A stretch of 64,000 nt of DNA from Alloascoidea africana (Eukaryota > Ascomycota > Alloascoideomycetes > Alloascoideales > Alloascoideaceae). Below the pieces are notes generated by a model, which worked only from the letters and a program-made list of their open reading frames with translations, was not told the DNA's origin and did not search any database. Position numbers and translations under genes: made by a program. The stretch's first letter is position 1; every line of letters begins with the position of its first letter. The stretch lies in assembly GCA_030581615.1 (NCBI GenBank), contig JAKTTT010000056.1, positions 1-64,000 of the forward strand, written 5' to 3'. Positions 1 to 64,000 of the stretch are shown here, in pieces.

Positions 1-200
1 ACAATACCTTTGGATTCCTTTCACCATTAGTCTTGAACCAAGTCTCAACTTTGCTCAATGCTTCGATAGCTTCCTTCAGGTTTCCTTGTTTCAAAAACAC
101 TCTCCCAATATAGTAATTTTCATTCATCACCTCTTTGCTATCTTCACCATACTCATTCTTGAATCCCTCTAGCGCTTGCTTGTGGTACTCTAAGGTGTAC
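1..200 (-). pseudogene. TPR-repeat protein fragment, runs off the left edge
   Basis: On the minus strand the first 200 bases stay open in one frame and encode a helical repeat peptide including GFKNEYGEDSKEVMNENYYI and QGNLKEAIEALSKVETWF. The spacing of small and aromatic residues is that of tetratricopeptide repeats of the kinesin-light-chain type. There is no start codon: the frame closes at the junction with the gag remnant near base 200, and the reading runs leftward out of the window. This is either the interrupted part of a host TPR gene or a displaced fragment of one. The TPR family assignment is by eye; no specific orthologue is recognised. Confidence 0.5.
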
Positions 201-201
201 C

Positions 202-750
202 TTATTTACATCGACGGTTGTTGTTTCTCAGAAATCGATGGTGGGCCACTTTATTTAAATTGGGGCAATTGGCCACAAAGTGTCCGGTTTGACCACATCC
301 GAAACAGCGACGATTTGGTTGTTCATGTGCAGGTCTTTGCTGTGTTCTTGATACTTTTCCATAGTTGGACTCCATAGTTGTATCACCATCGTGGTCGATC
401 GTAGGAATGTTGGGGCGTCGAAAGTTTCTAAACTTAAAGTTGTGGTTGCGGTCGTTTCTGTTGAAATTGTAAGAGGTATTTCGTGGTTTAGTTGGCTGCT
501 CCCACGCATCCACTTCTATAACGCTTTCCAAGGCTTCATTAACGTTTGAGGATCGAGATAGCCGTACCTGTTTTTGGACCTCAGGCTTCAGTCCATCCAG
601 AAAGTGTTCCACCATTGCCCCGTTGGACATCCATTCTTCACCTAGCTTAACCCTGAGTATTTGGAATTGAACCGCATAGGATTGCACATCTCGAGTCTGT
701 CGGAGGTTCGAGAATTTGGTATACACTCCTCGCAGATAGTAAGGCAGGTA
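202..750 (-). mobile_element. Ty3/gypsy-like retrotransposon gag remnant (broken)
   Basis: This is a fossil of an LTR retroelement on the minus strand. It encodes a gag-like stretch (motif EHFLDGLKPEVQKQVRLSR), a basic Asn/Arg-rich linker and one CCHC zinc knuckle (CFGCGQTGHFVANC, spacing CX2CX4HX4C). No protease, reverse transcriptase or integrase follows, because the sequence changes to TPR-coding DNA at about base 200. The element is therefore clearly incomplete. The family call rests on the gag type and on the tRNA gene about 1 kb away, which is where Ty3-like elements tend to insert. Age cannot be judged without other copies. Confidence 0.7.
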
Positions 751-751
751 G

Positions 752-840
752 AATGGATGTCCAACGAGGCAATGTTGGAACACTTTCTGGATGGACTGAA
801 GCCTGAGGTCCAAAAACAGGTACGGCTTTCTCGACCCTTA
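752..840 (+). repeat. Second gag piece in inverted orientation
   Basis: These bases on the plus strand match the reverse complement of about 559-637, with several differences. They encode the same gag segment (EHFLDGLKPEVQKQVRLSR) in the opposite orientation. The two copies form a head-to-head inverted repeat with roughly 115 bases between the arms. This is a remnant of a second, diverged element or an inverted rearrangement of the first. It is broken and fragmentary. Confidence 0.7.
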
Positions 841-849
841 AACGCTACC

Positions 850-1620
850 ATGTGTAAGAGAACAGAACCTCAGCTCTGAACTCTTAGGTAGTGGGTTTGG
901 TTCATAAAACTTTCATTAAAGTAACTTGTAGAGAAGAACAAGGAAACTACAGAAACTAACTTAAATACACAACAACAGTATTCATTTTACACATGTGACC
1001 ACATGTGCTATTGGAACAAAGAATAAGACTTATAATTCTTACATGATTTGTAACAAGTGTATCCGAGTAGAGAGTTTTGGGACAACTTGTTAGGAGGAAA
1101 GAGAGAGAGAGCGAGAAAGAGCTTTGAGAAAACCGAGACAAAAGATATATTGCTTGTCTGATTTCCTCTTCTTCGGAAATCAGAGCCTTTATATAGTTTT
1201 CTGAATCTATGTAAATTATATAAACGAAAGAAGTGGGAATCGACGAGCATATCGGAGATTTCCTATTTACAAGGATCTAGATTCAAAAGCAAGTGAGATA
1301 ATTAATATGATCGGCAAGAAGTTTGTGGTTGCATATCGTATATGCAGAAACAGAAATAAAGAAACTTAAAGAGGAAAGTGAACTTCCAGAGTTGGGGAAG
1401 TCGTATTTGTTACAATGTTTGTAAAGCAACTCCTATTTTGCCAATATTAAAGTCTCCTTTATTCTTTTATTTTACGAGACTTTATTTTTATTATTCTTTA
1501 CTTTACGAGAATCTACCTATATTTGTCTGTTTATTTTAAAGAGCCTTGTTATGAATGACTTGTTTGATCATTCATCTGATCATTCATGACTTTATTGAGA
1601 TATATCGGAATTCTTCAACA
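850..1620 (-). mobile_element. Possible LTR and leader of the same retroelement
   Basis: Read on the minus strand, this stretch begins TGTTGAAGAATT at 1620, a typical TG start of a Ty3-type LTR. It contains a TATA-like motif (ACTATATAAAGG, near 1195) and lies just upstream of the gag remnant in the right order. A matching TGTTGAAGA on the plus strand at 1681 makes a 9-bp inverted pair with the 1612-1620 end. I could not find the other LTR boundary or a second LTR in the window, so the extent is a guess. Confidence 0.3.
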
Positions 1621-1798
1621 GATTCTCGATATAGTGACTGATTCCCACCTTATTAATTAACCTATTTTGTTATTTTTTTTTGTTGAAGATAGAAGACTAT
1701 ATAAATGGGATGGATTCCCTTATGTTATAAGGAAAGCAATAAAGATATTTGTATATTAAGAATCCCCTTCGTTAGTGTCTTTTAGAACGTTTATAGCA

Positions 1799-1882
1799 GC
1801 CCTTTTGGCCAAGCGGTAAGGCGCCGCACTCGTATCATTTGATGCAATGCGGCGATCGGCGGTTCAATCCCGCCAGAGGGCA
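1799..1882 (+). tRNA. tRNA-Thr(CGT) with a 12-nt intron
   Basis: The cloverleaf can be drawn directly. The acceptor stem GCCCTTT pairs with AGAGGGC (discriminator A), the D arm is GCC/GGC, the anticodon stem is CCGCA/TGCGG, and the T arm is GGCGG-TTCAATC-CCGCC. The anticodon CGT is at 1831-1833, followed by A37 at 1834. A 12-nt intron (1835-1846) sits at the canonical position one base after the anticodon; its removal gives a 72-nt tRNA closely resembling yeast tRNA-Thr(CGT). CCA is not encoded. A Ty3-like remnant lies just upstream, as expected at Pol III genes. Confidence 0.93.
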
Positions 1883-1887
1883 GCTTG

Positions 1888-1892
1888 TTTTT
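1888..1892 (+). terminator. RNA polymerase III terminator
   Basis: A run of five T residues begins five bases after the tRNA-Thr 3' end, the standard Pol III stop signal. A second T run follows about 20 bases later. Confidence 0.8.
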
Positions 1893-4800
1893 GAAGAAAC
1901 TTGTTTTTTTCGCTCTCAAGAGCAATAGCAGGAACCAAGTTCAAACCAATTCTAGATAATGTAAAAGAAATGTTATATTTTAGATCTCGACAGTGACAAG
2001 TATTGACTAACATCTATGAGTCCTAGAGCGTTAATACCATTCAACAAAGTGAACTCCTATTGAGTCATTGAAAGGAAACGTCTAAAACCCACTGTTGTTA
2101 TAGATTGCTCTATTCATTACCTTGAATTAACGCAGAGATGGTTTAATTATCGAAACTATGAAGAACATGTGACAATAGTCTTAGTCTCAAGCTGTTATTG
2201 GCACAAGAAGAAAGCAACCAAGTCAAAAGTAGCTTGGTACATGTAACTAGCTAGAAATGTAATGTTTAATACAAGCGAAATTTTCCTAGTTACAATTGTT
2301 CTGTCAGTAATGGGTATTCAAGTCAAATTCTCCTGGTTACAGCTGTATTGTAAATTGCAGTTCAACAGCAATTCTCAATATCAATTTGAAGAGCTGTGTT
2401 GTTCAAATAACACCAATGGCATGATGAGCACCAAAGCTATTTAAACAGCGAAGCTGATTTCACAAGTAGGATAACCCACAGAAGCTGGTTCTGCTGGGAA
2501 CTATTAAATCAAAAAAGAGATCCATCAGAGCTCTGCAGGGTTTGAGAGGTTATTTTCACTTATATGATGCTCTGAAGTTATCTAACCGAATTTCAGACTG
2601 AAAAGTGTCAAGGAGATTTTTGATATTTGTTTGAAAAGTATGAACAAACAGCTAGTCTTCAAATACGTGTGTTTACAATTATTTTCTCTAGCTAAAGATA
2701 ATATAAAGATCATCACTCTATTTACGTCAAGAATTGTATGCTTAAACAGTTTAAATCCCTCTAATTTTCTTGAAAGCTTGAATTCTTTGTTAGTCAAACC
2801 CATTTTGATGTTTTGTCGTTTCTTGTCATTCTCATATACGACAAAATAATGAATTGTTCCAAAGGAGTCTAAACATGCCACAGAAACCTCAGGAGAGCAA
2901 GCAATGACTAAAGTCTTCAATTCATAGAGGTATCACTCAAAAGTAGGCAAAGCAATTTACTATGACCACAATACCCGACAAGAGATGGCATGCCAGGTAA
3001 CCGTTGTAGAGACCCCTGCTCAAAAAGTATGTCAACAAGCGCTCAACAAATATACAAACATCGGTCTTTTCCTTTTACTTATAGCAGTTATAGAAGGGGG
3101 ATCTGTCCTATAGCGAAGAGGGTCGGCGCGGGAGTATCCGGGCGCTCACAGCTTGCATATTTTTGTTTAATCACAAGACATGAATCTTGAGTGCCTTACA
3201 GAGGAAATCCTATTGAAGAGTACGAGCGAATAAGTTGAACTATCATTTCACTTGGGGCTTATCAGGAAAGTTGTGGTGGCCACGGCAGCTTCGCTTCCAC
3301 AAGCACTTTGGTTCTTCGATAAGAGAAATGTTCTTGTCTTCTCTTGCAGGATTCCATGCGCTCTGTTGAGAATTGCTTTCTGACTGCAATGGTACCGCAG
3401 CGTCAACTCCTGGTGAATTTCAGAGAATGATGAACTCGAGGAGTGAGACCACCGCATGACCCACATTGGTGAAATAGGTCAGCATGTTATGCTCAAGGGT
3501 GAAGGGTTTCGGAAAAACACCTTTCAGCTAAACAAGGAAATGCATGAAAGCACAAAAAAATCAGGCAGTTGGTGATACTGGATGTTCTACCCACAGAGAG
3601 AAAAATGGACAGAAAGTGAGTACGATACGAAGCAGAAGCATGCTGATGGCCGATCCGCTGACGAGTTCTGCAAGTTCGGGTTATTCAAAAATTAATACTT
3701 TCAGCTTTATTCCAATACTATGATGAATCAATGCTTGTCAATTAATTTGTTCCGTCCAAAAAAGAACCATCAGAAAAGAGGCATTAGCTAAGAATAGACA
3801 GCATTTTTGAACCTTTTGTTGACATTTTCCACGGACGCAATTACACATAACGCTAGCGGTTTCATTCCTTTAGTCGGTACAAAAACTTAAAAAAAAGCGT
3901 TTTGCATGGGTTCATTCAAGACAAAAAGAGGCATTACAATGGGGGAATTATTTGAAACACCTTATAATTCCTGATGCTCTGCTCTGCTCTGCTGCTGCGA
4001 CGTTTGGAAAAGAAACAGAAACCGCTTTTAACCGGGATCTCCCAGCTAAGTTCGATCGGTCCATGAGAAATGCAACAAGGTGTCGTCACCATGGATCTAG
4101 AGACGCGAGGATCATCTCTGTCTTGCACTATCCAAAGGTTACTCAGGCCGTTTTCACTTTTGGCAGACGCATGCAAGCCAAAGTGAGCATCTCTCGGATT
4201 TGGACTAGGCCTCGGTTCTGTTTTTCACACGGGCAAGGCATCATGATCTTCTTTAGTAGAAAAAATTATTTTCAGCAAGCAATTTCACAATAATCAGGTT
4301 TACCTACCAGAATAAAGCATTGGTTTTTTTTTCTAATATGCCGTGTCATGTGGTGTAGAACCGAGTTGGGCTTGTGTATAAGAACATCCCAAATCTGTCA
4401 TAAATTTCCAGAATGTGGTATCTAATTGAACTGGATCCAAATTATGCAATTTAATGCTCGCCATTTACCAACTTGTGTACAATCCAACTAGGATTCCTAG
4501 AAGAGATGTTCGAATGTTGATTCATGATATTTTTCCTTTTTACTCAGCGATCTGCTCACTATATTACGATGGTTGAATGTATAATTTTTTTCATCTCCAT
4601 ACACATGCAAAATCCCATCAAGAAATCACCCTTTTCCCTGTCGAATTATTATTTTCATAAAATGTCAGTGTAATTTGACCGTATAACCCAGGTAGAAATG
4701 ACACTTTCTATTCTCAGAACGCCAATTGCTACATAGCTTTTTGGCCACTTGTTCAGCACGTGTAAAACCAACAAAGAGCGAGCAGATCTCAGAATTCTCA

Positions 4801-6009
4801 AGCACAAATACCACAATCTCCTTGGCAACTTCATGTTGAATTTGCAGTTACATTTGTTCATTAAAGATTACATTTTGTAGTGAAGACCAATTCAATCATG
4901 TCTGTTTCATCACCCAAGTCTTGGCTCAGAGAGCATATCCTCGGTCTAGTTTGCTAATGTGATATAGACATTGTAAAAGACAAGGAGGTTGGTAGTGTAG
5001 GCCTTTGCAGCAACAAGAGATGAATTGCCAAAATTAGACATCATGCCATGTCCTGGGGAGATTCAAACTCACATTCACATTTACAAATGTTGGAATCTAT
5101 TTAAGAATTTAGCCGTACTGGAGTATGCAAAGGCAAAAACGACAACCAATAGGTGAAAAATACATACTGGGACTATAATCAAGCAGTTTCAAGTTCCTGC
5201 ATTAATTCAGTTAGTTACATTTAACAAGAAAGTAACTGCCGGGTTACAGGGATGAAGATGGAAAAGTACAGGATGTGCAAAGGAGAGAATCAAAAATTTC
5301 CATTTCTTATCGCAGGAGAATCCATCAGGAGGGCTATAAATTCCTGTGGTGGTACTGAACCAAGAAATATACAAGTGAACAACCCAACCCAGCGATGATG
5401 TAGCAAATAGCTAGAGTAGTCACTTAAGGAAAAAGTTCCAGCACAAAGTTTTTCCTAAAATACTCAATTGAATGTGCTGCACCATGAAAAACTAAATTGA
5501 GATTGTCTCAGGTAGCCAATTTAAGGACCCCCACGAACCTTACCCCTGTCTACATGAAGAGGAGGAGGACAACCAAAGAGCATCACACGATGTGATCATC
5601 ATAGTACGACAGACTGCAAATTTTCATCGTTAAGCTGGCGCATATAGATATATTAATTACATAGGTAAACAAAAAGGCAGAATGCTCATGATAAGAACAG
5701 TAATCAAGCCCCCCGAACAAAAAAATGAGCAAAAAAAAATCCGAATGATGTGGATACTTACAGTTTAAAAAGCAGGGCGGTTGGTAAATGCAGAACGGTG
5801 AAGAAAAAAAGGAGGAAAGATAAGGAGAAAAAAGACGCCAAGCTTTATACACCTTTTTCTCAAGTCTAGCTATTATGTTATAGGCATGTCCCATTTTTTT
5901 CTCCTCTCCCAAGGATCTAGATAGGAACTCGGTACACAATTTCTTGCTCTAGTCTCTGTCTTAGTCTTGTTGTTCCCTCACTTTCCCACTCACGCTAAAT
6001 TTCTCGAGA
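1893..6009. other. Gene-free stretch of about 4.1 kb
   Basis: No open frame here shows recognisable domains, yeast-like composition or splice partners. The longest frames (about 80-118 codons, for example minus 2582-2920 and 5583-5939) have shadow-like composition with runs of hydrophobic or cysteine-rich residues, and I do not support them. The stretch lies between a tRNA/retroelement site and the 3' end of the carrier gene. It may hold decayed element or gene relics or unrecognised RNA genes. No CRISPR-like or strong tandem repeat is visible. Confidence 0.5.
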
Positions 6010-7131
6010 CTAGTTGAAATGGTTTAGATAAGTTTTTGCCATTTCATAAGTGGTCCAGGCAATAGCAGTAGCGGGCATGTTATATACAACTCTTGGACGA
6101 AGTCCTCTGAAAAAGCCCCTGAGGCCAGCTCGAAGGTACAAGATCCTTGCGGCGCCGAGGATTGAGTTTACACTTCTGACCGCAATGTCTGTGGAGACGC
6201 CCCGTGTCTGGAGTAAAGTCTTGATACAATCTAGTGGGATTGTGAGAGCGGCGGCCATTGCGCCTGAAATTCCGCCCGCAACACAGTGAATCATAGGGTT
6301 ATAGTGTTTTTCCGGGTTGAGCAGCTTTGAGACCGATTCGTAAGTGGTAAAGTTGATTACCTGGAAAGGTATGTTCATAAATAGGGTGGTGGGATAGGAT
6401 ACGTAGAAAGCAGAGATGCCCTCTTGACGATAGATTCGCAGAGCTGTTTGGAATATGTTGCTCTTCACCGTGGGTTTAGCTGATTGCGATGTATTCAACT
6501 GGTGAATCTGCATTCTCTGCTTGATGACATCAAAGGGGGTCATGAGGGCCTCGTTGGAGATGGTCGCACATGCTCCGGCCACCGACGTAATGACAGGATG
6601 GTGGTTCAGATGTGAATCGGGCCGCCCCTGGAGAAGTAGTCTCTTTGTGTATTCATAAATGGCATAATGGACTGCGTGGGCAGGTCCCGCGCCAAGAACC
6701 ACGGAGGAGACTCCTCGCCAAAGGCTTCTGGCGCCCTCTTTCGCAGTGATCTGGGAGATGGAGTTCATGATACCGGAATATGCCACCTGCGTGGAACCAG
6801 CGACAGAGCCCGAGCCAGTGGCAGCGGTGGAGGACAGCACCATTTGCATCCTCGTTTTGATGGCATCGACGGGGAACATGACTGCGTGCTCCATGATTCC
6901 GGCAAATGCTCCTGCTGCGAGCTGGTGGCCCAGTGTCGAGTGTTCTGGCAGCGATTCGTAGTCGGGTTCATCTTCCGAGAAGGCGGATACGTTTGGTGGT
7001 GGAGGTTGGGGTTCTACAGACTGTTCTGTTGATATTAGCTTGAAGTTTGGAATTGTGAACATTATGGAATCCGAGGATGTTGTGGGCGAGGATGGAGGCG
7101 ACAAGGTCGCATCCTGGTTTCTAGGGGTCAT
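6010..7131 (-). CDS. MRS4: Mitochondrial iron carrier, mitoferrin type (MRS3/MRS4)
   Basis: This encodes a 373-residue SLC25 carrier of the mitochondrial inner membrane. Three repeats are visible, each with the carrier signature: FPVDAIKTRMQ (about 86-96), TPFDVIKQRMQ (198-208) and IPLDCIKTLLQTR (298-310). The first two closely match the mitoferrin forms (MFP.DA.KTR.Q and TPFDV.KQR.Q), so the protein probably imports ferrous iron for Fe-S cluster and heme synthesis. I start at 7131, because the open frame upstream to 7347 encodes a hydrophobic, non-conserved extension. The acidic/proline-rich N-terminus of about 70 residues is somewhat long for the family. Assignment to MRS3 or MRS4 is arbitrary. 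Confidence 0.88.
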   Translation of the reverse strand: MTPRNQDATLSPPSSPTTSSDSIMFTIPNFKLISTEQSVEPQPPPPNVSAFSEDEPDYESLPEHSTLGHQLAAGAFAGIMEHAVMFPVDAIKTRMQMVLSSTAATGSGSVAGSTQVAYSGIMNSISQITAKEGARSLWRGVSSVVLGAGPAHAVHYAIYEYTKRLLLQGRPDSHLNHHPVITSVAGACATISNEALMTPFDVIKQRMQIHQLNTSQSAKPTVKSNIFQTALRIYRQEGISAFYVSYPTTLFMNIPFQVINFTTYESVSKLLNPEKHYNPMIHCVAGGISGAMAAALTIPLDCIKTLLQTRGVSTDIAVRSVNSILGAARILYLRAGLRGFFRGLRPRVVYNMPATAIAWTTYEMAKTYLNHFN

Positions 7132-8320
7132 TATACGTGTCCGGAGAAAGAAAGGGGGGTGTAGTGGATAGGTATAGAGGCACAAGCACCGGAATGTGGA
7201 AAGTAAGAGAAGAGAAAGAAGAAGAGAAAGAAGGAAAAGTGGTGGACAAAAAGATTGCATTTCGGAGGCACCACGAGGCCCGTTTTGGGAATATCGAAAC
7301 GATCTATCGGCAGATCGTCCAGAAGGACCACCTATGTCCGTTAACACCGGTACAACCCGCTACGGCCTGTATCCGGGAAAGAATCCCAAATCCTAATTCA
7401 AAACATGGACTGTCAACCAAGGAAGGCTGATGGCGTACAAAGGCGTTGTTTTATTCACAAGTATGTTTTGTTTTACCCCAGATATAGAGGATACCTCGTG
7501 GGAAATGGGCATGGCGTTTGGCCGAGTTCTCCATCGTACCGGAAAATGAAGCACACGCAAAATTTAAATAAAGGGGAAAAAAAACTCTAATAATAAACAG
7601 ACAAAAAATTGTGAGAGCAAAAATATCAAAACGAGAGTGTGATTCCCGGAGTGTTTGAACAATGAACAATGAACAATCAGGTTTCGAATGCCGAAACCAA
7701 ACAGGATGTGAAAGGTTTTGACAGTTTTGGGTGTATGGGATTCCGGAATTGCCAGATCGTGAATAGTAGTGAGCAGGAACAGGAACAGGAACTAAACTAT
7801 TATCAGTTTGCTATGACCGCAAGGGTGTTTGACCTATGGTTTATCGAGACCGGAATATGTAGTTACGGAAAATTACGGAGCAGGGAGTGTGTGATTTAGG
7901 AGGGGTTTGATCCAACAGGAACCATCAAGACCTGTGAAGTGAGAAGAAAGATCTGATATAGGGAGAGTGTGTAGAGTACAGACGTTTTACTGCATTGAGA
8001 TTGAGAGTACAGGTAGAGACACTTTATCTTCTTTACTCATAAGTACTATTGATGTACAAGAATGCCAGATCTGAAGATTAGGCATGTCAGAGAAAAGGAC
8101 ATGTGCAATATTAAGCTTTCTCCATTATTAAGTTAATGCTAGATGCATTACCGATCAAAAAAAAAAAAATAACAAACTCAAACAACAGGTTAATTGGAAC
8201 AAAACAGGTACAACGAAACAAGACATGAATGCTTGGTTATGCAATGACAAGAACACAGATGCAGGGCAAAAAGTAAAACTAAAAGAAATACAAGATAAAA
8301 GGGCTTTAGAATGTCATTAT
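7132..8320. other. Promoter region of the carrier and 3' side of the cell-wall gene
   Basis: This holds the upstream region of the minus-strand carrier gene and the 3' region of the minus-strand GPI gene. Short frames are present (for example 7669-7899 plus) but none has coding character that I can defend. No RNA gene is recognised. Confidence 0.4.
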
Positions 8321-9877
8321 TTAGACAATGCAGAGAAAGAAACCAAATACTGCAGCAACAACAGATGCTACAAGACTTGGACGACCAACAATAGCAACTG
8401 CTGGAGCCCCACCGGTGGAAATGGCCGAAATTTCGGAAGATGTTTCTTCTGCTGTGCCTGTCTTTTGCACGACAACTAGTGTGGTTGGTTCCTCACCATC
8501 AGAGCCGGACAACACTGAAGTTCTTGTTCCGATGATGGTAGCATCTGAATCATCAGAAGAGGTGGGCCGGACCACCACAACGGTGGTTGCCTCGTCTGTT
8601 CCAGATCCAGAGAGGATTTGTGTAGATACAATGCTTTCAGATGCTGTGCTTTCGGTGGTTCTTGCAGTTCTATCGCTGCGGGATGATCCATCAGATTCGG
8701 AGTCGGAGTTGGAGTCAGAGTCGGAATCAGATGAAGTGGTGGTAGCAGAAACAACAGAACCAGTGATCGAGCCACTATAAACTTGGGTAGCAGTAAGCAC
8801 AGTGGTATCCGAGCCAGATCCAATCACGATGCTTCCAGTGGTCTGTGTAACGATAACGTAGGTGGTTTCTTCATCGGTAGCGCTGGATCCAGATCCGGAT
8901 CCGGATCCGGATGCTGAGACAGAGACGGTTTCACTGTCTTTTGGAGAAGTGGAGGCGGAGGATGTAGCGCCAATTCCTCGATCTCCTGTTTCAGAGTCTG
9001 AAGATGATGTTGGTACAACTGATATTGATTCAGATGTAGTTTCGGACCCCGATACAGATGTAGACTCGGAAACAGAGACAGAGGTAGAATCGGATACGAC
9101 AACCGCTGTAGATTCAGTCTCAGATCCAGAGACAGATGTGGATGCAGATTCAGATTCAGACTCAGACTCAGATTCGGTGGACACAACAGTAGAAGCTTGG
9201 GTTTTGGACTCGGTTTGCGCAGTTACAGTTGCAGCGGATGTTGATTCTTGACTCCCAATTGCTCTATCACCAGATCCAGACTCAGACTCAGATTCAGATT
9301 CGGTGGAGACTGTGGTGGTAGCAATTTGGGGTTCAGACTCAGTTTGGGCGGTGATTGTTGATGTTACAGTAGACGAAGTAGTCTCTTGAGTTCCAATTGC
9401 TCTATCACCAGTTTCGGATTGGGAATTGGCAGATTCAGTAGACACCAAGGTTTCTGGAACTTGGACGAGAGTAGTTTGGCCTTGGACAGATTCGGAGTGA
9501 GCGCTTGTTGCTGCGGACACAATCACTGTTTCAGCATTGGAAACCACGGATTGGGAGTTGGAATCAGCGGATGCGGCTGTAGATTCTACTGTAGCGATGG
9601 CCGTAGCAGTGGCCGTAGCGGCGGCACCAGCACCAGTAGCGGTAGCGGTCTCTGTTGTTCCACCAATGATGGGGATGAGTGAAGTATCAATTGCGGTGGT
9701 TGTGGTTGTATAAGAATGGACATTACCATCAGCTGCGGACGAAATGTACACAATTTCATAGGTGATGTAATTTGTAGCGACTGCTACACCAATGTAGGAA
9801 GTGTAAGTAAAGATTTCTGCGTTTACCGCGTAGGTTGCAGAGAGTCCGAGGGTGGACAAGATGGAGACAAGTTTCAT
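8321..9877 (-). CDS. Serine/threonine-rich GPI-anchored cell-wall protein
   Basis: The 518-residue protein begins with a signal peptide (MKLVSILSTLGLSATYAVNA, cleavage likely after about residue 20). It continues with a short conserved-looking head (TYTSYIGVAVATNYITYEIV), then a very long Ser/Thr/Glu-rich stalk, and ends with a GPI-addition tail (small residues around STGGAPA, then the hydrophobic end VASVVAAVFGFFLCIV). The stalk contains SESESE runs and a recurring GDR(A/G)IG module. This architecture is that of O-mannosylated mannoproteins or adhesins cross-linked to glucan. The exact adhesin family is not recognised. A TATA box lies about 85 bases upstream. The long antisense frames are by-products of the repetitive composition. 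Confidence 0.8.
   Translation of the reverse strand: MKLVSILSTLGLSATYAVNAEIFTYTSYIGVAVATNYITYEIVYISSAADGNVHSYTTTTTAIDTSLIPIIGGTTETATATGAGAAATATATAIATVESTAASADSNSQSVVSNAETVIVSAATSAHSESVQGQTTLVQVPETLVSTESANSQSETGDRAIGTQETTSSTVTSTITAQTESEPQIATTTVSTESESESESGSGDRAIGSQESTSAATVTAQTESKTQASTVVSTESESESESESASTSVSGSETESTAVVVSDSTSVSVSESTSVSGSETTSESISVVPTSSSDSETGDRGIGATSSASTSPKDSETVSVSASGSGSGSGSSATDEETTYVIVTQTTGSIVIGSGSDTTVLTATQVYSGSITGSVVSATTTSSDSDSDSNSDSESDGSSRSDRTARTTESTASESIVSTQILSGSGTDEATTVVVVRPTSSDDSDATIIGTRTSVLSGSDGEEPTTLVVVQKTGTAEETSSEISAISTGGAPAVAIVGRPSLVASVVAAVFGFFLCIV
8970..9409 (-). repeat. Three GDR(A/G)IG repeat units in the cell-wall gene
   Basis: The block ccaattgctctatcacc (antisense of GDRAIG) occurs at 9255-9271 and identically at 9393-9409. 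A diverged copy, ccaattcctcgatctcc (GDRGIG), is at 8970-8986. The first two are followed by similar TS..TVTAQTES segments and a SESESE run, so units of roughly 45-50 codons have been duplicated within the stalk. Copy number probably varies between strains. Confidence 0.7.
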
Positions 9878-9960
9878 GATGCGAGATTAGATTTAGATTT
9901 AGACTTGGAACTGAGAATAGGGATGAGGATAGAGAAGGTGGTATGGCTAGAAGAGTGGGA

Positions 9961-9967
9961 TTTTATA
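9961..9967 (-). promoter_or_regulatory. TATA box of the GPI-protein gene
   Basis: Read on the minus strand the sequence is GTGTATAAAATCC, placing TATAAAA about 85 bases upstream of the start codon. This spacing is normal for a regulated yeast promoter. Confidence 0.55.
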
Positions 9968-12145
9968 CACTTTACACGAAGAATTGAGTAGGTTGGCATG
10001 TGGAATTGTGGAATAGCACATTTTGTGAACTGGAGCCAATGGTTGGCTAGATAGGCCAAGAAATGGGAAACGATCAGCGCAAAAAAGGTGGGAAGAAAAA
10101 AAAAAAGCGAGGCAGGACAAAAGACTAGAGGGAATTGGCTAGTAGAGGGTGACTACGAGAACAAGACCAGCCCCGTGCCCGTTGTTTATGGAGCAGATAT
10201 GTCCATGGGCATGAGATTAAACTTGAATCTTGAATCAAGAACTTGAAAGCGAAAGATGGAGGGTTTATTGTTTTTATTTTTCAGTTTTGCTTTCACATGT
10301 AATGGGTACATGCGTGCTGGGCCAGTGTCTGTGTCAGTGTCCGTGTCTGTTGTGTTCTGTTGTAGGAGTACGGTACAGACTACCACGGCACACAACAGAA
10401 GAGGTTGTGGGAAGCAGCAGAGGTCTCAGACATGCGGGAGGATCTGTGGTGTAATGTGGGCTGCGGTCTCCTGTGCGGTGGCTATTTAAATACTCCGCCA
10501 GTGCCTCAGAAAAAGGCAGACTTACGGCGCTTGGTGGGGAGCAGGGGGCACAGAAGCTGGGATGGCACGCTAGCGGGAGGCGATCTCCGGCGGCGCTTGC
10601 CGAATACCAAGTACTGGGCTATGTGTTTGATCCATCGAGCACCGAGATGAGAAGAATTGGCGATGGTGGTAGAGCTGGAGGAACATGTAGGGAAACTTCT
10701 GTTGCTGTATGGAATCCAGGTAAAGCCTAAGTCTAAGTTCCAGCAAAAGACACAACATACAGAGAAGCTCTTTTCTTTGCAATGCACGCCCCGATGTCCA
10801 GTTCACAGAGTATAGAGCATAGAACACAGAACACATAGTTTACCTTCCACAGAACACGCTTCACGTTGCGTACCTCCCAGCTTAAGTTTTTCCAGCATTG
10901 GTTCAGGGTTCTCCGTTCAGTTCGGTGCGTGCGGTTTCCCCATTTCCCGATGCGCTTCCAAACTGCTTCATCTTAGTCTCCCAGTGGGTGGGTGATTGTA
11001 GAGCAGTGAGTAGTTAAAAATCCAAGCCTATATTAATGTTTATGCCCCTACTCCCCTGATTATCCTTTTCTCTTTAGTGGTCTTTTCGCTTTTGTTCTCA
11101 CTTTCGCTGGATTTATCGATCGTACAAAATGAATCATGCTGGGTTCCGGATATAGGCTATTGCAGCTCAGGTAAGGACGTACGATCTGCATGAATGTCCA
11201 TGCGGTCCACAATCTGACAGGCGGTAACCGGGTAAGCGCATAACATATGCATTAACATATGCAAAAAAAGTCCATGCGGCACTGCATGGAATGATCGAGT
11301 GTCGAATTTTGTTGTACATGGAGAACAGAAACACAACATTCTGGGTGTAACTGCAGCCATAGTTGGAGCAATAGTTGAAGCGATAGCGACAACTATGGAC
11401 ATGGATGAGCATTGACATGGAGATGGACATCGACATGAGAATGAATTATATCCACCACAATATCTACATCTATGACTATTTCAATTGCGGGAGGAAACAG
11501 AGTTTTTTGATGAAGGATCAACGCTGGTCTCAGTTTGTTACACAATATTATTATTTCTTCAACCAATAATGTGCATGGATGATGCGGTCCTTGTGTTGGC
11601 TTTTTTTTGCCTCCTTTAATTAAGCATATATATATTTGTCTATGTTGTAATCATGCAACCAAACAAATCAAATCAAAATCGAATGAATAAAGATTTTTGA
11701 AATTGATTTAGATCCATTGACACCGAACAAAAAATCTATGTTTGGTGAGAATGCTACACTGTAAATTAGAAACCAATCGACCCATTACTCATCATCACAA
11801 CATCAGCTCATTAAATTGGATTCCGACGGATCGGATGTTGGCAGGGAGACGAGAAGGAGTGTTTCAAACAGTTTGTAACATGGACAGACCGCTTCGAGAC
11901 GTGTGCATGCAGTGTACACATACACTCGCACATGACCGCCGCAGGTAATATTTCCCTTTTCGGTGTCCACCCCCGAGAGGCTATGAATTAAAACAAAAGT
12001 GACAGAAACAAGGTAAGGAGCCAGAATGCAGGTACGGGTTGTAAACTGGATAGCCTGTTTTGTTATATTGTATTTGGAGGAGGAAGGGGCTGGCTGGTTG
12101 ATCTCAGGTGATTATGGTTTATGATTTGTGAAGATGATATTTCTG
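9968..12145. other. Long intergenic region upstream of the APSES gene
   Basis: Together with the hairpin and leader, about 2.6 kb separates the cell-wall gene from the APSES regulator. No convincing gene is seen. It has simple-sequence patches (GACATGGA-like repeats near 11400-11440 and a TATATATA run near 11627) and a GC-rich end near 12200-12370. Very long promoters and leaders are typical of EFG1-type morphogenesis regulators. Confidence 0.4.
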
Positions 12146-12174
12146 CTACTGGACGATCTGTGATCGTCCAGTAG
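12146..12174. repeat. Perfect inverted repeat: 13-bp arms, 3-nt loop
   Basis: CTACTGGACGATC (12146-12158) and its exact reverse complement GATCGTCCAGTAG (12162-12174) flank the loop TGT. As RNA this would be a strong hairpin, in the leader or proximal promoter about 300 bases upstream of the APSES start codon. It is followed by GC-rich imperfect palindromes (GGCCAGG/CCTGGCC) at about 12219-12245. It may be a leader structure, a paired binding site, or the terminator of an upstream transcript. Confidence 0.75.
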
Positions 12175-12471
12175 AAGAGTAACTGCCCAACCAGACCGCC
12201 GCCAGGTCAGGACTTGTCAGGCCAGGGTAGGCCTGGCCTGGGCTGGCCCGAGTGAGTGGGCTCCAGGGAAAGAAGCAGAAAATCGCGCTGGACCGGGGCG
12301 GAATTATAATCTCCTGCGCATGCAGCTGCACGGGTAGTACCCGCAGGACGGGCTGCGCGCGCCCTGCACGGCCCGACCCGGAAGTCCAGAAACTCTTTTA
12401 GCGGCGCTTCTGCTCAATTTTGCTCGTTCTGTCCTTCTCTTCTTTTCACACTTTCACGTTTGATTCTCGCA

Positions 12472-14478
12472 ATGTACTCCACGGGCTACTACAACCCTAA
12501 CGAACAGCCCTCCAACTACAGTTACAACTACCACCAGTCTCAGTCTCCGTCCCAGTCTCAGTCCCAGTCTCAGCAGCAGCTACAGCTACAGCAACAGGTT
12601 CAGGCTCAAGCTCAAGCTCAAGCTCAAGCGCAAGCGCAAGCTCAGGGACAAGGACAAGGACAAGGACAAGGACAGGGTCAGACTGTTCAGACCAGATCGC
12701 AACAGGCTCAACCGCAACCGCAGGCTCAGGCTCAGGCTCAGGCTCAGGGCCAGTCGCAATTGCAATTGCAATCACAGTCGCCATCGTCCACGCAACCACA
12801 GAATCAGAATCAGAACCAGAATCAGAACCAGAATCACCTCCTACAGCAGCATCAACAGGTTCAACTCCAACATCCAAACCAGCAGCAGACCCAGACCCAG
12901 ACCCAGCCTTTCCAACACCAGATCCAGCAACAGAAGATGATGGCGGCACAGTACGTCCATCCGGCCACGGCCTACCAGTACGGCTACGCCCAGTATCCCG
13001 CTTACTCCGGCTACAGCTACCCCCAGCAGCCAGCAGACTACTCGACCGGCTACGTGCCGTCCTCGCTGGCCCCGTCCCCCGTCTCCACCACGGCCAGCAC
13101 CGTCACCGCTGCCACCAGTGGCATTGGCATTGGCATGGGCACAGTGACCGCTGCTGCCGCTGGATCCAACGGCGCCGTGATGATCTCAGGCGCTCCCGGT
13201 GCCACTCCCGCTGCTGCTGGTGCTCCCGCTGGCACTGTCGCGGTCGCTCGCACGGGGATGCCCAGCCCAGCGTCCGCGGCCGGCCAGTACCCGCCGCCGG
13301 GACTGCGACCGCGCGTGACGACCACGCTGTGGGAGGACGAGAACACGATCTGCTACCAGGTCGAGGCCAACGGCGTGTGTGTCGCGCGGCGCGAGAACAA
13401 CAACTTCATCAACGGGACCAAGCTGCTCAACGTGGCCGGGATGACCCGCGGACGCCGCGACGGCATTCTCAAGTCGGAGAAGATCCGGCACGTCGTCAAG
13501 GTCGGCACGATGCACCTGAAGGGCGTGTGGATTCCGTTCGAACGCGCCCTGGACCTGGCGCAGCGCGAAAGCATTCTGGACTCGCTGTACCCGCTGTTCG
13601 TGAGAGACATCAAGCACGTGCTGTGCCCGCCGCACCCCGTCGCCGTCGGTTACCCTGCTGCTGCTGCCGCGGCGGCGGCCTGGCCGGGTTACCCGCCACG
13701 CCCCTCGGAGCACGCCCGCCCGCGAGCGACGCCGCGCGCGACGCCGTATCTGTCGCCCGTGTCCGTGGGCTCCGTGTCCGGGTCCGTGTCCGGCTCCGGT
13801 TCCGGCTCCGTGTCCGGCAGCGGCAGCTACGGTGCGGACCAGCCAGACCTCCAGGCGAAAACCCCCCAGCTGCAACACAGATCCAGCTCCAACACCCCGG
13901 TGACCCCCCAGAGCCAGAGCCAAAGCCAGAGCCAAAGCCAGAGCCAAAATGCCCAGCTGCCTGTTCCAACACCCGCTTCAACTGTCCCGACCACCTCCTC
14001 CGTCGTGACCGCTGCTCCTGTACTGGCAGCCTCCCCGAATCAAACAGGCGCCGTGAAGCAAACTGCCCAGACTTACTCCCAGATACCCGGCCATCAATAC
14101 TACCAGGCCTACGCTCCAAACTCCCAACACTATGCCTATGGCTACTCCCAGAACTCCTACTTGCCTCCTCAGCATCAGCATCAACAGCAACAGCAGCAGC
14201 AGATCCACTCGGCTGGTGCGCCATTGGCATCGCTCCCGCAATCCTCGTATACCTCCAATTCTTACAACCAAATAAACACAACTCCTGCTTACTTGGATGA
14301 CAAAAAATCCTTGACAAATACCCTTAATGGAGGAGTCCCTTCCCCTGCCCCCAACGGAAATACTGGTAAATCGGAACCCCTGGCCGTTGCTCTTGCTGCT
14401 GCCGGTGGGATCGTGAGAACGAGAAGCTACCCATACGATGACGAACCCCAATCGGTGAAAAAACAGAGAAAGGATTAG
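12472..14478 (+). CDS. EFG1: APSES-domain transcription factor, Efg1/Sok2/StuA family
   Basis: A 668-residue nuclear DNA-binding protein. The APSES domain (about 276-385) contains [46 protein letters not shown] and [13 protein letters not shown], all typical of Efg1, Sok2/Phd1 and StuA. The N-terminus is a Q-rich low-complexity region with QS, QA, QG and QN dipeptide runs; the C-terminal half has SG/SV and further Q runs. A basic [19 protein letters not shown] tail is a likely nuclear signal. I start at 12472 rather than the ATG 12 bases upstream, because MYSTGYYNP has the look of the family's N-terminus; the choice is uncertain. Such factors act downstream of cAMP-PKA in morphogenesis. CTG codons sit at invariant Leu positions. 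The central part is unusually GC-rich for the window. Confidence 0.92.
12533..12930 (+). repeat. Glutamine dipeptide-repeat coding tract
   Basis: This consists of successive runs of 6-bp units, each encoding Gln plus one other residue: cagtct (QS), caagct/caggct (QA), caagga (QG), cagaat/cagaac (QN) and cagacc (QT). The pattern indicates slippage expansion. The tract lies before the DNA-binding domain and probably forms a disordered, phase-separating activation region, as known for Efg1. It also produces long open antisense frames that are not genes. Confidence 0.8.
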
Positions 14479-15065
14479 ATTTTATTGTTGAAGGACCTTT
14501 ATTTGTACTACTATTACTATTACTATTACCGACAGATGCATTATCTTGATAGAGCACCAATTGCACAATGGCAATGGATTTGGAACTGGACGTTGAAGTT
14601 AAAGTTGAACGGGGATCCTTATTTTACAAGAACAATCATACTGCAGTTGCATCATCATCATCCTTAACATTTCATGATCCTTTTATTTTATTATTATTAT
14701 TTCCTCGTCATCATTGGACTTCCTAATCCTAATACTTTTTCACTAAACTCGTGGGATCATTCAAATAGCTACATCATGATCATCAAATGTTTATCTCCCC
14801 CTTTTCCTCGAAATATTTTTTATTATTCCCGTTTTACGTATTCTTTTTTATCTTTTTTATCACTGTTTTTAACTTGCAATGTAATGAATTTTATTTCATA
14901 TTTGTTCCCCCCATACTGCTCAAAATAGTTTGAAAGATTGAATTATACAGAGATCATTCTCTCCCCCTCCCCAGTTTTGTATGTCTATACCTTTGTTAAT
15001 ATATAACCATTTTTCTACTCAATTGCAATTTCAATTTCAAGTGCCTGTTCTGCATACAACTAGTA
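14479..15065. other. Convergent 3' intergenic region (APSES / SPT16)
   Basis: This AT-rich DNA lies between two convergent genes. It contains a tactattactattac run just after the APSES stop, and T-rich stretches suited to 3'-end formation on both strands. No gene is seen. Confidence 0.5.
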
Positions 15066-18000
15066 TCAACGCTTACGCTTTCTCTCATCATACTTACTCG
15101 CCTTTTCATCCAGGTCATCCCAATCTTCCCCACTTTCCGATTCCTCCTCCTCTTCACTACCTTCACTATCAGATTCACTCTCCCCATATCCTGACCCTGC
15201 ATCACTCTCATCACTGGGATCCTCATCACTAACCTCAAACTCACTCTCTTCCTCACTCCTATCACTATCCTCACTATCCGACCCATTACTAAGAAAACTC
15301 CATCCTCCGTCCACAAAAAATTCATGTGGATCTGTCGTCACTGTCTTCATAATCGCGGCCCAGTTCAAATTCACCGCACCCTCCGTATATGGAATATCAA
15401 CCTCATCCAACCAATCCTTCACATTCTCCAAACTCTCCATTGGAATTGTATTAATATGCGTAACCGCCTTGGTGAAATCCTTGTAAACGAAAACAAGATC
15501 AAAATTCTTTAATCCAAATTGAACACGCTCCAAATGCGCAATCTCAATCTCATTAAGTGTAATCACCAAAAATGGGGGATCGATCAATTGTACCAAACAA
15601 TCCGTACTGGGTTGACAAAAAACATTGGATCGAAATGGAACTCCATCAAATCCCAAATCTCGAAATGGAATGTCCACATCAAACACTTCATTCGCAGCTT
15701 CTGCAACTTTTTCGGCAAAATTCTTAAATTCTTTGTCCAAAGCTGCCCTTCGTCTTCGTTCCTCTTGTTCTTGCTCCAATTCATCCTCATCCCCATATCG
15801 ATAACGCCGCTTACGATTCCCCGTCTCATCAATCGCCATATCCGAAGCCTCTCTGTAAAACTGAATATCCTTCGTTTTACGCTTCCCAATGATAATAGGC
15901 GTTTTCAAATGACAATGGATCACCGCAATCAATTCGGAAAAACAAGGTTGGAAGAAAAAATGCTTAATGTTCGAGAATAAAATATCAATCCGATGGTCCA
16001 GCCTTATCGGACTCTGATATCGAAGACCATTTTGATGTATTTCAACAACTCCCGCAACCCGCTTACTATCTGGTGCAGGCCTAACAAATACCGTATCAAG
16101 TCGTTGCGGTCGACGATTCTTTGCCTCGATCAATTTCGCCTGTGCAACAACGTCCTCAAACTCTTTCTTTTCACTTTCCCGTTTAACTGCTCCTTTCTTC
16201 AATTCCGTGATTTGTCGGAAAATATCTGACATACGATCAATATCTTTGCTCCTAAATGAAATACTCTTGACAAATTGCGCTTGCGCATCCTCAAATGGCA
16301 TCTCGTCCTTCTTGTTGCCACCCCCTGCTCCAGGGGAATGGAAATTTAATCGAATATAGACATAATCTCCTTCCTCATTCTTACTCCCATTTTTGTAACT
16401 GTTGATGTGGAATGGAACTGGCCGTCCACAGATTGGTAAAATGATCGTTTGATTCTTGTGATCAACATGTATCCTCAAATCCTTTACCGTAAGTGGAAGT
16501 TGTGTATCCCTCTTATAGGACTCAAATTTCTTAAATACGGGCTTCGCCTCATCCCCATTTGCCTCTTTAGAATCCTTATCAAATCGTTCCAACCCTTCAC
16601 GTTGTCGTTTTTCATGTAATTGTTTCTGGTGGTCTTTCCTCCTCAGTTCCGCCTCCTCGTCATAATTTTTGGTCTCTGTTCGTAACTTGGACTTGAGAAT
16701 CGCGGAATTTCGACTAGCAATTTCAGATTTGACCCGTTGTTCCTTTTTTTTACGGTCTGATGAGCCACCAGATGTTCCAGATCCATTACTTGCGCTCTGT
16801 GACTTTCTCGAACTCGCACCGGAACCTGACGATTTTGCAGTCTTGTTGGACTCGACAGAATTACTCTCCTTCAAATCCTCCGCATCTTCACCGTCCTCTT
16901 TAAAATAGTACGAAATCTCACCTCGCGTCTTGGGCGAATCCGTTAAAACCATACATCCCTTGCTTGTCACTAAAACTGTATCAATAAGCATCAGACTGTA
17001 AGGTTTACCACCACCACCAGCACCACCTTCCTCCAGATCTTTGAATCCGATCGAAACGTTAAATGTCATTCCGTTCTTTAAAACTCGATCGCTTTTGGGG
17101 CTAAGTAAAAAAGTCGAATCTCTAAAATCAATTCCAATCGCCCATCCCACATTTTTCGTGAAATGTGATTCCAACCCGGGCTTTTCACTCTTGATAAAAC
17201 CAATAACTCCTTCGTAAACATTCTTTGCAATTGAACCTTCAACCATCAATGAAAGCACTTTTTTCTGGACATTGATCAAAAACTCATACATTTTTTCTTG
17301 TTCCTTTGTTGGATCAATTAAATACGTTCTGCCAATGTTCGAACAATACGATTTGTATCTTAGACCAAGTGACGACAAAATAACACCAGGTTTCAACACA
17401 TTGTTATCGGAAAGTGCAGATGGTCTTAGGTCATAAACTCCACCGGATTGAACAATCGGGGTATAGCACCAATCCAACTGTCTAGGATCGAATTCCGCCC
17501 CCAATTTCAATGCCTTGGATTTGAAAAAAGCATCATCCTCAATCTTGTTCTCAACTTTTTCCGTAAATGAGGAATGTGTAATTTTCTTCTCCTCATCGAT
17601 GAATATAGACATCTTGTCTGCAAAATAGTTCGTCATGAGTCCTGTACTTGCACGAGATGCCGACCGAATCGCCTTCAACTCATCATCATCTTTGATTTCC
17701 ATACAAATCGAGAGAAACCGTGAAGCATCTACCTGTTTAAACTCTAAACTCGCCGATGCAGCTTTCCACTCGTCGATAAACTTGCCTTCAAAATGGTCCT
17801 TGATGAAAACTCCAACAGTTTGACCGGATTCTTTAATATGTCCAATAAATTCTTCAAAAATTTTGGCATTGTGATCAGCATCTTTAGACCGTGTTGATAT
17901 CACCACGTTATTACTCTGAATAGGACCCAAATATTTTGCTAAAAGAGTCCGGTTAGTCACCATTATTACTTCTCATTAGCGATTGTCAAAATGGTTTCAT

Positions 18001-18434
18001 ACCTTTTCCAGCACTGGTGATGATAAAAGTTTTCGTTTTGGTAATTAGTATGGCTGTCGATGGGAACTCGTAACCCAAAAGCCAGGTCTAAACACTAAGT
18101 GTTAGTATTTCTCCACCTGAAAACCAGCACAGTGTTTAAAAAAATTGGTCACTCGGTGGAAATTTAGTCAAAGCGAGCAATTTTTTTAAAACACGTCTAC
18201 AATCACAGCATTTTTTTGAATTCTAAAAAAGAACCAGCAAAAAAAAAAAAAAAACACAAGAAAACTTACGTGAAGAGTAGTCGTCTTCTGGTAGGGGTTA
18301 TCTTCATTTGTATTCCCAGTCACGGCCAGAATTGAAGTTGCATCTTTTAAAAAAGATTCGGATCCTCCAATGTTTCTTTGAATTAAATGGACTCTTTTCC
18401 GAAAGGCAAGACCGTCGATTTTGATTTCACTCAT
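15066..18434 (-). CDS. SPT16: FACT complex subunit Spt16 (three exons)
   Basis: A histone chaperone subunit that reorganises nucleosomes during transcription and replication. Exon 1 is 18434-18270 (begins MSEIKIDGLAFRKRV, ends NPYQKTTTLH), exon 2 is 18087-18003 (TWLLGYEFPSTA...), and exon 3 is 17938-15066. The introns are 182 nt (gtaagt...tactaac...tttag) and 64 nt (gtatga...gactaac...tttag). The joined frame gives 1040 residues, close to the 1035 of S. cerevisiae. Visible parts are the peptidase-like N-terminal domain, the middle domain with DLRIHVDHKNQTIILPI and GRPVPFHINSYKNGSKNE, the REASDMAIDETG and YGDEDELEQEQEERRRRAALDKEF stretches, and an acidic C-terminal tail ending in a basic KRKR. 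An ATG at 17963 opens a longer frame, but it lies inside intron 2. Confidence 0.96.
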
Positions 18435-19204
18435 CGTTGGATTACCAAGTGTGTGTGTGCTCGCCCAACTGGGAAGAGATGGGTGCTCAAATTGCCGACG
18501 CGTTTGCAAAAGTAGGGTAACCGTAGGACGGGTCTGAAATAAACGCTCGCACGCGTACTTTTGGGCAAGCTTGCTGATACACTGATTCTAGAAGTTGGGA
18601 AATGTGCTGACCTGTACGATTAAGTTGAGTCAATGGTTCAATGGAGAAGTTTTGCCTGACTCTTGATAACCACCTCATCACGCCTCAGTTGCCACAATTC
18701 AATTCAAGCATCACCCCGGGTGTTCCTAGCACACCAAGAAGCAACTACGCTGTCGATGCCCACTTGTACGTCTTGGGATCTCCAACCGTGATCCTAACAT
18801 GGTCAAACACTTCCTAAAAATATAAAACTGGTATTTTATCCATCCTCACTTACCAACACAAACAAATCTTAATCACAGAAAGAATCAGGACCTTTCCGTT
18901 CTGTGTATTACACTTATCCGCGTATATACAGTCACAATGCCCAGTTGGCTTATCTCATACCAAAGCGAAAAGCAGCTAAAACTTGCCTATTTGAATTATA
19001 TTCCTTTGAGATATCACTTTGAATTTAGTATTTAATCATTAACTTGGTATTTTTTTGATCCAAACACAGAAACTTTCTTGGATACTCTGCTTGCACTTAA
19101 TCCCACTAGCCTGTAGCAGAGTTACCCGGATATTGTTGTTATTCTCACCACCGTTCCACCACCAAATTCAAGGTATAACCAAAAACACCAACACGAAACC
19201 AGTA
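18435..19204. other. Divergent promoter region SPT16 / RSC7
   Basis: About 770 bases separate the two divergent chromatin genes. No coding or RNA gene is recognised. AT-rich stretches and T runs near 19020-19060 and 19280 fit nucleosome-poor promoters. Confidence 0.5.
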
Positions 19205-20649
19205 ATGGCTCGGGGAAGAAGATCAAGTATATAATGATGAAGCCAGGTACATTTTAAAGATAACACAATATCTGACCTCTTTTTTTTTTATTTCTAGCAC
19301 GACTGTCTTCAAAACATGAAGCTGAAGCAGTCGACCCAGATGGCGATACCCAGATGATAGAAACAGAAACGCCAGGCCCATCTGAAGACCATGAAAGCAC
19401 CCAGCAAGACAACAGTATGGATGAAAATCAAGCAGAAACTCCAGAAGCAGATGCACAGACACCGGGGCCCGAAGACCTCGAAGACCAGAGCAAAGGAGAC
19501 ATTTACAGCGATACTCCAGCCAAGAAGAGAGGCCGTGGAAGACCACCTTTGAAAGCCAAAGCACGAACTCCCCAAAAAGAAGGTGAAGATGATCGTACCC
19601 CGAAACGGAAACGAGGGTTTCCATCTGCCTCAAAACAACACAAATCGAGTGCAAGATCCAAACGTGTATCCACGTCTATCCCTACCGATGAGGAAGGAAA
19701 CCCGTTAGAGATTGTTAATGATGAAGCTTACTTACCTGATGACTCCAAGGGTGAAACCAAAATATCCAGCGATGGTGACCTTCTTGGTGGTAGGGAGTTT
19801 AGAACGCGAACGTTTAAAGTGCTTGGGCGAGGAGATAGACTGTACATGCTGTCGACTGAGCCTGCGCGTTGTATGGGGTTCAGAGATTCTTATCTTTTGT
19901 TTCAAAAACACAAAAAGCTGGTTAAAATTATCATCGAGAACGATGAAAAATTTGACTTGATCGATAGAGATATCATCCCCCATTCTTACAAAGGTCGGTC
20001 TATTGGCGTCGTAACCGCGCGATCAATCTTTAGAGAATTTGGATCACGAATTGTTGTGGGCGGGAAGAGGATCACAGATGACTATTACGAAGACGACGCT
20101 CGAGCACAGGGCTTTGTAGAGGGTCAATTGGCAGATCCTAATGACCGATTACCTCCTCCAGGAATACCTTACAATCAGAATCAATATGTGGCATGGCATG
20201 GAGCTAGTGCCATTTATCACCAAGCAGCAATTACACCGATTCAACGCGAGTCGTTCAAAGAATCTACCAGAAAACATAAAGTCAATCTCACGGACGAAAA
20301 CTGGATATTTGAACATGCAGTCTCGGCCAGCCAGTACAATAGTGAGATTTTGATCAAACGTGGTCGTGCTCTGAATGCTCGCGGGATATTTGAGCCTTAC
20401 ACTGGACTGAACTTCTATCCAGAATCTACGCAGTCCACTAGAGCCGTTTGGGAAAAGTTGGGGAAGGACGAAGTTAGAGAGGGAGAACAGAACAAAGTTG
20501 TGTTCCAGACTGTTCTTAGAGTGCCCAATGATGCTGTTCGAACTGGCTTGAAAGATATTCCCCCAGAGATCTTTGAACATTTGGATCCTAATATTAAGGC
20601 CGAAATTGTTAAGCAGCAGGAACGCGAAAGGCTTACCGAGCAGTTTTGA
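19205..20649 (+). CDS. NPL6: RSC chromatin-remodelling subunit Rsc7/Npl6 (two exons)
   Basis: A subunit of the RSC (SWI/SNF-type) remodeler. I propose exon 1 at 19205-19226 (MARGRRS), intron 19227-19297 (gtatat...tttctag) and exon 2 from 19298, giving 457 residues against 435 in S. cerevisiae. An alternative is ATG at 19234 with donor GTACAT at 19247; it also splices in frame (MMKPARLSS...), so the first exon needs RNA evidence. An AT-hook-like RGRGRP lies at about 85-90. The conserved Rsc7/Swp82 core (FRTRTFKVLGRGDRLYMLST, ARCMGFRDSYLLF, LPPPGIPYN) follows, with the family's usual acidic and proline-rich N-terminus. Confidence 0.88.
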
Positions 20650-20809
20650 TAGTACTGGAAATATTGTGTAACTTTAGTCAATACATTTTTTTGATCCTTT
20701 TTTAACACCCGTACATCCCACCCAACTTATTCTCAACATGCTTTCCAGCTTTTCTGTTCAAGCACAAAACTAAATGGAAAGCGGTTACGGTAGCGGTTCG
20801 TGAAACTCT

Positions 20810-23491
20810 ATGTATAGAACGAAAATAACCCATTCCTCAACCGCTATGCGCAGGCTGGTGAACTGGCGTGCCTCAAGGCTCGTCATGTTGAGATCTCCAC
20901 TGAGATCGTCTACAATCGCTTTGCGCCAGTTTACTACTCGTCAACCATGCTTGTTTCAAAATGGATTAGTTAGGGCCAAATCGATCAACTCGAAGAACAA
21001 TAAAGACCACAATGATGATGATGAAACAGAAAAGGGGATGCGAAGGTTTTCATTCGCTGATTTTTTTATGCCAAAAGTGTCCGAGATTGAGCACATGCCA
21101 AAGGAGATTCTTCAGTTTTCTTACATGAAATACACAATGAGAGCTCTACAGATATCCGAAAATGAAGCGGATCGCAAACTTGGACATGATCTTCTTTTAA
21201 ATGTCTCTGATTATGCTGGTGACTTTGATAAATTTGATCGCACTATTTCAGAATACTATGAAAAGCGAATAAAGACGGAGTCTGGACAATCCGAAGAGAA
21301 CTATACAGTGGTAACAAGCAATGGGAGGACACTATTGATTCCATTGCTGGAATCGACCGATGATCCCGAAGGGATGCGCCGCACAAGGATCTTACTAAAA
21401 GCCCTGACTCAAGAAAAGATGAAGAGGAATCTTTTTCATCCATCGGTTTACGCCTCTCGGGATCGACAAGACGATTCGGCCAAGTCGAGTGAAAGCCCCA
21501 GTTCTAAGACGGAATCAAAATCTGATGCGAATTCTGAATCGGAGCCAAGGCAAAATAAACAAAAAGATCCGAAAAAGGAGGGAGATGTCAAGGTTATCGT
21601 GGTAAAGCTGCAACCTTGGATGGTTTACTTGACCTTTGGTGCTATTTTCTATAGTATTCATCTGTTACTGTCACGGGTTGAAGATAAAGAGGTTTCCTGG
21701 CAGGAGTTCCGATCCCAAATCTTGGACAAAGGTCTTGCAGAGAAAATAACAGTTGTCAACAAGACTGTTGCTCGTGTTACCCTTAAGGATAGTAGCCAAG
21801 GTGGCGTTTATTTTGCTCTTGGGTCTGTGGATTCATTTGAGCGCAAACTCAAAGAAGCTCAAGACGAAAATGGTACTCCGTCCGACTATAGAGTGCCGGT
21901 TAGCTATTCACAAGAAGGAAGCTTGATGGGGACCCTGTTTCAGATCCTCCCCACGATAATCCTCATTGGCGGACTCATTTACATAACTAGGATGTCTGCG
22001 GGTGGAGCTGGCGGCCTTGGAGGGAATGGAATTTTCAACGTTGGCAAGAGCAAAGCGAAAAAATTCAACCAGGAAACAGATGTCAAAGTTGCATTCAAAG
22101 ATGTGGCAGGCATGCAAGAAGCAAAAGAAGAAGTGATGGAGTTTGTCAGTTTCTTGAAGGACCCTGAAAAATACGAAAAACTAGGAGCGAAAATTCCTAG
22201 AGGCGCAGTGCTGTCTGGTCCTCCTGGAACTGGAAAAACTTTGTTAGCAAAGGCAACTGCTGGAGAAGCAGGTGTTCCCTTCTATTCAGTCTCTGGTTCA
22301 GAGTTTGTTGAGATGTTTGTAGGTGTTGGTGCTAGCAGAGTTCGGGACCTGTTCAAAACGGCTCGACAGAATGCGCCCAGTATTGTATTCGTTGATGAGA
22401 TTGATGCTATAGGAAAGGCCAGGAGTAAAGGTGGTTTTGGAGGCGGGGGCAACGATGAGAGAGAAACCACTTTGAACCAATTACTTGTTGAGATGGACGG
22501 TTTCCAGTCTTCGGACCATGTAGTTGTTCTTGCAGGCACAAACAGACCAGATGTTTTGGATCCAGCCTTAATGAGGCCAGGGAGATTTGACCGTCATATT
22601 GCCATTGATAATCCAGATGTTGAGGGGCGTAAAGAGATCTTTGCAGTCCATCTAAGAAGGATAACCTTAAAAGGCGATGCGAAGGACTATGAAGGGCGAC
22701 TGGCGACTTTAACTCCGGGATTTTCAGGCGCTGACATTGCAAATTGTTGTAATGAGGCTGCTTTAATCGCAGCACGATTCGGTGATGATAGTGTAGAACT
22801 GAAGCATTTCGAGCAAGCTATTGAAAGAGTCATTGGGGGACTGGAAAAGAAATCCAAAGTGTTATCCTTAGAAGAAAAGCGCGTGGTTGCTTATCACGAA
22901 GCTGGACATGCAATCTGCGGTTGGTTCTTGCAGTTTGCCGACCCATTGCTCAAGGTATCCATAGTTCCAAGAGGACAAGGAGCTCTGGGCTATGCTCAGT
23001 ATTTACCTCCAGATATTTACCTTCTCAGTGTTCAGCAGTTGACAGACAAGATGACAATGGCATTGGGTGGCCGTGTATCTGAGGAGATTCACTTTTCGTC
23101 AGTTACAAGCGGCGCAAGCGATGACTTCAAGAAGGTAACCAAAATGGCCACTGCAATGGTGACAAACTTGGGCATGAGTGAGAAGATTGGTCTTGTGAAT
23201 TTTGATCAAAGTCAAGAACAATCATTGACAAAACCATTCAGTGAAGCAACTGCTTCACAAATCGATGAAGAGGTTAAAAGAATAGTTGATAGCGCATACA
23301 CTAGGTGTAAGGATCTGCTACTGGAAAAGAAGGAACAGGTAGGTCTCGTTGCAGAAGAACTTCTCTCAAAAGAGGTAATTACAAGGGAAGATATGATCAG
23401 GATTTTGGGAAAGCGTCCTTTTATAGAGAAAAATGACGCGTTTGAAAAATATTTTAACGAGGCAGGAGAGGCCCCCGAAGACAAAGTTTAA
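20810..23491 (+). CDS. AFG3: Mitochondrial m-AAA protease subunit, Afg3-like
   Basis: An ATP-dependent zinc metalloprotease of the inner membrane, active on the matrix side in protein quality control and processing. The 893-residue frame has a basic presequence, two membrane segments (about 271-289 and 374-395), a Walker A GPPGTGKT near 470, a Walker [11 protein letters not shown] near 525, the arginine-finger region RPGRFDRHI, and the zinc site HEAGH at 696-700. C-terminal wording ([31 protein letters not shown]) is closer to Afg3 than to Yta12, though parts ([12 protein letters not shown]) resemble both. Length exceeds S. cerevisiae Afg3 (761) because of a charged spacer at about 215-265. 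A second ATG at 20846 ([10 protein letters not shown]) is an equally plausible start. Confidence 0.93.
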
Positions 23492-23618
23492 AATTCTGTG
23501 CTTATCCTTTATGTATTTATTTTATTGCATTGTAGATAATTCACCACTTTTCAGAAATGCTTTAGGCGATCACTTTATGTTTTGTTAACTGTGCAAATCA
23601 ATGGTACAAATTAGCTTG

Positions 23619-25907
23619 TTATTTGAACCATTTTTCTTCCATATCAATAAATTCGGTCTCCTTTTCTCTCCTAACTTTTACAATAGTTGGAACCATGAAA
23701 GACAATATTCCACCCCAATTCCAATTCAATTTCACTATTTTGATCTTGTGTAAACCCTCTTTCAAAGAAATGCCAGCATCGCTATTGGGGAAAGGTCTCT
23801 CTTTAGTGACATTGGCTGCGTTTATAACTACATGGACATCATCAACGATAATCTCTGCGGGAGAGGAAAAATAGTAGACATCGTCCGATGGAGCTATCAT
23901 GTATCCCTCGGCAACGTATGATACAAAGTCATCATTAGTCCAATCAGCAAGATAATCAACATAAGGGATATCCTCAGGCTTGCTAACCTGGAAGGTTCTA
24001 AAAGGACTTTGATCTTCCAATTCATCAATAGACTTGAAAATGCCTTGAAAAGCAGAAACGAAAATTCCGGGTTTGACACTATTTGGGTCTATTGCGTTTT
24101 TGAGCTCTTGTTTTGTGATAAAAATTGTACGAGATGGGCCGAGTATCTCATTCTGCACCATGGATCGTATTGTCAGCTTTAATGATTCGTAGAATGAAAG
24201 GGACGAGCCCAAAACATAAACATAAGATGAAGATATAGGCTCTGTTCCGTCGGTTGTATACACAATTTTATCAACTGGGTCGGTTGTGTCAAACTGAAGT
24301 TCGACCTTGTTTTGATAAAATACAATGTTGTTACAAGATGGATACCCGACTTGCTCTGGCAAAGGAATATGAAACTCTACATTGCGATATCCAAGTCTTG
24401 TTCGTATGCTTTCATTGATGGCTTTCAAGAAGAGGCTGTAATTCTTTGAAATGGGGTCTGTCCACGAAAGTTCAGCAAGAGCCATCATTCTTGGATAATA
24501 ATCAGTTTCCACATCGGATGGTATGTAACACAGCTCAGTCCAATCGCATACTTGTGCACCTTTGATGTGATGTTTAAACTCTGGCTTGATTTTGGATGGA
24601 ACTGGATCATAATGGTACACATTTTTCAACAAAAGTTTCTCTCTTTTCCTTGGTAGAATATGTTCATCACCTTGGAAGCGATCCATATAGAGATACTCTT
24701 GTGGCGCCATAACGACATCATGGCCCATGTTACATGCTTCAATTCCTCCTTCTTCTCCTCGCCAGGACATTACCGTAGCTGAAGGTGCTAGCCCACCTTC
24801 AAGAATTTCATCCCAACCAATCAACTTTTTATTCTTTGAAGCCAAAAACTTTTCAATCCTTTTTACAAAGTAACTCTGTAGCTTTTCCTCCTTTGTGTGG
24901 CCAGAATTGTCGAACCCAAGCTCTTGGATTCTTTTCTGACACAGTAGGCATGCTTCCCAACGTTTCTTGGGGCATTCATCTCCTCCAATATGAATGTAGG
25001 GTGATTCGAAAATTCGAGCAACCTCATCGAGAACGTCTTCTAAAAACTCAAAAACTTTATCGTTTCCCGCACAGTACACGTCGTTTACAATGCCCCAGTA
25101 GTTTACCACTTCAAGTTCTTCCCCAGTGCACGATAGCCACGGATAGGCAGCAATTGCTGCTGCCGCATGCCCAGGGAGCTCTATTTCAGGAATCACTTCT
25201 ATAAACCTCTCTTTTGCATATTGAATAACCTCTTTTATCTGATCCTGTGTGTAGAAAAATGGGCCATATATCGACCCATCCCACTCTCTGCGAACAGACC
25301 CGATTTCTGTCAATTTAGGGTACTTTTTGATCTCAATCCGCCACCCTTGGTCCTCTGTAAGATGCCAATGAAAATAGCATAGCTTCAGAGAGGCCATCAC
25401 GTCAAGTTGCTTTTTTATAAAGTCAACAGTGCTGAAGTGTCGGCAAACATCTAGGTGGACTCCACGATAGGGAAATCTAGGTGCATCAAAAATCTCAACA
25501 CAAGGAATCGTCCAATTTTTGTTTGTATTATAAGAGTGTTTGGTAGGTGATTCAATTTCAGGAGGTAGAAGCTGGTAAATGGTTTGCAATCCATAGAAAA
25601 TGCCCCTTGAAGAGCTGGCGCTCAATTGTATGCGCGTGGGGTCGACCTTTAAACTATATCCTTCCTTTTCCGTAATTGGATCATCAAGATTAAAACTGAT
25701 GTAGCTTTCAAGTTCTGTTTTCACTGTCTGGCTGTCAACAGTTTCGCAGGTTGGCTGTTGCAAGTCAAGCTTCCTTGCGAAATCCACCACAACTGGAAAC
25801 AAGCGCTTGTCTTTTACTACAAGTACAGTTTTGTCTGACAAAATGAACTGCCCGTCAGCTCCTAGCTCAATTTTGTTGGGCCTAGGAATCACTTTAATGT
25901 CAGGCAT
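23619..25907 (-). CDS. GH20 beta-N-acetylhexosaminidase of bacterial type
   Basis: A 762-residue glycoside hydrolase family 20 enzyme that should release terminal GlcNAc/GalNAc. Order: GH20b-like N-terminal domain (1-140, with YSLKV and GIFYGLQTIYQLLP), catalytic barrel (about 145-500) with FPYRGVHLDVCRHF, YFHWHLTEDQGWRIE, PEIELPGHAAAAIAAYPWL, the catalytic pair D310-E311 in IHIGGDEC, and GWDEILEGGLAPSATVMSWR. Then follow a chitobiase-C/Fn3-like piece and a PA14-like C-terminal domain (about 620-750). Layout and wording resemble Bacteroidetes enzymes, not secreted fungal NagA or Hex1. No signal peptide or intron is seen. S. cerevisiae has no GH20, so horizontal transfer from bacteria is likely. 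An intracellular or non-classically exported enzyme is implied. Confidence 0.92.
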   Translation of the reverse strand: MPDIKVIPRPNKIELGADGQFILSDKTVLVVKDKRLFPVVVDFARKLDLQQPTCETVDSQTVKTELESYISFNLDDPITEKEGYSLKVDPTRIQLSASSSRGIFYGLQTIYQLLPPEIESPTKHSYNTNKNWTIPCVEIFDAPRFPYRGVHLDVCRHFSTVDFIKKQLDVMASLKLCYFHWHLTEDQGWRIEIKKYPKLTEIGSVRREWDGSIYGPFFYTQDQIKEVIQYAKERFIEVIPEIELPGHAAAAIAAYPWLSCTGEELEVVNYWGIVNDVYCAGNDKVFEFLEDVLDEVARIFESPYIHIGGDECPKKRWEACLLCQKRIQELGFDNSGHTKEEKLQSYFVKRIEKFLASKNKKLIGWDEILEGGLAPSATVMSWRGEEGGIEACNMGHDVVMAPQEYLYMDRFQGDEHILPRKREKLLLKNVYHYDPVPSKIKPEFKHHIKGAQVCDWTELCYIPSDVETDYYPRMMALAELSWTDPISKNYSLFLKAINESIRTRLGYRNVEFHIPLPEQVGYPSCNNIVFYQNKVELQFDTTDPVDKIVYTTDGTEPISSSYVYVLGSSLSFYESLKLTIRSMVQNEILGPSRTIFITKQELKNAIDPNSVKPGIFVSAFQGIFKSIDELEDQSPFRTFQVSKPEDIPYVDYLADWTNDDFVSYVAEGYMIAPSDDVYYFSSPAEIIVDDVHVVINAANVTKERPFPNSDAGISLKEGLHKIKIVKLNWNWGGILSFMVPTIVKVRREKETEFIDMEEKWFK

Positions 25908-26102
25908 TTTGAGCAGTTAAGCGCTGTGAAATTGAAAGGAGAAGAGTGTGGGGGAGCATTAGGTCCATGTGACCTCAACTTTATCAGCTTCGGCCCATTT
26001 TTTGAATCAAACCTACATTATCCAATCCATGATTCATTGGAGATATGACTAAAGAAAGAAATGCTTTGATGCTACTACACTACATTACACTATCAGCTAG
26101 TC

Positions 26103-28433
26103 TTAGGCCTTCGTCCTTTTCGGGTTTCCTCTGCTTAGCAGCAGATCAAGATCCACCTTTTCAGTTTTGTTCGTTATATTCGATTCTCCATCATTTGATG
26201 CGTTGTCTGTGGTTCTAGTCTTTCGTTTGATTTCCACCTTCTCAATCTTAAACAAATCAATCATCTTTTGCAAGGCCTTTTGGGTTTGGTGAGTGCGTAG
26301 CAGCTCATTAGGTGGGTATTGGTAACGTCTCATCGGCTTTGTGAAATCCGGTATTACATCTGGCAAAGGGTTTTTCAAAAGAAATTGGCCAAGCGGAGAC
26401 TGTTCGGAAGCTAAAGATTTGTGGTCTCCAAAATCCAGACTCTTCATTACCACTGACTTTAACACATGGTTCACTCGATGGATCATCGGATTATACTGTT
26501 CGTCATGCGGTAGGAAAGATTTTAGTTGCTCTTCATCATCTTCATCAGTTGTTCCATCTTTGCTGAGAATCGTGACATTCTCTGTCGCATTTCGAGGCTG
26601 GAACAGATCATGCAAAAAAAGGGAGGAAGGAGCGAGGGGGTCATCTTCATCATCGCCGTCATCATCATCTAGAGTAAGCTCATCCACATAATCTTTCATA
26701 GATGAAATCATATCATCATCTGGCAGAAACCTATGCAATTTTCCGTCTTTCTTACTGATATCAACGCCTGAAGTGTTCACGACCGTATCCAATTGAGGGA
26801 AGCTACAAAGCTTTTCATCTTCCGCAAACGGTAGATCGACCATCATTAGTTGGTCTCCTTCTGCTACATTAGGGCATAGCATGACGATCCGTGGTGTATC
26901 CTTTCGCACAAACCTGCCAAGAGCCAACATTTGTAACTCTTCCAAAGCATGGACAAAACTTGAGAACCCCAACACTGCGCTTTTATTTCCTCTCTCTGCA
27001 ATTACAAACCTGGATTCTCCCATTAAAAGCCAAGGCTTCTTGAGATAAAGTTCACTAGGAAAGAATCCCAAAAGCTCAAGTTTTGGGTCGTTATCGTACT
27101 TCAGAAATTGTTCCAAAGATGGATCACAATTAACAGAGTCTCCACCAAACAAAAACCCTCTTTCGAGGTCCTCAAGTTCAACAGGTACTTTTTCATCCTC
27201 ATCTTCATCTTCATCCTCGTCCTCGACCTTGACCTTGACCTTGACACTTTGATCTTTATCCTCTTTGGACTTTCCTTTAACATAGTACTCGCTAAAAAAC
27301 TTGACAGGTTGAAGACCAACTTTATTTAGAACTGTAGAATCATGTTCAAGCTTTTCAGCACTGTGATTATCTGGGGAGATTTGAGTTGTTGATGAAGCTT
27401 TTGGTGGAGCAGCAGGCTTTATAGCAGGAAAAACCTCTATCGAAATGGATATGTGTTCTGGGACCAGATTGTTATCATTGTCGATTGGGTTTCCCAAAGT
27501 CATTTGGCCCTTAAAAGACCGTACTGGCTTGACCGTTTTAAGCTTACGGGGAGAACTGAGATACTCATCCGCGTAGTAATTATTGTAATTTATTAGTCGA
27601 AATTTTTGAGTTCCACTCTGAACATCGGTAGAATCGTTAAAGTACTTGAAAAACTCTAGCCACTTGGATTGATTTATCGCTTTTAAGGAAGTCTCTTCAA
27701 AATCTCCAGAAGCAATAGCAGCCAAATCCGTGAAATCAATACCGACAACAGTTACATTAATGCCATACTCTACCAGCGCCTTGTAGTAATACTTCATTTT
27801 AGATTTGTAAGTTGACCACCTCTCTTCAGCCTTGCCATTTGTGACAATGACTATGTTTTTGGTATATTTTTTCCGCTCAGTGTACAATCTTATCATATCG
27901 ATGGCTACGCCAAGGCCACCAATCGTGGACCCGCTTGTGGATGTTGCTGGACTCGCGGTCAACTTGGTTTTGATTGTATGGAAGAGTCTTGATACATGTT
28001 TCAGTAGGGGCTGCTCAACCGTTTGAAAGCTCTCCACATTAGACCATTCTGACTGCTCAGTTTTGTGATGAAAAGTCTCTATGCCGTAGAATTAGCAAAA
28101 CCAGATCATAGAGAGAGGTAAATTCAGTTGTAAGACATACCTTCCGAATGAGCTCCAAGCACTCCTACATGATCGCTTTTACGGCCCACCAATACCTAAA
28201 TAAACAATGTCAGCTTGTGGCAAGAATAACCTATCGTGTTCTAGTTCATGCTCACCTTATCCAAAAGCACATCATAGACATAATTCATCCCAAACTCGAG
28301 GTCTGTGATATCCCTCCCAGAGTTTCTCTCTGCCATTGAAGCAGCCACATCTATCACAAACACAGTAACCTGCTGCCGATTAGTGAATTCAACAAGTACA
28401 GAAAAACAGTTGGCGTACCTCTTTATCGGCCAT
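26103..28433 (-). CDS. YKU80: Ku80 DNA end-binding subunit (four exons)
   Basis: The Ku70/Ku80 ring binds DNA ends for non-homologous joining and protects telomeres. Exons are 28433-28419 (MADKE), 28369-28256 (VTVFVIDVAASMAERN... von Willebrand A start), 28195-28141 and 28078-26103. Introns are 49, 60 and 62 nt with gtacgc/gtgagc/gtatgt donors. The joined frame encodes 719 residues. After the vWA domain comes an acidic DEDEDED insert, then the Ku core (ERGFLFGG, FLKYDNDPKLELLGF, RFVIAERGNKSAVLGFSSFV, RFVRKDTPRIVMLCP) and a C-terminal arm with a basic end. It is longer than S. cerevisiae Yku80 (629) because of acidic inserts. MTC2 lies 146 bases upstream on the same strand. Confidence 0.94.
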
Positions 28434-28579
28434 TTTGCGGTTCCAATCGCGGGCAACACGTACGCGACGGCTGTTTTTATACACGGGGGATGGAGTTGGT
28501 CGAAAATACGCGAAACACCACGTTCCTCCCACCACCAGTCCAGGAAACACGCCCACGCCCTACAAATCTTTCATACCTG

Positions 28580-29628
28580 CTATACTGGAGGTGTTATCCT
28601 ATTAATTACATCTTCGATGATTAAATCTGCATTCCATTTCTTTAGCATCTCTCCCACAAGGTCCACATCACTGCCCCAGGCCACCGAGTTTTCCTCATTC
28701 GCGCTGGCAAACTTGCACTTGAGCGGGAACAGCTTTTTGGCAGTCAATTGAACAAGAGTAGGAGTAGCAAAATTGTAGTTGAGTAGAACACAGAGATAAC
28801 GAAGCAAAGTCTCAAACTCCCTCGCCACTGACGGAGCAATTCCTCCTGCTACTGCTCTGTGAAGCCGTAGGAAAACAATAATGTCTTGCATGTACCGCTT
28901 GACTTCGGGTGTGATCTTCACCTCCCTGGCCAGTCTTCGCATCTCTGCAAACTCAGAAGCTATTTTGAAGCTCGGGACCTTTGTCGTTGATGCCATTGGC
29001 GATCCTGGCACGATATCGTGCGAAACAACGCAATGGGGCTGTCTGAATAGAAGCTGGTCTTGCTAAACGATGGTAAATGGTCAGCTCCGAAAGAACAAAA
29101 CGGTGAAGAGCTCATACCAGATATGGAAACAACTCGATTTCTAATCCGTTGTTATTCTCAACAACTATTACCATCATAAACAAGTCTTCAGGCGTTTCGA
29201 AATCCACATTATCTAGTGTAACTTTCTTATATCTCAACACCTGGAGGCAGAGGTTAGCGGGATCCCCTGAAACACATGTTTAGGTCCAGGACGCTTACCT
29301 CTAAGAGCGATGCCTGTATGTGGATTGAGGCCTTTTCAAGGCCAGAAACCACTACAAACCGCCGGAGCCGGCCATTTGAGTAGATCATGTTTTCATATAG
29401 CTGCCTTGATGTTGTCACTGATGTGCAAACTATCGACAGCGCTTCTTGAATGCCCCATAATCTTCTTGCGATCTTAATGAGGTCATGCCGAGTTTGCACG
29501 GATGAAGTCGAAGAAATGAGTAAATGACTATGGCTGGCAGCGCATATGAACAGAGCGGTATAGATATCGTTATCAAAATTGATGCCTGTCTTCCTTTTCA
29601 CTTGCTCCAGTTTGGTTTCCAGGTCCAT
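28580..29628 (-). CDS. MTC2: Mtc2-like protein, maintenance of telomere capping (three exons)
   Basis: Exons are 29628-29299 (MDLETKLEQVKRKTG...), 29240-29118 (VLRYKKVTLDNVDFETPEDL...) and 29062-28580 (QDQLLFRQPHCVVSHDIVPG...). Introns of 58 nt (gtaagc, gctaac, ctccag) and 55 nt (gtatga, gctgac, tttag) both lie between codons. The joined protein has 311 residues (349 in S. cerevisiae). The C-terminal part, with VKRYMQDIIVFLRLHRA, VGEMLKKW and the terminal PPV, matches Mtc2 in order and in its end. The family resembles the helical part of MoxR/RavA-type ATPases; no Walker motifs are seen. It was named from a synthetic interaction with cdc13-1 and its molecular role is unknown. Confidence 0.8.
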
Positions 29629-30714
29629 AGCTGTGGGAATGGTCTCAATTGCAGGCTAGGTGAAGGAAATGTTTAGTCCCAACCCTCCACCACTGCCGCC
29701 ATCTCCCCATCACAAAGGATAGATCAACAGTAGCCGCTTTCGATTGATCTCCCTCAATTCTCGAAAGAATATGGTCCTATTTTTGGTACTGACTGGTTCT
29801 TCGACTGCACTAATATGACCCGTTGTTCACGGAAGCATTGAACCTGTTTAGATCCGAAGATCCAGGGACTTCACAGCCAGAACCGTCACAAACTGCCCAC
29901 TTCACAAAATATCCCGTCCCTTGCTACTATAAGTTCTGCCCTGGTCATCAGATATGAGCCTCTCAAAGCTGTTTAGATGCCTGGGTGACATCATTTTGGC
30001 TGTTTCGTTTTTCATTCTCAAATACCGACTCTGCACTTGGTTGACGTTATCGGGATCACGCAATGTCAACACTGCTCACTTTACCATGATTGTCAGCGCA
30101 ATTGTTCTCCCGGGAACAATGTTTAACCTCGGCATTAATGTACTATTCTTTTTTCGTTCGGGGAGGCTGTTTTCTTAATTCCGTGGTATCTTTTCAAGCC
30201 CTTTATGTCCACTAGTAGAAACGAAGAATACCAAACAGCCACAAACATGTCAATTAAAACAGCGACATTATTTCTGGGCTTTGAGTTATAGCTTTTGATA
30301 GCGACACTCAGAGTTTTAAAGTTTCGGAAGAAATCTACTGTTTTTCAGTTTTTGATTTTGTTAGGGATGTGATGGACCCTTCACTACTCCAACCGTCTCC
30401 CTTCTGAACTCAAAAAAAAAATTAAAAAGCTGATTTATTCACTTCGTTGACATAATCTCGATAGCAGTTTCACATGTTAATGTCCAAATCCCTCAGCTTA
30501 TCTCTCGTGATTAAATCTATTTCTTGCACTTTGATTACGAGCTTCGGACCGTGATGTTTTCAATTAAAGATCGATATATAACAGGTAGAGGCGGCTTGAA
30601 GATTGGTGTGTCTTGGTCAAGCTTTTAAAAGAACTATACCGTTAATTTTGTCCTAATTTCTATTTATTCCGCTCTTTAACAACAGCACGGTTTTAATTTT
30701 CTTTTCTTGTTTTC
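29629..30714. other. Divergent promoter region MTC2 / ABC pump 1
   Basis: About 1.1 kb of upstream DNA for both genes. A TATA-like CGATATATAACAGG lies near 30571-30584, about 140 bases before the pump start. A 74-codon hydrophobic frame at 29954-30178 (MSLSKLFRCLGDIILAVSFF...) has no recognised relative and is not called. I found no clear PDRE (TCCRYGGA). Confidence 0.4.
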
Positions 30715-33700
30715 ATGGATATGCCCAAGAAAGGTAGCGACACCTATTCAGCTGAAAGTCTTGACCATTCCAGCAAAATTAGTAACCAGGAGGATGGTCT
30801 ACTTTTGTCACAAGGAGAGGAGGAGCAGATATTGAAGCTTGCCAGGAAAATTACTTCTCGATCCCAACACACAGAACTAGATGAGCTTTCAGATGTAAAT
30901 CCGTTTATCGACCACTCCAACCCACTGTTAGACCCCAACAGCCCCGAATTTAGTTCACAAGCATGGATAAGAGAGGTGTTGGATGTTGAAAGAGCAACAA
31001 AGCGTGGAAATCCAGTATCTAGTGCCGGAATATCGTTCAAAAGTTTAGGAGCATTTGGCGATGGAACATCTTCTGACTACCAAAAAACAGTTACAAATGT
31101 GCTTCTGGCTGCTTGGCAAATGCTGAGAACCTCTGTGGGATCACAGAAGAAGACAAAAATTCAAATTCTGAGAAATTTCAATGGTCTGTTGCTCCCTAGC
31201 GAAACCTGCATTGTTCTTGGACGGCCTGGAAGGTAAGAAGAGTGTGCCTAATGGCGTTATATAATTTGTCTAACATGGTGATTTTCTTGTTAGTGGATGT
31301 TCTACTTTCTTGAAATCGCTCGCAGCTGATACTTATGGCTTCCATTTGAACCCAGAGACGGTCATAAACTGTCATGGTGTCCCGTACGACGAAATGGCAA
31401 CTCAGTTCAGAGGAGAGGCCGTTTACAATGCAGAAACTGAAGACCATTTCCCTAATCTCACTGTTGGCCAGACCCTCCAGTTTGCGGCCCAGGCTCGAAC
31501 TCCTCGAACCCGAATCGAGGGAGTTTCTAGAGAGCAGTACTCGGCACACATGAGGGACGTAATCATGGCCATGCTGGGGCTGTCGCACACCATCAACACC
31601 AAGGTAGGAGACGCTTACATTCGAGGGTGCTCTGGAGGCGAGCGAAAGCGAGTGTCCATTGCCGAAGTAGCGCTGGCTGGCGCGCCCATCCAGTGCTGGG
31701 ATAACTCGACTCGAGGACTCGATTCGGCCACAGCGCTTGAGTTCTGCCGGATGCTGAGACGAATGGCCAAAGCGATGAAGGCGGTGATGTTTGTGTCGCT
31801 GTACCAAGCTTCGCAGTCCTCTTACGACCTGTTTGACAAAGTGACAGTTCTGTACGAGGGAAGACAAATCTACTTTGGCCGGACAGACCGCGCAAAGCAG
31901 TTCTTTGTTGACATGGGATTCGAGTGTCCAGCCAGACAGACCACGGGAGACTTTTTGACCTCGCTGACCAACTCTATCGAGCGGGTTGCTAGACCTGGGT
32001 TCGAGAATAAGATTCCGCGTACGCCAGACGAGTTTGAACAGAGATGGCAGCAGAGCGAGGAGTATCGAGCCCTGATCCAGGAGATTGACGAGTACAATGA
32101 AAAATACACCAAGGGCTGCGAAGCATACCAGCGATTTGTGGAGAATCGGATGCTTCGAAAGTCTAAGCACTTGTCTCCCAAATCGCCATATACCCTTTCA
32201 ATTAGGAAGCAGATTGGCATATGTGTCACAAGAGGGTTCCAGTGTTTGCGAGGTGATATGTCTATGGCAGGAACCACCATTTTTGGATTTTCTCTTGTTG
32301 CTATCATCATTGCCAGTATATTTCTGGATCTAGAGGATAATACTGCGTCTTTCTATAAAAGAGGCGCGTTACTATTCTTTGCGATATTGATGAATTCGTT
32401 TTCGTCTGCTCTTGAGATTCTTACCCTATACCATCAGAGGCCAATTGTTGAAAAGCATTCTAGGTACGCCTTTTATCATCCATTTTGTGAGGCAGTCGCA
32501 TCTATGGTATGTGACATACCTACCAAGACAGCAACGGCAATTTCCTTCAATATCCCTCTGTATTTCATGACAAATTTGAGAAGAACTCCAGGTCACTTCT
32601 TTACTTTCTTTTTGTTCTCGTTTTGCACTACTTTTGTCATGTCCAATATATTCAGAACAATAGGTGCTTTCACGCGGTCGATTCAACAAGCAATGCCATT
32701 TGCGGCCATGATCATTTTGGCACTCGTTCTGTATACCGGCTTCACAATTCCGATTTCAAATATGCACCCTTGGTTTAGATGGATCAATTATATCAATCCA
32801 ATTGCATACAGTTTTGAAAGCATTCTTATCAACGAATTTTCAGATAGGAATTTTGAGTGCTCAATTTATATTCCATCTAGTGGCGCTTATGATAAAGCGC
32901 CTTCTTTTGCTAGGTCTTGTACCACTGTGGGTGCAATAAGTGGAGAGACCTTTGTAAGAGGTTCTAGATATTTGTCCCTTTCTTTCGAGTATGAAAAGTC
33001 CCATCTATGGAGAAACTTTGGTATCATCATTGGCTTTTTCTTCCTTTTCCTCGTCACTTATCTTCTCGGAGTTGAGTTTGTTCCTGGTAAAAAGTCCAAA
33101 GGTGAAATTCTGATTTTCAAGCGTGGGTATCATCCCCAAAAGAAGCAGTCTAATGATGAAGAGGCAGGAATCAGTGAAGAAAAGAACACAACTGAAGGAA
33201 CTGCTTCTGATGAATTTCGTATTGCAGCACAAACGGGAATTTTCCAATGGAGCGACGTTTGTTACGACATCAAAATCAAAGATAAACCAAGACGTCTTTT
33301 AAGTGGCGTTGATGGATGGGTTGAACCTGGGAAAATGACCGCTTTAATGGGAGCTACAGGAGCAGGTAAAACCACTTTGCTCGATGTTTTAGCTGATCGT
33401 GTTACCATGGGTGTCGTTACAGGTGAGATGCTAGTCAATGGTAAGCCAAGAGTGGCTTCTTTCCAAAGGAAAACGGGCTATGTCCAGCAGCTGGATTTGC
33501 ATTTGGAAACATCGACTGTTCGTGAAGCCTTAGAATTTAGTGCTTTTCTCCGTCAACCATCTAATGTGCCTAAAGCGGAAAAGGTTAGCTATGTCAAAGA
33601 AGTAATCAAGATTCTGGAAATGGAACCCTATGCAGAGGCAGTTATTGGAATCTCTGGTGAAGGTCTGAATGTGGAGCAACGGAAACGATTGACAATTGGT

Positions 33701-35179
33701 GTAGAACTTGCTGCAAAGCCCGAACTATTATTGTTTCTGGATGAGCCTACATCTGGTTTAGATTCGCAAGCTGCCTGGACTATATGCGAGCTTATGAAGA
33801 AATTAGCAAATAATGGACAAGCAATTCTATTCACTATTCATCAGCCATCAGCGATGCTATTCCAACAGTTTGATCGGCTTTTATTTTTGGCTGAAGGTGG
33901 CAGAACAATATACTTTGGAGATATTGGAGAACAAGCGTCGACCTTGATAGACTATCTAGAAAGGAATGGCGCGCCAAAATGCCCACCTTCGGCAAATCCT
34001 GCTGAATGGATGCTTGAAGTTATCGGTGCAGCTCCTGGCACAGAAGCTAATAAAGACTATCACGAAGTTTGGTTAAGTAGTCCAGAATACCAAAGGCTCA
34101 AGGGAAGATTGAAATCAATGGCCACCACTTTGGTGAGAGAGAATACTGTGGTTGACCAGCAACAATTCCATTCTTATGCAGCATCGTTCCCTGTTCAAGT
34201 GCTTGTGGTATTTAAGAGAGTGTGGCAGCAGTTCTGGAGATCTCCAACATACATTTGGTCAAAGATGCTGATGTGTTTGTTACCAAACTTGTTTATCGGC
34301 TTTTCGTTTTGGATGGCTGGGAACACGATCCAAGGGCTACAAAACCAAATGTATGCTCATTTCATGATGTTCACCGTTTTTATAAACTTTGTTGTACAAA
34401 TCATGCCAACATTTGTGACACAAAGAGAACTTTATGAGGTACGCGAACGGCCTGCAAAGACGTACTCTTGGAAGGCATTTATGCTAAACAATGTGTTGAT
34501 TGAGCTGATTTGGCAGTCAATTATCTCGGTGCTTTCTTTTGTCTCTATTTACTATCCGATTGGGTTGTACAAGAATGCACAATACACAGATACAACAGCC
34601 ATACGAGGGTTCTTGTTCTTTTTGTTCATGTGGGCGTTTTATGCCTTCTCGTCGACTTTTTCTCACTTGGTGGTTGCTTCTATTGAAAATCCAGCGACGG
34701 CTGGTGCTGTTGTCGTTATCCTGTGTGCTCTGACATTACTATTTTGTGGTGTATTGGCTATTCCCGATAACATGCCGCGGTTCTGGATTTTCATGTATCG
34801 TGTTTCTCCATTCAACTACTTGATTTCAGGGTTCTTGACTACAGGTATTTCTCATGCTCCTCTCACTTGCTCTGACACAGAATATACTGTTGTTGATCCC
34901 CCTGGTAATGCGACTTGCAGCGCGTATTTCAAGCCGTATATGAGTGTTGCAGGTGGATATTTGGCGAATCCCAATGATACAAGTAGTTGCCACTATTGTA
35001 CTATGACATCCACAGATGATTATCTGAGTATTTCGCTCGGTCTCAAGTACAGTGAACGGTGGAGAAATTTTGGAATCATCATGGTCTACGTTATATTCAA
35101 CATTTCAGGCGCTCTGTTTCTCTATTGGCTTTTCCGTGTTCCTAAGAAGTTGGCAAAGAGGCGAGTTAAGAAAGAATAA
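30715..35179 (+). CDS. PDR-type ABC drug efflux pump 1 (two exons)
   Basis: A full-size ABCG pump with NBD-TMD-NBD-TMD order, 1467 residues, likely in the plasma membrane exporting drugs or lipids. Exon 1 is 30715-31232, intron 31233-31293 (61 nt), exon 2 31294-35179. The intron splits the first Walker A, GRPG(S)GCST, whose usual lysine is Cys, as is normal for PDR NBD1. Further NBD1 motifs are GCSGGERKRVSIAEVAL and CWDNSTRGLDSATALEF. NBD2 has GATGAGKTTLLDVLADR, LNVEQRKRLTIGVELAAKP and LLLFLDEPTSGLDSQ. It resembles Pdr5/Snq2/Cdr types; the exact orthologue is unclear. Most of NBD1 (31340-32181) is nearly identical to pump 2. Confidence 0.95.
31340..32181 (+). repeat. Near-identical 842-bp tract shared with pump 2 (copy A)
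   Basis: This aligns without gaps to 37680-38521 at a constant offset of 6340. The only differences I find by eye are two adjacent bases at 31410-31411 (ga versus ag, Arg versus Lys codon). Of it, 31412-32181 (770 bp) is identical. On both sides the genes diverge at once, at synonymous and non-synonymous sites. The tract is visibly more GC-rich than its flanks. This is best explained by recent gene conversion. Confidence 0.95.
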
Positions 35180-37040
35180 TGGAGATGAAGGTTCCTTGTT
35201 TTTTATCTTTTTTATGCTCGATAGTATTTTCTGTCTTACAAATACAATACAGTAGAAGCTATCATATGGCTCTTTTATATTTGGTTCATAAAAGAGTCCT
35301 GGTTATTAGCATTATATCACCACTTTAAATTAGATTTTCTTTTTTTTTAGTAACGTGCTTCAAATACGAACAGGTAGTTCCATCGAAAGGGCCTTTGATT
35401 GTCAACACATATTTAAGACCCATCCACTTAAATCTATTTGCTAATAGTTTTCTCAGAATTTTCATTTAGTATCTTTTATCTGGAGGGATATATCCTAGCC
35501 GAGTAGCCGTTTTAGTTCTCCAGGACGGTCCAGCAGATTGCAGCGTTTTTTCAGCTACCAGAATATCCTAAAACATTCTCTAAAGTAGGAAGTTCACCTA
35601 TCTGTAAACATGTCTTTTGTGACCGCTTCCCTGTTGCTTGTCAAGTGTATTATTTGTCTCCAAAAGCCTCGAAAGTTCACAGGAGCACAAAACTCGTCAA
35701 TAGCAGAATAACTTGGAGTTGGATAGCTTTTCTGATGTCTGGCAATTTGATCTTTAATGAAGCCAGCTGAAAATAGAGCTTAAGGAACATCTGCCAAAGT
35801 GGCCTCTCGTGGCACTCAAGTGCTAACATTGGATGTTTGCTCTTTTCTAAGTTCGCTGTATGTTTATCGAAATGTTGTCCAGTCAATGTTTGCTGTGTTA
35901 TCAGTGCATCCATTTTCAGTAAACTTGATAATCCAAGAGCACGGGTGATTGCATTCTGTGTATCAATTGTCGGTGTTTCCCGATTCTCGCAGGACATTAA
36001 CTGTATTCTCAACACCAGAATGCCTGGGTGAAAATTCCCAATCAAAGAGGTCAAAAATGAACCGGAAAGGGCTCAGCCAAAGCCTCCCTTCTCTGCTGAA
36101 GTTAACATGCTCAAATCCGCTGGAGAATCGGTTTGAGCGCACCGTGCTTCCATTCTAGTCTGCGATGTATTTTCACTGGCTGAGTAGATATGAAGTCGTC
36201 AGAGGACTTAAACTTGGGTCTCGTTTGCTAACCTTGATAACAACTAAAGAAATGATTTCTTTTAAAACACGTATTACGTGGGCCAAGACCATTTCGGTTT
36301 TAAAGGAGGTTAAGCAAGGTCATCGGAGAGTGCCCGTTTGATAGAAGTAACGATATTATTCATAACTGTCTAAAGTAGTTCCAATAGATCGTTCTCGGTA
36401 GGTGTTTCAAGGAGAAGTAAATATAATAACTCTAACATGGCTAAATATATACAGCCATCATTCAAAAATTCCGATGTAAATGCCTCTAACAGCCTTCAAG
36501 TGCCATGAAAAAAGGTGAAAAATGGAAACATCGGTGATTTTGTTCAAAGGGTTCGGTGGCGCCCAATTTTTAAGGATGCGGAAGCAATGAGGTTCCGGAA
36601 GTAGAATGTGATCGTGATTTGTGGGTTTGGCATTTATGGGATTCGAGAGTCAAAGATGACATGGGTTGGGATTAGATTGGTGCTTTTAAGATGCTATTCT
36701 GCATCACAAATTAAATATAACCAGAACCCAAGCTTCTTTGTGTCTGGCATCAAAACCAGAAAGAACTTTTTTTAAATTTTGGAGATTCTGGCATCTGTTA
36801 TCAGGTTACTCGAGATGGTCAAAGTAGAGAAAAAACGCTGTCCGCCTGAAAAGCCACCAATCCTGTCGTTGACCTGTGTCGGTTGTGATGCATGCCCAGT
36901 CCAATGTCGGATGGTAAGGGCACTATTTGCAATAGTTATTAGAATAAAATGAACAACATTGCCTTTCTTTTGGAATTCTTTAAAAGGCCACCTGCCCCTG
37001 GTTCTTTACGCTCGAATAATTTAGCTAGAGGACTTCAGCA
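35180..37040. other. Intergenic region between the two ABC pumps
   Basis: About 1.9 kb with the 3' region of pump 1 and the promoter of pump 2. Apart from the short cysteine-rich frame at 36815-36952 I see no gene. No clear PDRE is seen. Confidence 0.4.
36815..36952 (+). CDS. Short cysteine-rich ORF or upstream ORF before pump 2
   Basis: A 45-codon frame starts with ATG and ends 88 bases before the pump 2 start. It contains CVGCDACPVQC, the CX2CX2CX3C spacing of [4Fe-4S] ferredoxin motifs, with an extra Cys upstream (KRCPPEKPP). It is too short to identify, and a GTAAGG directly after codon 33 could be a splice donor of a leader intron. It could be a translated upstream ORF, a small protein or chance. 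Function unknown. Confidence 0.25.
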   Translation: MVKVEKKRCPPEKPPILSLTCVGCDACPVQCRMVRALFAIVIRIK

Positions 37041-40000
37041 ATGGGTTCTTCCAAGGTTAGCGACACCTATTCCTCGAAAGAAGAAAAGTCTTATCAGTCG
37101 TCTCCTGAAAGAGATGATGTTTCTCTTTCTCGAGGTGAAGAGGAGCAAATCCTTAGGCTTGTCCGAACAATAACATGCGAGTCCCACGCAGGAAATCGCA
37201 CTAATATAGATGACGACGAAGACTACAACGATTTGTACAATCCTTTTATTGACCACTCAAATCCAAAACTCGATCCCAACAGCCCTCAGTTTAGCGCGGA
37301 AGCTTGGGTTCAAACTATCTTAGATGTCGACAGACCTGGACTTGATGGTCGCATTGGTGCGGCGTCGGGGGTTTCCTTCAAAAATATAGGCGCATACGGG
37401 TTTGGCACATCTGCAGATTATCAGAAAACAGTGGCCAACACGTTTCTGGCAACCTGGGGAAAGATGAAAGCACTCATTGGAGCAGAAAAGAAGAGGAAGA
37501 TTCAGATTCTCCACGATTTTAGTGGTCTTGTGAAACCTGGGGAGATGTGTGTTGTGCTTGGACGTCCTGGAAGGTAAGATTGTTTCTTGATTCGCTTCGT
37601 ATCGTTATCTAATGATAAAAATCATCTTCCTAGCGGATGTACAACTTTCTTGAAATCGCTCGCAACAGATACCTATGGTTTCCATTTGAACCCAGAGACG
37701 GTCATAAACTGTCATGGTGTCCCGTACGACGAAATGGCAACTCAGTTCAAGGGAGAGGCCGTTTACAATGCAGAAACTGAAGACCATTTCCCTAATCTCA
37801 CTGTTGGCCAGACCCTCCAGTTTGCGGCCCAGGCTCGAACTCCTCGAACCCGAATCGAGGGAGTTTCTAGAGAGCAGTACTCGGCACACATGAGGGACGT
37901 AATCATGGCCATGCTGGGGCTGTCGCACACCATCAACACCAAGGTAGGAGACGCTTACATTCGAGGGTGCTCTGGAGGCGAGCGAAAGCGAGTGTCCATT
38001 GCCGAAGTAGCGCTGGCTGGCGCGCCCATCCAGTGCTGGGATAACTCGACTCGAGGACTCGATTCGGCCACAGCGCTTGAGTTCTGCCGGATGCTGAGAC
38101 GAATGGCCAAAGCGATGAAGGCGGTGATGTTTGTGTCGCTGTACCAAGCTTCGCAGTCCTCTTACGACCTGTTTGACAAAGTGACAGTTCTGTACGAGGG
38201 AAGACAAATCTACTTTGGCCGGACAGACCGCGCAAAGCAGTTCTTTGTTGACATGGGATTCGAGTGTCCAGCCAGACAGACCACGGGAGACTTTTTGACC
38301 TCGCTGACCAACTCTATCGAGCGGGTTGCTAGACCTGGGTTCGAGAATAAGATTCCGCGTACGCCAGACGAGTTTGAACAGAGATGGCAGCAGAGCGAGG
38401 AGTATCGAGCCCTGATCCAGGAGATTGACGAGTACAATGAAAAATACACCAAGGGCTGCGAAGCATACCAGCGATTTGTGGAGAATCGGATGCTTCGAAA
38501 GTCTAAGCACTTGTCTCCCAAGTCTCCATATACCCTTTCAATTAAGAAGCAGATTGTTTTGTGCATAACAAGAGGATTTGACAGGCTAAGAGGAGATGCT
38601 TCGATGACCTTGACCACAATAATAGGCAATAATATCATGGCTTTCATCATTTCCAGCATGTTTTATAACCTCCCCCATGATACAGGTTCTTTTTACAAGA
38701 GAGGATCTCTGCTTTTCTTTGCAATTCTTTCGAATGCTTTTTCTTCTGCCTTAGAGGTATTTACTTTGTATGCTCAAAGACCGATAGTGGAAAAGCATTT
38801 CCGTTACGCCTTTTATCATCCATTTTGCGAAGCAGTTTCCTCAATAATATGTGATCTCCCTTGTAAGCTTATAACCTCAGTGTTTTTCAATCTGATTTTG
38901 TACTTTATGAGCAACTTGCGCCGGACCCCCCAGCATTTCTTTACGTTTTTCTTGTTCTCCTTTTTTACCACTCTTGTAATGTCACACATTTTCCGTTCGG
39001 TTGCCGCTTTTACCAGGTCTCTTGAACAGGCATTGCCTTTTACGGCACTTCTGATTCTAGCACTTGTCATCTACACCGGGTTCACAATTCCTATTTCTGA
39101 TATGCATCCATGGTTCCGTTGGCTCAACTATCTGGATCCCATTGGGTACGCATTTGAGAGTTTATTGATTAACGAATTTGGAGGACAGGAATTCGACTGT
39201 TCTCTGTTTATTCCTCAGGGCCCAGGATACGCCGATGTTCCTGCAAATTCAAAATCATGTACAACTGTGGGGTCCCTCCCTGGTGAAAACTTTGTTCGTG
39301 GAACACTATATCTTTCAAAATCGTTCACCTATAAAACCGGGCATTTATGGAGAAACTTTGGCATTATAGTGGGGTTTATGCTATTCTTTGGAGCTCTTTA
39401 CCTGGTCGGTGTGGAGTATGTTTCGGCATCAAAATCTAAGGGTGAGATTTTGATATTCAAAAGGAATAGCAAGCAAATGAATCAAATTCTGGAAATGAAT
39501 CAAAAGAATGACGAGGAAGCGAAAAGCTCTACAATGCTGGAAAAACAAACCAACAGCATAGATTCATCCTCCGGAGAGTTTAATCTAGCCGCTCAGAAAG
39601 GAATATTCCAATGGCAGCATGTCACTTACGACATTAAAGTCAAAGACGAAACAAGAAGAATTCTCGACGACATTGATGGCTGGGTTGAACCAGGAAAATT
39701 CACAGCTTTGATGGGTGTTACAGGCGCAGGTAAAACCACGCTTTTGGATGTTCTTGCCGATCGAATTAGAATGGGCGTTGTTACCGGCGAGATGTTGGTT
39801 AATGGTATGGCGAGAAGTGCTTCATTCCAGAGAAAGACAGGTTATGTTCAGCAGCTAGATCTCCATCTGGCAACAACCACAGTTCGGGAGGCTTTAACAT
39901 TTAGTGCTTTGCTTCGTCAGCCATCAGAGATCCCCCGGAATGAAAAGCTTGCCTATGTGGATGAGGTTATCAAGATTTTGGAAATGGAGTCCTATGCAGA

Positions 40001-41549
40001 TGCGATTGTTGGCGTGCCAGGAGAAGGTCTAAACGTTGAGCAGAGGAAAAGATTAACAATTGGTGTTGAATTAGCAGCAAAACCCAAGCTTTTATTGTTT
40101 CTGGATGAGCCTACATCTGGGCTTGACTCTCAAACGGCCTGGTCAATTTGCGCGTTGATGAGAAAACTGGCAAATAATGGACAAGCTATTCTATGCACCA
40201 TCCACCAGCCATCGGCAATACTGTTTGAACAGTTTGATCGTTTGTTATTCCTAGCAAAAGGTGGGAAAACGGTATACTTTGGTGATACTGGTAAAAATTC
40301 GTCTACAATGATTGACTACTTTGAGCGTAATGGAGCTCATCATTGTCCACCAAATGCAAACCCCGCTGAATGGATGCTTGATGTAATTGGAGCTTCTCCC
40401 GGTAGTGTGAGCAATAAAGATTACCATGAAGTATGGAAGCAGAGCCCTGAACATGCTGCTTTGAGACAGAAGCTTGACTTAATGGCAAACGAACTTCATT
40501 TGGAACGCACCATGACAGTCACCGATAATATTAAGGAGAATTCTTTTGCTGTTCCGTTCCTGGAGCAGTTCTTTGTGGTATTTGACAGAGTCTGGCGTCA
40601 GTTCTGGCGCTCGCCGGTTTACATCTGGTCCAAATTCGCATTATGTGTCGGCACCAACTTCTTTGTAGGATTTTCGTTCTGGATGGCTGGAAACTCCCTA
40701 CAGGGACTTCAAAACCAAATGTATGCACACTTTATGATGCTGACGGTTTTTGGCAATCTGACCCAGCAAATCATGCCCAGCTTTGTGACACAAAGAGAAC
40801 TTTTTGAAGTTCGTGAAAGACCCGCGAAAACGTATTCCTGGCAGGTTTTCATCCTGACCAACATACTGATTGAAATCATTTGGCAAATGGTTATGGGTAT
40901 TTTATCGTTTGTGGTTTTGTATTATCCGATTGGGCTGTACAAGAATGCGGAGTATACAGACTCTGTAAATATTCGAGGATTCACTTTCCTCCTTTTCATA
41001 CTGGTGTTTTACGTTTTCGCCTCCACTTTTTCTCACATGGTTGTGGCTGGAATCGAGAATCCAGAAACGGCAGGAAATGTTGGGGTTCTACTGTTTTCAC
41101 TGACCTTGTTCTTTTGTGGAGTGATAGCTCCAAAGGACTCTCTGCCCAAGTTTTGGACATTCATGTACTATGTTTCTCCTTTCACCTACTTGATATCGGG
41201 CTTTCTATCGTCAGGATTAGCGCATGCTCCTATTACGTGTGAGGAGAAGGAATTTGCGGTTGTTCAGCCTGCAAATGCTTCTCAGACCTGCGAGCAGTAT
41301 TTTAGCATGTACATGGAAGCTGCTGGAGGATATTTGCAGAATCCACAAAGCACCAGTGACTGTCAATTCTGTAGTTACTCGAGTACAGACAGCTTTCTTG
41401 ATAATTTGGGGGTCGAGTTTGACGATAGGTGGAGGAACTATGGCATTTTAATCTGTTATTGTGTTTTCAACATTTTTGCGGCTCTATTTTTTTATTGGTT
41501 GGCTAGAGTCCCTAAAAAACACAAAGACAAGAGAAATGCTGAGAAATGA
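37041..41549 (+). CDS. PDR-type ABC drug efflux pump 2 (two exons)
   Basis: A tandem paralogue of pump 1, 1482 residues, with the same NBD-TMD-NBD-TMD layout. Exon 1 is 37041-37573, intron 37574-37633 (60 nt), exon 2 37634-41549. The intron again cuts the NBD1 Walker A after GRPG, in the same phase, so it predates the duplication. NBD2 has GVTGAGKTTLLDVLADR, LNVEQRKRLTIGVELAAKP and LLLFLDEPTSGLDSQ. The N-terminus shares SDTYS...SRGEEEQIL and NPFIDHSNP..DPNSP with pump 1. Outside the shared NBD1 tract the two proteins are clearly diverged. The start at 37041 (MGSSKVSDTYS) aligns with that of pump 1. Confidence 0.95.
37680..38521 (+). repeat. Near-identical 842-bp tract shared with pump 1 (copy B)
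   Basis: Partner of 31340-32181. It begins about 46 bases inside exon 2 and ends at the codons for SPKSP, just before the first membrane domain. It thus covers nearly the whole NBD1 beyond Walker A, including the signature and Walker B motifs, and excludes the membrane domains. Confidence 0.95.
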
Positions 41550-41702
41550 GCAATTCTCTTTGATCTTCATTTTTCTTTTAACTGGAACGAAGCAAATGGG
41601 GGGGGAAAAAAAACGTAAAACATCAGTTAAAACCCTATAAAATCCTAATAGAAAACTTTTCTCTTTTTTATTCTTTTTCATACAATTTTGAAACTCGTTA
41701 AT

Positions 41703-41852
41703 GGCTCTACATGCCGATTGCTGTAATGTAAGGATACGACTCCACCAGCTTCGTAAAGCACGTCGCACCTCCATCAATACCGATCCATCTCTCCGAGCCA
41801 TGGTGCAGCTGTACATCAGTAAGCTTTGACACCTTTCTCCGTGTGCGATGCA
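41703..41852 (-). CDS. Short ORF of unknown function
   Basis: A 49-residue frame begins 31 bases after the stop of the neighbouring minus-strand gene. Its sequence has protein-like composition in the second half (WIGIDGGATCFTKLVESYPY, then ITAIGM at the end). No family is recognised. Another frame across the same junction also stays open for about 30 codons, so this could be an extra exon of the upstream gene, a separate tiny gene or chance. The plus strand carries an open frame as well (41701-41829) with poorer composition. Confidence 0.3.
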
Positions 41853-41883
41853 TAATAATCTTGATCAAAACCTTGGGCACTTT

Positions 41884-42198
41884 TTAAGCTTCCTCGTTCG
41901 ACCGTGGCTGGAACTCTCTCTTTGCAGCGCCAGCAAAGGCAGGACGAGAGGTCAGCGTCTCCTCCACAGAGGCGATCGGCTCCTTCTTGACCGAGTTCAG
42001 GGGACCATGCTGCTGTGCGACCTTTCTGTACTCTGCAAATGACTGGATTCCATCTGTGGTTTGTTGTGCCTGTTGGGTTGAGTCTGACTCAAAGCGGGAC
42101 GCGACGGTGGCGGAAAGAGCGCGCTTGGCCGTGATCTCCGGACGGAGAAGTCGCACAGCTCGTGGGAGAATTCTGGAGACGCTGTTGTATGAGACCAT
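41884..42198 (-). CDS. Small, probably mitochondrial protein of unknown function
   Basis: A 104-residue protein begins MVSYNSVSRILPRAVRLLRP, an Arg-rich amphipathic start typical of a mitochondrial presequence, with a likely cleavage region near RALSATVASRF. The body includes QSFAEYRKVAQQHGPLNSVK and ends in a charged tail. I do not recognise the family. I start at 42198 because the frame upstream of it is an RSRSRS artefact of a GATCGA-like repeat. The promoter has a TATA box, a CCAAT box and a CACGTG site, as do many yeast respiratory genes; this supports a mitochondrial role but does not prove it. Confidence 0.6.
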   Translation of the reverse strand: MVSYNSVSRILPRAVRLLRPEITAKRALSATVASRFESDSTQQAQQTTDGIQSFAEYRKVAQQHGPLNSVKKEPIASVEETLTSRPAFAGAAKREFQPRSNEEA

Positions 42199-42292
42199 GA
42201 CTGTAATGTGAATGTGAACACGAGATCGAGATCGAGAACGAGAACGAGATTGAAGAGAAAGATGGGAGGCGAAAGAGAGCAGCAAAACCGGC

Positions 42293-42390
42293 TTTTATAG
42301 TTTCGGCCCCGTTACGTCAGGAAACTGACAAATTTTCAGATGCGCGTCACGTGGTGTGGCGGTATGCATGCGCGCATGGCGCCAGCCAAT
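42293..42390 (-). promoter_or_regulatory. Promoter of the small mitochondrial gene: TATA, CACGTG, CCAAT
   Basis: Upstream of the start at 42198, minus-strand TATAAAA lies at 42293-42299 (about 95 bases away). A GTCACGTG (Cbf1/bHLH-type site, core 42348-42353) lies about 150 bases away, and a CCAAT (HAP-type, plus-strand 42386-42390) about 190 bases away. The motifs are exact; their use is inferred. Confidence 0.5.
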
Positions 42391-42960
42391 CAGAATTCAG
42401 GATGCCCAGATAAGAACCAGAAACGGCTTATCGAAAAGATCTAAGGGGCGTGAAAAGTTTGCGAAATGAGACAAAAGTGAAAAAAAAAATAAATGCGGAG
42501 AAATCGGTAGCTAATTTCGATCTGGAGTCAATTTGGCGGGCATGTGCAAGAATTGGTTTTGAAGTTTGCCTTTCAGTTTGCTGGAGGTCTCATTTAATCC
42601 TTGCTTTCACAGCTCCAGACTTGAATGTTCTACTTGTGAATGAATGCACTGGTATGTTTTATGAGTCGTTGAAAGTGGCACTCAGTATTAGCCAGAAACT
42701 TTAACCTGGATTAGCGGATTTAACAAACCATATTCTCGCTGCAAAAGATCAGCAAGCTTTGAACAAGATTCGGGACAGATTATTCTAGATACCGTGCAAT
42801 GATGTGCACAAAACCATGCTTATCGGAAAAAAAAATGTACTCGTACCTAGGGACTAGGCACTTATGGATATTCGTATCTATCTATCAGTAAATGTCCTCA
42901 GGAAGGCTAAAATTAGTAAACTAACTATTCCCCTCCCTATTTTCAAACCTGATGACGATC
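42391..42960. other. Intergenic region, no gene seen
   Basis: This lies between the small mitochondrial gene promoter and the 3' end of the minus-strand membrane-protein gene. An 84-codon plus frame (42450-42704) has no recognisable features and is not supported. Confidence 0.4.
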
Positions 42961-44031
42961 CTAGCCTTTGACGTTGTCTCTTGAGCTCTGTTCAGATAGA
43001 ACCACAATTCCTTCAATGAATCCATTCATAATTGCCCAAGAAAGAGTTCGTATCTTGTCCAAAAAACGGATAACAATATTCAACCCGGCCGCCCATGCAA
43101 AAAGCTCTAAAACTCCATTGATGACAAACGTGTAAGTGGAAGAGACCATACTAAACTCTTTCCTATGTGATGAGTAAAAAGAACCAAAGCATTCGATAAA
43201 CCACCTAAAGAGTATAAAGAGCCAGCGAATGAAAGCAACTATAAGCTGTTCCAATGGTGAAAAAGTAGTTTGGATTGGGTGAGTTATAGAGAAAGCGCCA
43301 TGCTCCAAAACTGAACCACGACCGCTCTTTTGTAAGCCAAGCTTTGAAAGCATCACCTTTTCTAGAATCAAGGCAGTAAACCTCGTCAAATCCTCTTCTC
43401 TTATCCCGTTTATGACATCATCGATTTGTCGTGGTGCTATAGATGAGCTGAAGGAAGAAAGCAAAACAGATATGCCCTTAATGTACAGCTTTTGTGCCAA
43501 AGGGTCCGATCTATCTTTTTCTAAACCGTCAATCGCAACTGTTAGCAGTCTAAAACCGCGGTATGCTCTCTTCAGATCTACGATTCCTGGACTGGGAGTT
43601 TCAGTTGTGGCTTGATATCCTAGCGTTTCTGGACAGCTTTCGTACATTTCCTGGTCTGTGGTCTGAACAGTAGTCGTTACCAGAGAAGTCTCTTTTTCTC
43701 CCTCTCTTTCCCCAGAACTAATCGAAAGTGAATCTTGGATGTCGCCAACAGTGTCTACTAAAAAGCCATCCTCATGTTCAAGTTTGTTCTGCTCCTGGCC
43801 TGTAGCAGCGCTACATGTGTAGTCTGGCCTTTGTCCACGAAACCGGAGACCCGCCCCTGCTTTTTCACCATTTCTTTGCATGCTGATATTGGACGAGACA
43901 GCGGATACTTCCCGGAGTAAAGGAGTGTAAACTTTGGATCTTGGTGTGAAAACGAACTGGTTCTCCTTTCGTTTGGGCTGTGGGGAGAATTCGGTCCTCT
44001 CTGAGAAAAGCCTTTGTATGCCAAAATTCAT
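42961..44031 (-). CDS. Unknown protein with C-terminal membrane segments
   Basis: A 356-residue protein starting MNFGIQRLFSERTEFSPQPK. The N-terminal 150 residues are polar and probably disordered, with Ser/Pro sites. The middle (about 155-240) is likely helical. The last 110 residues hold three hydrophobic stretches: FIRWLFILFRWFIECFGSFY, VINGVLELFAWAAGLNIVI and AIMNGFIEGIVVL. The layout suggests a tail-anchored or hairpin protein of an organelle membrane with a cytosolic or nuclear head. I do not recognise the family. A TATATAAG element lies about 85 bases upstream. It is transcribed divergently from EXO1. Confidence 0.65.
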   Translation of the reverse strand: MNFGIQRLFSERTEFSPQPKRKENQFVFTPRSKVYTPLLREVSAVSSNISMQRNGEKAGAGLRFRGQRPDYTCSAATGQEQNKLEHEDGFLVDTVGDIQDSLSISSGEREGEKETSLVTTTVQTTDQEMYESCPETLGYQATTETPSPGIVDLKRAYRGFRLLTVAIDGLEKDRSDPLAQKLYIKGISVLLSSFSSSIAPRQIDDVINGIREEDLTRFTALILEKVMLSKLGLQKSGRGSVLEHGAFSITHPIQTTFSPLEQLIVAFIRWLFILFRWFIECFGSFYSSHRKEFSMVSSTYTFVINGVLELFAWAAGLNIVIRFLDKIRTLSWAIMNGFIEGIVVLSEQSSRDNVKG

Positions 44032-44630
44032 TGTGAAACGTCAGATTTGATGTGGTACGCCGAGAGCTGATAGGTTATCCGCTGGGTCTTCAGTTTAGGT
44101 TTATGGTCTTCGTGCTTATATAAAAGGTTGATTTGGGGCCTTGGAACAAGCACCGCGCTCAATTCTAGTAAATTAAAAAGAAAAAACCGAACAGATCGGA
44201 GAGTGAGATCCAATGTGGAGAAAGAAGGCTACTTATTGAAGACCAGCGACTAAACTGAATCTTGCACTAAGACGTTAACGAATATAAAGAGATTAGGTTG
44301 CAGCAACCAGTTTTGTCTAGGTCATCGTGCCTCTGACAATCGTGATAGCACCAAGCTGTCTCTTGAAATTGCTCCTTTTGTCCGAAGGGCTCATAATCTT
44401 CTCTTAGATTCCACAGGACCTCAATATTTTCCCAAAACACAGTTGATATCTTTTGAACATGTTCCCAGAGGACAAGAACTTTGAAAGCTAATCCAAATGT
44501 CCACGTGATTTTTGCATAGGTGTCTGGGTGTATTGGCAGAACGCGGATCGGGGACAAACACGAAAAGGGACCCAAAGCTAAAGAGTGGTACACAAACAGA
44601 AGGACTGCGATCTCCCCTTTTATAGGAGAA
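44032..44630. other. Divergent promoter region, unknown membrane gene / EXO1
   Basis: About 600 bases between two divergent genes. An open minus frame spans part of it (44267-44854) but runs into EXO1 coding sequence antisense and has no independent support. No RNA gene is recognised. Confidence 0.4.
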
Positions 44631-46712
44631 ATGGGAGTGACCGGCCTTTTACAACAGCTAAAATCGATACAGGAGCCCATATCTCTTTCTAAATATCGAG
44701 GATGCCGCATGGCTGTGGACTCATATGCCTGGCTCCATCGAGGGGTGATTTCGTGTTCATGGGAGCTGGCCCACGACCAAGATACACATAAATACGTCCA
44801 ATATGCTTTGAAACGGATAGCAATGCTGAGGCATTTCGGGGTGGAGCCGTACATGGTTTTTGATGGAGACTATCTGCCGTTGAAAAAAGATACCGAAATT
44901 GCCAGGGAGAAGAGCAGAGAGTGTGCAAAAGAGCGCGCAAGGGCATTGGTCCGAACAGGCTCTACATCACAAGCAGCAGAGGAGTTTAAGAAATGTGTTG
45001 ATGTGACTCCGACAATGGCAAAGAACCTGATTGAGGCGTTGAAGCACGAGAACGTAAAGTTTGTTGTTGCTCCGTATGAAGCAGATGCCCAGATGGCATA
45101 TCTCGAGAAGATTGGGTTGGTTTCTGGAATTATCACAGAGGACTCGGACTTGATAGTCTTTGGGGGTAAATGTCTACTTACGAAACTGAACGATCAGGGA
45201 GAGTGCATGGAGATACGAAGAGAACGATTACCAGAAGTCAGGGAGATGGTGATACCGGGGAATCCCGATGCACATTTGAGAGGTCTGGCTGTTCTTTCCG
45301 GTTGTGATTATACCCCAGGAATCCCGGGGATTGGCATAAAGAAAGCACATACGGCCCTTAGGAGATACTCAACGCTTGAGCGGGCCATCTGTTCTTTGAG
45401 ATTGGAAGGGAAAAAAGTACCCAGAAACTTTGAAATAGATGCGAAAAGAGCCCTTACTGCGTTCCAGTACCAGCGCGTTTATTCTCCCCTAAGAGGGAAA
45501 TTGACTACGCTGAACGAAATACCGAAAGAATTACTTGATGATGAGAAAGAGCTGCATTTTTGTATTGGAAGGTATTTTTGTTGTTTTTTTAGTTCTTATG
45601 CGATGATGCCAACTAACAAGATAATACATGCCAGCCCTGTGGAGGACGAAATTAGCCGACTAATAGCAATCGCGGAACTTGATCCGATATCAAAGAAGAA
45701 TCTTACATGTACTCCCCGAACACCATTTTCTAATTCGTCCTCGATCGCTGTCAGAACGCCTCCTGAATTTTATATCCGGTCGGCAGTCCGGACAGCTTCG
45801 TGTGTAGCCAAGACGGCAAACTGCTCTACACTGGACGCATTTCTGAAAAGACAAAGTTTACAAAAACAGGCGACTATTGCTTCTGAAACTGCGCCGCGAA
45901 GAGCTATTAGGTTTGACACGGCTCCCGTCGCTAGACCCCAAAGCATTTTCCAGAGTGCGGTGCCCGTGTTAAAGAGAAAGAAAGCACTCCACCAGAACGA
46001 AGACCGCAGAGCATTCCTGAATAGCCGGTTTTTCAGAGTCAAAGAAGATGACGAGCATGGCGGATCGGAAGAGCCAGCCTGCTGCAGCCAGTCATCCCGC
46101 TCTCGATTTTCTTCTAGAAGTATTACTTCCTTTTCGGAGTCCGAGGCCACACAGCCAGATTCAGTCGATGTCGAAGAAAAGGTGATTCTTCCAAAGACGG
46201 AGAGAACGAACAGGCATGAGGTCCAGGTGAATCAGGATTTCTCCAGCTCCGATTCCGACACGTTCTTTGACTGTGACGATCCTGAGAGCTCCGATGTGGA
46301 AGCACCAGAAGCGGAACCTGGGGAACCTGGGGAACCTGAGGATCCTGAGGATCCTGAGGCAAGCGCAGAGGAAGATAATAATAATACCCCGGATCGAAAG
46401 GACGAGTCAAGGACCAGAATCCAGGTTGTTGAAGGATGGAAGCGGAAGTTTGAGCTCAAGACGTTCCTTTCGCCCACTCTCTCCAGGGCCATTGAGGATA
46501 AAGAGAATCTGGATGACACACCTACGAAGAAAAGAGCACTACAGAGCAGAATACATCTTCATCCCCATCCCCATCCCCGGCCGCTGCCGCTGCCGCTAAG
46601 CGCCCAGAATCCCAACATCAGCGACGAGCAGCGGACGATTTTGAGTAAACTGCCCCAGCGAAGCGAGCCAGCGCTACGGACTTTAGATAGTTTCATGTAT
46701 AGAGGCAAGTGA
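44631..46712 (+). CDS. EXO1: 5'-3' exonuclease Exo1 (intron in frame)
   Basis: A Rad2/XPG-family nuclease for mismatch repair and end resection. It starts at MGVTGLLQQLK (44631), the invariant N-terminus. The XPG-N region includes AVDSYAWLHRGV; the XPG-I region includes VAPYEADAQMAYLE and the metal-binding TEDSDL; the H2TH is GCDYTPGIPGIGIKKA. An intron at 45572-45634 (gtattt, aactaac, gccag; 63 nt) joins CIG to SPVEDE. It has no stop and is a multiple of three, so retention would add 21 residues. The spliced protein has 672 residues. The C-terminal tail is long and acidic, with an SRFF motif at 444-447 that matches the Mlh1-interacting MIP box of Exo1. Confidence 0.95.
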   Translation: MGVTGLLQQLKSIQEPISLSKYRGCRMAVDSYAWLHRGVISCSWELAHDQDTHKYVQYALKRIAMLRHFGVEPYMVFDGDYLPLKKDTEIAREKSRECAKERARALVRTGSTSQAAEEFKKCVDVTPTMAKNLIEALKHENVKFVVAPYEADAQMAYLEKIGLVSGIITEDSDLIVFGGKCLLTKLNDQGECMEIRRERLPEVREMVIPGNPDAHLRGLAVLSGCDYTPGIPGIGIKKAHTALRRYSTLERAICSLRLEGKKVPRNFEIDAKRALTAFQYQRVYSPLRGKLTTLNEIPKELLDDEKELHFCIGRYFCCFFSSYAMMPTNKIIHASPVEDEISRLIAIAELDPISKKNLTCTPRTPFSNSSSIAVRTPPEFYIRSAVRTASCVAKTANCSTLDAFLKRQSLQKQATIASETAPRRAIRFDTAPVARPQSIFQSAVPVLKRKKALHQNEDRRAFLNSRFFRVKEDDEHGGSEEPACCSQSSRSRFSSRSITSFSESEATQPDSVDVEEKVILPKTERTNRHEVQVNQDFSSSDSDTFFDCDDPESSDVEAPEAEPGEPGEPEDPEDPEASAEEDNNNTPDRKDESRTRIQVVEGWKRKFELKTFLSPTLSRAIEDKENLDDTPTKKRALQSRIHLHPHPHPRPLPLPLSAQNPNISDEQRTILSKLPQRSEPALRTLDSFMYRGK

Positions 46713-47066
46713 GCATATACTCTTGATGGTAAATTCTCGAGATGACGATGACTCAAGCGACTCAGCGCTGCTCTGCCCTGCTCAGCTCAGCTCGAGTGGC
46801 ATGATAATATAGATCACGCTATTATTTTTTTTTTGTCCTGGCTTTTCTGGTTTTTGCTGCTTCCCTCTCGTCTCGTAAACCTCAGGTTTTGTTCATTTAT
46901 ATCATCTGATTCCAAAATGTGCGGTCTTCTTCTTATTCCTATTCCTATCCTTGACCGTTCCTTTCTTTCGCAAATCACTCTATAGGTCACCAGTTCCCCA
47001 GTGAAGCGATAAAACCTCCCATTCTGATAGGGTCAAGAGAAATAAAAAAAAAAAAAACAACGCCAC
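46713..47066. other. Short intergenic region EXO1 / bHLH gene
   Basis: About 350 bases with a T run (near 46825) and an A run directly before the bHLH start codon. No gene is seen. Confidence 0.5.
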
Positions 47067-48386
47067 ATGTATTCTCTCCAGTCCAACCAGTACCTGGTTC
47101 AGCAGCAATCCGGTGCACCAGGTGTGAATGTGAACGCTACTCCTTTCACGATCGAGGAGTGTGATGCCTTTCTGGCATCGTTGAACAACGACAAGCCCAA
47201 TGGAAATTCGATAGGAAATAACAATAGCAATACAGGTGCTTCAACTACACAGCAGATCCAGCAAAACCAACAACAGTACTCATTGGCACCTGGACCGGAG
47301 ATAATTCCTGCCCAGGGTATTCCAGCAGGTTTGGAACGCCAACAGGGGAAAGCACAAGTGACTGACTCGTACATAAAGTTTGAAAATGGATTCCCCGGCG
47401 GCGTCTGCTCGACATGGGATGAACCAGGTCAATTACCAATAGAGAATAGAGACTGTTTTGATAGAAGAGCCAACTCGATAATGGGTTCACCACTTTCAAA
47501 CACAAATACGATCGCAAATGAAAGCATAAACGCGAACGCGCAAATGAGTGAAAACACAAGCTCAAGTATACACAGGACGAATTTGAATGCCAACCCGTCT
47601 CATATGGTTATGGAGCCTCCATTACAGAGAGTGCAATCTTTGCCTTATCCTCTGGGCGAAAGAAGTAAGAGTACAGGGATAATCGAAACCTCTTCACTGA
47701 ACGTTATGCCCCAGGCACGCGAAATAAGAGGACCCAGCAACTCTGTAAGCGTGGTTCGCGGGAATGAACTATCTCCTTACTATTCACCCAATTCAAGAAA
47801 CCTTATTCCTAACGATATGCCCCCCTTGGGCCCCAGAAAATCTTTACCCTGTACAGCAACGGATTTATCAACAATCCCTCCAAACCTTGGTCTCGCGCGA
47901 TTAGATATCGGAGAAAAAAGCGCCAATAAGATTGTCAAGTCTTCGAGAAAGGGCAAAACAGCACACAATATGATTGAAAAGAGGTATAGAACAAACATCA
48001 ACGACAAGTTTCTGTCACTAAGAGATTGTGTTCCTTCTCTTCGATGTCTTGTTGACAGTTTGCAAAATTCTAACGATAGCAAAGGCAATTGGACAAACGA
48101 AATGCCAGAAACCAATTATGACTTGGACGGCTTGCGCCCTGCCACAAAGCTGAACAAGGCAACGGTACTCACAAAGGCAACCGAGTATATTATGCACTTA
48201 CAGAAGAGGAACAAGATGTTGGAGAAGGAGAATGAAATGTTGAGAAACTGTCTCTCACAGGATCGATTCGGAGATGGAGGCAGGAGCGAGAGCGGCGGCG
48301 GTGCTGGGTCTTTTTCTTCTTCCAATAATGCGTCTCCCGAGAACGGTTGTGTATCTACATGTTCAATTGGATCTTCCGGCTTATGA
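47067..48386 (+). CDS. SREBP-like bHLH transcription factor (Cph2/Hms1/Tye7 group)
   Basis: A 439-residue protein with a bHLH domain in its C-terminal part (about 300-390). The basic region and helix 1, KTAHNMIEKRYRTNINDKF, contain the Tyr that marks the SREBP subclass. A long loop and helix 2 (KLNKATVLTKATEYIMHLQK) follow, then a leucine-zipper-like KRNKMLEKENEMLRNCL. The extended loop between the helices is usual for yeast Tye7/Hms1/Cph2 proteins. The N-terminus is Asn/Gln/Ser-rich. No membrane segments are seen, so it is not a full-length Sre1-type membrane-tethered protein. Roles in this group include glycolysis (Tye7) and filamentation (Cph2, Hms1); which applies is unknown. The TEA regulator gene lies next downstream. 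Confidence 0.85.
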   Translation: MYSLQSNQYLVQQQSGAPGVNVNATPFTIEECDAFLASLNNDKPNGNSIGNNNSNTGASTTQQIQQNQQQYSLAPGPEIIPAQGIPAGLERQQGKAQVTDSYIKFENGFPGGVCSTWDEPGQLPIENRDCFDRRANSIMGSPLSNTNTIANESINANAQMSENTSSSIHRTNLNANPSHMVMEPPLQRVQSLPYPLGERSKSTGIIETSSLNVMPQAREIRGPSNSVSVVRGNELSPYYSPNSRNLIPNDMPPLGPRKSLPCTATDLSTIPPNLGLARLDIGEKSANKIVKSSRKGKTAHNMIEKRYRTNINDKFLSLRDCVPSLRCLVDSLQNSNDSKGNWTNEMPETNYDLDGLRPATKLNKATVLTKATEYIMHLQKRNKMLEKENEMLRNCLSQDRFGDGGRSESGGGAGSFSSSNNASPENGCVSTCSIGSSGL

Positions 48387-50975
48387 TACTATAATTTGCT
48401 GATACTGGATGAGATTTCTAATTTGGTTTGTAATCAACAAAATTTTTTTCGACAATGACGACGATTAAACGCATTTGTTTTTCTGCCTTCTAATTCTCAA
48501 CTTTTTTTGTTTTATCACTGTTTATCTTAGACATTTCATTCACATTGCATGTCTATGAAATGGTGATTTTGTGTTTCTCATGATATGATTATGATGATGA
48601 TTACGACTACTGTTATTACTACTATTACTACATTGCATTTTTGTTCCAACAAATACCGTGATAAAGAATTTTACTCCACTTAACTAGATAGATGAAACGC
48701 GGAATTCTTTGTAAAGGCCAAAACCTCTCCGATGTAAACGAACAAACACAAATTCGCGGGATGAACCGGGATCGTCACCATACGGGGTTATCACAGTTCA
48801 ACACCCAAAAGGGACGGTTACGCACGAGTCTAAATCCGGAATGCGCTACTCCCGCATTGGGAAGATTGCATGGAAGCTTTTGGTTTGTTTTTTTCTTGTT
48901 GGCTCTATATAGCTATTGTAAAGGATTGGAAACGAAGATAAGTGTTATCTAGGGTTTTAAACCGAATAGTTTTGTAAGTTTATTGGCAACGGTGCTGGCG
49001 CACAATTAGTATAATCCAGAACGGACTTCTTTGGGGGGGGATTTGTGTTCGTTCCCGAAACGTTCTCAGAAGTGATGAATATGGCGACCGAAAAATAGAA
49101 AGATCTACCAATTCTTCCATTTTTGTGTGTCTTGCTGCAAATTCTAGTTGACTATTTAATTTCGATTCTATATTATCCATCGCTCTGGAAATTTATTCTT
49201 GCCTAAAGGTAACGGTTTGGCTAATCTGGGGAAGGTAAGAGGAAAAGGTAGAATGCAGGGAATATCCCACTCAACCTTTCCAGGAAAGCAAACGCAAAGA
49301 TTTCCATGTTCCTGATTAAGGAAGAAAGAATCTCAAATGAGATAGAGATTTGAATCTAGACTTTGTAAATCTTTCTCGCGCCAAACGCGGATTGATTGGC
49401 TCCATCCCAATGGTAATGGAGAGCACACAACCGTTCATGTTCCAGGAAAGCAGACCCAAACGTAAAATGTGTTCTCCCGTTTTTGCCAACACGGATAAAA
49501 ATCTTGCAAAAATTGGGCACTATTTTTTTTAGCCGCTCTCCGAATTGGATGAGAAAAGCCAAAGGAACTGAATTGTTGAGTAAGCTTGGATTTTGCCCAG
49601 TGGGTGGGCGAGGTCTAGGATGTACGTACCATATAAATGAATATTTGGCGAATCACACGATATTATTATCGGTTCATGAATGAGTGAGCGTTGGTGGTAC
49701 ACAAAAGTTTTCTCCCCCACCGCACCAACGACGACGGCCAAGGCCAAGGCCAATGCCATCACCAGCGTAAGCAGAAGCAGAAGCAGTAACAAAAGCAATT
49801 GTCCCGTGTGATTTTCAATGCATACACATGTTCAGGAGCGATAATCACAATGATATATGTATGGGACATTACAATGGTGCATGACATGACATGTACAAGC
49901 AGGACGGGCTTATGGAATTACGACAAATGCCGTGAGCCTTTTTTTTTTCTTTTTGGATGTCTTCTTCCGCAGCAGATGGGAATGGATAAGCTTAAAGCTT
50001 GCTGTGCTTTTTCTATAAAGGCCACAGGAGGAGGGAAGGCGGGATACTTTAGTTGGTAGTGGTTAATGGCAATGTACAGGAGGGATGATGTAAACACAAT
50101 AGCATGTACTGTGAATGGTTCAGAATCCATGATCGCCCTACATAGCATAGACGTAGGACGGTTTTGCCACACTTTAACACGAAACGATTATCGTGAAAAG
50201 GCATGAGCACATTCTGACGGGACAGGCGAAAGATTGTCAAGGAGAAGGAGTAAAAAAAAAAGAAGGTAATAGAGAGAAAAAGAGAGGGGTAACTCATCAG
50301 ACGAGGAAGCGATGCGAATGAATGCAAATGGTGGAAGCTCATGTGGTAAATATCCCCCGTTTACGAAATCGAGGCATGGCATGAACATTTATTATGGCCT
50401 ACTGTGGGCATCATCATATCATCGACATAATCGAATGATCGGTGGTTTGCTACTAAAAGACCAAGTTTGGAGAACAAAAGCAGAGTACCAGGGTTTTTGA
50501 CAGGTGCTGTTTTGCTGGAAGAGAAGACTGGAATGGTTTTAGTATTTATATAGAGCGCTCACTGTTTAGGTACGGTTTGAAGCAAAATAGGGCCTCAGCT
50601 ACTACTGTTTTCTGGACTGGCTAGAGTGATGCAACAAATAACGGGTGAGAATAATTGGAACTGTGAGGTTGAAAAACTAATTGAAAATATTGCGAATGCG
50701 ATGATGACAACAGCTTCTGGAAGATATTTGGCCCAACTGAGCGGTTTGATCGGTATTGTCGGTACCACGAGCGCCAGAACCAGGACAGGACCAGGACCAG
50801 GACCAGGACCGGCGCCAGTGACGGCCCCAGCACGGCCGCCCGTTCCAGAGACACCATTGCTAGCCCACAACAGGCACAACAGGTACAACATCAAACACAA
50901 CAGGTACAACACGACCATTGTCGTCGCCCCCAGATTTTCCCCGGCTCCAAAAGCCCGCCGCGCGTCTGCGTGTCG
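48387..50975. other. Long upstream region of the TEA-domain gene
   Basis: With the proximal promoter, about 2.9 kb separates the bHLH and TEA genes. Open frames here (for example 49529-49798 minus, 50626-51240 plus, 50595-51080 minus) come from simple repeats: CTGCTT, AAGGCC and CCAGGA units. I do not support them as genes. Simple repeats lie near 48590-48635 (TTACTAC-like), 49738-49795 (AAGGCC, GCAGAA) and 50779-50815 (CCAGGA). Confidence 0.4.
49278..49452 (+). repeat. Duplicated 13-bp element TTCCAGGAAAGCA
   Basis: An identical 13-mer occurs at 49278-49290 and 49440-49452, both followed by a similar (A/G)AC(G/C)CAAA sequence. The core TTCCAGGAA is palindromic. It lies about 1.9-2.0 kb upstream of the TEA gene. 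It could be a paired binding site or the remains of a small duplication. Confidence 0.5.
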
Positions 50976-50999
50976 GCGCACGCGCACGCGCACGTGCAC
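50976..50999. repeat. 24-bp alternating purine-pyrimidine tract with CACGTG
   Basis: Every base alternates purine/pyrimidine through a GC/AC series, a sequence type that readily adopts left-handed Z-DNA under negative supercoiling. It contains the E-box CACGTG (50991-50996). It lies about 310 bases upstream of the TEA gene start and about 90 bases upstream of a TATA-like TCTATAACA near 51092. Confidence 0.65.
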
Positions 51000-51302
51000 C
51001 TGCGGGCCCCGTGACCGTGTCCCGATTTGCACGCGTGCAGGGATCGGCCTGCGGATATTTTTTCGTGGGCGGACCTCCAAACGCCCGCACGTCTATAACA
51101 GCAGATCGGATCCTTCTCAAATAACGTCTCTTTTCTCTCTTGTCTTCCCTTTCTCTCTTTTTTTACCTTTCTGTCTACCGCTGTCGACTGCTGTCCCTTC
51201 TTTTTCAACTCCGTTCTCTACCCATACACCATCCCATTGACTTGTAGCGTCTAACAGCCTCAACCAGAAGCAAAACCAGGCACGACTCTTCACTACGAGC
51301 CA

Positions 51303-53803
51303 ATGTTCTCCCACAACCTCCAGACGAGCATCCTCTCTCCTCCAAGTTCTCTTTCTGGAATCAATATGAATGCAAATCTCTCGGAATCCGCGGTACCCAC
51401 TGCCATCGGAAAATCATACTACCACTCCAAGTCGGCCTCCATTTCCTCAGTTTCAAACTGGCTCGAGAAAATGGAGTCGCCGCAGCAGATGATGCCGGTC
51501 ACATTGGAAGAGGCACACGCACACCAACACCAGAATCCAGCTTTGCCTGATAATAAGCAGCCGTCCGTGTCCGTTTCCGTGTCCGTGTCCCCCGCTCCGT
51601 CCGCCTCCTCGGTATCCCAGAGCCTTCTTGACCACGACCACGAAATGACCACTCCGCTGTCGCTGAACGTCGACCCCGAAAACGACACCGCCTCGGTCGT
51701 GTCTGCCAAAGACGACAGAAGACACAACTCCCGTTCGAAAAGACAGAGGAAAGACAAGCCGGACCTCTGGCCTCTGGAGCTCGAAGTCTGTCTAATAGAA
51801 GGTAAGGTTATTATGCATGTGTACGTTTTCTCTTGTTATGTGACCAACCTTTTTCCGTTTTAGGCCTGCTGCAGTACCACAGAGACAACAAGAAAGTTTA
51901 CAGTGACAAGAAGAAAAACCGCCATAATGGCCGCAGCATTGTGGTTTCCGACTTTATCTACGCAAGAACAGGAGAACGTAGAACAAGAGCTCAGGTCTCC
52001 AGCAAATTGCAAGTGCTCAAACGCAACAGACAGCGCTACCATGAAATCCTCCATCTGATTGAACGCGGCACACTTTTAAAGCCAGAGGATCCCACAGTCT
52101 TGGTTGAAGAAGCCCATGCGAGAAGACAGGCCCCAAAGCCAAGGTCCAAAAATGAGTTCAATAGACAATCCGATAAATCTTCCACAAAACCCGGCGACTC
52201 TGCTTTGGACGAAAACCTGAGCAACAACACCGTCAAACCATCGGCTTTCAAAATTTCATTTGACTACTATAATAAAATGGTCCAGCCAAGCACGTTCACC
52301 ACATTCGACTCTTTAAAATCAAAAATTGATACAGTCAAAGACTTGAGCTACTTCAACAATAGACACCCCCCATTGACAAAAGTAGTCTTAGACTCTTTGT
52401 ACAGCAGTAACAACCAGGTGATAGACCCAGACTCTGGCACCTCTGCATCTCCAACGGTCGTCTACCACTGTCTTTCAAGCTTAAACATCCATGATCTGAT
52501 TATGATGACAGAGGGCAACTTTACCTCCAAACTGGTGCTCGAGTCTGTACCTCGTTCAATGACCAAAAATGCAAGGTGTGCAACAAAGATTTTCCAATCA
52601 AACCAAATGGTTCTGGAGCTTACTGAAGAGTGCCAATCCACTTCATGTAACACTCTCGAAGTACCCTTTGTAAAACAATTCTGGGCGGGATACTTGGCTT
52701 GGCTGGCTAATGGTACGACTTTGTTTGAGAAAACAAATCAGTTGAGAAACCTTTGCATTATTTCAAAAGTTTACAATGATTCTGGACTATCTGTTCTGTT
52801 TGTTTGGGAATTCCAGCTTTCCATCAGCGGCAATGATGCAGTAACGACTTTTAAAAGAGCTCTGATGAATGAGACAGTACCTGAATCTAACCCACAAATT
52901 GGACCCATTTCCAACCCAGAATATGGCATAAATTCCATTAACACAGTTTCACAGTCAAAGTTTTCTTTCGATCAATCAAACCCCCAACAGCAGCAGCATA
53001 CATTTAACAATCGAGTAGCACAGCCATTTTTCACCCAACAACAAACACAGCCAGGCGCAGAATACTTAGCTAGACAGAATTACCAATGGGAACAGGATTC
53101 TCTCAGATCCTATCCCATTCCAGTGACTCAAAACCAAGCACCTCCGCCTCCGTTAATAGGATTTAGCAACAGTGGTGTTTACGCAAGAAAGCCGTCAATC
53201 CTATCCTTGGACGACTTTTCACTGCAGGCTTCATCTGGAAATGTAATAGGTTCAACTGGAATGGATTCGTTTGTAACTCCAACCGCAAGCTTGGAATTTC
53301 CATATTCTTCTTCTACAGCGGCTGTTTCAAAGGTTCCAGCTATGACTGGAGTCTGCGGCTCTAGCGTCTATCCATTGAGATCGACACCTTTATCTATCAA
53401 TCCTGTCACTTCAGGCCTTGCTTCATCTGAGCTTTTCCCACTACAAGATTCTAACCTGAGCTCCGGCTATGCCCAAGACTATCAAGCAACAACTTCCTCA
53501 ACAACGCCATCCTCATCGTCTCTTTCGAACTCTGCTACACTATCTTCGTCTGCATCCAGTTCCGCAATAATAGGTTCCTATGATCAATTCGACGGTCTGG
53601 GATATACCAGCGCTCCAAGTTTTAATAACACAAGCAGTTATTTAACTCAGTTCCCAAGCATTGGCGTTACAACTAACGGCACTTTTTCCAACCTGTCTTC
53701 GGGGAAAAAACTTGAAACTGAGAATAGTAATGCCCATTATTCTGAGGAAAGCAATGGGTCTAATCGTGAGAAAGATGAGGATTCGACAGCGAAAACCACC
53801 TGA
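51303..53803 (+). CDS. TEC1: TEA/ATTS transcription factor, Tec1-like (two exons)
   Basis: Exon 1 is 51303-51801, intron 51802-51863 (gtaagg...gttttag, 62 nt), exon 2 51864-53803, giving 812 residues. The intron lies inside the TEA domain (about 154-230): KPDLWPLELEVCLIEG joins LLQYHRDNKKVYSDKK, followed by GRSIVVSDFIYARTGERRTR and AQVSSKLQVLKRNRQR, the classic DNA-recognition helix. A basic RSKRQRKDK precedes it. The rest is Ser/Gln/Asn-rich and probably activating. In yeasts Tec1 drives filamentous and biofilm genes with Ste12 or Efg1. The protein is longer than S. cerevisiae Tec1 (486). Confidence 0.93.
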
Positions 53804-56701
53804 TGATTGATGTTGATCAATTATCAATGGAGCAGCGCTTGAAATGGGATTGAGATTATTTTGGTTTTCATGCCATTTATTCATTTGCACTTTTGCACTT
53901 TTTTTTCGGTTTTGATATCTCGAACACAACTTATTTGTTTTTTTTTTTATCTCAAGAGTTTGGTAATATCTCGCATTTTCTTTTCGCATGCCCATGAAGA
54001 TGCTCATAATTGTATTTCTCTTTCACTTCCCAGCATCTCCTACATATGTTTAATGGCTTATTCCTGTGTACTTGTTATCTTCACCTTTTATGTTTTTGTT
54101 CTCTTCTTCTGTTGATTTATTTCAAAACTTGAACGGGTTTGAGGCTGTAGTTGCAGTACAAATCAAAGCTTTACTCCTCTCTCGTTTGTTGTACCATCAT
54201 TCTATTTGTCTCCTGTGATTTCATTTCAGTGTATCATATACTAGCTCAGTGTTTACATTACACATACATATTTACAAATATACGATAAATCGATCATTGC
54301 ATTTTTTTTTTCTTTATCAAAATTGCAAAACTTGCTTGTGATTGGCCAACTTCTACATGTTACTATTCCTAAAACCGCACTATTGTTAAAACGCTTTATC
54401 ACACAGAACACAACTCCAAGATTCACGATTATAACAAATGAAAATATACAATTTTTTGGCAATTATGGGAGGATAGAGCAATGCAATGAAATCGTTGCAA
54501 TATATTCGGTGGAAGATCTGGTAAGTCAGTAAATATAAAAGTAGATAATTCGGGCAGAAGAAAAGCTGTACCAGCAAACCAGCATTGTTGACTCCATCGT
54601 TAGTCACCCGAGCTATGGTACTTTTGAAGCATCTTGCCAGTCTCGTGTTTTTTTCCATGGGAAGACCTCCACCAAATCATCTGGTGCCTCAACAAAGCCT
54701 GTTTCGATATTCCGGCCAAGGTTTAGACGCCATGAGTTTTTGTTCAGGGTCCAATTGACGGCAATTCCTTTGAGAAGCGAGAAGTAGTTTAGAAATGGGT
54801 CCAAAGGCTTCAACTCCCATTATCTATTCCTCTTAGTCTTGTTAAAATCGATAAACTGCCAAAGTGCTGGTTCTTACAGAAGCACACAGACCCCAAGGCG
54901 CCTAAAGGTACCAATGTACTCTTGTACGAAAGCTCAACTTACTCTTGTATACGTCCACGAATTAATCAATAAATATGAAATACGTTGCGGTTGGAAAAAC
55001 CAACCCCACCACACTTTTCAAGCTAGGCAACACTAAATGAGTAACAAGAAAAATTGGATCAATCAACAACAGAATTATGTTTGAAAATCCGGAGTGGTGA
55101 TGGGGGATAAGTGCTAAACCATAAACCACTGATCAGGTAACTGTTTGCAAAGCATGTCATTATAAATGTTATCATAGAACAACCTATTTATTCTTCATCA
55201 TTTATTGGCGGTTGTTGTTCCTGACAACAATTGTGATAAAAAAGAATTTTGTTTATCTTCCAAGTACTATTTCTGATCAGTTTTTTTCTTATTGGTAATA
55301 TCTTTAAATCCCTTAGTTCTTTTCCTTTTTTGAATTTTCGAACCTTAAATAAACAAAAAGCTGGAATTTACCCAGATATTATATGTTACTGTTACATCCT
55401 TTCTTAAACTTGTCGGTTATTCCCGGGTTAGTGACGAAAGAAGTAGTTCAGAAAAGAAACGAGCTTACGAAATCTAATACATTTCCGTAATCAAGAGGAA
55501 TAAGCACTCAGAAATAATGAAGAACAAGTGATTGGAAAGAAGAAAAAATATGCTCTCTTTCACAGTATGCTCTGGTTTAGCGCTTATCCCTTATAACCAT
55601 AGATTTTTGAATAGAATTTTGCTGTTGAATCAATCACAAGCTTAAGAAATAGTTGAACGTTGGATTTCTTCCAATTACCCACAAAAAAAAGGTTCTTTGC
55701 CAATAGACAAGCACTCGGTTTGGACAAAGCCCTCGGGCTTCAATTATCTTATCCTTCAATAGTTTCCTAAAGCATGAATATAAACTTATTGAGATCATTC
55801 AATACTGTTCCTCAAGGACAATAATTGAGATTTTGTTCTGTACATTAGCAAGTTTAATCAAAATCTAAATATGCTGGAGTTTTTGAGTTTCAACTATCAT
55901 GGAAACTACCATTGGATTTTGTTGAAAACATAGTAGAACTTTTTTTTCGTTGTGGCTTGATGAAAGCCCCAACTTTAGGAACTTGGTATGATTAAACCCA
56001 TCATCTCTTCTTTTCACGATTTGTATTTCTAAAGTTTAATGCTTGAGTTCCCCCAATCCTGCTGTTTAAGTATGCATGTGTTGTTGGAGAGTCTCATCAT
56101 TTATCAATTCTCAGTCTACTGAGATTTCGGTTGCTTTCTGATTCCATATTCCGAGAGATAGTTTGGAGCTTATAATCATTCTAAACAGAGCAGCGATTAT
56201 TTTTTTGTTTTATTTGGAATTCTCACTGAATCAAAAATGATGGAGTTATGAAAAGACAATGGTTGGACCACAAGTTCAATAGTGATGCTCTCACTATGTT
56301 TCGACTCTGGTTCTTGTTAGTTGTGTTTCAATTGAACACCATTTGTTCTCGTTGCTTTTGCCCTTTTTCATTACACTACGGAATGCCATTTTTGTCCAAT
56401 AAAATCAAGAAGATTGTAATAAACAATGTTGGGACTGTACAAGGTGCAATCCAAATCTTGAAGGAGTATCGTCTTTTATATTATAGTCCTATATTCTAAC
56501 ATGCTCTTCCGTGATAGCTCAGGACTCTTAATGGGTTGTCATTAATCTTGAAGGGTTTAATTACTTGTCTTGGAGAAGGAGCAAGATCTTACGTGACCCG
56601 ACATGTCCGCTATCTGCGATCTGATAATATATTCACACCTGCATATCGGAGTTTGAAGAAAAAAGAATATATAATGAGATTTCGTGCGCTCTTTATCAGA
56701 T
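53804..56701. other. AT-rich gene-poor stretch of 2.9 kb
   Basis: After the TEC1-like stop I find no supportable gene up to 56702. Frames of 60-90 codons have AT-driven composition. Long T and A runs (near 53935-53950, 54301-54313) and ATAAAT-type patches fit 3' regions and possibly a replication origin. No tRNA or repeat array is recognised. Confidence 0.45.
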
Positions 56702-57241
56702 ATGGTTCTGTTTGACCATACGAAACTGGTTATGGATACTTCGAGTAGAGGTGAAGACACAGGGCTAAGCATTGGTGGCCAGGGTTCGAACTCAAAATCG
56801 AAGCAAAGCTTGGCAAATCCAGAGCATGAGCAGGAGCAAGAGCAAGAGCAGGGACAACAGCAGCAACAGACAGAATCCAATGAATACGACAATAGTCTTC
56901 CTGAATACATGGCTAGCTTCAACTCTGAAACAGACATGGGATATTGGGATCAAGATGGGAATCTGATTCTTACTGGAGGCACTCAAGAGGACCAATTTGC
57001 CGCAAGGACAATGTGTTCATGTTCAGATAGTCACCAGAACAACAACACCGAACCAGAGACAAGGCATAAAAGCTGTGTTTTCAAAAAATGGGGAAAGAAA
57101 AGGCAAAGGCAAAAGCAAAAGCAAAAGAAGGAGAGGCCAAAAGAGTGTTTGGGATCTAGTACCTACTACAGCTGCCACAGTCGAAGTTTCCAAGATCCCA
57201 GGATAAGAACAATGATGCTGCTTCCTGGTTCCTATTTTTAA
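56702..57241 (+). CDS. Hypothetical low-complexity protein
   Basis: A 179-residue frame from the ATG at 56702 (MVLFDHTKLVMDTSSRGEDT). It has an EQEQEQEQGQQQQQ run, an acidic/aromatic stretch (ASFNSETDMGYWDQDGNLIL), a few Cys residues and a Lys/Arg/Gln-rich block (KKRQRQKQKQKK) near the C-terminus. No domain is recognised. An AATATATAATG element lies about 30 bases upstream. It could be a small nuclear or regulatory protein, or a non-coding frame kept open by simple repeats. Confidence 0.35.
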   Translation: MVLFDHTKLVMDTSSRGEDTGLSIGGQGSNSKSKQSLANPEHEQEQEQEQGQQQQQTESNEYDNSLPEYMASFNSETDMGYWDQDGNLILTGGTQEDQFAARTMCSCSDSHQNNNTEPETRHKSCVFKKWGKKRQRQKQKQKKERPKECLGSSTYYSCHSRSFQDPRIRTMMLLPGSYF

Positions 57242-57477
57242 CGAGTTGCAATGTGATTTATTTGAGAGTATAATTTAATTAATGTTTACGATATTGGAGA
57301 GATGGAGGGAGCATGTTACCCTCCCGCGATATATCAGGTGACTTTCCCGCAGAAACCCGTTTTTTTGTGTTTTCATTTTACGGAATGGCGTAGAGTGAAA
57401 TTTTTTATATTTTCCGTTGCAAACCACACCTCCATATTTAGTTTCACCAACTAGCAAAGCAGAAAAACTTTTGAACC

Positions 57478-58023
57478 ATGGCCGACGAGAGAACTTTTAT
57501 TGCTATCAAGGTAAGCATTGGCAGATAGAGGGAGAATGAGGGCGATTGACCCTGTACGATGTAGCTAACCCAATGGCGTGGGTTGTTTTTGTTGTTGTAG
57601 CCTGACGGAGTCCAAAGAGGACTTATTTCTCCCATCCTCGGACGCTTCGAGCAGCGTGGGTTCAAGTTGGTGGCCATCAAGCTTACCCATCCATCCGAGT
57701 CGCTTCTCCGTGAGCACTACTCTGACTTGCAGAGCAAGCCATTTTTCCCATCTTTGCTCAAGTACATGACCTCAGGCCCCGTTTTGGCGACTGTCTGGGA
57801 GGGAAAGGACGTTGTCAAGCAAGGCCGTGCCATTCTCGGAGCCACCAACCCTCTGCAGTCTGCCCCCGGCACCATCCGTGGAGACTTTGCGATTGACGTG
57901 GGCCGAAACGTTGCGCACGGCTCGGACTCTGTCGAGAGCGCCAACAAGGAGATTGGGCTCTGGTTCAAGAAGGAGGAGATTGCTGAGTACAAGCCATCTT
58001 TGTTTGGATGGATCTACGAGTAA
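57478..58023 (+). CDS. YNK1: Nucleoside diphosphate kinase (two exons)
   Basis: This enzyme transfers gamma-phosphate from ATP to NDPs and keeps NTP and dNTP pools balanced. Exon 1 is 57478-57510 ([11 protein letters not shown]), intron 57511-57600 (gtaagc, gctaac, ttgtag; 90 nt), exon 2 57601-58023. The 151 residues match the family length (153 in S. cerevisiae). The phospho-accepting histidine is H117 in [17 protein letters not shown] spans the splice site, and [20 protein letters not shown] follows. Without the first exon the frame lacks its start, so the splice is needed. Confidence 0.96.
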
Positions 58024-58625
58024 GCGAAGCGGGAGGAAATGTGTATAGCTGTATAGAGCCAATGCCAGCTTCCAAGTGTCGATAGTAGAGATGTTTGTGT
58101 AGACCAGTAGACCGCCCACGTGAAGACTTCTCTTATGACTCACCGCCGGAGAGAATAAAACGAGGACTTCTTCTCTCTCTGCAGACACCGCCTTGGTTTG
58201 GGGCCCGGGCTTGTTGTTGAATCCGATCATTTTTTGTCTTTTTGTCTTTTCCGACGTGGACTTGTAGTTCGACTGCGAGTCATCTCCGATCTTTCCAGCC
58301 AGCGGCGTATTTTTACTGTTTTATTTTTTCCAACGTTTGTGGTCTGGTCTGGGGTACGAAACCAATCAAGATTCATACCAGACCCCAGAAACCAGAACCA
58401 ATCCATATCGCTGAGAGCCAGATTTCCGGGACCGGCACGTTTTGCAAATTTATTCTGGACTAGCCTGTTTCCTATAAACAATAATTCGCTCAGGCTCAGG
58501 CTCAGGCTCAGGGTGAGACTCAACCTACCCCTTTTTAAGTCCTTTCTCACACTTTTCAGTTTTTGTCTCCTTTCCCATCACTCTTTCTTCTTCATTTTTT
58601 TGAGCAAGTCTACACACAAAACGAT
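58024..58625. other. HOM3 promoter and YNK1 3' region
   Basis: About 600 bases holding the 3' end of YNK1 and the promoter of aspartokinase. It contains a CACGTG at 58117-58122, a Gcn4-type site at 58136-58142 and a short GGCTCA repeat (58491-58512) near the start codon. No gene is seen. Confidence 0.5.
58136..58142 (+). promoter_or_regulatory. Gcn4-type site TGACTCA upstream of aspartokinase
   Basis: This is an exact 7-bp Gcn4/AP-1 consensus about 485 bases upstream of the HOM3 start. In S. cerevisiae, HOM3 is under general amino-acid control by Gcn4, so the site fits the neighbour's role. Binding here is inferred. Confidence 0.5.
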
Positions 58626-60323
58626 ATGACGGTTCAACCGACGTTTATGCCTCTACAGGAGCTGGCCACAAACGGCTGCAACACGGAGGAGGACAAGAGC
58701 TGGATCATACAAAAGTTTGGGGGCACCAGCATTGGCAAGTTCCCCGAGAAGATTGCCGATGAGATCGTCAAAGTTTACGTCCAGCAGTTCCGGGTCGCGG
58801 TGGTGTGTTCTGCACGTTCCACGGGGCTCAAGATCGAGGGGACCACGTCGCGGTTGATGGAGGCGGCGGAGCTGGCACAACAGCCCAAGAGTACAGCCAA
58901 AAGCAAGTTTCTGGTGAATGGCCAGGCCCAGGGTAAGGCTCAGGGCCATGGCAAAAGCCAACAGGAGTTTGAAAAAGTGGTTGAGTTGATCCGGACGGAC
59001 CATCTCGAGACGGCCCGGCACCGGATCCGGAGCCCGGTGCTGCTGGCCGAACTCGAACGCGCGATCGACGCCGAGTGCGGCCACGTGACCCGGCTGCTGG
59101 GGGCCGCGCAGGTGATTGGCGAGGTGAGCACCCGCACGCTGGACTCGGTCGTAAGTGCGGGCGAGAAACTCGCTGCCCGCTACCTGTGCGCGCTGCTGCG
59201 CGACCACGGCGTGCCCGCCGAGTACGTGGACCTGTCTGCAGTGGTGCCGCCGCAGTCGCCGTCGCCATCCGGTTCGCCGACGACGAGCCCAATGACTAGT
59301 TCGCCTGGGATGTACGCGGATCTGGCGGCTGCGATAGGGGCCGCGGTGAAGAAGGCCAGCCGTGGCGGGCGCGCGGTTCCCGTGCTCACGGGCTTCTTTG
59401 GCGGCGTGCCGGGCGGGCTGGTGCAGAGTGTCGGGCGCGGGTACACGGACCTGTGCGCGGGGCTGGCGGCGGTGGCCACCGGGGCGCGGGAGCTGCAGAT
59501 CTGGAAGGAGGTGGATGGCATCTTCACGGCGGACCCGCGCAAGGTCCCGCAGGCGCGGCTGCTGGCGGCGGTCACGCCGGACGAGGCCGCAGAGCTCACG
59601 TACTACGGGTCCGAGGTGATCCACCCGCTGACAATGGAGCAGGCCATCGCGGCCCGGGTCCCGATCCGCATCAAGAACGTCCAGAACCCGCGCGGCCCGG
59701 GCACCGTCGTGTACCCGGCGCACCTGGCCCTGGGGCTGGCGGGCTCGGACCGGGGGCCGGACCGGGACGCGTACCGGCGGCGGATCCCGACCGCAGTCAC
59801 CACGAAACGCAACATTGTGGTTATCAACGTGCACTCCAACAAGCGAAACCTATCGCACGGCTTTCTCGCAGGCATCTTTTCGACCCTCAACAAGTGGAAG
59901 TTAGTGGTCGACCTGATCTCGACCTCCGAGGTCCATGTGTCCATGGCCATCCACGCCTCAGACTCCTCCGACCATCCGCACTTTCGCAGCGCGGTCGAGG
60001 AGCTGTCCAAGATGGGTTCTGTCGATGTGACCAAAAACCTCGCGATCGTGTCTCTGATCGGGAAGCAGATGAAGAGCTTGATAGGCATTGCGGGCAAGAT
60101 GTTTGCAACCCTGGCTGATCACAAAATCAACATTGAGATGATCAGCCAGGGCGCGAACGAGATCAACATCTCTTGTGTCATCAGCCAGAGTGACTCTGTC
60201 AGAGCCCTACAGGTCTTGCACGAACATCTGTTGACCGAATCTGAAGAGCAGCTGGGAGAGGAATATGAAGCAAATGGCTTTTTGAATGGCAATGCCAATG
60301 GCAATGCCAATGGGAAGGCTTAG
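58626..60323 (+). CDS. HOM3: Aspartokinase
   Basis: This enzyme phosphorylates L-aspartate, the first step to threonine, methionine and isoleucine. The 565-residue protein (527 in S. cerevisiae) starts at 58626. It carries KFGGTSIGK (30-38), GRGYTDLCAGLAAVATGARE with the catalytic-domain acidic site ELQIWKEVDGIFTADPRKV, and EAAELTYYGSEVIHPLTMEQ. Two ACT domains follow (NIVVINVHSNKRNLSHGFL and NLAIVSLIGKQMKSLIGIAG), the regulatory part for threonine feedback. Low-complexity inserts occur at about 96-120 and in the PSPSGSPTTSP linker. An NGNANGNANG tail ends the protein. The middle of the gene is far more GC-rich than its neighbours. Confidence 0.96.
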   Translation: MTVQPTFMPLQELATNGCNTEEDKSWIIQKFGGTSIGKFPEKIADEIVKVYVQQFRVAVVCSARSTGLKIEGTTSRLMEAAELAQQPKSTAKSKFLVNGQAQGKAQGHGKSQQEFEKVVELIRTDHLETARHRIRSPVLLAELERAIDAECGHVTRLLGAAQVIGEVSTRTLDSVVSAGEKLAARYLCALLRDHGVPAEYVDLSAVVPPQSPSPSGSPTTSPMTSSPGMYADLAAAIGAAVKKASRGGRAVPVLTGFFGGVPGGLVQSVGRGYTDLCAGLAAVATGARELQIWKEVDGIFTADPRKVPQARLLAAVTPDEAAELTYYGSEVIHPLTMEQAIAARVPIRIKNVQNPRGPGTVVYPAHLALGLAGSDRGPDRDAYRRRIPTAVTTKRNIVVINVHSNKRNLSHGFLAGIFSTLNKWKLVVDLISTSEVHVSMAIHASDSSDHPHFRSAVEELSKMGSVDVTKNLAIVSLIGKQMKSLIGIAGKMFATLADHKINIEMISQGANEINISCVISQSDSVRALQVLHEHLLTESEEQLGEEYEANGFLNGNANGNANGKA

Positions 60324-60386
60324 CGCCCCCAAGTATAGATTTTTATTCCATTGATAGGACTTTGGCCGTTATTAGTTTGGTTTCTA

Positions 60387-60420
60387 TTTCCTTTTCCTTT
60401 TCCTTTTCCTTTTTCCTTTT
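60387..60420 (+). repeat. (TTTTCC)n simple repeat
   Basis: About five units of TTTTCC/TTCCTTT just after the HOM3 stop, on the 3' side of two convergent genes. It is likely polymorphic and may help 3'-end formation. Confidence 0.7.
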
Positions 60421-60608
60421 TATTAACAATTGGCCGGGATTTAAAAAAGTTACAAGTAAAAGTCATAATCTACAACTTGTACAGTTGGTTTTCATTCCAT
60501 TCGACATTCTGTATAATTAGATACTAGGGCTTTGCGTATACAGGATTCATGATATATAGCCAAAACTCAAGCACAAAACAACAAACAAACAAACAAGAAA
60601 AAAACAAG

Positions 60609-61529
60609 TTAGAACGCAAACACCTGATCGGGCAACTTGGAAATGGGCTTGGCCTTTTCAAACCCAAGATTCACCGCAGCTTTCTTAATAGCGCTGACCA
60701 TTGGAGGAGGTCCACAGAGCAAAAGTTTCACATCTTGTGAAGCCTTGGGCAACTTTTCTGCCAAAATCTCAGGTGTGACAAATCCAACACCACCTTCCCA
60801 GTTTTCGGGAGGATTGTTGAGCACGTAGTAAACGTTAATGTTGGGCCTGGTAGCTGCCAAAAGATCCAGCTCGGGTTTCAACAAAATGTCCTCCTCGTTC
60901 ACATTAGCAAAAATCAAATTCACTTGGGTCTTGTCCTCCGGGTTCCTTGCAATCGCGGAAATGATCTGGTACATTGGCGTTATGCCCGTGCCTCCAGCAA
61001 CCATACCAAATGCCTTGACCATGTTGGGGGTGTAGGTGAAAAATCCCTTGGGTCCACGCACACGGATCGAATCGCCAATCTTGAGATTATCAACATGTCT
61101 CGAAATGTTCCCCTTGGGATAAACCTTGATCAACAGATCAAAATATCCCTTATCCTCATCACTAGAAGTAGGCGTATACGACCGCAAAATCTCCTTGCCG
61201 TCGATCTTGGCTCCTATCGAAACATGCTGCCCAATAGGCAGTCCCAACACGTCTGTTGGGTTCGGTAGCCCGAACCGGTACACCGCCGTGTTGTGCGTGA
61301 GCTGGGTCTTCTTGACCAAGGGGAATTCCTGAAACTCGGTCGGTTTGAGCACTTTTCTTTCCTTGTTGCCCAAAACCGAGTAGAAACTGCCAACAGCAGC
61401 GATCACAGCGACAGCAGACACGGCTGCAGCCGCAAGAAGAGGAATGTTGTCCGTGGGAGATGTCGAAAGAGCCTTGAGAGCAGACATGAGGTTATCTGGT
61501 GAAAACACTGCTGTGGCGTTGCTGCTCAT
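60609..61529 (-). CDS. CBR1: NADH-cytochrome b5 reductase
   Basis: This FAD enzyme passes electrons from NADH to cytochrome b5, for sterol and fatty-acid desaturation at the ER or outer mitochondrial membrane. From [11 protein letters not shown] (61529) it has 306 residues. An N-terminal membrane anchor ([19 protein letters not shown], about 29-47) precedes the FAD-binding motif RSYTPTS, the NADH-binding [10 protein letters not shown] and CGPPPM, and it ends DQVFAF. The frame extends 33 codons upstream, but that part is TATATATA-rich promoter sequence. It is convergent with HOM3 and divergent from GVP36. Confidence 0.95.
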
Positions 61530-61879
61530 CTTTTCTCTTTCTTCTTTATATATATAGCCAAAGCCAAGGGAGTATTTATCTGTTTCGAGACAGAAAAGCG
61601 TTGAAACTTTGATTCTCCGGGGACCCAACCAAAACCAGAGAGGGGGTTACCCGGAACATTTGCGTGCGTGGATAGCCAGCCCGTCATATGATTTCCTAAT
61701 CGGGCAATCGGGTCCGGTGGCGTGAGCTGCGTGCGTGAGCGTGCACCAAAGTCCGGAAGATATGGAATAAAACGCCCGGGAACAAACACCTAACACCCAC
61801 ACACCCCTCCTCAGATATCCCATCCATCATCGCAGAGAACAGCAGACAAGACCAGAAGAAGACCAGAAATCAGTTCCAG
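61530..61879. other. Divergent promoter CBR1 / GVP36
   Basis: About 350 bases. A TATATATA run lies 14-22 bases upstream of the CBR1 start, with GC-rich, CGTGCGTGAG-type sequence in the middle. No gene is seen. Confidence 0.5.
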
Positions 61880-62877
61880 ATGGCTTTCAACTTCTCAAAG
61901 CTCACCAAGGCGGTCCAGGGGCTCGGCGAAGACGTCAGCTCTTCCTTCACCCCGTTTGCACAGCGCACCCAGCGCATGATTCAGGAAAAGCTGGGGAACG
62001 CCACGGATGTGGTATGTGAAGTGTGGTCATCCTCCATTTCCGCAGAGGGTCTAACATTTGTTTATCTCTATAGAGCCAATTGCCCCAGGAATATATCGAG
62101 CTGGAGACCCAGATCGATGCTCTGCGCAGCGTGCACCAGAAACTGCTTGCGGTAACCTCCCAGTTCGAGAACGAGAGCTACGACTACCCTGCAAACCTGC
62201 GAGAGTCCTTTAGCGACCTGTCCAAGACCATTGGCGAGCGTGTTCAGGAATTGTCAAAGGCAAAATCTGCGGAGGACGCCAGATCCATCTTCACCCAGCC
62301 CAGAGACGTGGAGAAACAAAGTCCCAAAACCCTGAACCATGCTCTTTCCAGAGCATCCGTGTCTGGAGCCCAGCTTTTACAGGCCAACCACGCGAGCGAC
62401 CCACTTGTGTCTGCTCTTGAAAAATACGCAATTGCAGAGGAGAAGATCGGCGATGCCAGACTTGCCCAGGACAGGTTGATCCAAACACGTTTCAACAAGC
62501 CAGTGTCTGTGTCGCTTCGAGTCCGGCTGGGCCACGCGATGGACGCCCGTCGCAGAGTCGAGAATGCACGGCTTTCCTACGATGCTCTACGTGCAAAAGA
62601 GCTCAGCACCACAAACCCAGACAAGCAGGCCCACATCCGGGCCCAGGTCGAGGCCGCGGAGGACGAGTTTGCCAATGCCACGGACGAGGCCGTTTCGGTG
62701 ATGCGCAATGCTCTGGACAATGCAGAGCCGTTGAAGTCGTTGCTGGAGTTGGTCGCTGCCCAGCTCGCCTACCACGAAGCGGCCTTCAGAACCTTGGAGA
62801 CCCTGCTTCCCGAGCTCGAGTTGCTGAAAGAGGACCACGAGGTCGAGCTCTCGGGCCCCAAAGACGTTGAATTGTAG
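61880..62877 (+). CDS. GVP36: BAR-domain protein Gvp36-like (two exons)
   Basis: A Golgi-vesicle and endocytosis-linked BAR protein that senses or bends membranes. Exon 1 is 61880-62011 (MAFNFSKLTKAVQGLG), intron 62012-62073 (gtatgt, tctaac, ctatag; 62 nt), exon 2 62074-62877, giving 311 residues (326 in S. cerevisiae). Diagnostic matches are AQRTQRMIQEKLG joined across the intron to SQLPQEYIELE, then ENESYDYP, KTLNHALSR and QDRLIQTRFNKP. The rest is long amphipathic coiled-coil helices. It differs from Rvs161 and Rvs167 by its N-terminus and lack of an SH3 domain. Confidence 0.93.
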
Positions 62878-63399
62878 AGTTTAGAGTAGACCGAATCTAT
62901 ACTACATATCCTATATGCTTTTTTCGTTTCCACCCCACCCACAGTGTGAGTCACCACCAGCATCGCAAGCACTGCGAGTACTGCGAGCACTGCGAGCCTG
63001 CGATGACTCACGGAACAACAGCCAATGGCCCATGGCCCTGCTGTTCGCCGTTTGCTCGCCGTGGGAGCTCTGCTCAGCGGACCTGGCTGATCTGATTGGG
63101 GCTGGCCAGCCCGCGCGGATTCGATGGGCGGGTCAACTCCCACCAGCCAATTTTTGTTTTTTTCCCTGGCCCTCCTCCATCGGCTCTTCTTCTTCTCAGC
63201 ATCACATCCTCGCTGAAACGGCTCATCCCCCAGCCCCGAGAGCACACCGGCTCCTCTCCCGCCCAGTCCCATCTCGTACAACGACCCAGCCGCTATTAAC
63301 AGCAGAGCATATCCAGAAACAAAACAGAACAGCGAAACAACACTGTCCTGGCGCGTGCCTCCCAACTTAACCACCATCCACTGACAAACACATCCATTT
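62878..63399. promoter_or_regulatory. Promoter with two Gcn4/AP-1 sites in a dyad
   Basis: This is the upstream region of the terminal gene. TGAGTCA is at 62947-62953 and TGACTCA at 63004-63010. Inside them lie the inverted heptamers CATCGCA (62961-62967) and TGCGATG (62999-63005), and a tandem CTGCGAG series between. The 110 bases before the start codon contain no ATG, so no upstream ORF is seen if transcription begins near the TATTAA at 63293. Regulation by a bZIP factor is inferred. Confidence 0.5.
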
Positions 63400-64000
63400 A
63401 TGAGCGGTAGGCTGATCCCTGGTGATGACCATGAGCACGGGAATTCAGAGCAGCTTCAGCAACAAAAACACAACCCCGAAATTCCGGATACCAATACCAG
63501 TCCTAATCTTGGAAACCACACCTTGACTCGCTCTGCGTTTGGCCACAAGCCCATCCCGTCCCCGTTTTCACGTTCAAGTGTGCAAAAGTCAACCAACCAG
63601 GCTCTTGCTGACCCAGACATGAATCCTCGAGCTATACTGTCCTCGCAACAAAACTCGCCCATGCCCTCGTCTTCTTCGCACAAAAATCTGTTTGATAGCA
63701 GCCCGATGACGTTTGTCACGCCAATGTCTATTCCAGGTTCACCGGATGAAAGCATGGCTCTGGAAGCCCCTGTACCTGTTGACACCTCGCTGCCTTCCGC
63801 TCCTGTCCAGCTCCAAAATGCCAGAGACGCCAGAATGATTGTGCACGAGGACTGGCAGACCGCAGACTCCTTCAACGAGTTTGTGCCTATGGACTTTAAC
63901 TGGGACTCCATCGGAGTTGACCCCATCACCGGTTATGATCCTTCCCTTTTAGACGGCCTTTTCTCCCCATTACCCACCACAGCGGTAGACTTTTCCATCT
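63400..64000 (+). CDS. N-terminal part of an unidentified low-complexity protein
   Basis: The frame opens at 63400 (MSGRLIPGDDHEHG) and is still open at the window end after 200 codons. The sequence is Ser/Pro/Gln-rich and disordered. It ends in an acidic-aromatic stretch (HEDWQTADSFNEF, PMDFNWDSIGVDP, SLLDGLFSPLP) that resembles a transcriptional activation domain. No DNA-binding domain is reached. A transcription factor is likely. A bZIP such as Gcn4 would fit the two TGA(C/G)TCA sites in its own promoter, but nothing in the visible protein proves it. Confidence 0.6.
   Translation, partial: MSGRLIPGDDHEHGNSEQLQQQKHNPEIPDTNTSPNLGNHTLTRSAFGHKPIPSPFSRSSVQKSTNQALADPDMNPRAILSSQQNSPMPSSSSHKNLFDSSPMTFVTPMSIPGSPDESMALEAPVPVDTSLPSAPVQLQNARDARMIVHEDWQTADSFNEFVPMDFNWDSIGVDPITGYDPSLLDGLFSPLPTTAVDFSI

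Follow-up and report, generated by a model that had tools for sequence, protein, structure and literature searches.

Gene conversion between drug pumps is a known type of event. The portions of the literature drawn on here describe tandem PDR pumps, ABC11 and ABC1, homogenised by gene conversion in Pichia kudriavzevii (Candida krusei) (PMC6053246), and a tandem locus of CDR pumps, CDR1B of Candida parapsilosis, with chimeras for which gene conversion was suggested (PMC11620501). Here we describe a tandem pump pair from the ascomycete Alloascoidea africana, where the setting of the event is informative. The window, that is, the whole stretch of DNA analysed, comprises 64,000 nucleotides of contig JAKTTT010000056.1; genome-wide comparisons covered the 23.2-Mb assembly of 138 contigs, which contains eight pumps.

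The tandem pump genes

Both pump genes of the window lie on the forward strand and are interrupted by an intron at the same place:

30715..31232, forward strand: pump 1 exon 1, from the N-terminal domain to the middle of the NBD1 Walker A (sequence; PF14510)
31233..31293, forward strand: pump 1 intron, phase 2, within the Walker A serine codon, not homogenised (splice sites read from sequence)
31294..35179, forward strand: pump 1 exon 2, rest of NBD1, TMD1, NBD2 and TMD2 (sequence, domain matches)
37041..37573, forward strand: pump 2 exon 1 (sequence; PF14510)
37574..37633, forward strand: pump 2 intron, in the Walker A at the position of the pump 1 intron (sequence)
37634..41549, forward strand: pump 2 exon 2 (sequence, domain matches)

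The predicted proteins of 1467 (pump 1) and 1482 (pump 2) amino acids match PF14510, PF00005 and PF01061 (two stretches each) and PF06422. Their domains follow the reverse order NBD1-TMD1-NBD2-TMD2 and are accompanied by PDR_CDR and the N-terminal domain, as in full-size PDR/ABCG transporters. Residues 7-1296 of the query have a long match to the solved CDR1 chains 9s2c and 9iuk, and also to 7p03, which is listed as 'Pleiotropic ABC efflux transporter of multiple drugs'. The ATP sites are asymmetric: the NBD1 Walker A is degenerate, GRPGSGC(S/T)T, and NBD2 combines a GxTGAGKTT Walker A with a degenerate signature, LNVEQ. Judged by these sequence features, the pair are tandem full-size PDR/ABCG multidrug pumps of the Pdr5/Cdr1 type, with drug export as their predicted function.

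The homogenised tract

A sequence-only reading of this locus had proposed a recent gene conversion from an 842-bp match between the two genes that shows only two adjacent mismatches and extends to synonymous sites. The pairwise comparison bears out this description, and the segments concerned are the following:

31340..32181, forward strand: homogenised tract, pump 1 copy, NBD1 codons 189-468, from after the Walker A to just before TMD1 (pairwise identity)
37680..38521, forward strand: homogenised tract, pump 2 copy (pairwise identity)
31410..31411, forward strand: the sole two tract mismatches, GA in pump 1 against AG in pump 2 (37750-37751), Arg212 AGA against Lys AAG
32182..35179, forward strand: remainder of pump 1 3' of the tract, unconverted (TMD1-NBD2-TMD2; 664/999 aligned residues identical to pump 2)

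The two copies of the tract are identical at 840 of 842 bases. None of the 132 fourfold degenerate sites within the tract differs between the pumps, whereas 193 of 309 differ outside it, a contrast with a log10 P of about -56 if sites are independent. Outside the tract the longest identical run between the two genes is 29 bp, and 3' of it DNA identity amounts to 1962/2997. The claim that both flanks diverge at once holds for the downstream side, where identity lies between 55 and 73% in 100-bp steps over positions 32201-33100, but has to be relaxed upstream: there the 46 exon bases 5' of the tract still match at 39 positions, and only the introns 5' of these look dissimilar. The extent given by the earlier reading is likewise correct, as the tract comprises NBD1 after the Walker A and ends about 10 residues ahead of the ABC2_membrane match (residue 479). 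Exon 1, the intron, the TMDs and NBD2 remain diverged and particular to each pump, as is characteristic of a replacement within existing genes and not of a new duplication, and the five direct-repeat families of at least 60 nt in the window all lie within the two pump genes. A constant level of identity across both genes, which would speak against conversion, was not seen; the contrast between tract and flanks is strong. Near-identity that includes synonymous sites inside clear edges, with divergence on both sides, is the pattern of an ectopic gene conversion tract.

At the protein level, the single residue that distinguishes the two copies, 212, is R in 25, K in three and S in one of 33 other aligned rows, with a gap in four. 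Both pumps share Cys285 (TGC codon 31628..31630, forward strand) in the NBD1 ABC signature RGCSGGE, a position occupied by V in 119 and by I in one of 120 listed homologues. Unusually fast protein change in the tract can be rejected: of the positions at which 95% or more of the 120 listed homologues agree, the tract departs from 6 of 117, compared with 8 of 160 (pump 1) and 6 of 160 (pump 2) in NBD2.

A second pump pair

Another pump pair is located on contig C124, where the genes are inverted and arranged tail-to-tail. The two ends of this contig are identical over 115 bp. The start of C47 and the end of C81 are likewise identical over 115 bp, of which 34 lie in an intron; a search of the genome gave no further occurrence of this C47/C81 sequence. 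The contig ends indicate an identical NBD1 block in the second pair, the middle of which is absent from the assembly: a stretch of about 520 bp, its length estimated from homology with pump 1, was apparently collapsed by the assembler. A further block, in NBD2, was assembled as two separate copies and is identical at 405 of 411 bp, with an identical run of 308 bp. Confinement of homogenisation to NBD1 therefore holds for the window pair but cannot be extended to the family, given the additional NBD2 block of the second pair. As far as the sequences tell, the homogenising process is restricted neither to NBD1 nor to the window pair.

No homogenised block was seen in the four pumps of the two other paralogue pairs of the genome (C60/C14 and C23/C51), within which no identical run of 26 bp or more occurs. 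The three closest outside relatives, P0001-P0003, compared as proteins and perhaps not orthologous, likewise show no sign of homogenisation, their NBD1 identity (0.74-0.79) being close to that of TMD1 (0.71-0.77). With blocks in two of the pairs and none in the other two, the pumps form a small natural experiment, with internal controls for base composition and protein evolution. Copy numbers relevant to a possible whole-genome duplication behind the pump pairs are six matches in the genome for MCM, as against two copies each of RPB2 and RPL3 and perhaps also of HSP60.

Base composition

The tract is richer in GC than its surroundings, as the sequence-only reading had noticed (53%, compared with 40% in the 1-kb flanks of the pump 1 copy). 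GC3 is 173/280 inside the tract, and outside it 467/1186 in pump 1 and 515/1201 in pump 2; in the homogenised blocks it ranges from 0.59 to 0.67. A blind search for GC3-rich segments returned codons 253-466 of pump 1 and 258-474 of pump 2, each beyond all 200 shuffles, in a slightly lenient control that scanned shuffled genes at segment-length steps of 5 and real genes at steps of 1. GC richness is lower in the first third of the tract than in the rest, and the blind segment of pump 1 accordingly begins at codon 253 and not at 189. In the NBD2 segment the converted C124 pair reaches 81/137 and 83/137 (0.59 and 0.61), whereas the six other pumps have 42, 47, 53, 38, 45 and 39 of 137 (0.28-0.39).

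An elevation confined to converted segments is thus seen for the NBD2 block (two converted against six unconverted pumps) and for the tract relative to its flanks, with two exceptions. The non-homogenised pump C60 has a GC3 of 134/248 in its NBD1 segment and carries a C-terminal GC3-rich segment (0.63 inside, 0.47 outside, beyond all 200 shuffles) that has no near-identical partner in the genome, the best other match being 72%. C124A reaches 0.65 at pump-1 codons 841-880, its partner 0.40, and the two are 81% identical. The GC-rich stretches of the unconverted C60 mean that high GC is not exclusive to converted blocks, which weakens the step to a GC bias.

Translational codon selection of the RPL3 type was rejected as the cause of the high GC3. 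The two RPL3 genes, the only highly expressed reference used, show a GC of 0.36 at fourfold sites and shun codons ending in G, which make up 18/352 of their fourfold codons compared with 39/132 in the tract. Since codon choice of this type fails to explain the GC3, GC-biased conversion is favoured as the source of the GC richness of the blocks. The repeated GC-biased conversion that the earlier reading had offered as one possibility is hence the preferred option, though unproven in view of C60.

Origin of the tract

We consider it very probable that the tract arose when one of two old tandem PDR paralogues was recently converted by the other, an ectopic event that forms part of a recurrent process; the recent conversion claimed by the earlier reading is upheld by synonymous sites that are undiverged between clear edges, and by the independent second case elsewhere. 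The same pattern might be produced if the assembler had merged two similar NBD1 sequences and written one consensus into both genes. The assembly is fragmented into 138 contigs, and those of the second pump pair end at exact 115-bp overlaps, so that graph collapse probably does occur in it; a direct repeat can be threaded twice with a single consensus, and a short-read assembly, if this is one, could make the two copies of the 770-bp part of the tract look more alike than they are. Graph collapse generally needs near-identity beyond the word length, and sequences about 35% apart, such as the downstream flanks, do not merge. The assembly also kept the two-base difference between the copies, with 70 identical bp on its far side, and it kept the C124 NBD2 block as two copies in spite of only 6 differences in 411 bp. 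An assembly artefact is thus quite improbable. To a similar degree we doubt that a GC-rich third donor, whether a paralogue or another species, delivered the tract to both pumps, although the GC jump at the tract edges would suit it. The third, differently biased paralogue that the sequence-only reading had suggested did not appear in a search of the 23.2-Mb assembly, which returned the two copies and two matches of 75-76%. Separate trees for the tract and for the remaining protein, built from the eight pumps of the genome and 27 homologues hand-chosen for spread from 120 listed ones, both place p1 and p2 in one clade with C124A, C124B and P0001-P0003 (support 1.0); this agreement led us to reject a foreign donor. 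Nor would such a donor account for the GC-rich homogenised blocks of the second pair, which differ in sequence.

Selection for an identical nucleotide sequence without any exchange, for instance by an antisense gene or RNA element, is barely credible. An antisense frame is indeed open across all 280 tract codons in both copies, but it is broken in the six other pumps, with longest open stretches of 60-134 codons (170 codons being testable in the two C124 pumps), and the absence of synonymous change inside clear edges suits a copying event better. A weightier objection, which we still regard as unlikely, accepts the conversion and attributes the GC richness to local or ancient composition or to codon choice other than that of RPL3. 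The partnerless GC3-rich stretches of C60 speak for it, as does the wide GC3 range (0.37-0.78) of 20 long ORFs in the window; the NBD2 segment, GC-rich in both homogenised pumps and in none of the six others, and the G-ending codons that the tract uses and RPL3 avoids speak against it.

Under ectopic conversion, a non-reciprocal exchange, presumably directed from one copy into the other, would have taken place between the tracts of pump 1 and pump 2, probably during break repair with the other copy as template. The window tract would then be the latest visible event of a recurrent conversion that affects the ATPase domains within this clade of pumps. Conversion most likely stays within the NBDs, where alone the paralogues may be similar enough for a long heteroduplex; selection against longer tracts may be a second confining cause, as pumps whose membrane domains were copied would lose their differences in substrate. 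A single recent copying event does not in itself raise GC, so the GC richness of the blocks would reflect many rounds of earlier repair that favoured G or C. More tentatively, and with more doubt than conviction, we suggest that the ATPase domains of multidrug pumps in this yeast lineage might behave as exchangeable cassettes: NBD-confined conversion would recur in at least two pairs, one tandem and one inverted, the motor would be shared while the membrane domains diverge, and GC-biased repair would have made the cassettes GC-rich islands and carried rare residues such as Cys285 into both pumps.

Comparison with known systems

Benovoy et al. reportedly found in 2005 that duplicated genes of yeast and Arabidopsis have gained GC where converted, and Galtier is said to have linked ectopic conversion to higher G+C in mammalian histones in 2003. 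These are reportedly surveys of duplicated genes or of a gene family, whereas the present comparison sets blocks against unconverted segments of the genes that carry them, and one paralogue pair against another. A 2018 study on allelic meiotic conversion in other species reportedly bears on whether fungal conversion favours GC, and it calls for caution on the GC-bias step. If confirmed, the locus could help to test the GC bias of ectopic conversion in yeasts, a point of disagreement. It also suggests that tandem pumps can share an ATPase and yet keep distinct membrane parts, and that gene trees of such pumps, which differ by domain, should be read with caution.

The portions of the literature on gene conversion in efflux pumps drawn on here (PMC2763886, PMC13059742, PMC11620501, PMC2822764 and PMC8544900) contain no NBD-limited conversion in PDR pumps, which does not prove its absence. 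For CDR1B of Candida parapsilosis, changes in copy number and a gene overwritten by its neighbour are discussed, and a domain-limited block is not reported in the parts of that source used (PMC11620501). ABC1 and ABC11 of Pichia kudriavzevii are, as far as the account drawn on goes, a close precedent, being tandem PDR pumps with gene conversion; however, those genes are 98% identical overall, whereas in Alloascoidea africana homogenisation affects only NBD1 in the window pair, and NBD1 and NBD2 in the second pair.

The tandem pumps and their homogenised tract

The two tandem pumps of the window are separated by a spacer of 1861 bp:

30715-31232 joined to 31294-35179, + strand: pump 1, full-size PDR pump, 1467 aa
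37041-37573 joined to 37634-41549, + strand: pump 2, full-size PDR pump, 1482 aa

Both group with the Pdr5/Cdr1-type ABCG pumps (Pfam; PDB sequence comparison) and possess a single short intron at the same site, within the serine codon of the Walker A motif in the first ATP-binding domain (NBD1). Residue identity between them is 0.51 in the N-terminal part, 0.65 in the first membrane domain (TMD1), 0.80 in NBD2 and 0.62 in TMD2. In the NBD1 tract, 840/842 positions of 31340-32181 equal those of 37680-38521, in identical runs of 70 bp and 770 bp, and the two mismatches lie side by side in one codon (Arg to Lys). None of the 132 fourfold degenerate sites differs in the tract, compared to 193/309 elsewhere, which bears out the 842-bp match with two adjacent mismatches, synonymous sites included, described in the sequence-only reading. 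The two proteins agree at 279/280 tract columns, at 104/185 columns upstream of them and at 664/999 downstream; the tract comprises codons 189-468, and the Pfam membrane domain starts at residue 479. The abrupt divergence claimed for both flanks did not stand at the left edge, which is softer: 39 of the 46 preceding exon bases are also identical. Outside the tract the longest identical run is 29 bp, and in the unconverted pump pairs C60/C14 and C23/C51 of the same genome no identical run of at least 26 bp was found.

Of the tract positions, 117 show a conservation of at least 95% among 120 listed homologues. Both pumps depart from the conserved residue at the same six of these, one of them in the ABC signature of NBD1:

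31628-31630, + strand (pump 1): Cys285, present in both pumps; Val in 119/120 listed homologues, Ile in 1/120

In Cdr1, the NBD1 signature (C1) is part of the catalytically active site, along with Walker A2 and B2 (PMC8544900). The departure rate at conserved positions of the tract is not above that of NBD2, so that Cys285 is worth noting but no sign of unusual evolution; its presence in both pumps is possibly a consequence of the homogenisation.

A second homogenised pair

A search of the genome assembly (23,180,953 bases, 138 contigs) with a pump query revealed at least six further places whose matches span at least 1165 of the 1301 query residues, i.e. the greater part of a pump. Contig C124 (17,463 bp) has one pump at each end, C124A and C124B, facing inward, i.e. 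tail to tail; both are cut short where the contig stops, at one and the same codon, and the first 115 bp are common to both ends. A 5' pump portion lies at the start of C47 and another at the end of C81; the two have their last 115 bp in common, 34 bp of intron included, a sequence that a genome search located nowhere else. An unresolved repeat in an assembly graph leaves equal overlaps flanking the missing piece. By arithmetic from pump 1 homology, the missing middle of NBD1 would measure about 290 bp and the collapsed block about 520 bp. Past the contig end, the first 94 codons of C124A and C124B differ at 6 only, by one base each, and DNA identity drops to 74% and then 55% in the next two 50-codon windows. 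The NBD2 block of this pair contains a 308-bp identical run, with 405/411 bases identical overall. Compared with the window tract, the NBD1 of the C124 pair reaches no more than 75-76% identity; the homogenisations are thus separate.

The inverted, near-identical NBD1 blocks have a further aspect: recombination between them would invert the contig (C124:1-17463), so that strains may differ in which 5' pump half is joined to which 3' half. Between the two C124 pumps lies an ORF of 924 aa (listing of positions 3600-9000).

GC content of blocks and controls

The tract is GC-richer than the surrounding exons, as had been proposed from the sequence: GC at third codon positions (GC3) is 173/280. Outside the tract it is 467/1186 in pump 1 (Fisher p 1.4e-11) and 515/1201 in pump 2 (p 1.3e-8), with codons taken as independent. 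A search for the most GC3-rich segment, run blind, returned codons 253-466 for pump 1 and codons 258-474 for pump 2, exceeding all 200 shuffles. For the C124 pair it returned codons 17-85 of the remaining part, i.e. the NBD1 block, reached by 1/200 shuffles in C124A and 0/200 in C124B. The same search found no outstanding segment in C14, C23 and C51 (p 0.57, 0.08 and 0.52). GC-ending codons in the NBD2 block of the C124 pair number 81/137 and 83/137 (p 0.003 and 0.0001 vs the rest of each gene), compared to 42 (pump 1), 47 (pump 2), 53 (C60), 38 (C14), 45 (C23) and 39 (C51) of 137 in the six pumps not homogenised there. In the NBD1 segment, GC3 of the unconverted pumps is 134/248 (C60), 92/247 (C14), 126/278 (C23) and 103/278 (C51).

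Several observations stand against a simple link between GC and conversion. C60 is a counter-example: it is GC-rich at NBD1 and at the C-terminus, although no near-identical partner was found in the genome (best other match 72%), and its C-terminal GC3-rich segment exceeds all 200 shuffles. Likewise, C124A has a GC3-rich stretch that is absent from its partner C124B, and GC3 among 20 long ORFs in the window, some perhaps not genes, spreads from 0.37 to 0.78. The C-terminal quarter of C60 (C60:32116-33039) has a GC3 of 0.63, vs 0.47 outside it. Among the most GC3-rich of the window ORFs are 58539-60320 (amino-acid-kinase and ACT domains, 0.78) and 12310-14475 (KilA-N domain, 0.68).

G-ending codons make up 39/132 of the fourfold codons in the tract and 93/526 of those in the remainder of pump 1; in the two RPL3 genes, which have a fourfold GC of 0.36, they make up 18/352. 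By these values, RPL3-type codon selection does not account for the tract GC. Benovoy et al. 2005, judging by the title, reportedly found G+C raised in converted yeast duplicates, and a plant and fungal tetrad study is said, again by its title, to have found no GC bias.

RPL3 is itself present twice (99.5% protein, 89.5% DNA identity), as are RPB2-like genes (on C11 and C71; 81% protein, 74% DNA identity over the assembled parts); MCM matches in the genome number six. A partial large-scale duplication or a hybrid origin is possible. Among 120 listed hits for the RNA polymerase II subunit RPB2 of this genome, the best stands at 90%, and the best named ones are Sugiyamaella mastotermitis (84%) and Trichomonascus vanleenenianus (81%); the organism is on this ground probably a Trichomonascaceae-like budding yeast. 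The window also contains an inverted repeat (540-637 / 750-847) with 98-nt arms, 94% complementary, at a spacing of 112 nt.

Origin of the tract

The tract most likely arose by ectopic gene conversion, in which a break in one NBD1 would be repaired from the other copy, in either direction. Alternatively, an assembly copy error could have written the identical tract into both pumps. This is unlikely; in view of it, the identity seen over the 770-bp run is to be taken as an upper bound. A direct two-copy loop offers one graph path and an inverted one two, and the direct pair may for this reason have been assembled through and the inverted pair not. A third or foreign donor supplying both pumps, the former suggested by the sequence-only reading, finds no support: the next-best genome matches to the tract reach only 75-76%, and trees built from the tract and from the remainder of the protein place both pumps alike, in one clade with the C124 pumps. 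Both tract copies bear antisense frames on the - strand (31196-32197, 333 codons; 37605-38537, 310 codons), open across all 280 tract codons and broken in the other six pumps. Codon counts reveal no TTA, CTA or TCA codons in the tract, and the open frame would most simply be a by-product of their absence.

Under ectopic conversion, a single copying would pass on donor composition only, so that a GC link, if real, needs many earlier GC-favouring repair events. The NBD1 block of the C124 pair, with its decaying edge and scattered differences, suggests conversions that differ in age and length. That the blocks keep to the NBDs could follow from similarity alone, conservation being highest there, or from selection disfavouring tracts that extend into the membrane domains.

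Comparison with known cases

Conversion of tandem PDR pumps has precedents: it has been proposed for Candida parapsilosis (PMC11620501), and conversion has likewise been proposed for a Zygosaccharomyces rouxii gene (PMC2763886). For Pichia kudriavzevii, tandem PDR pumps are recorded as recurrently converted (PMC6053246). Added here are domain-limited blocks in two pump pairs of a genome that also supplies unconverted controls.
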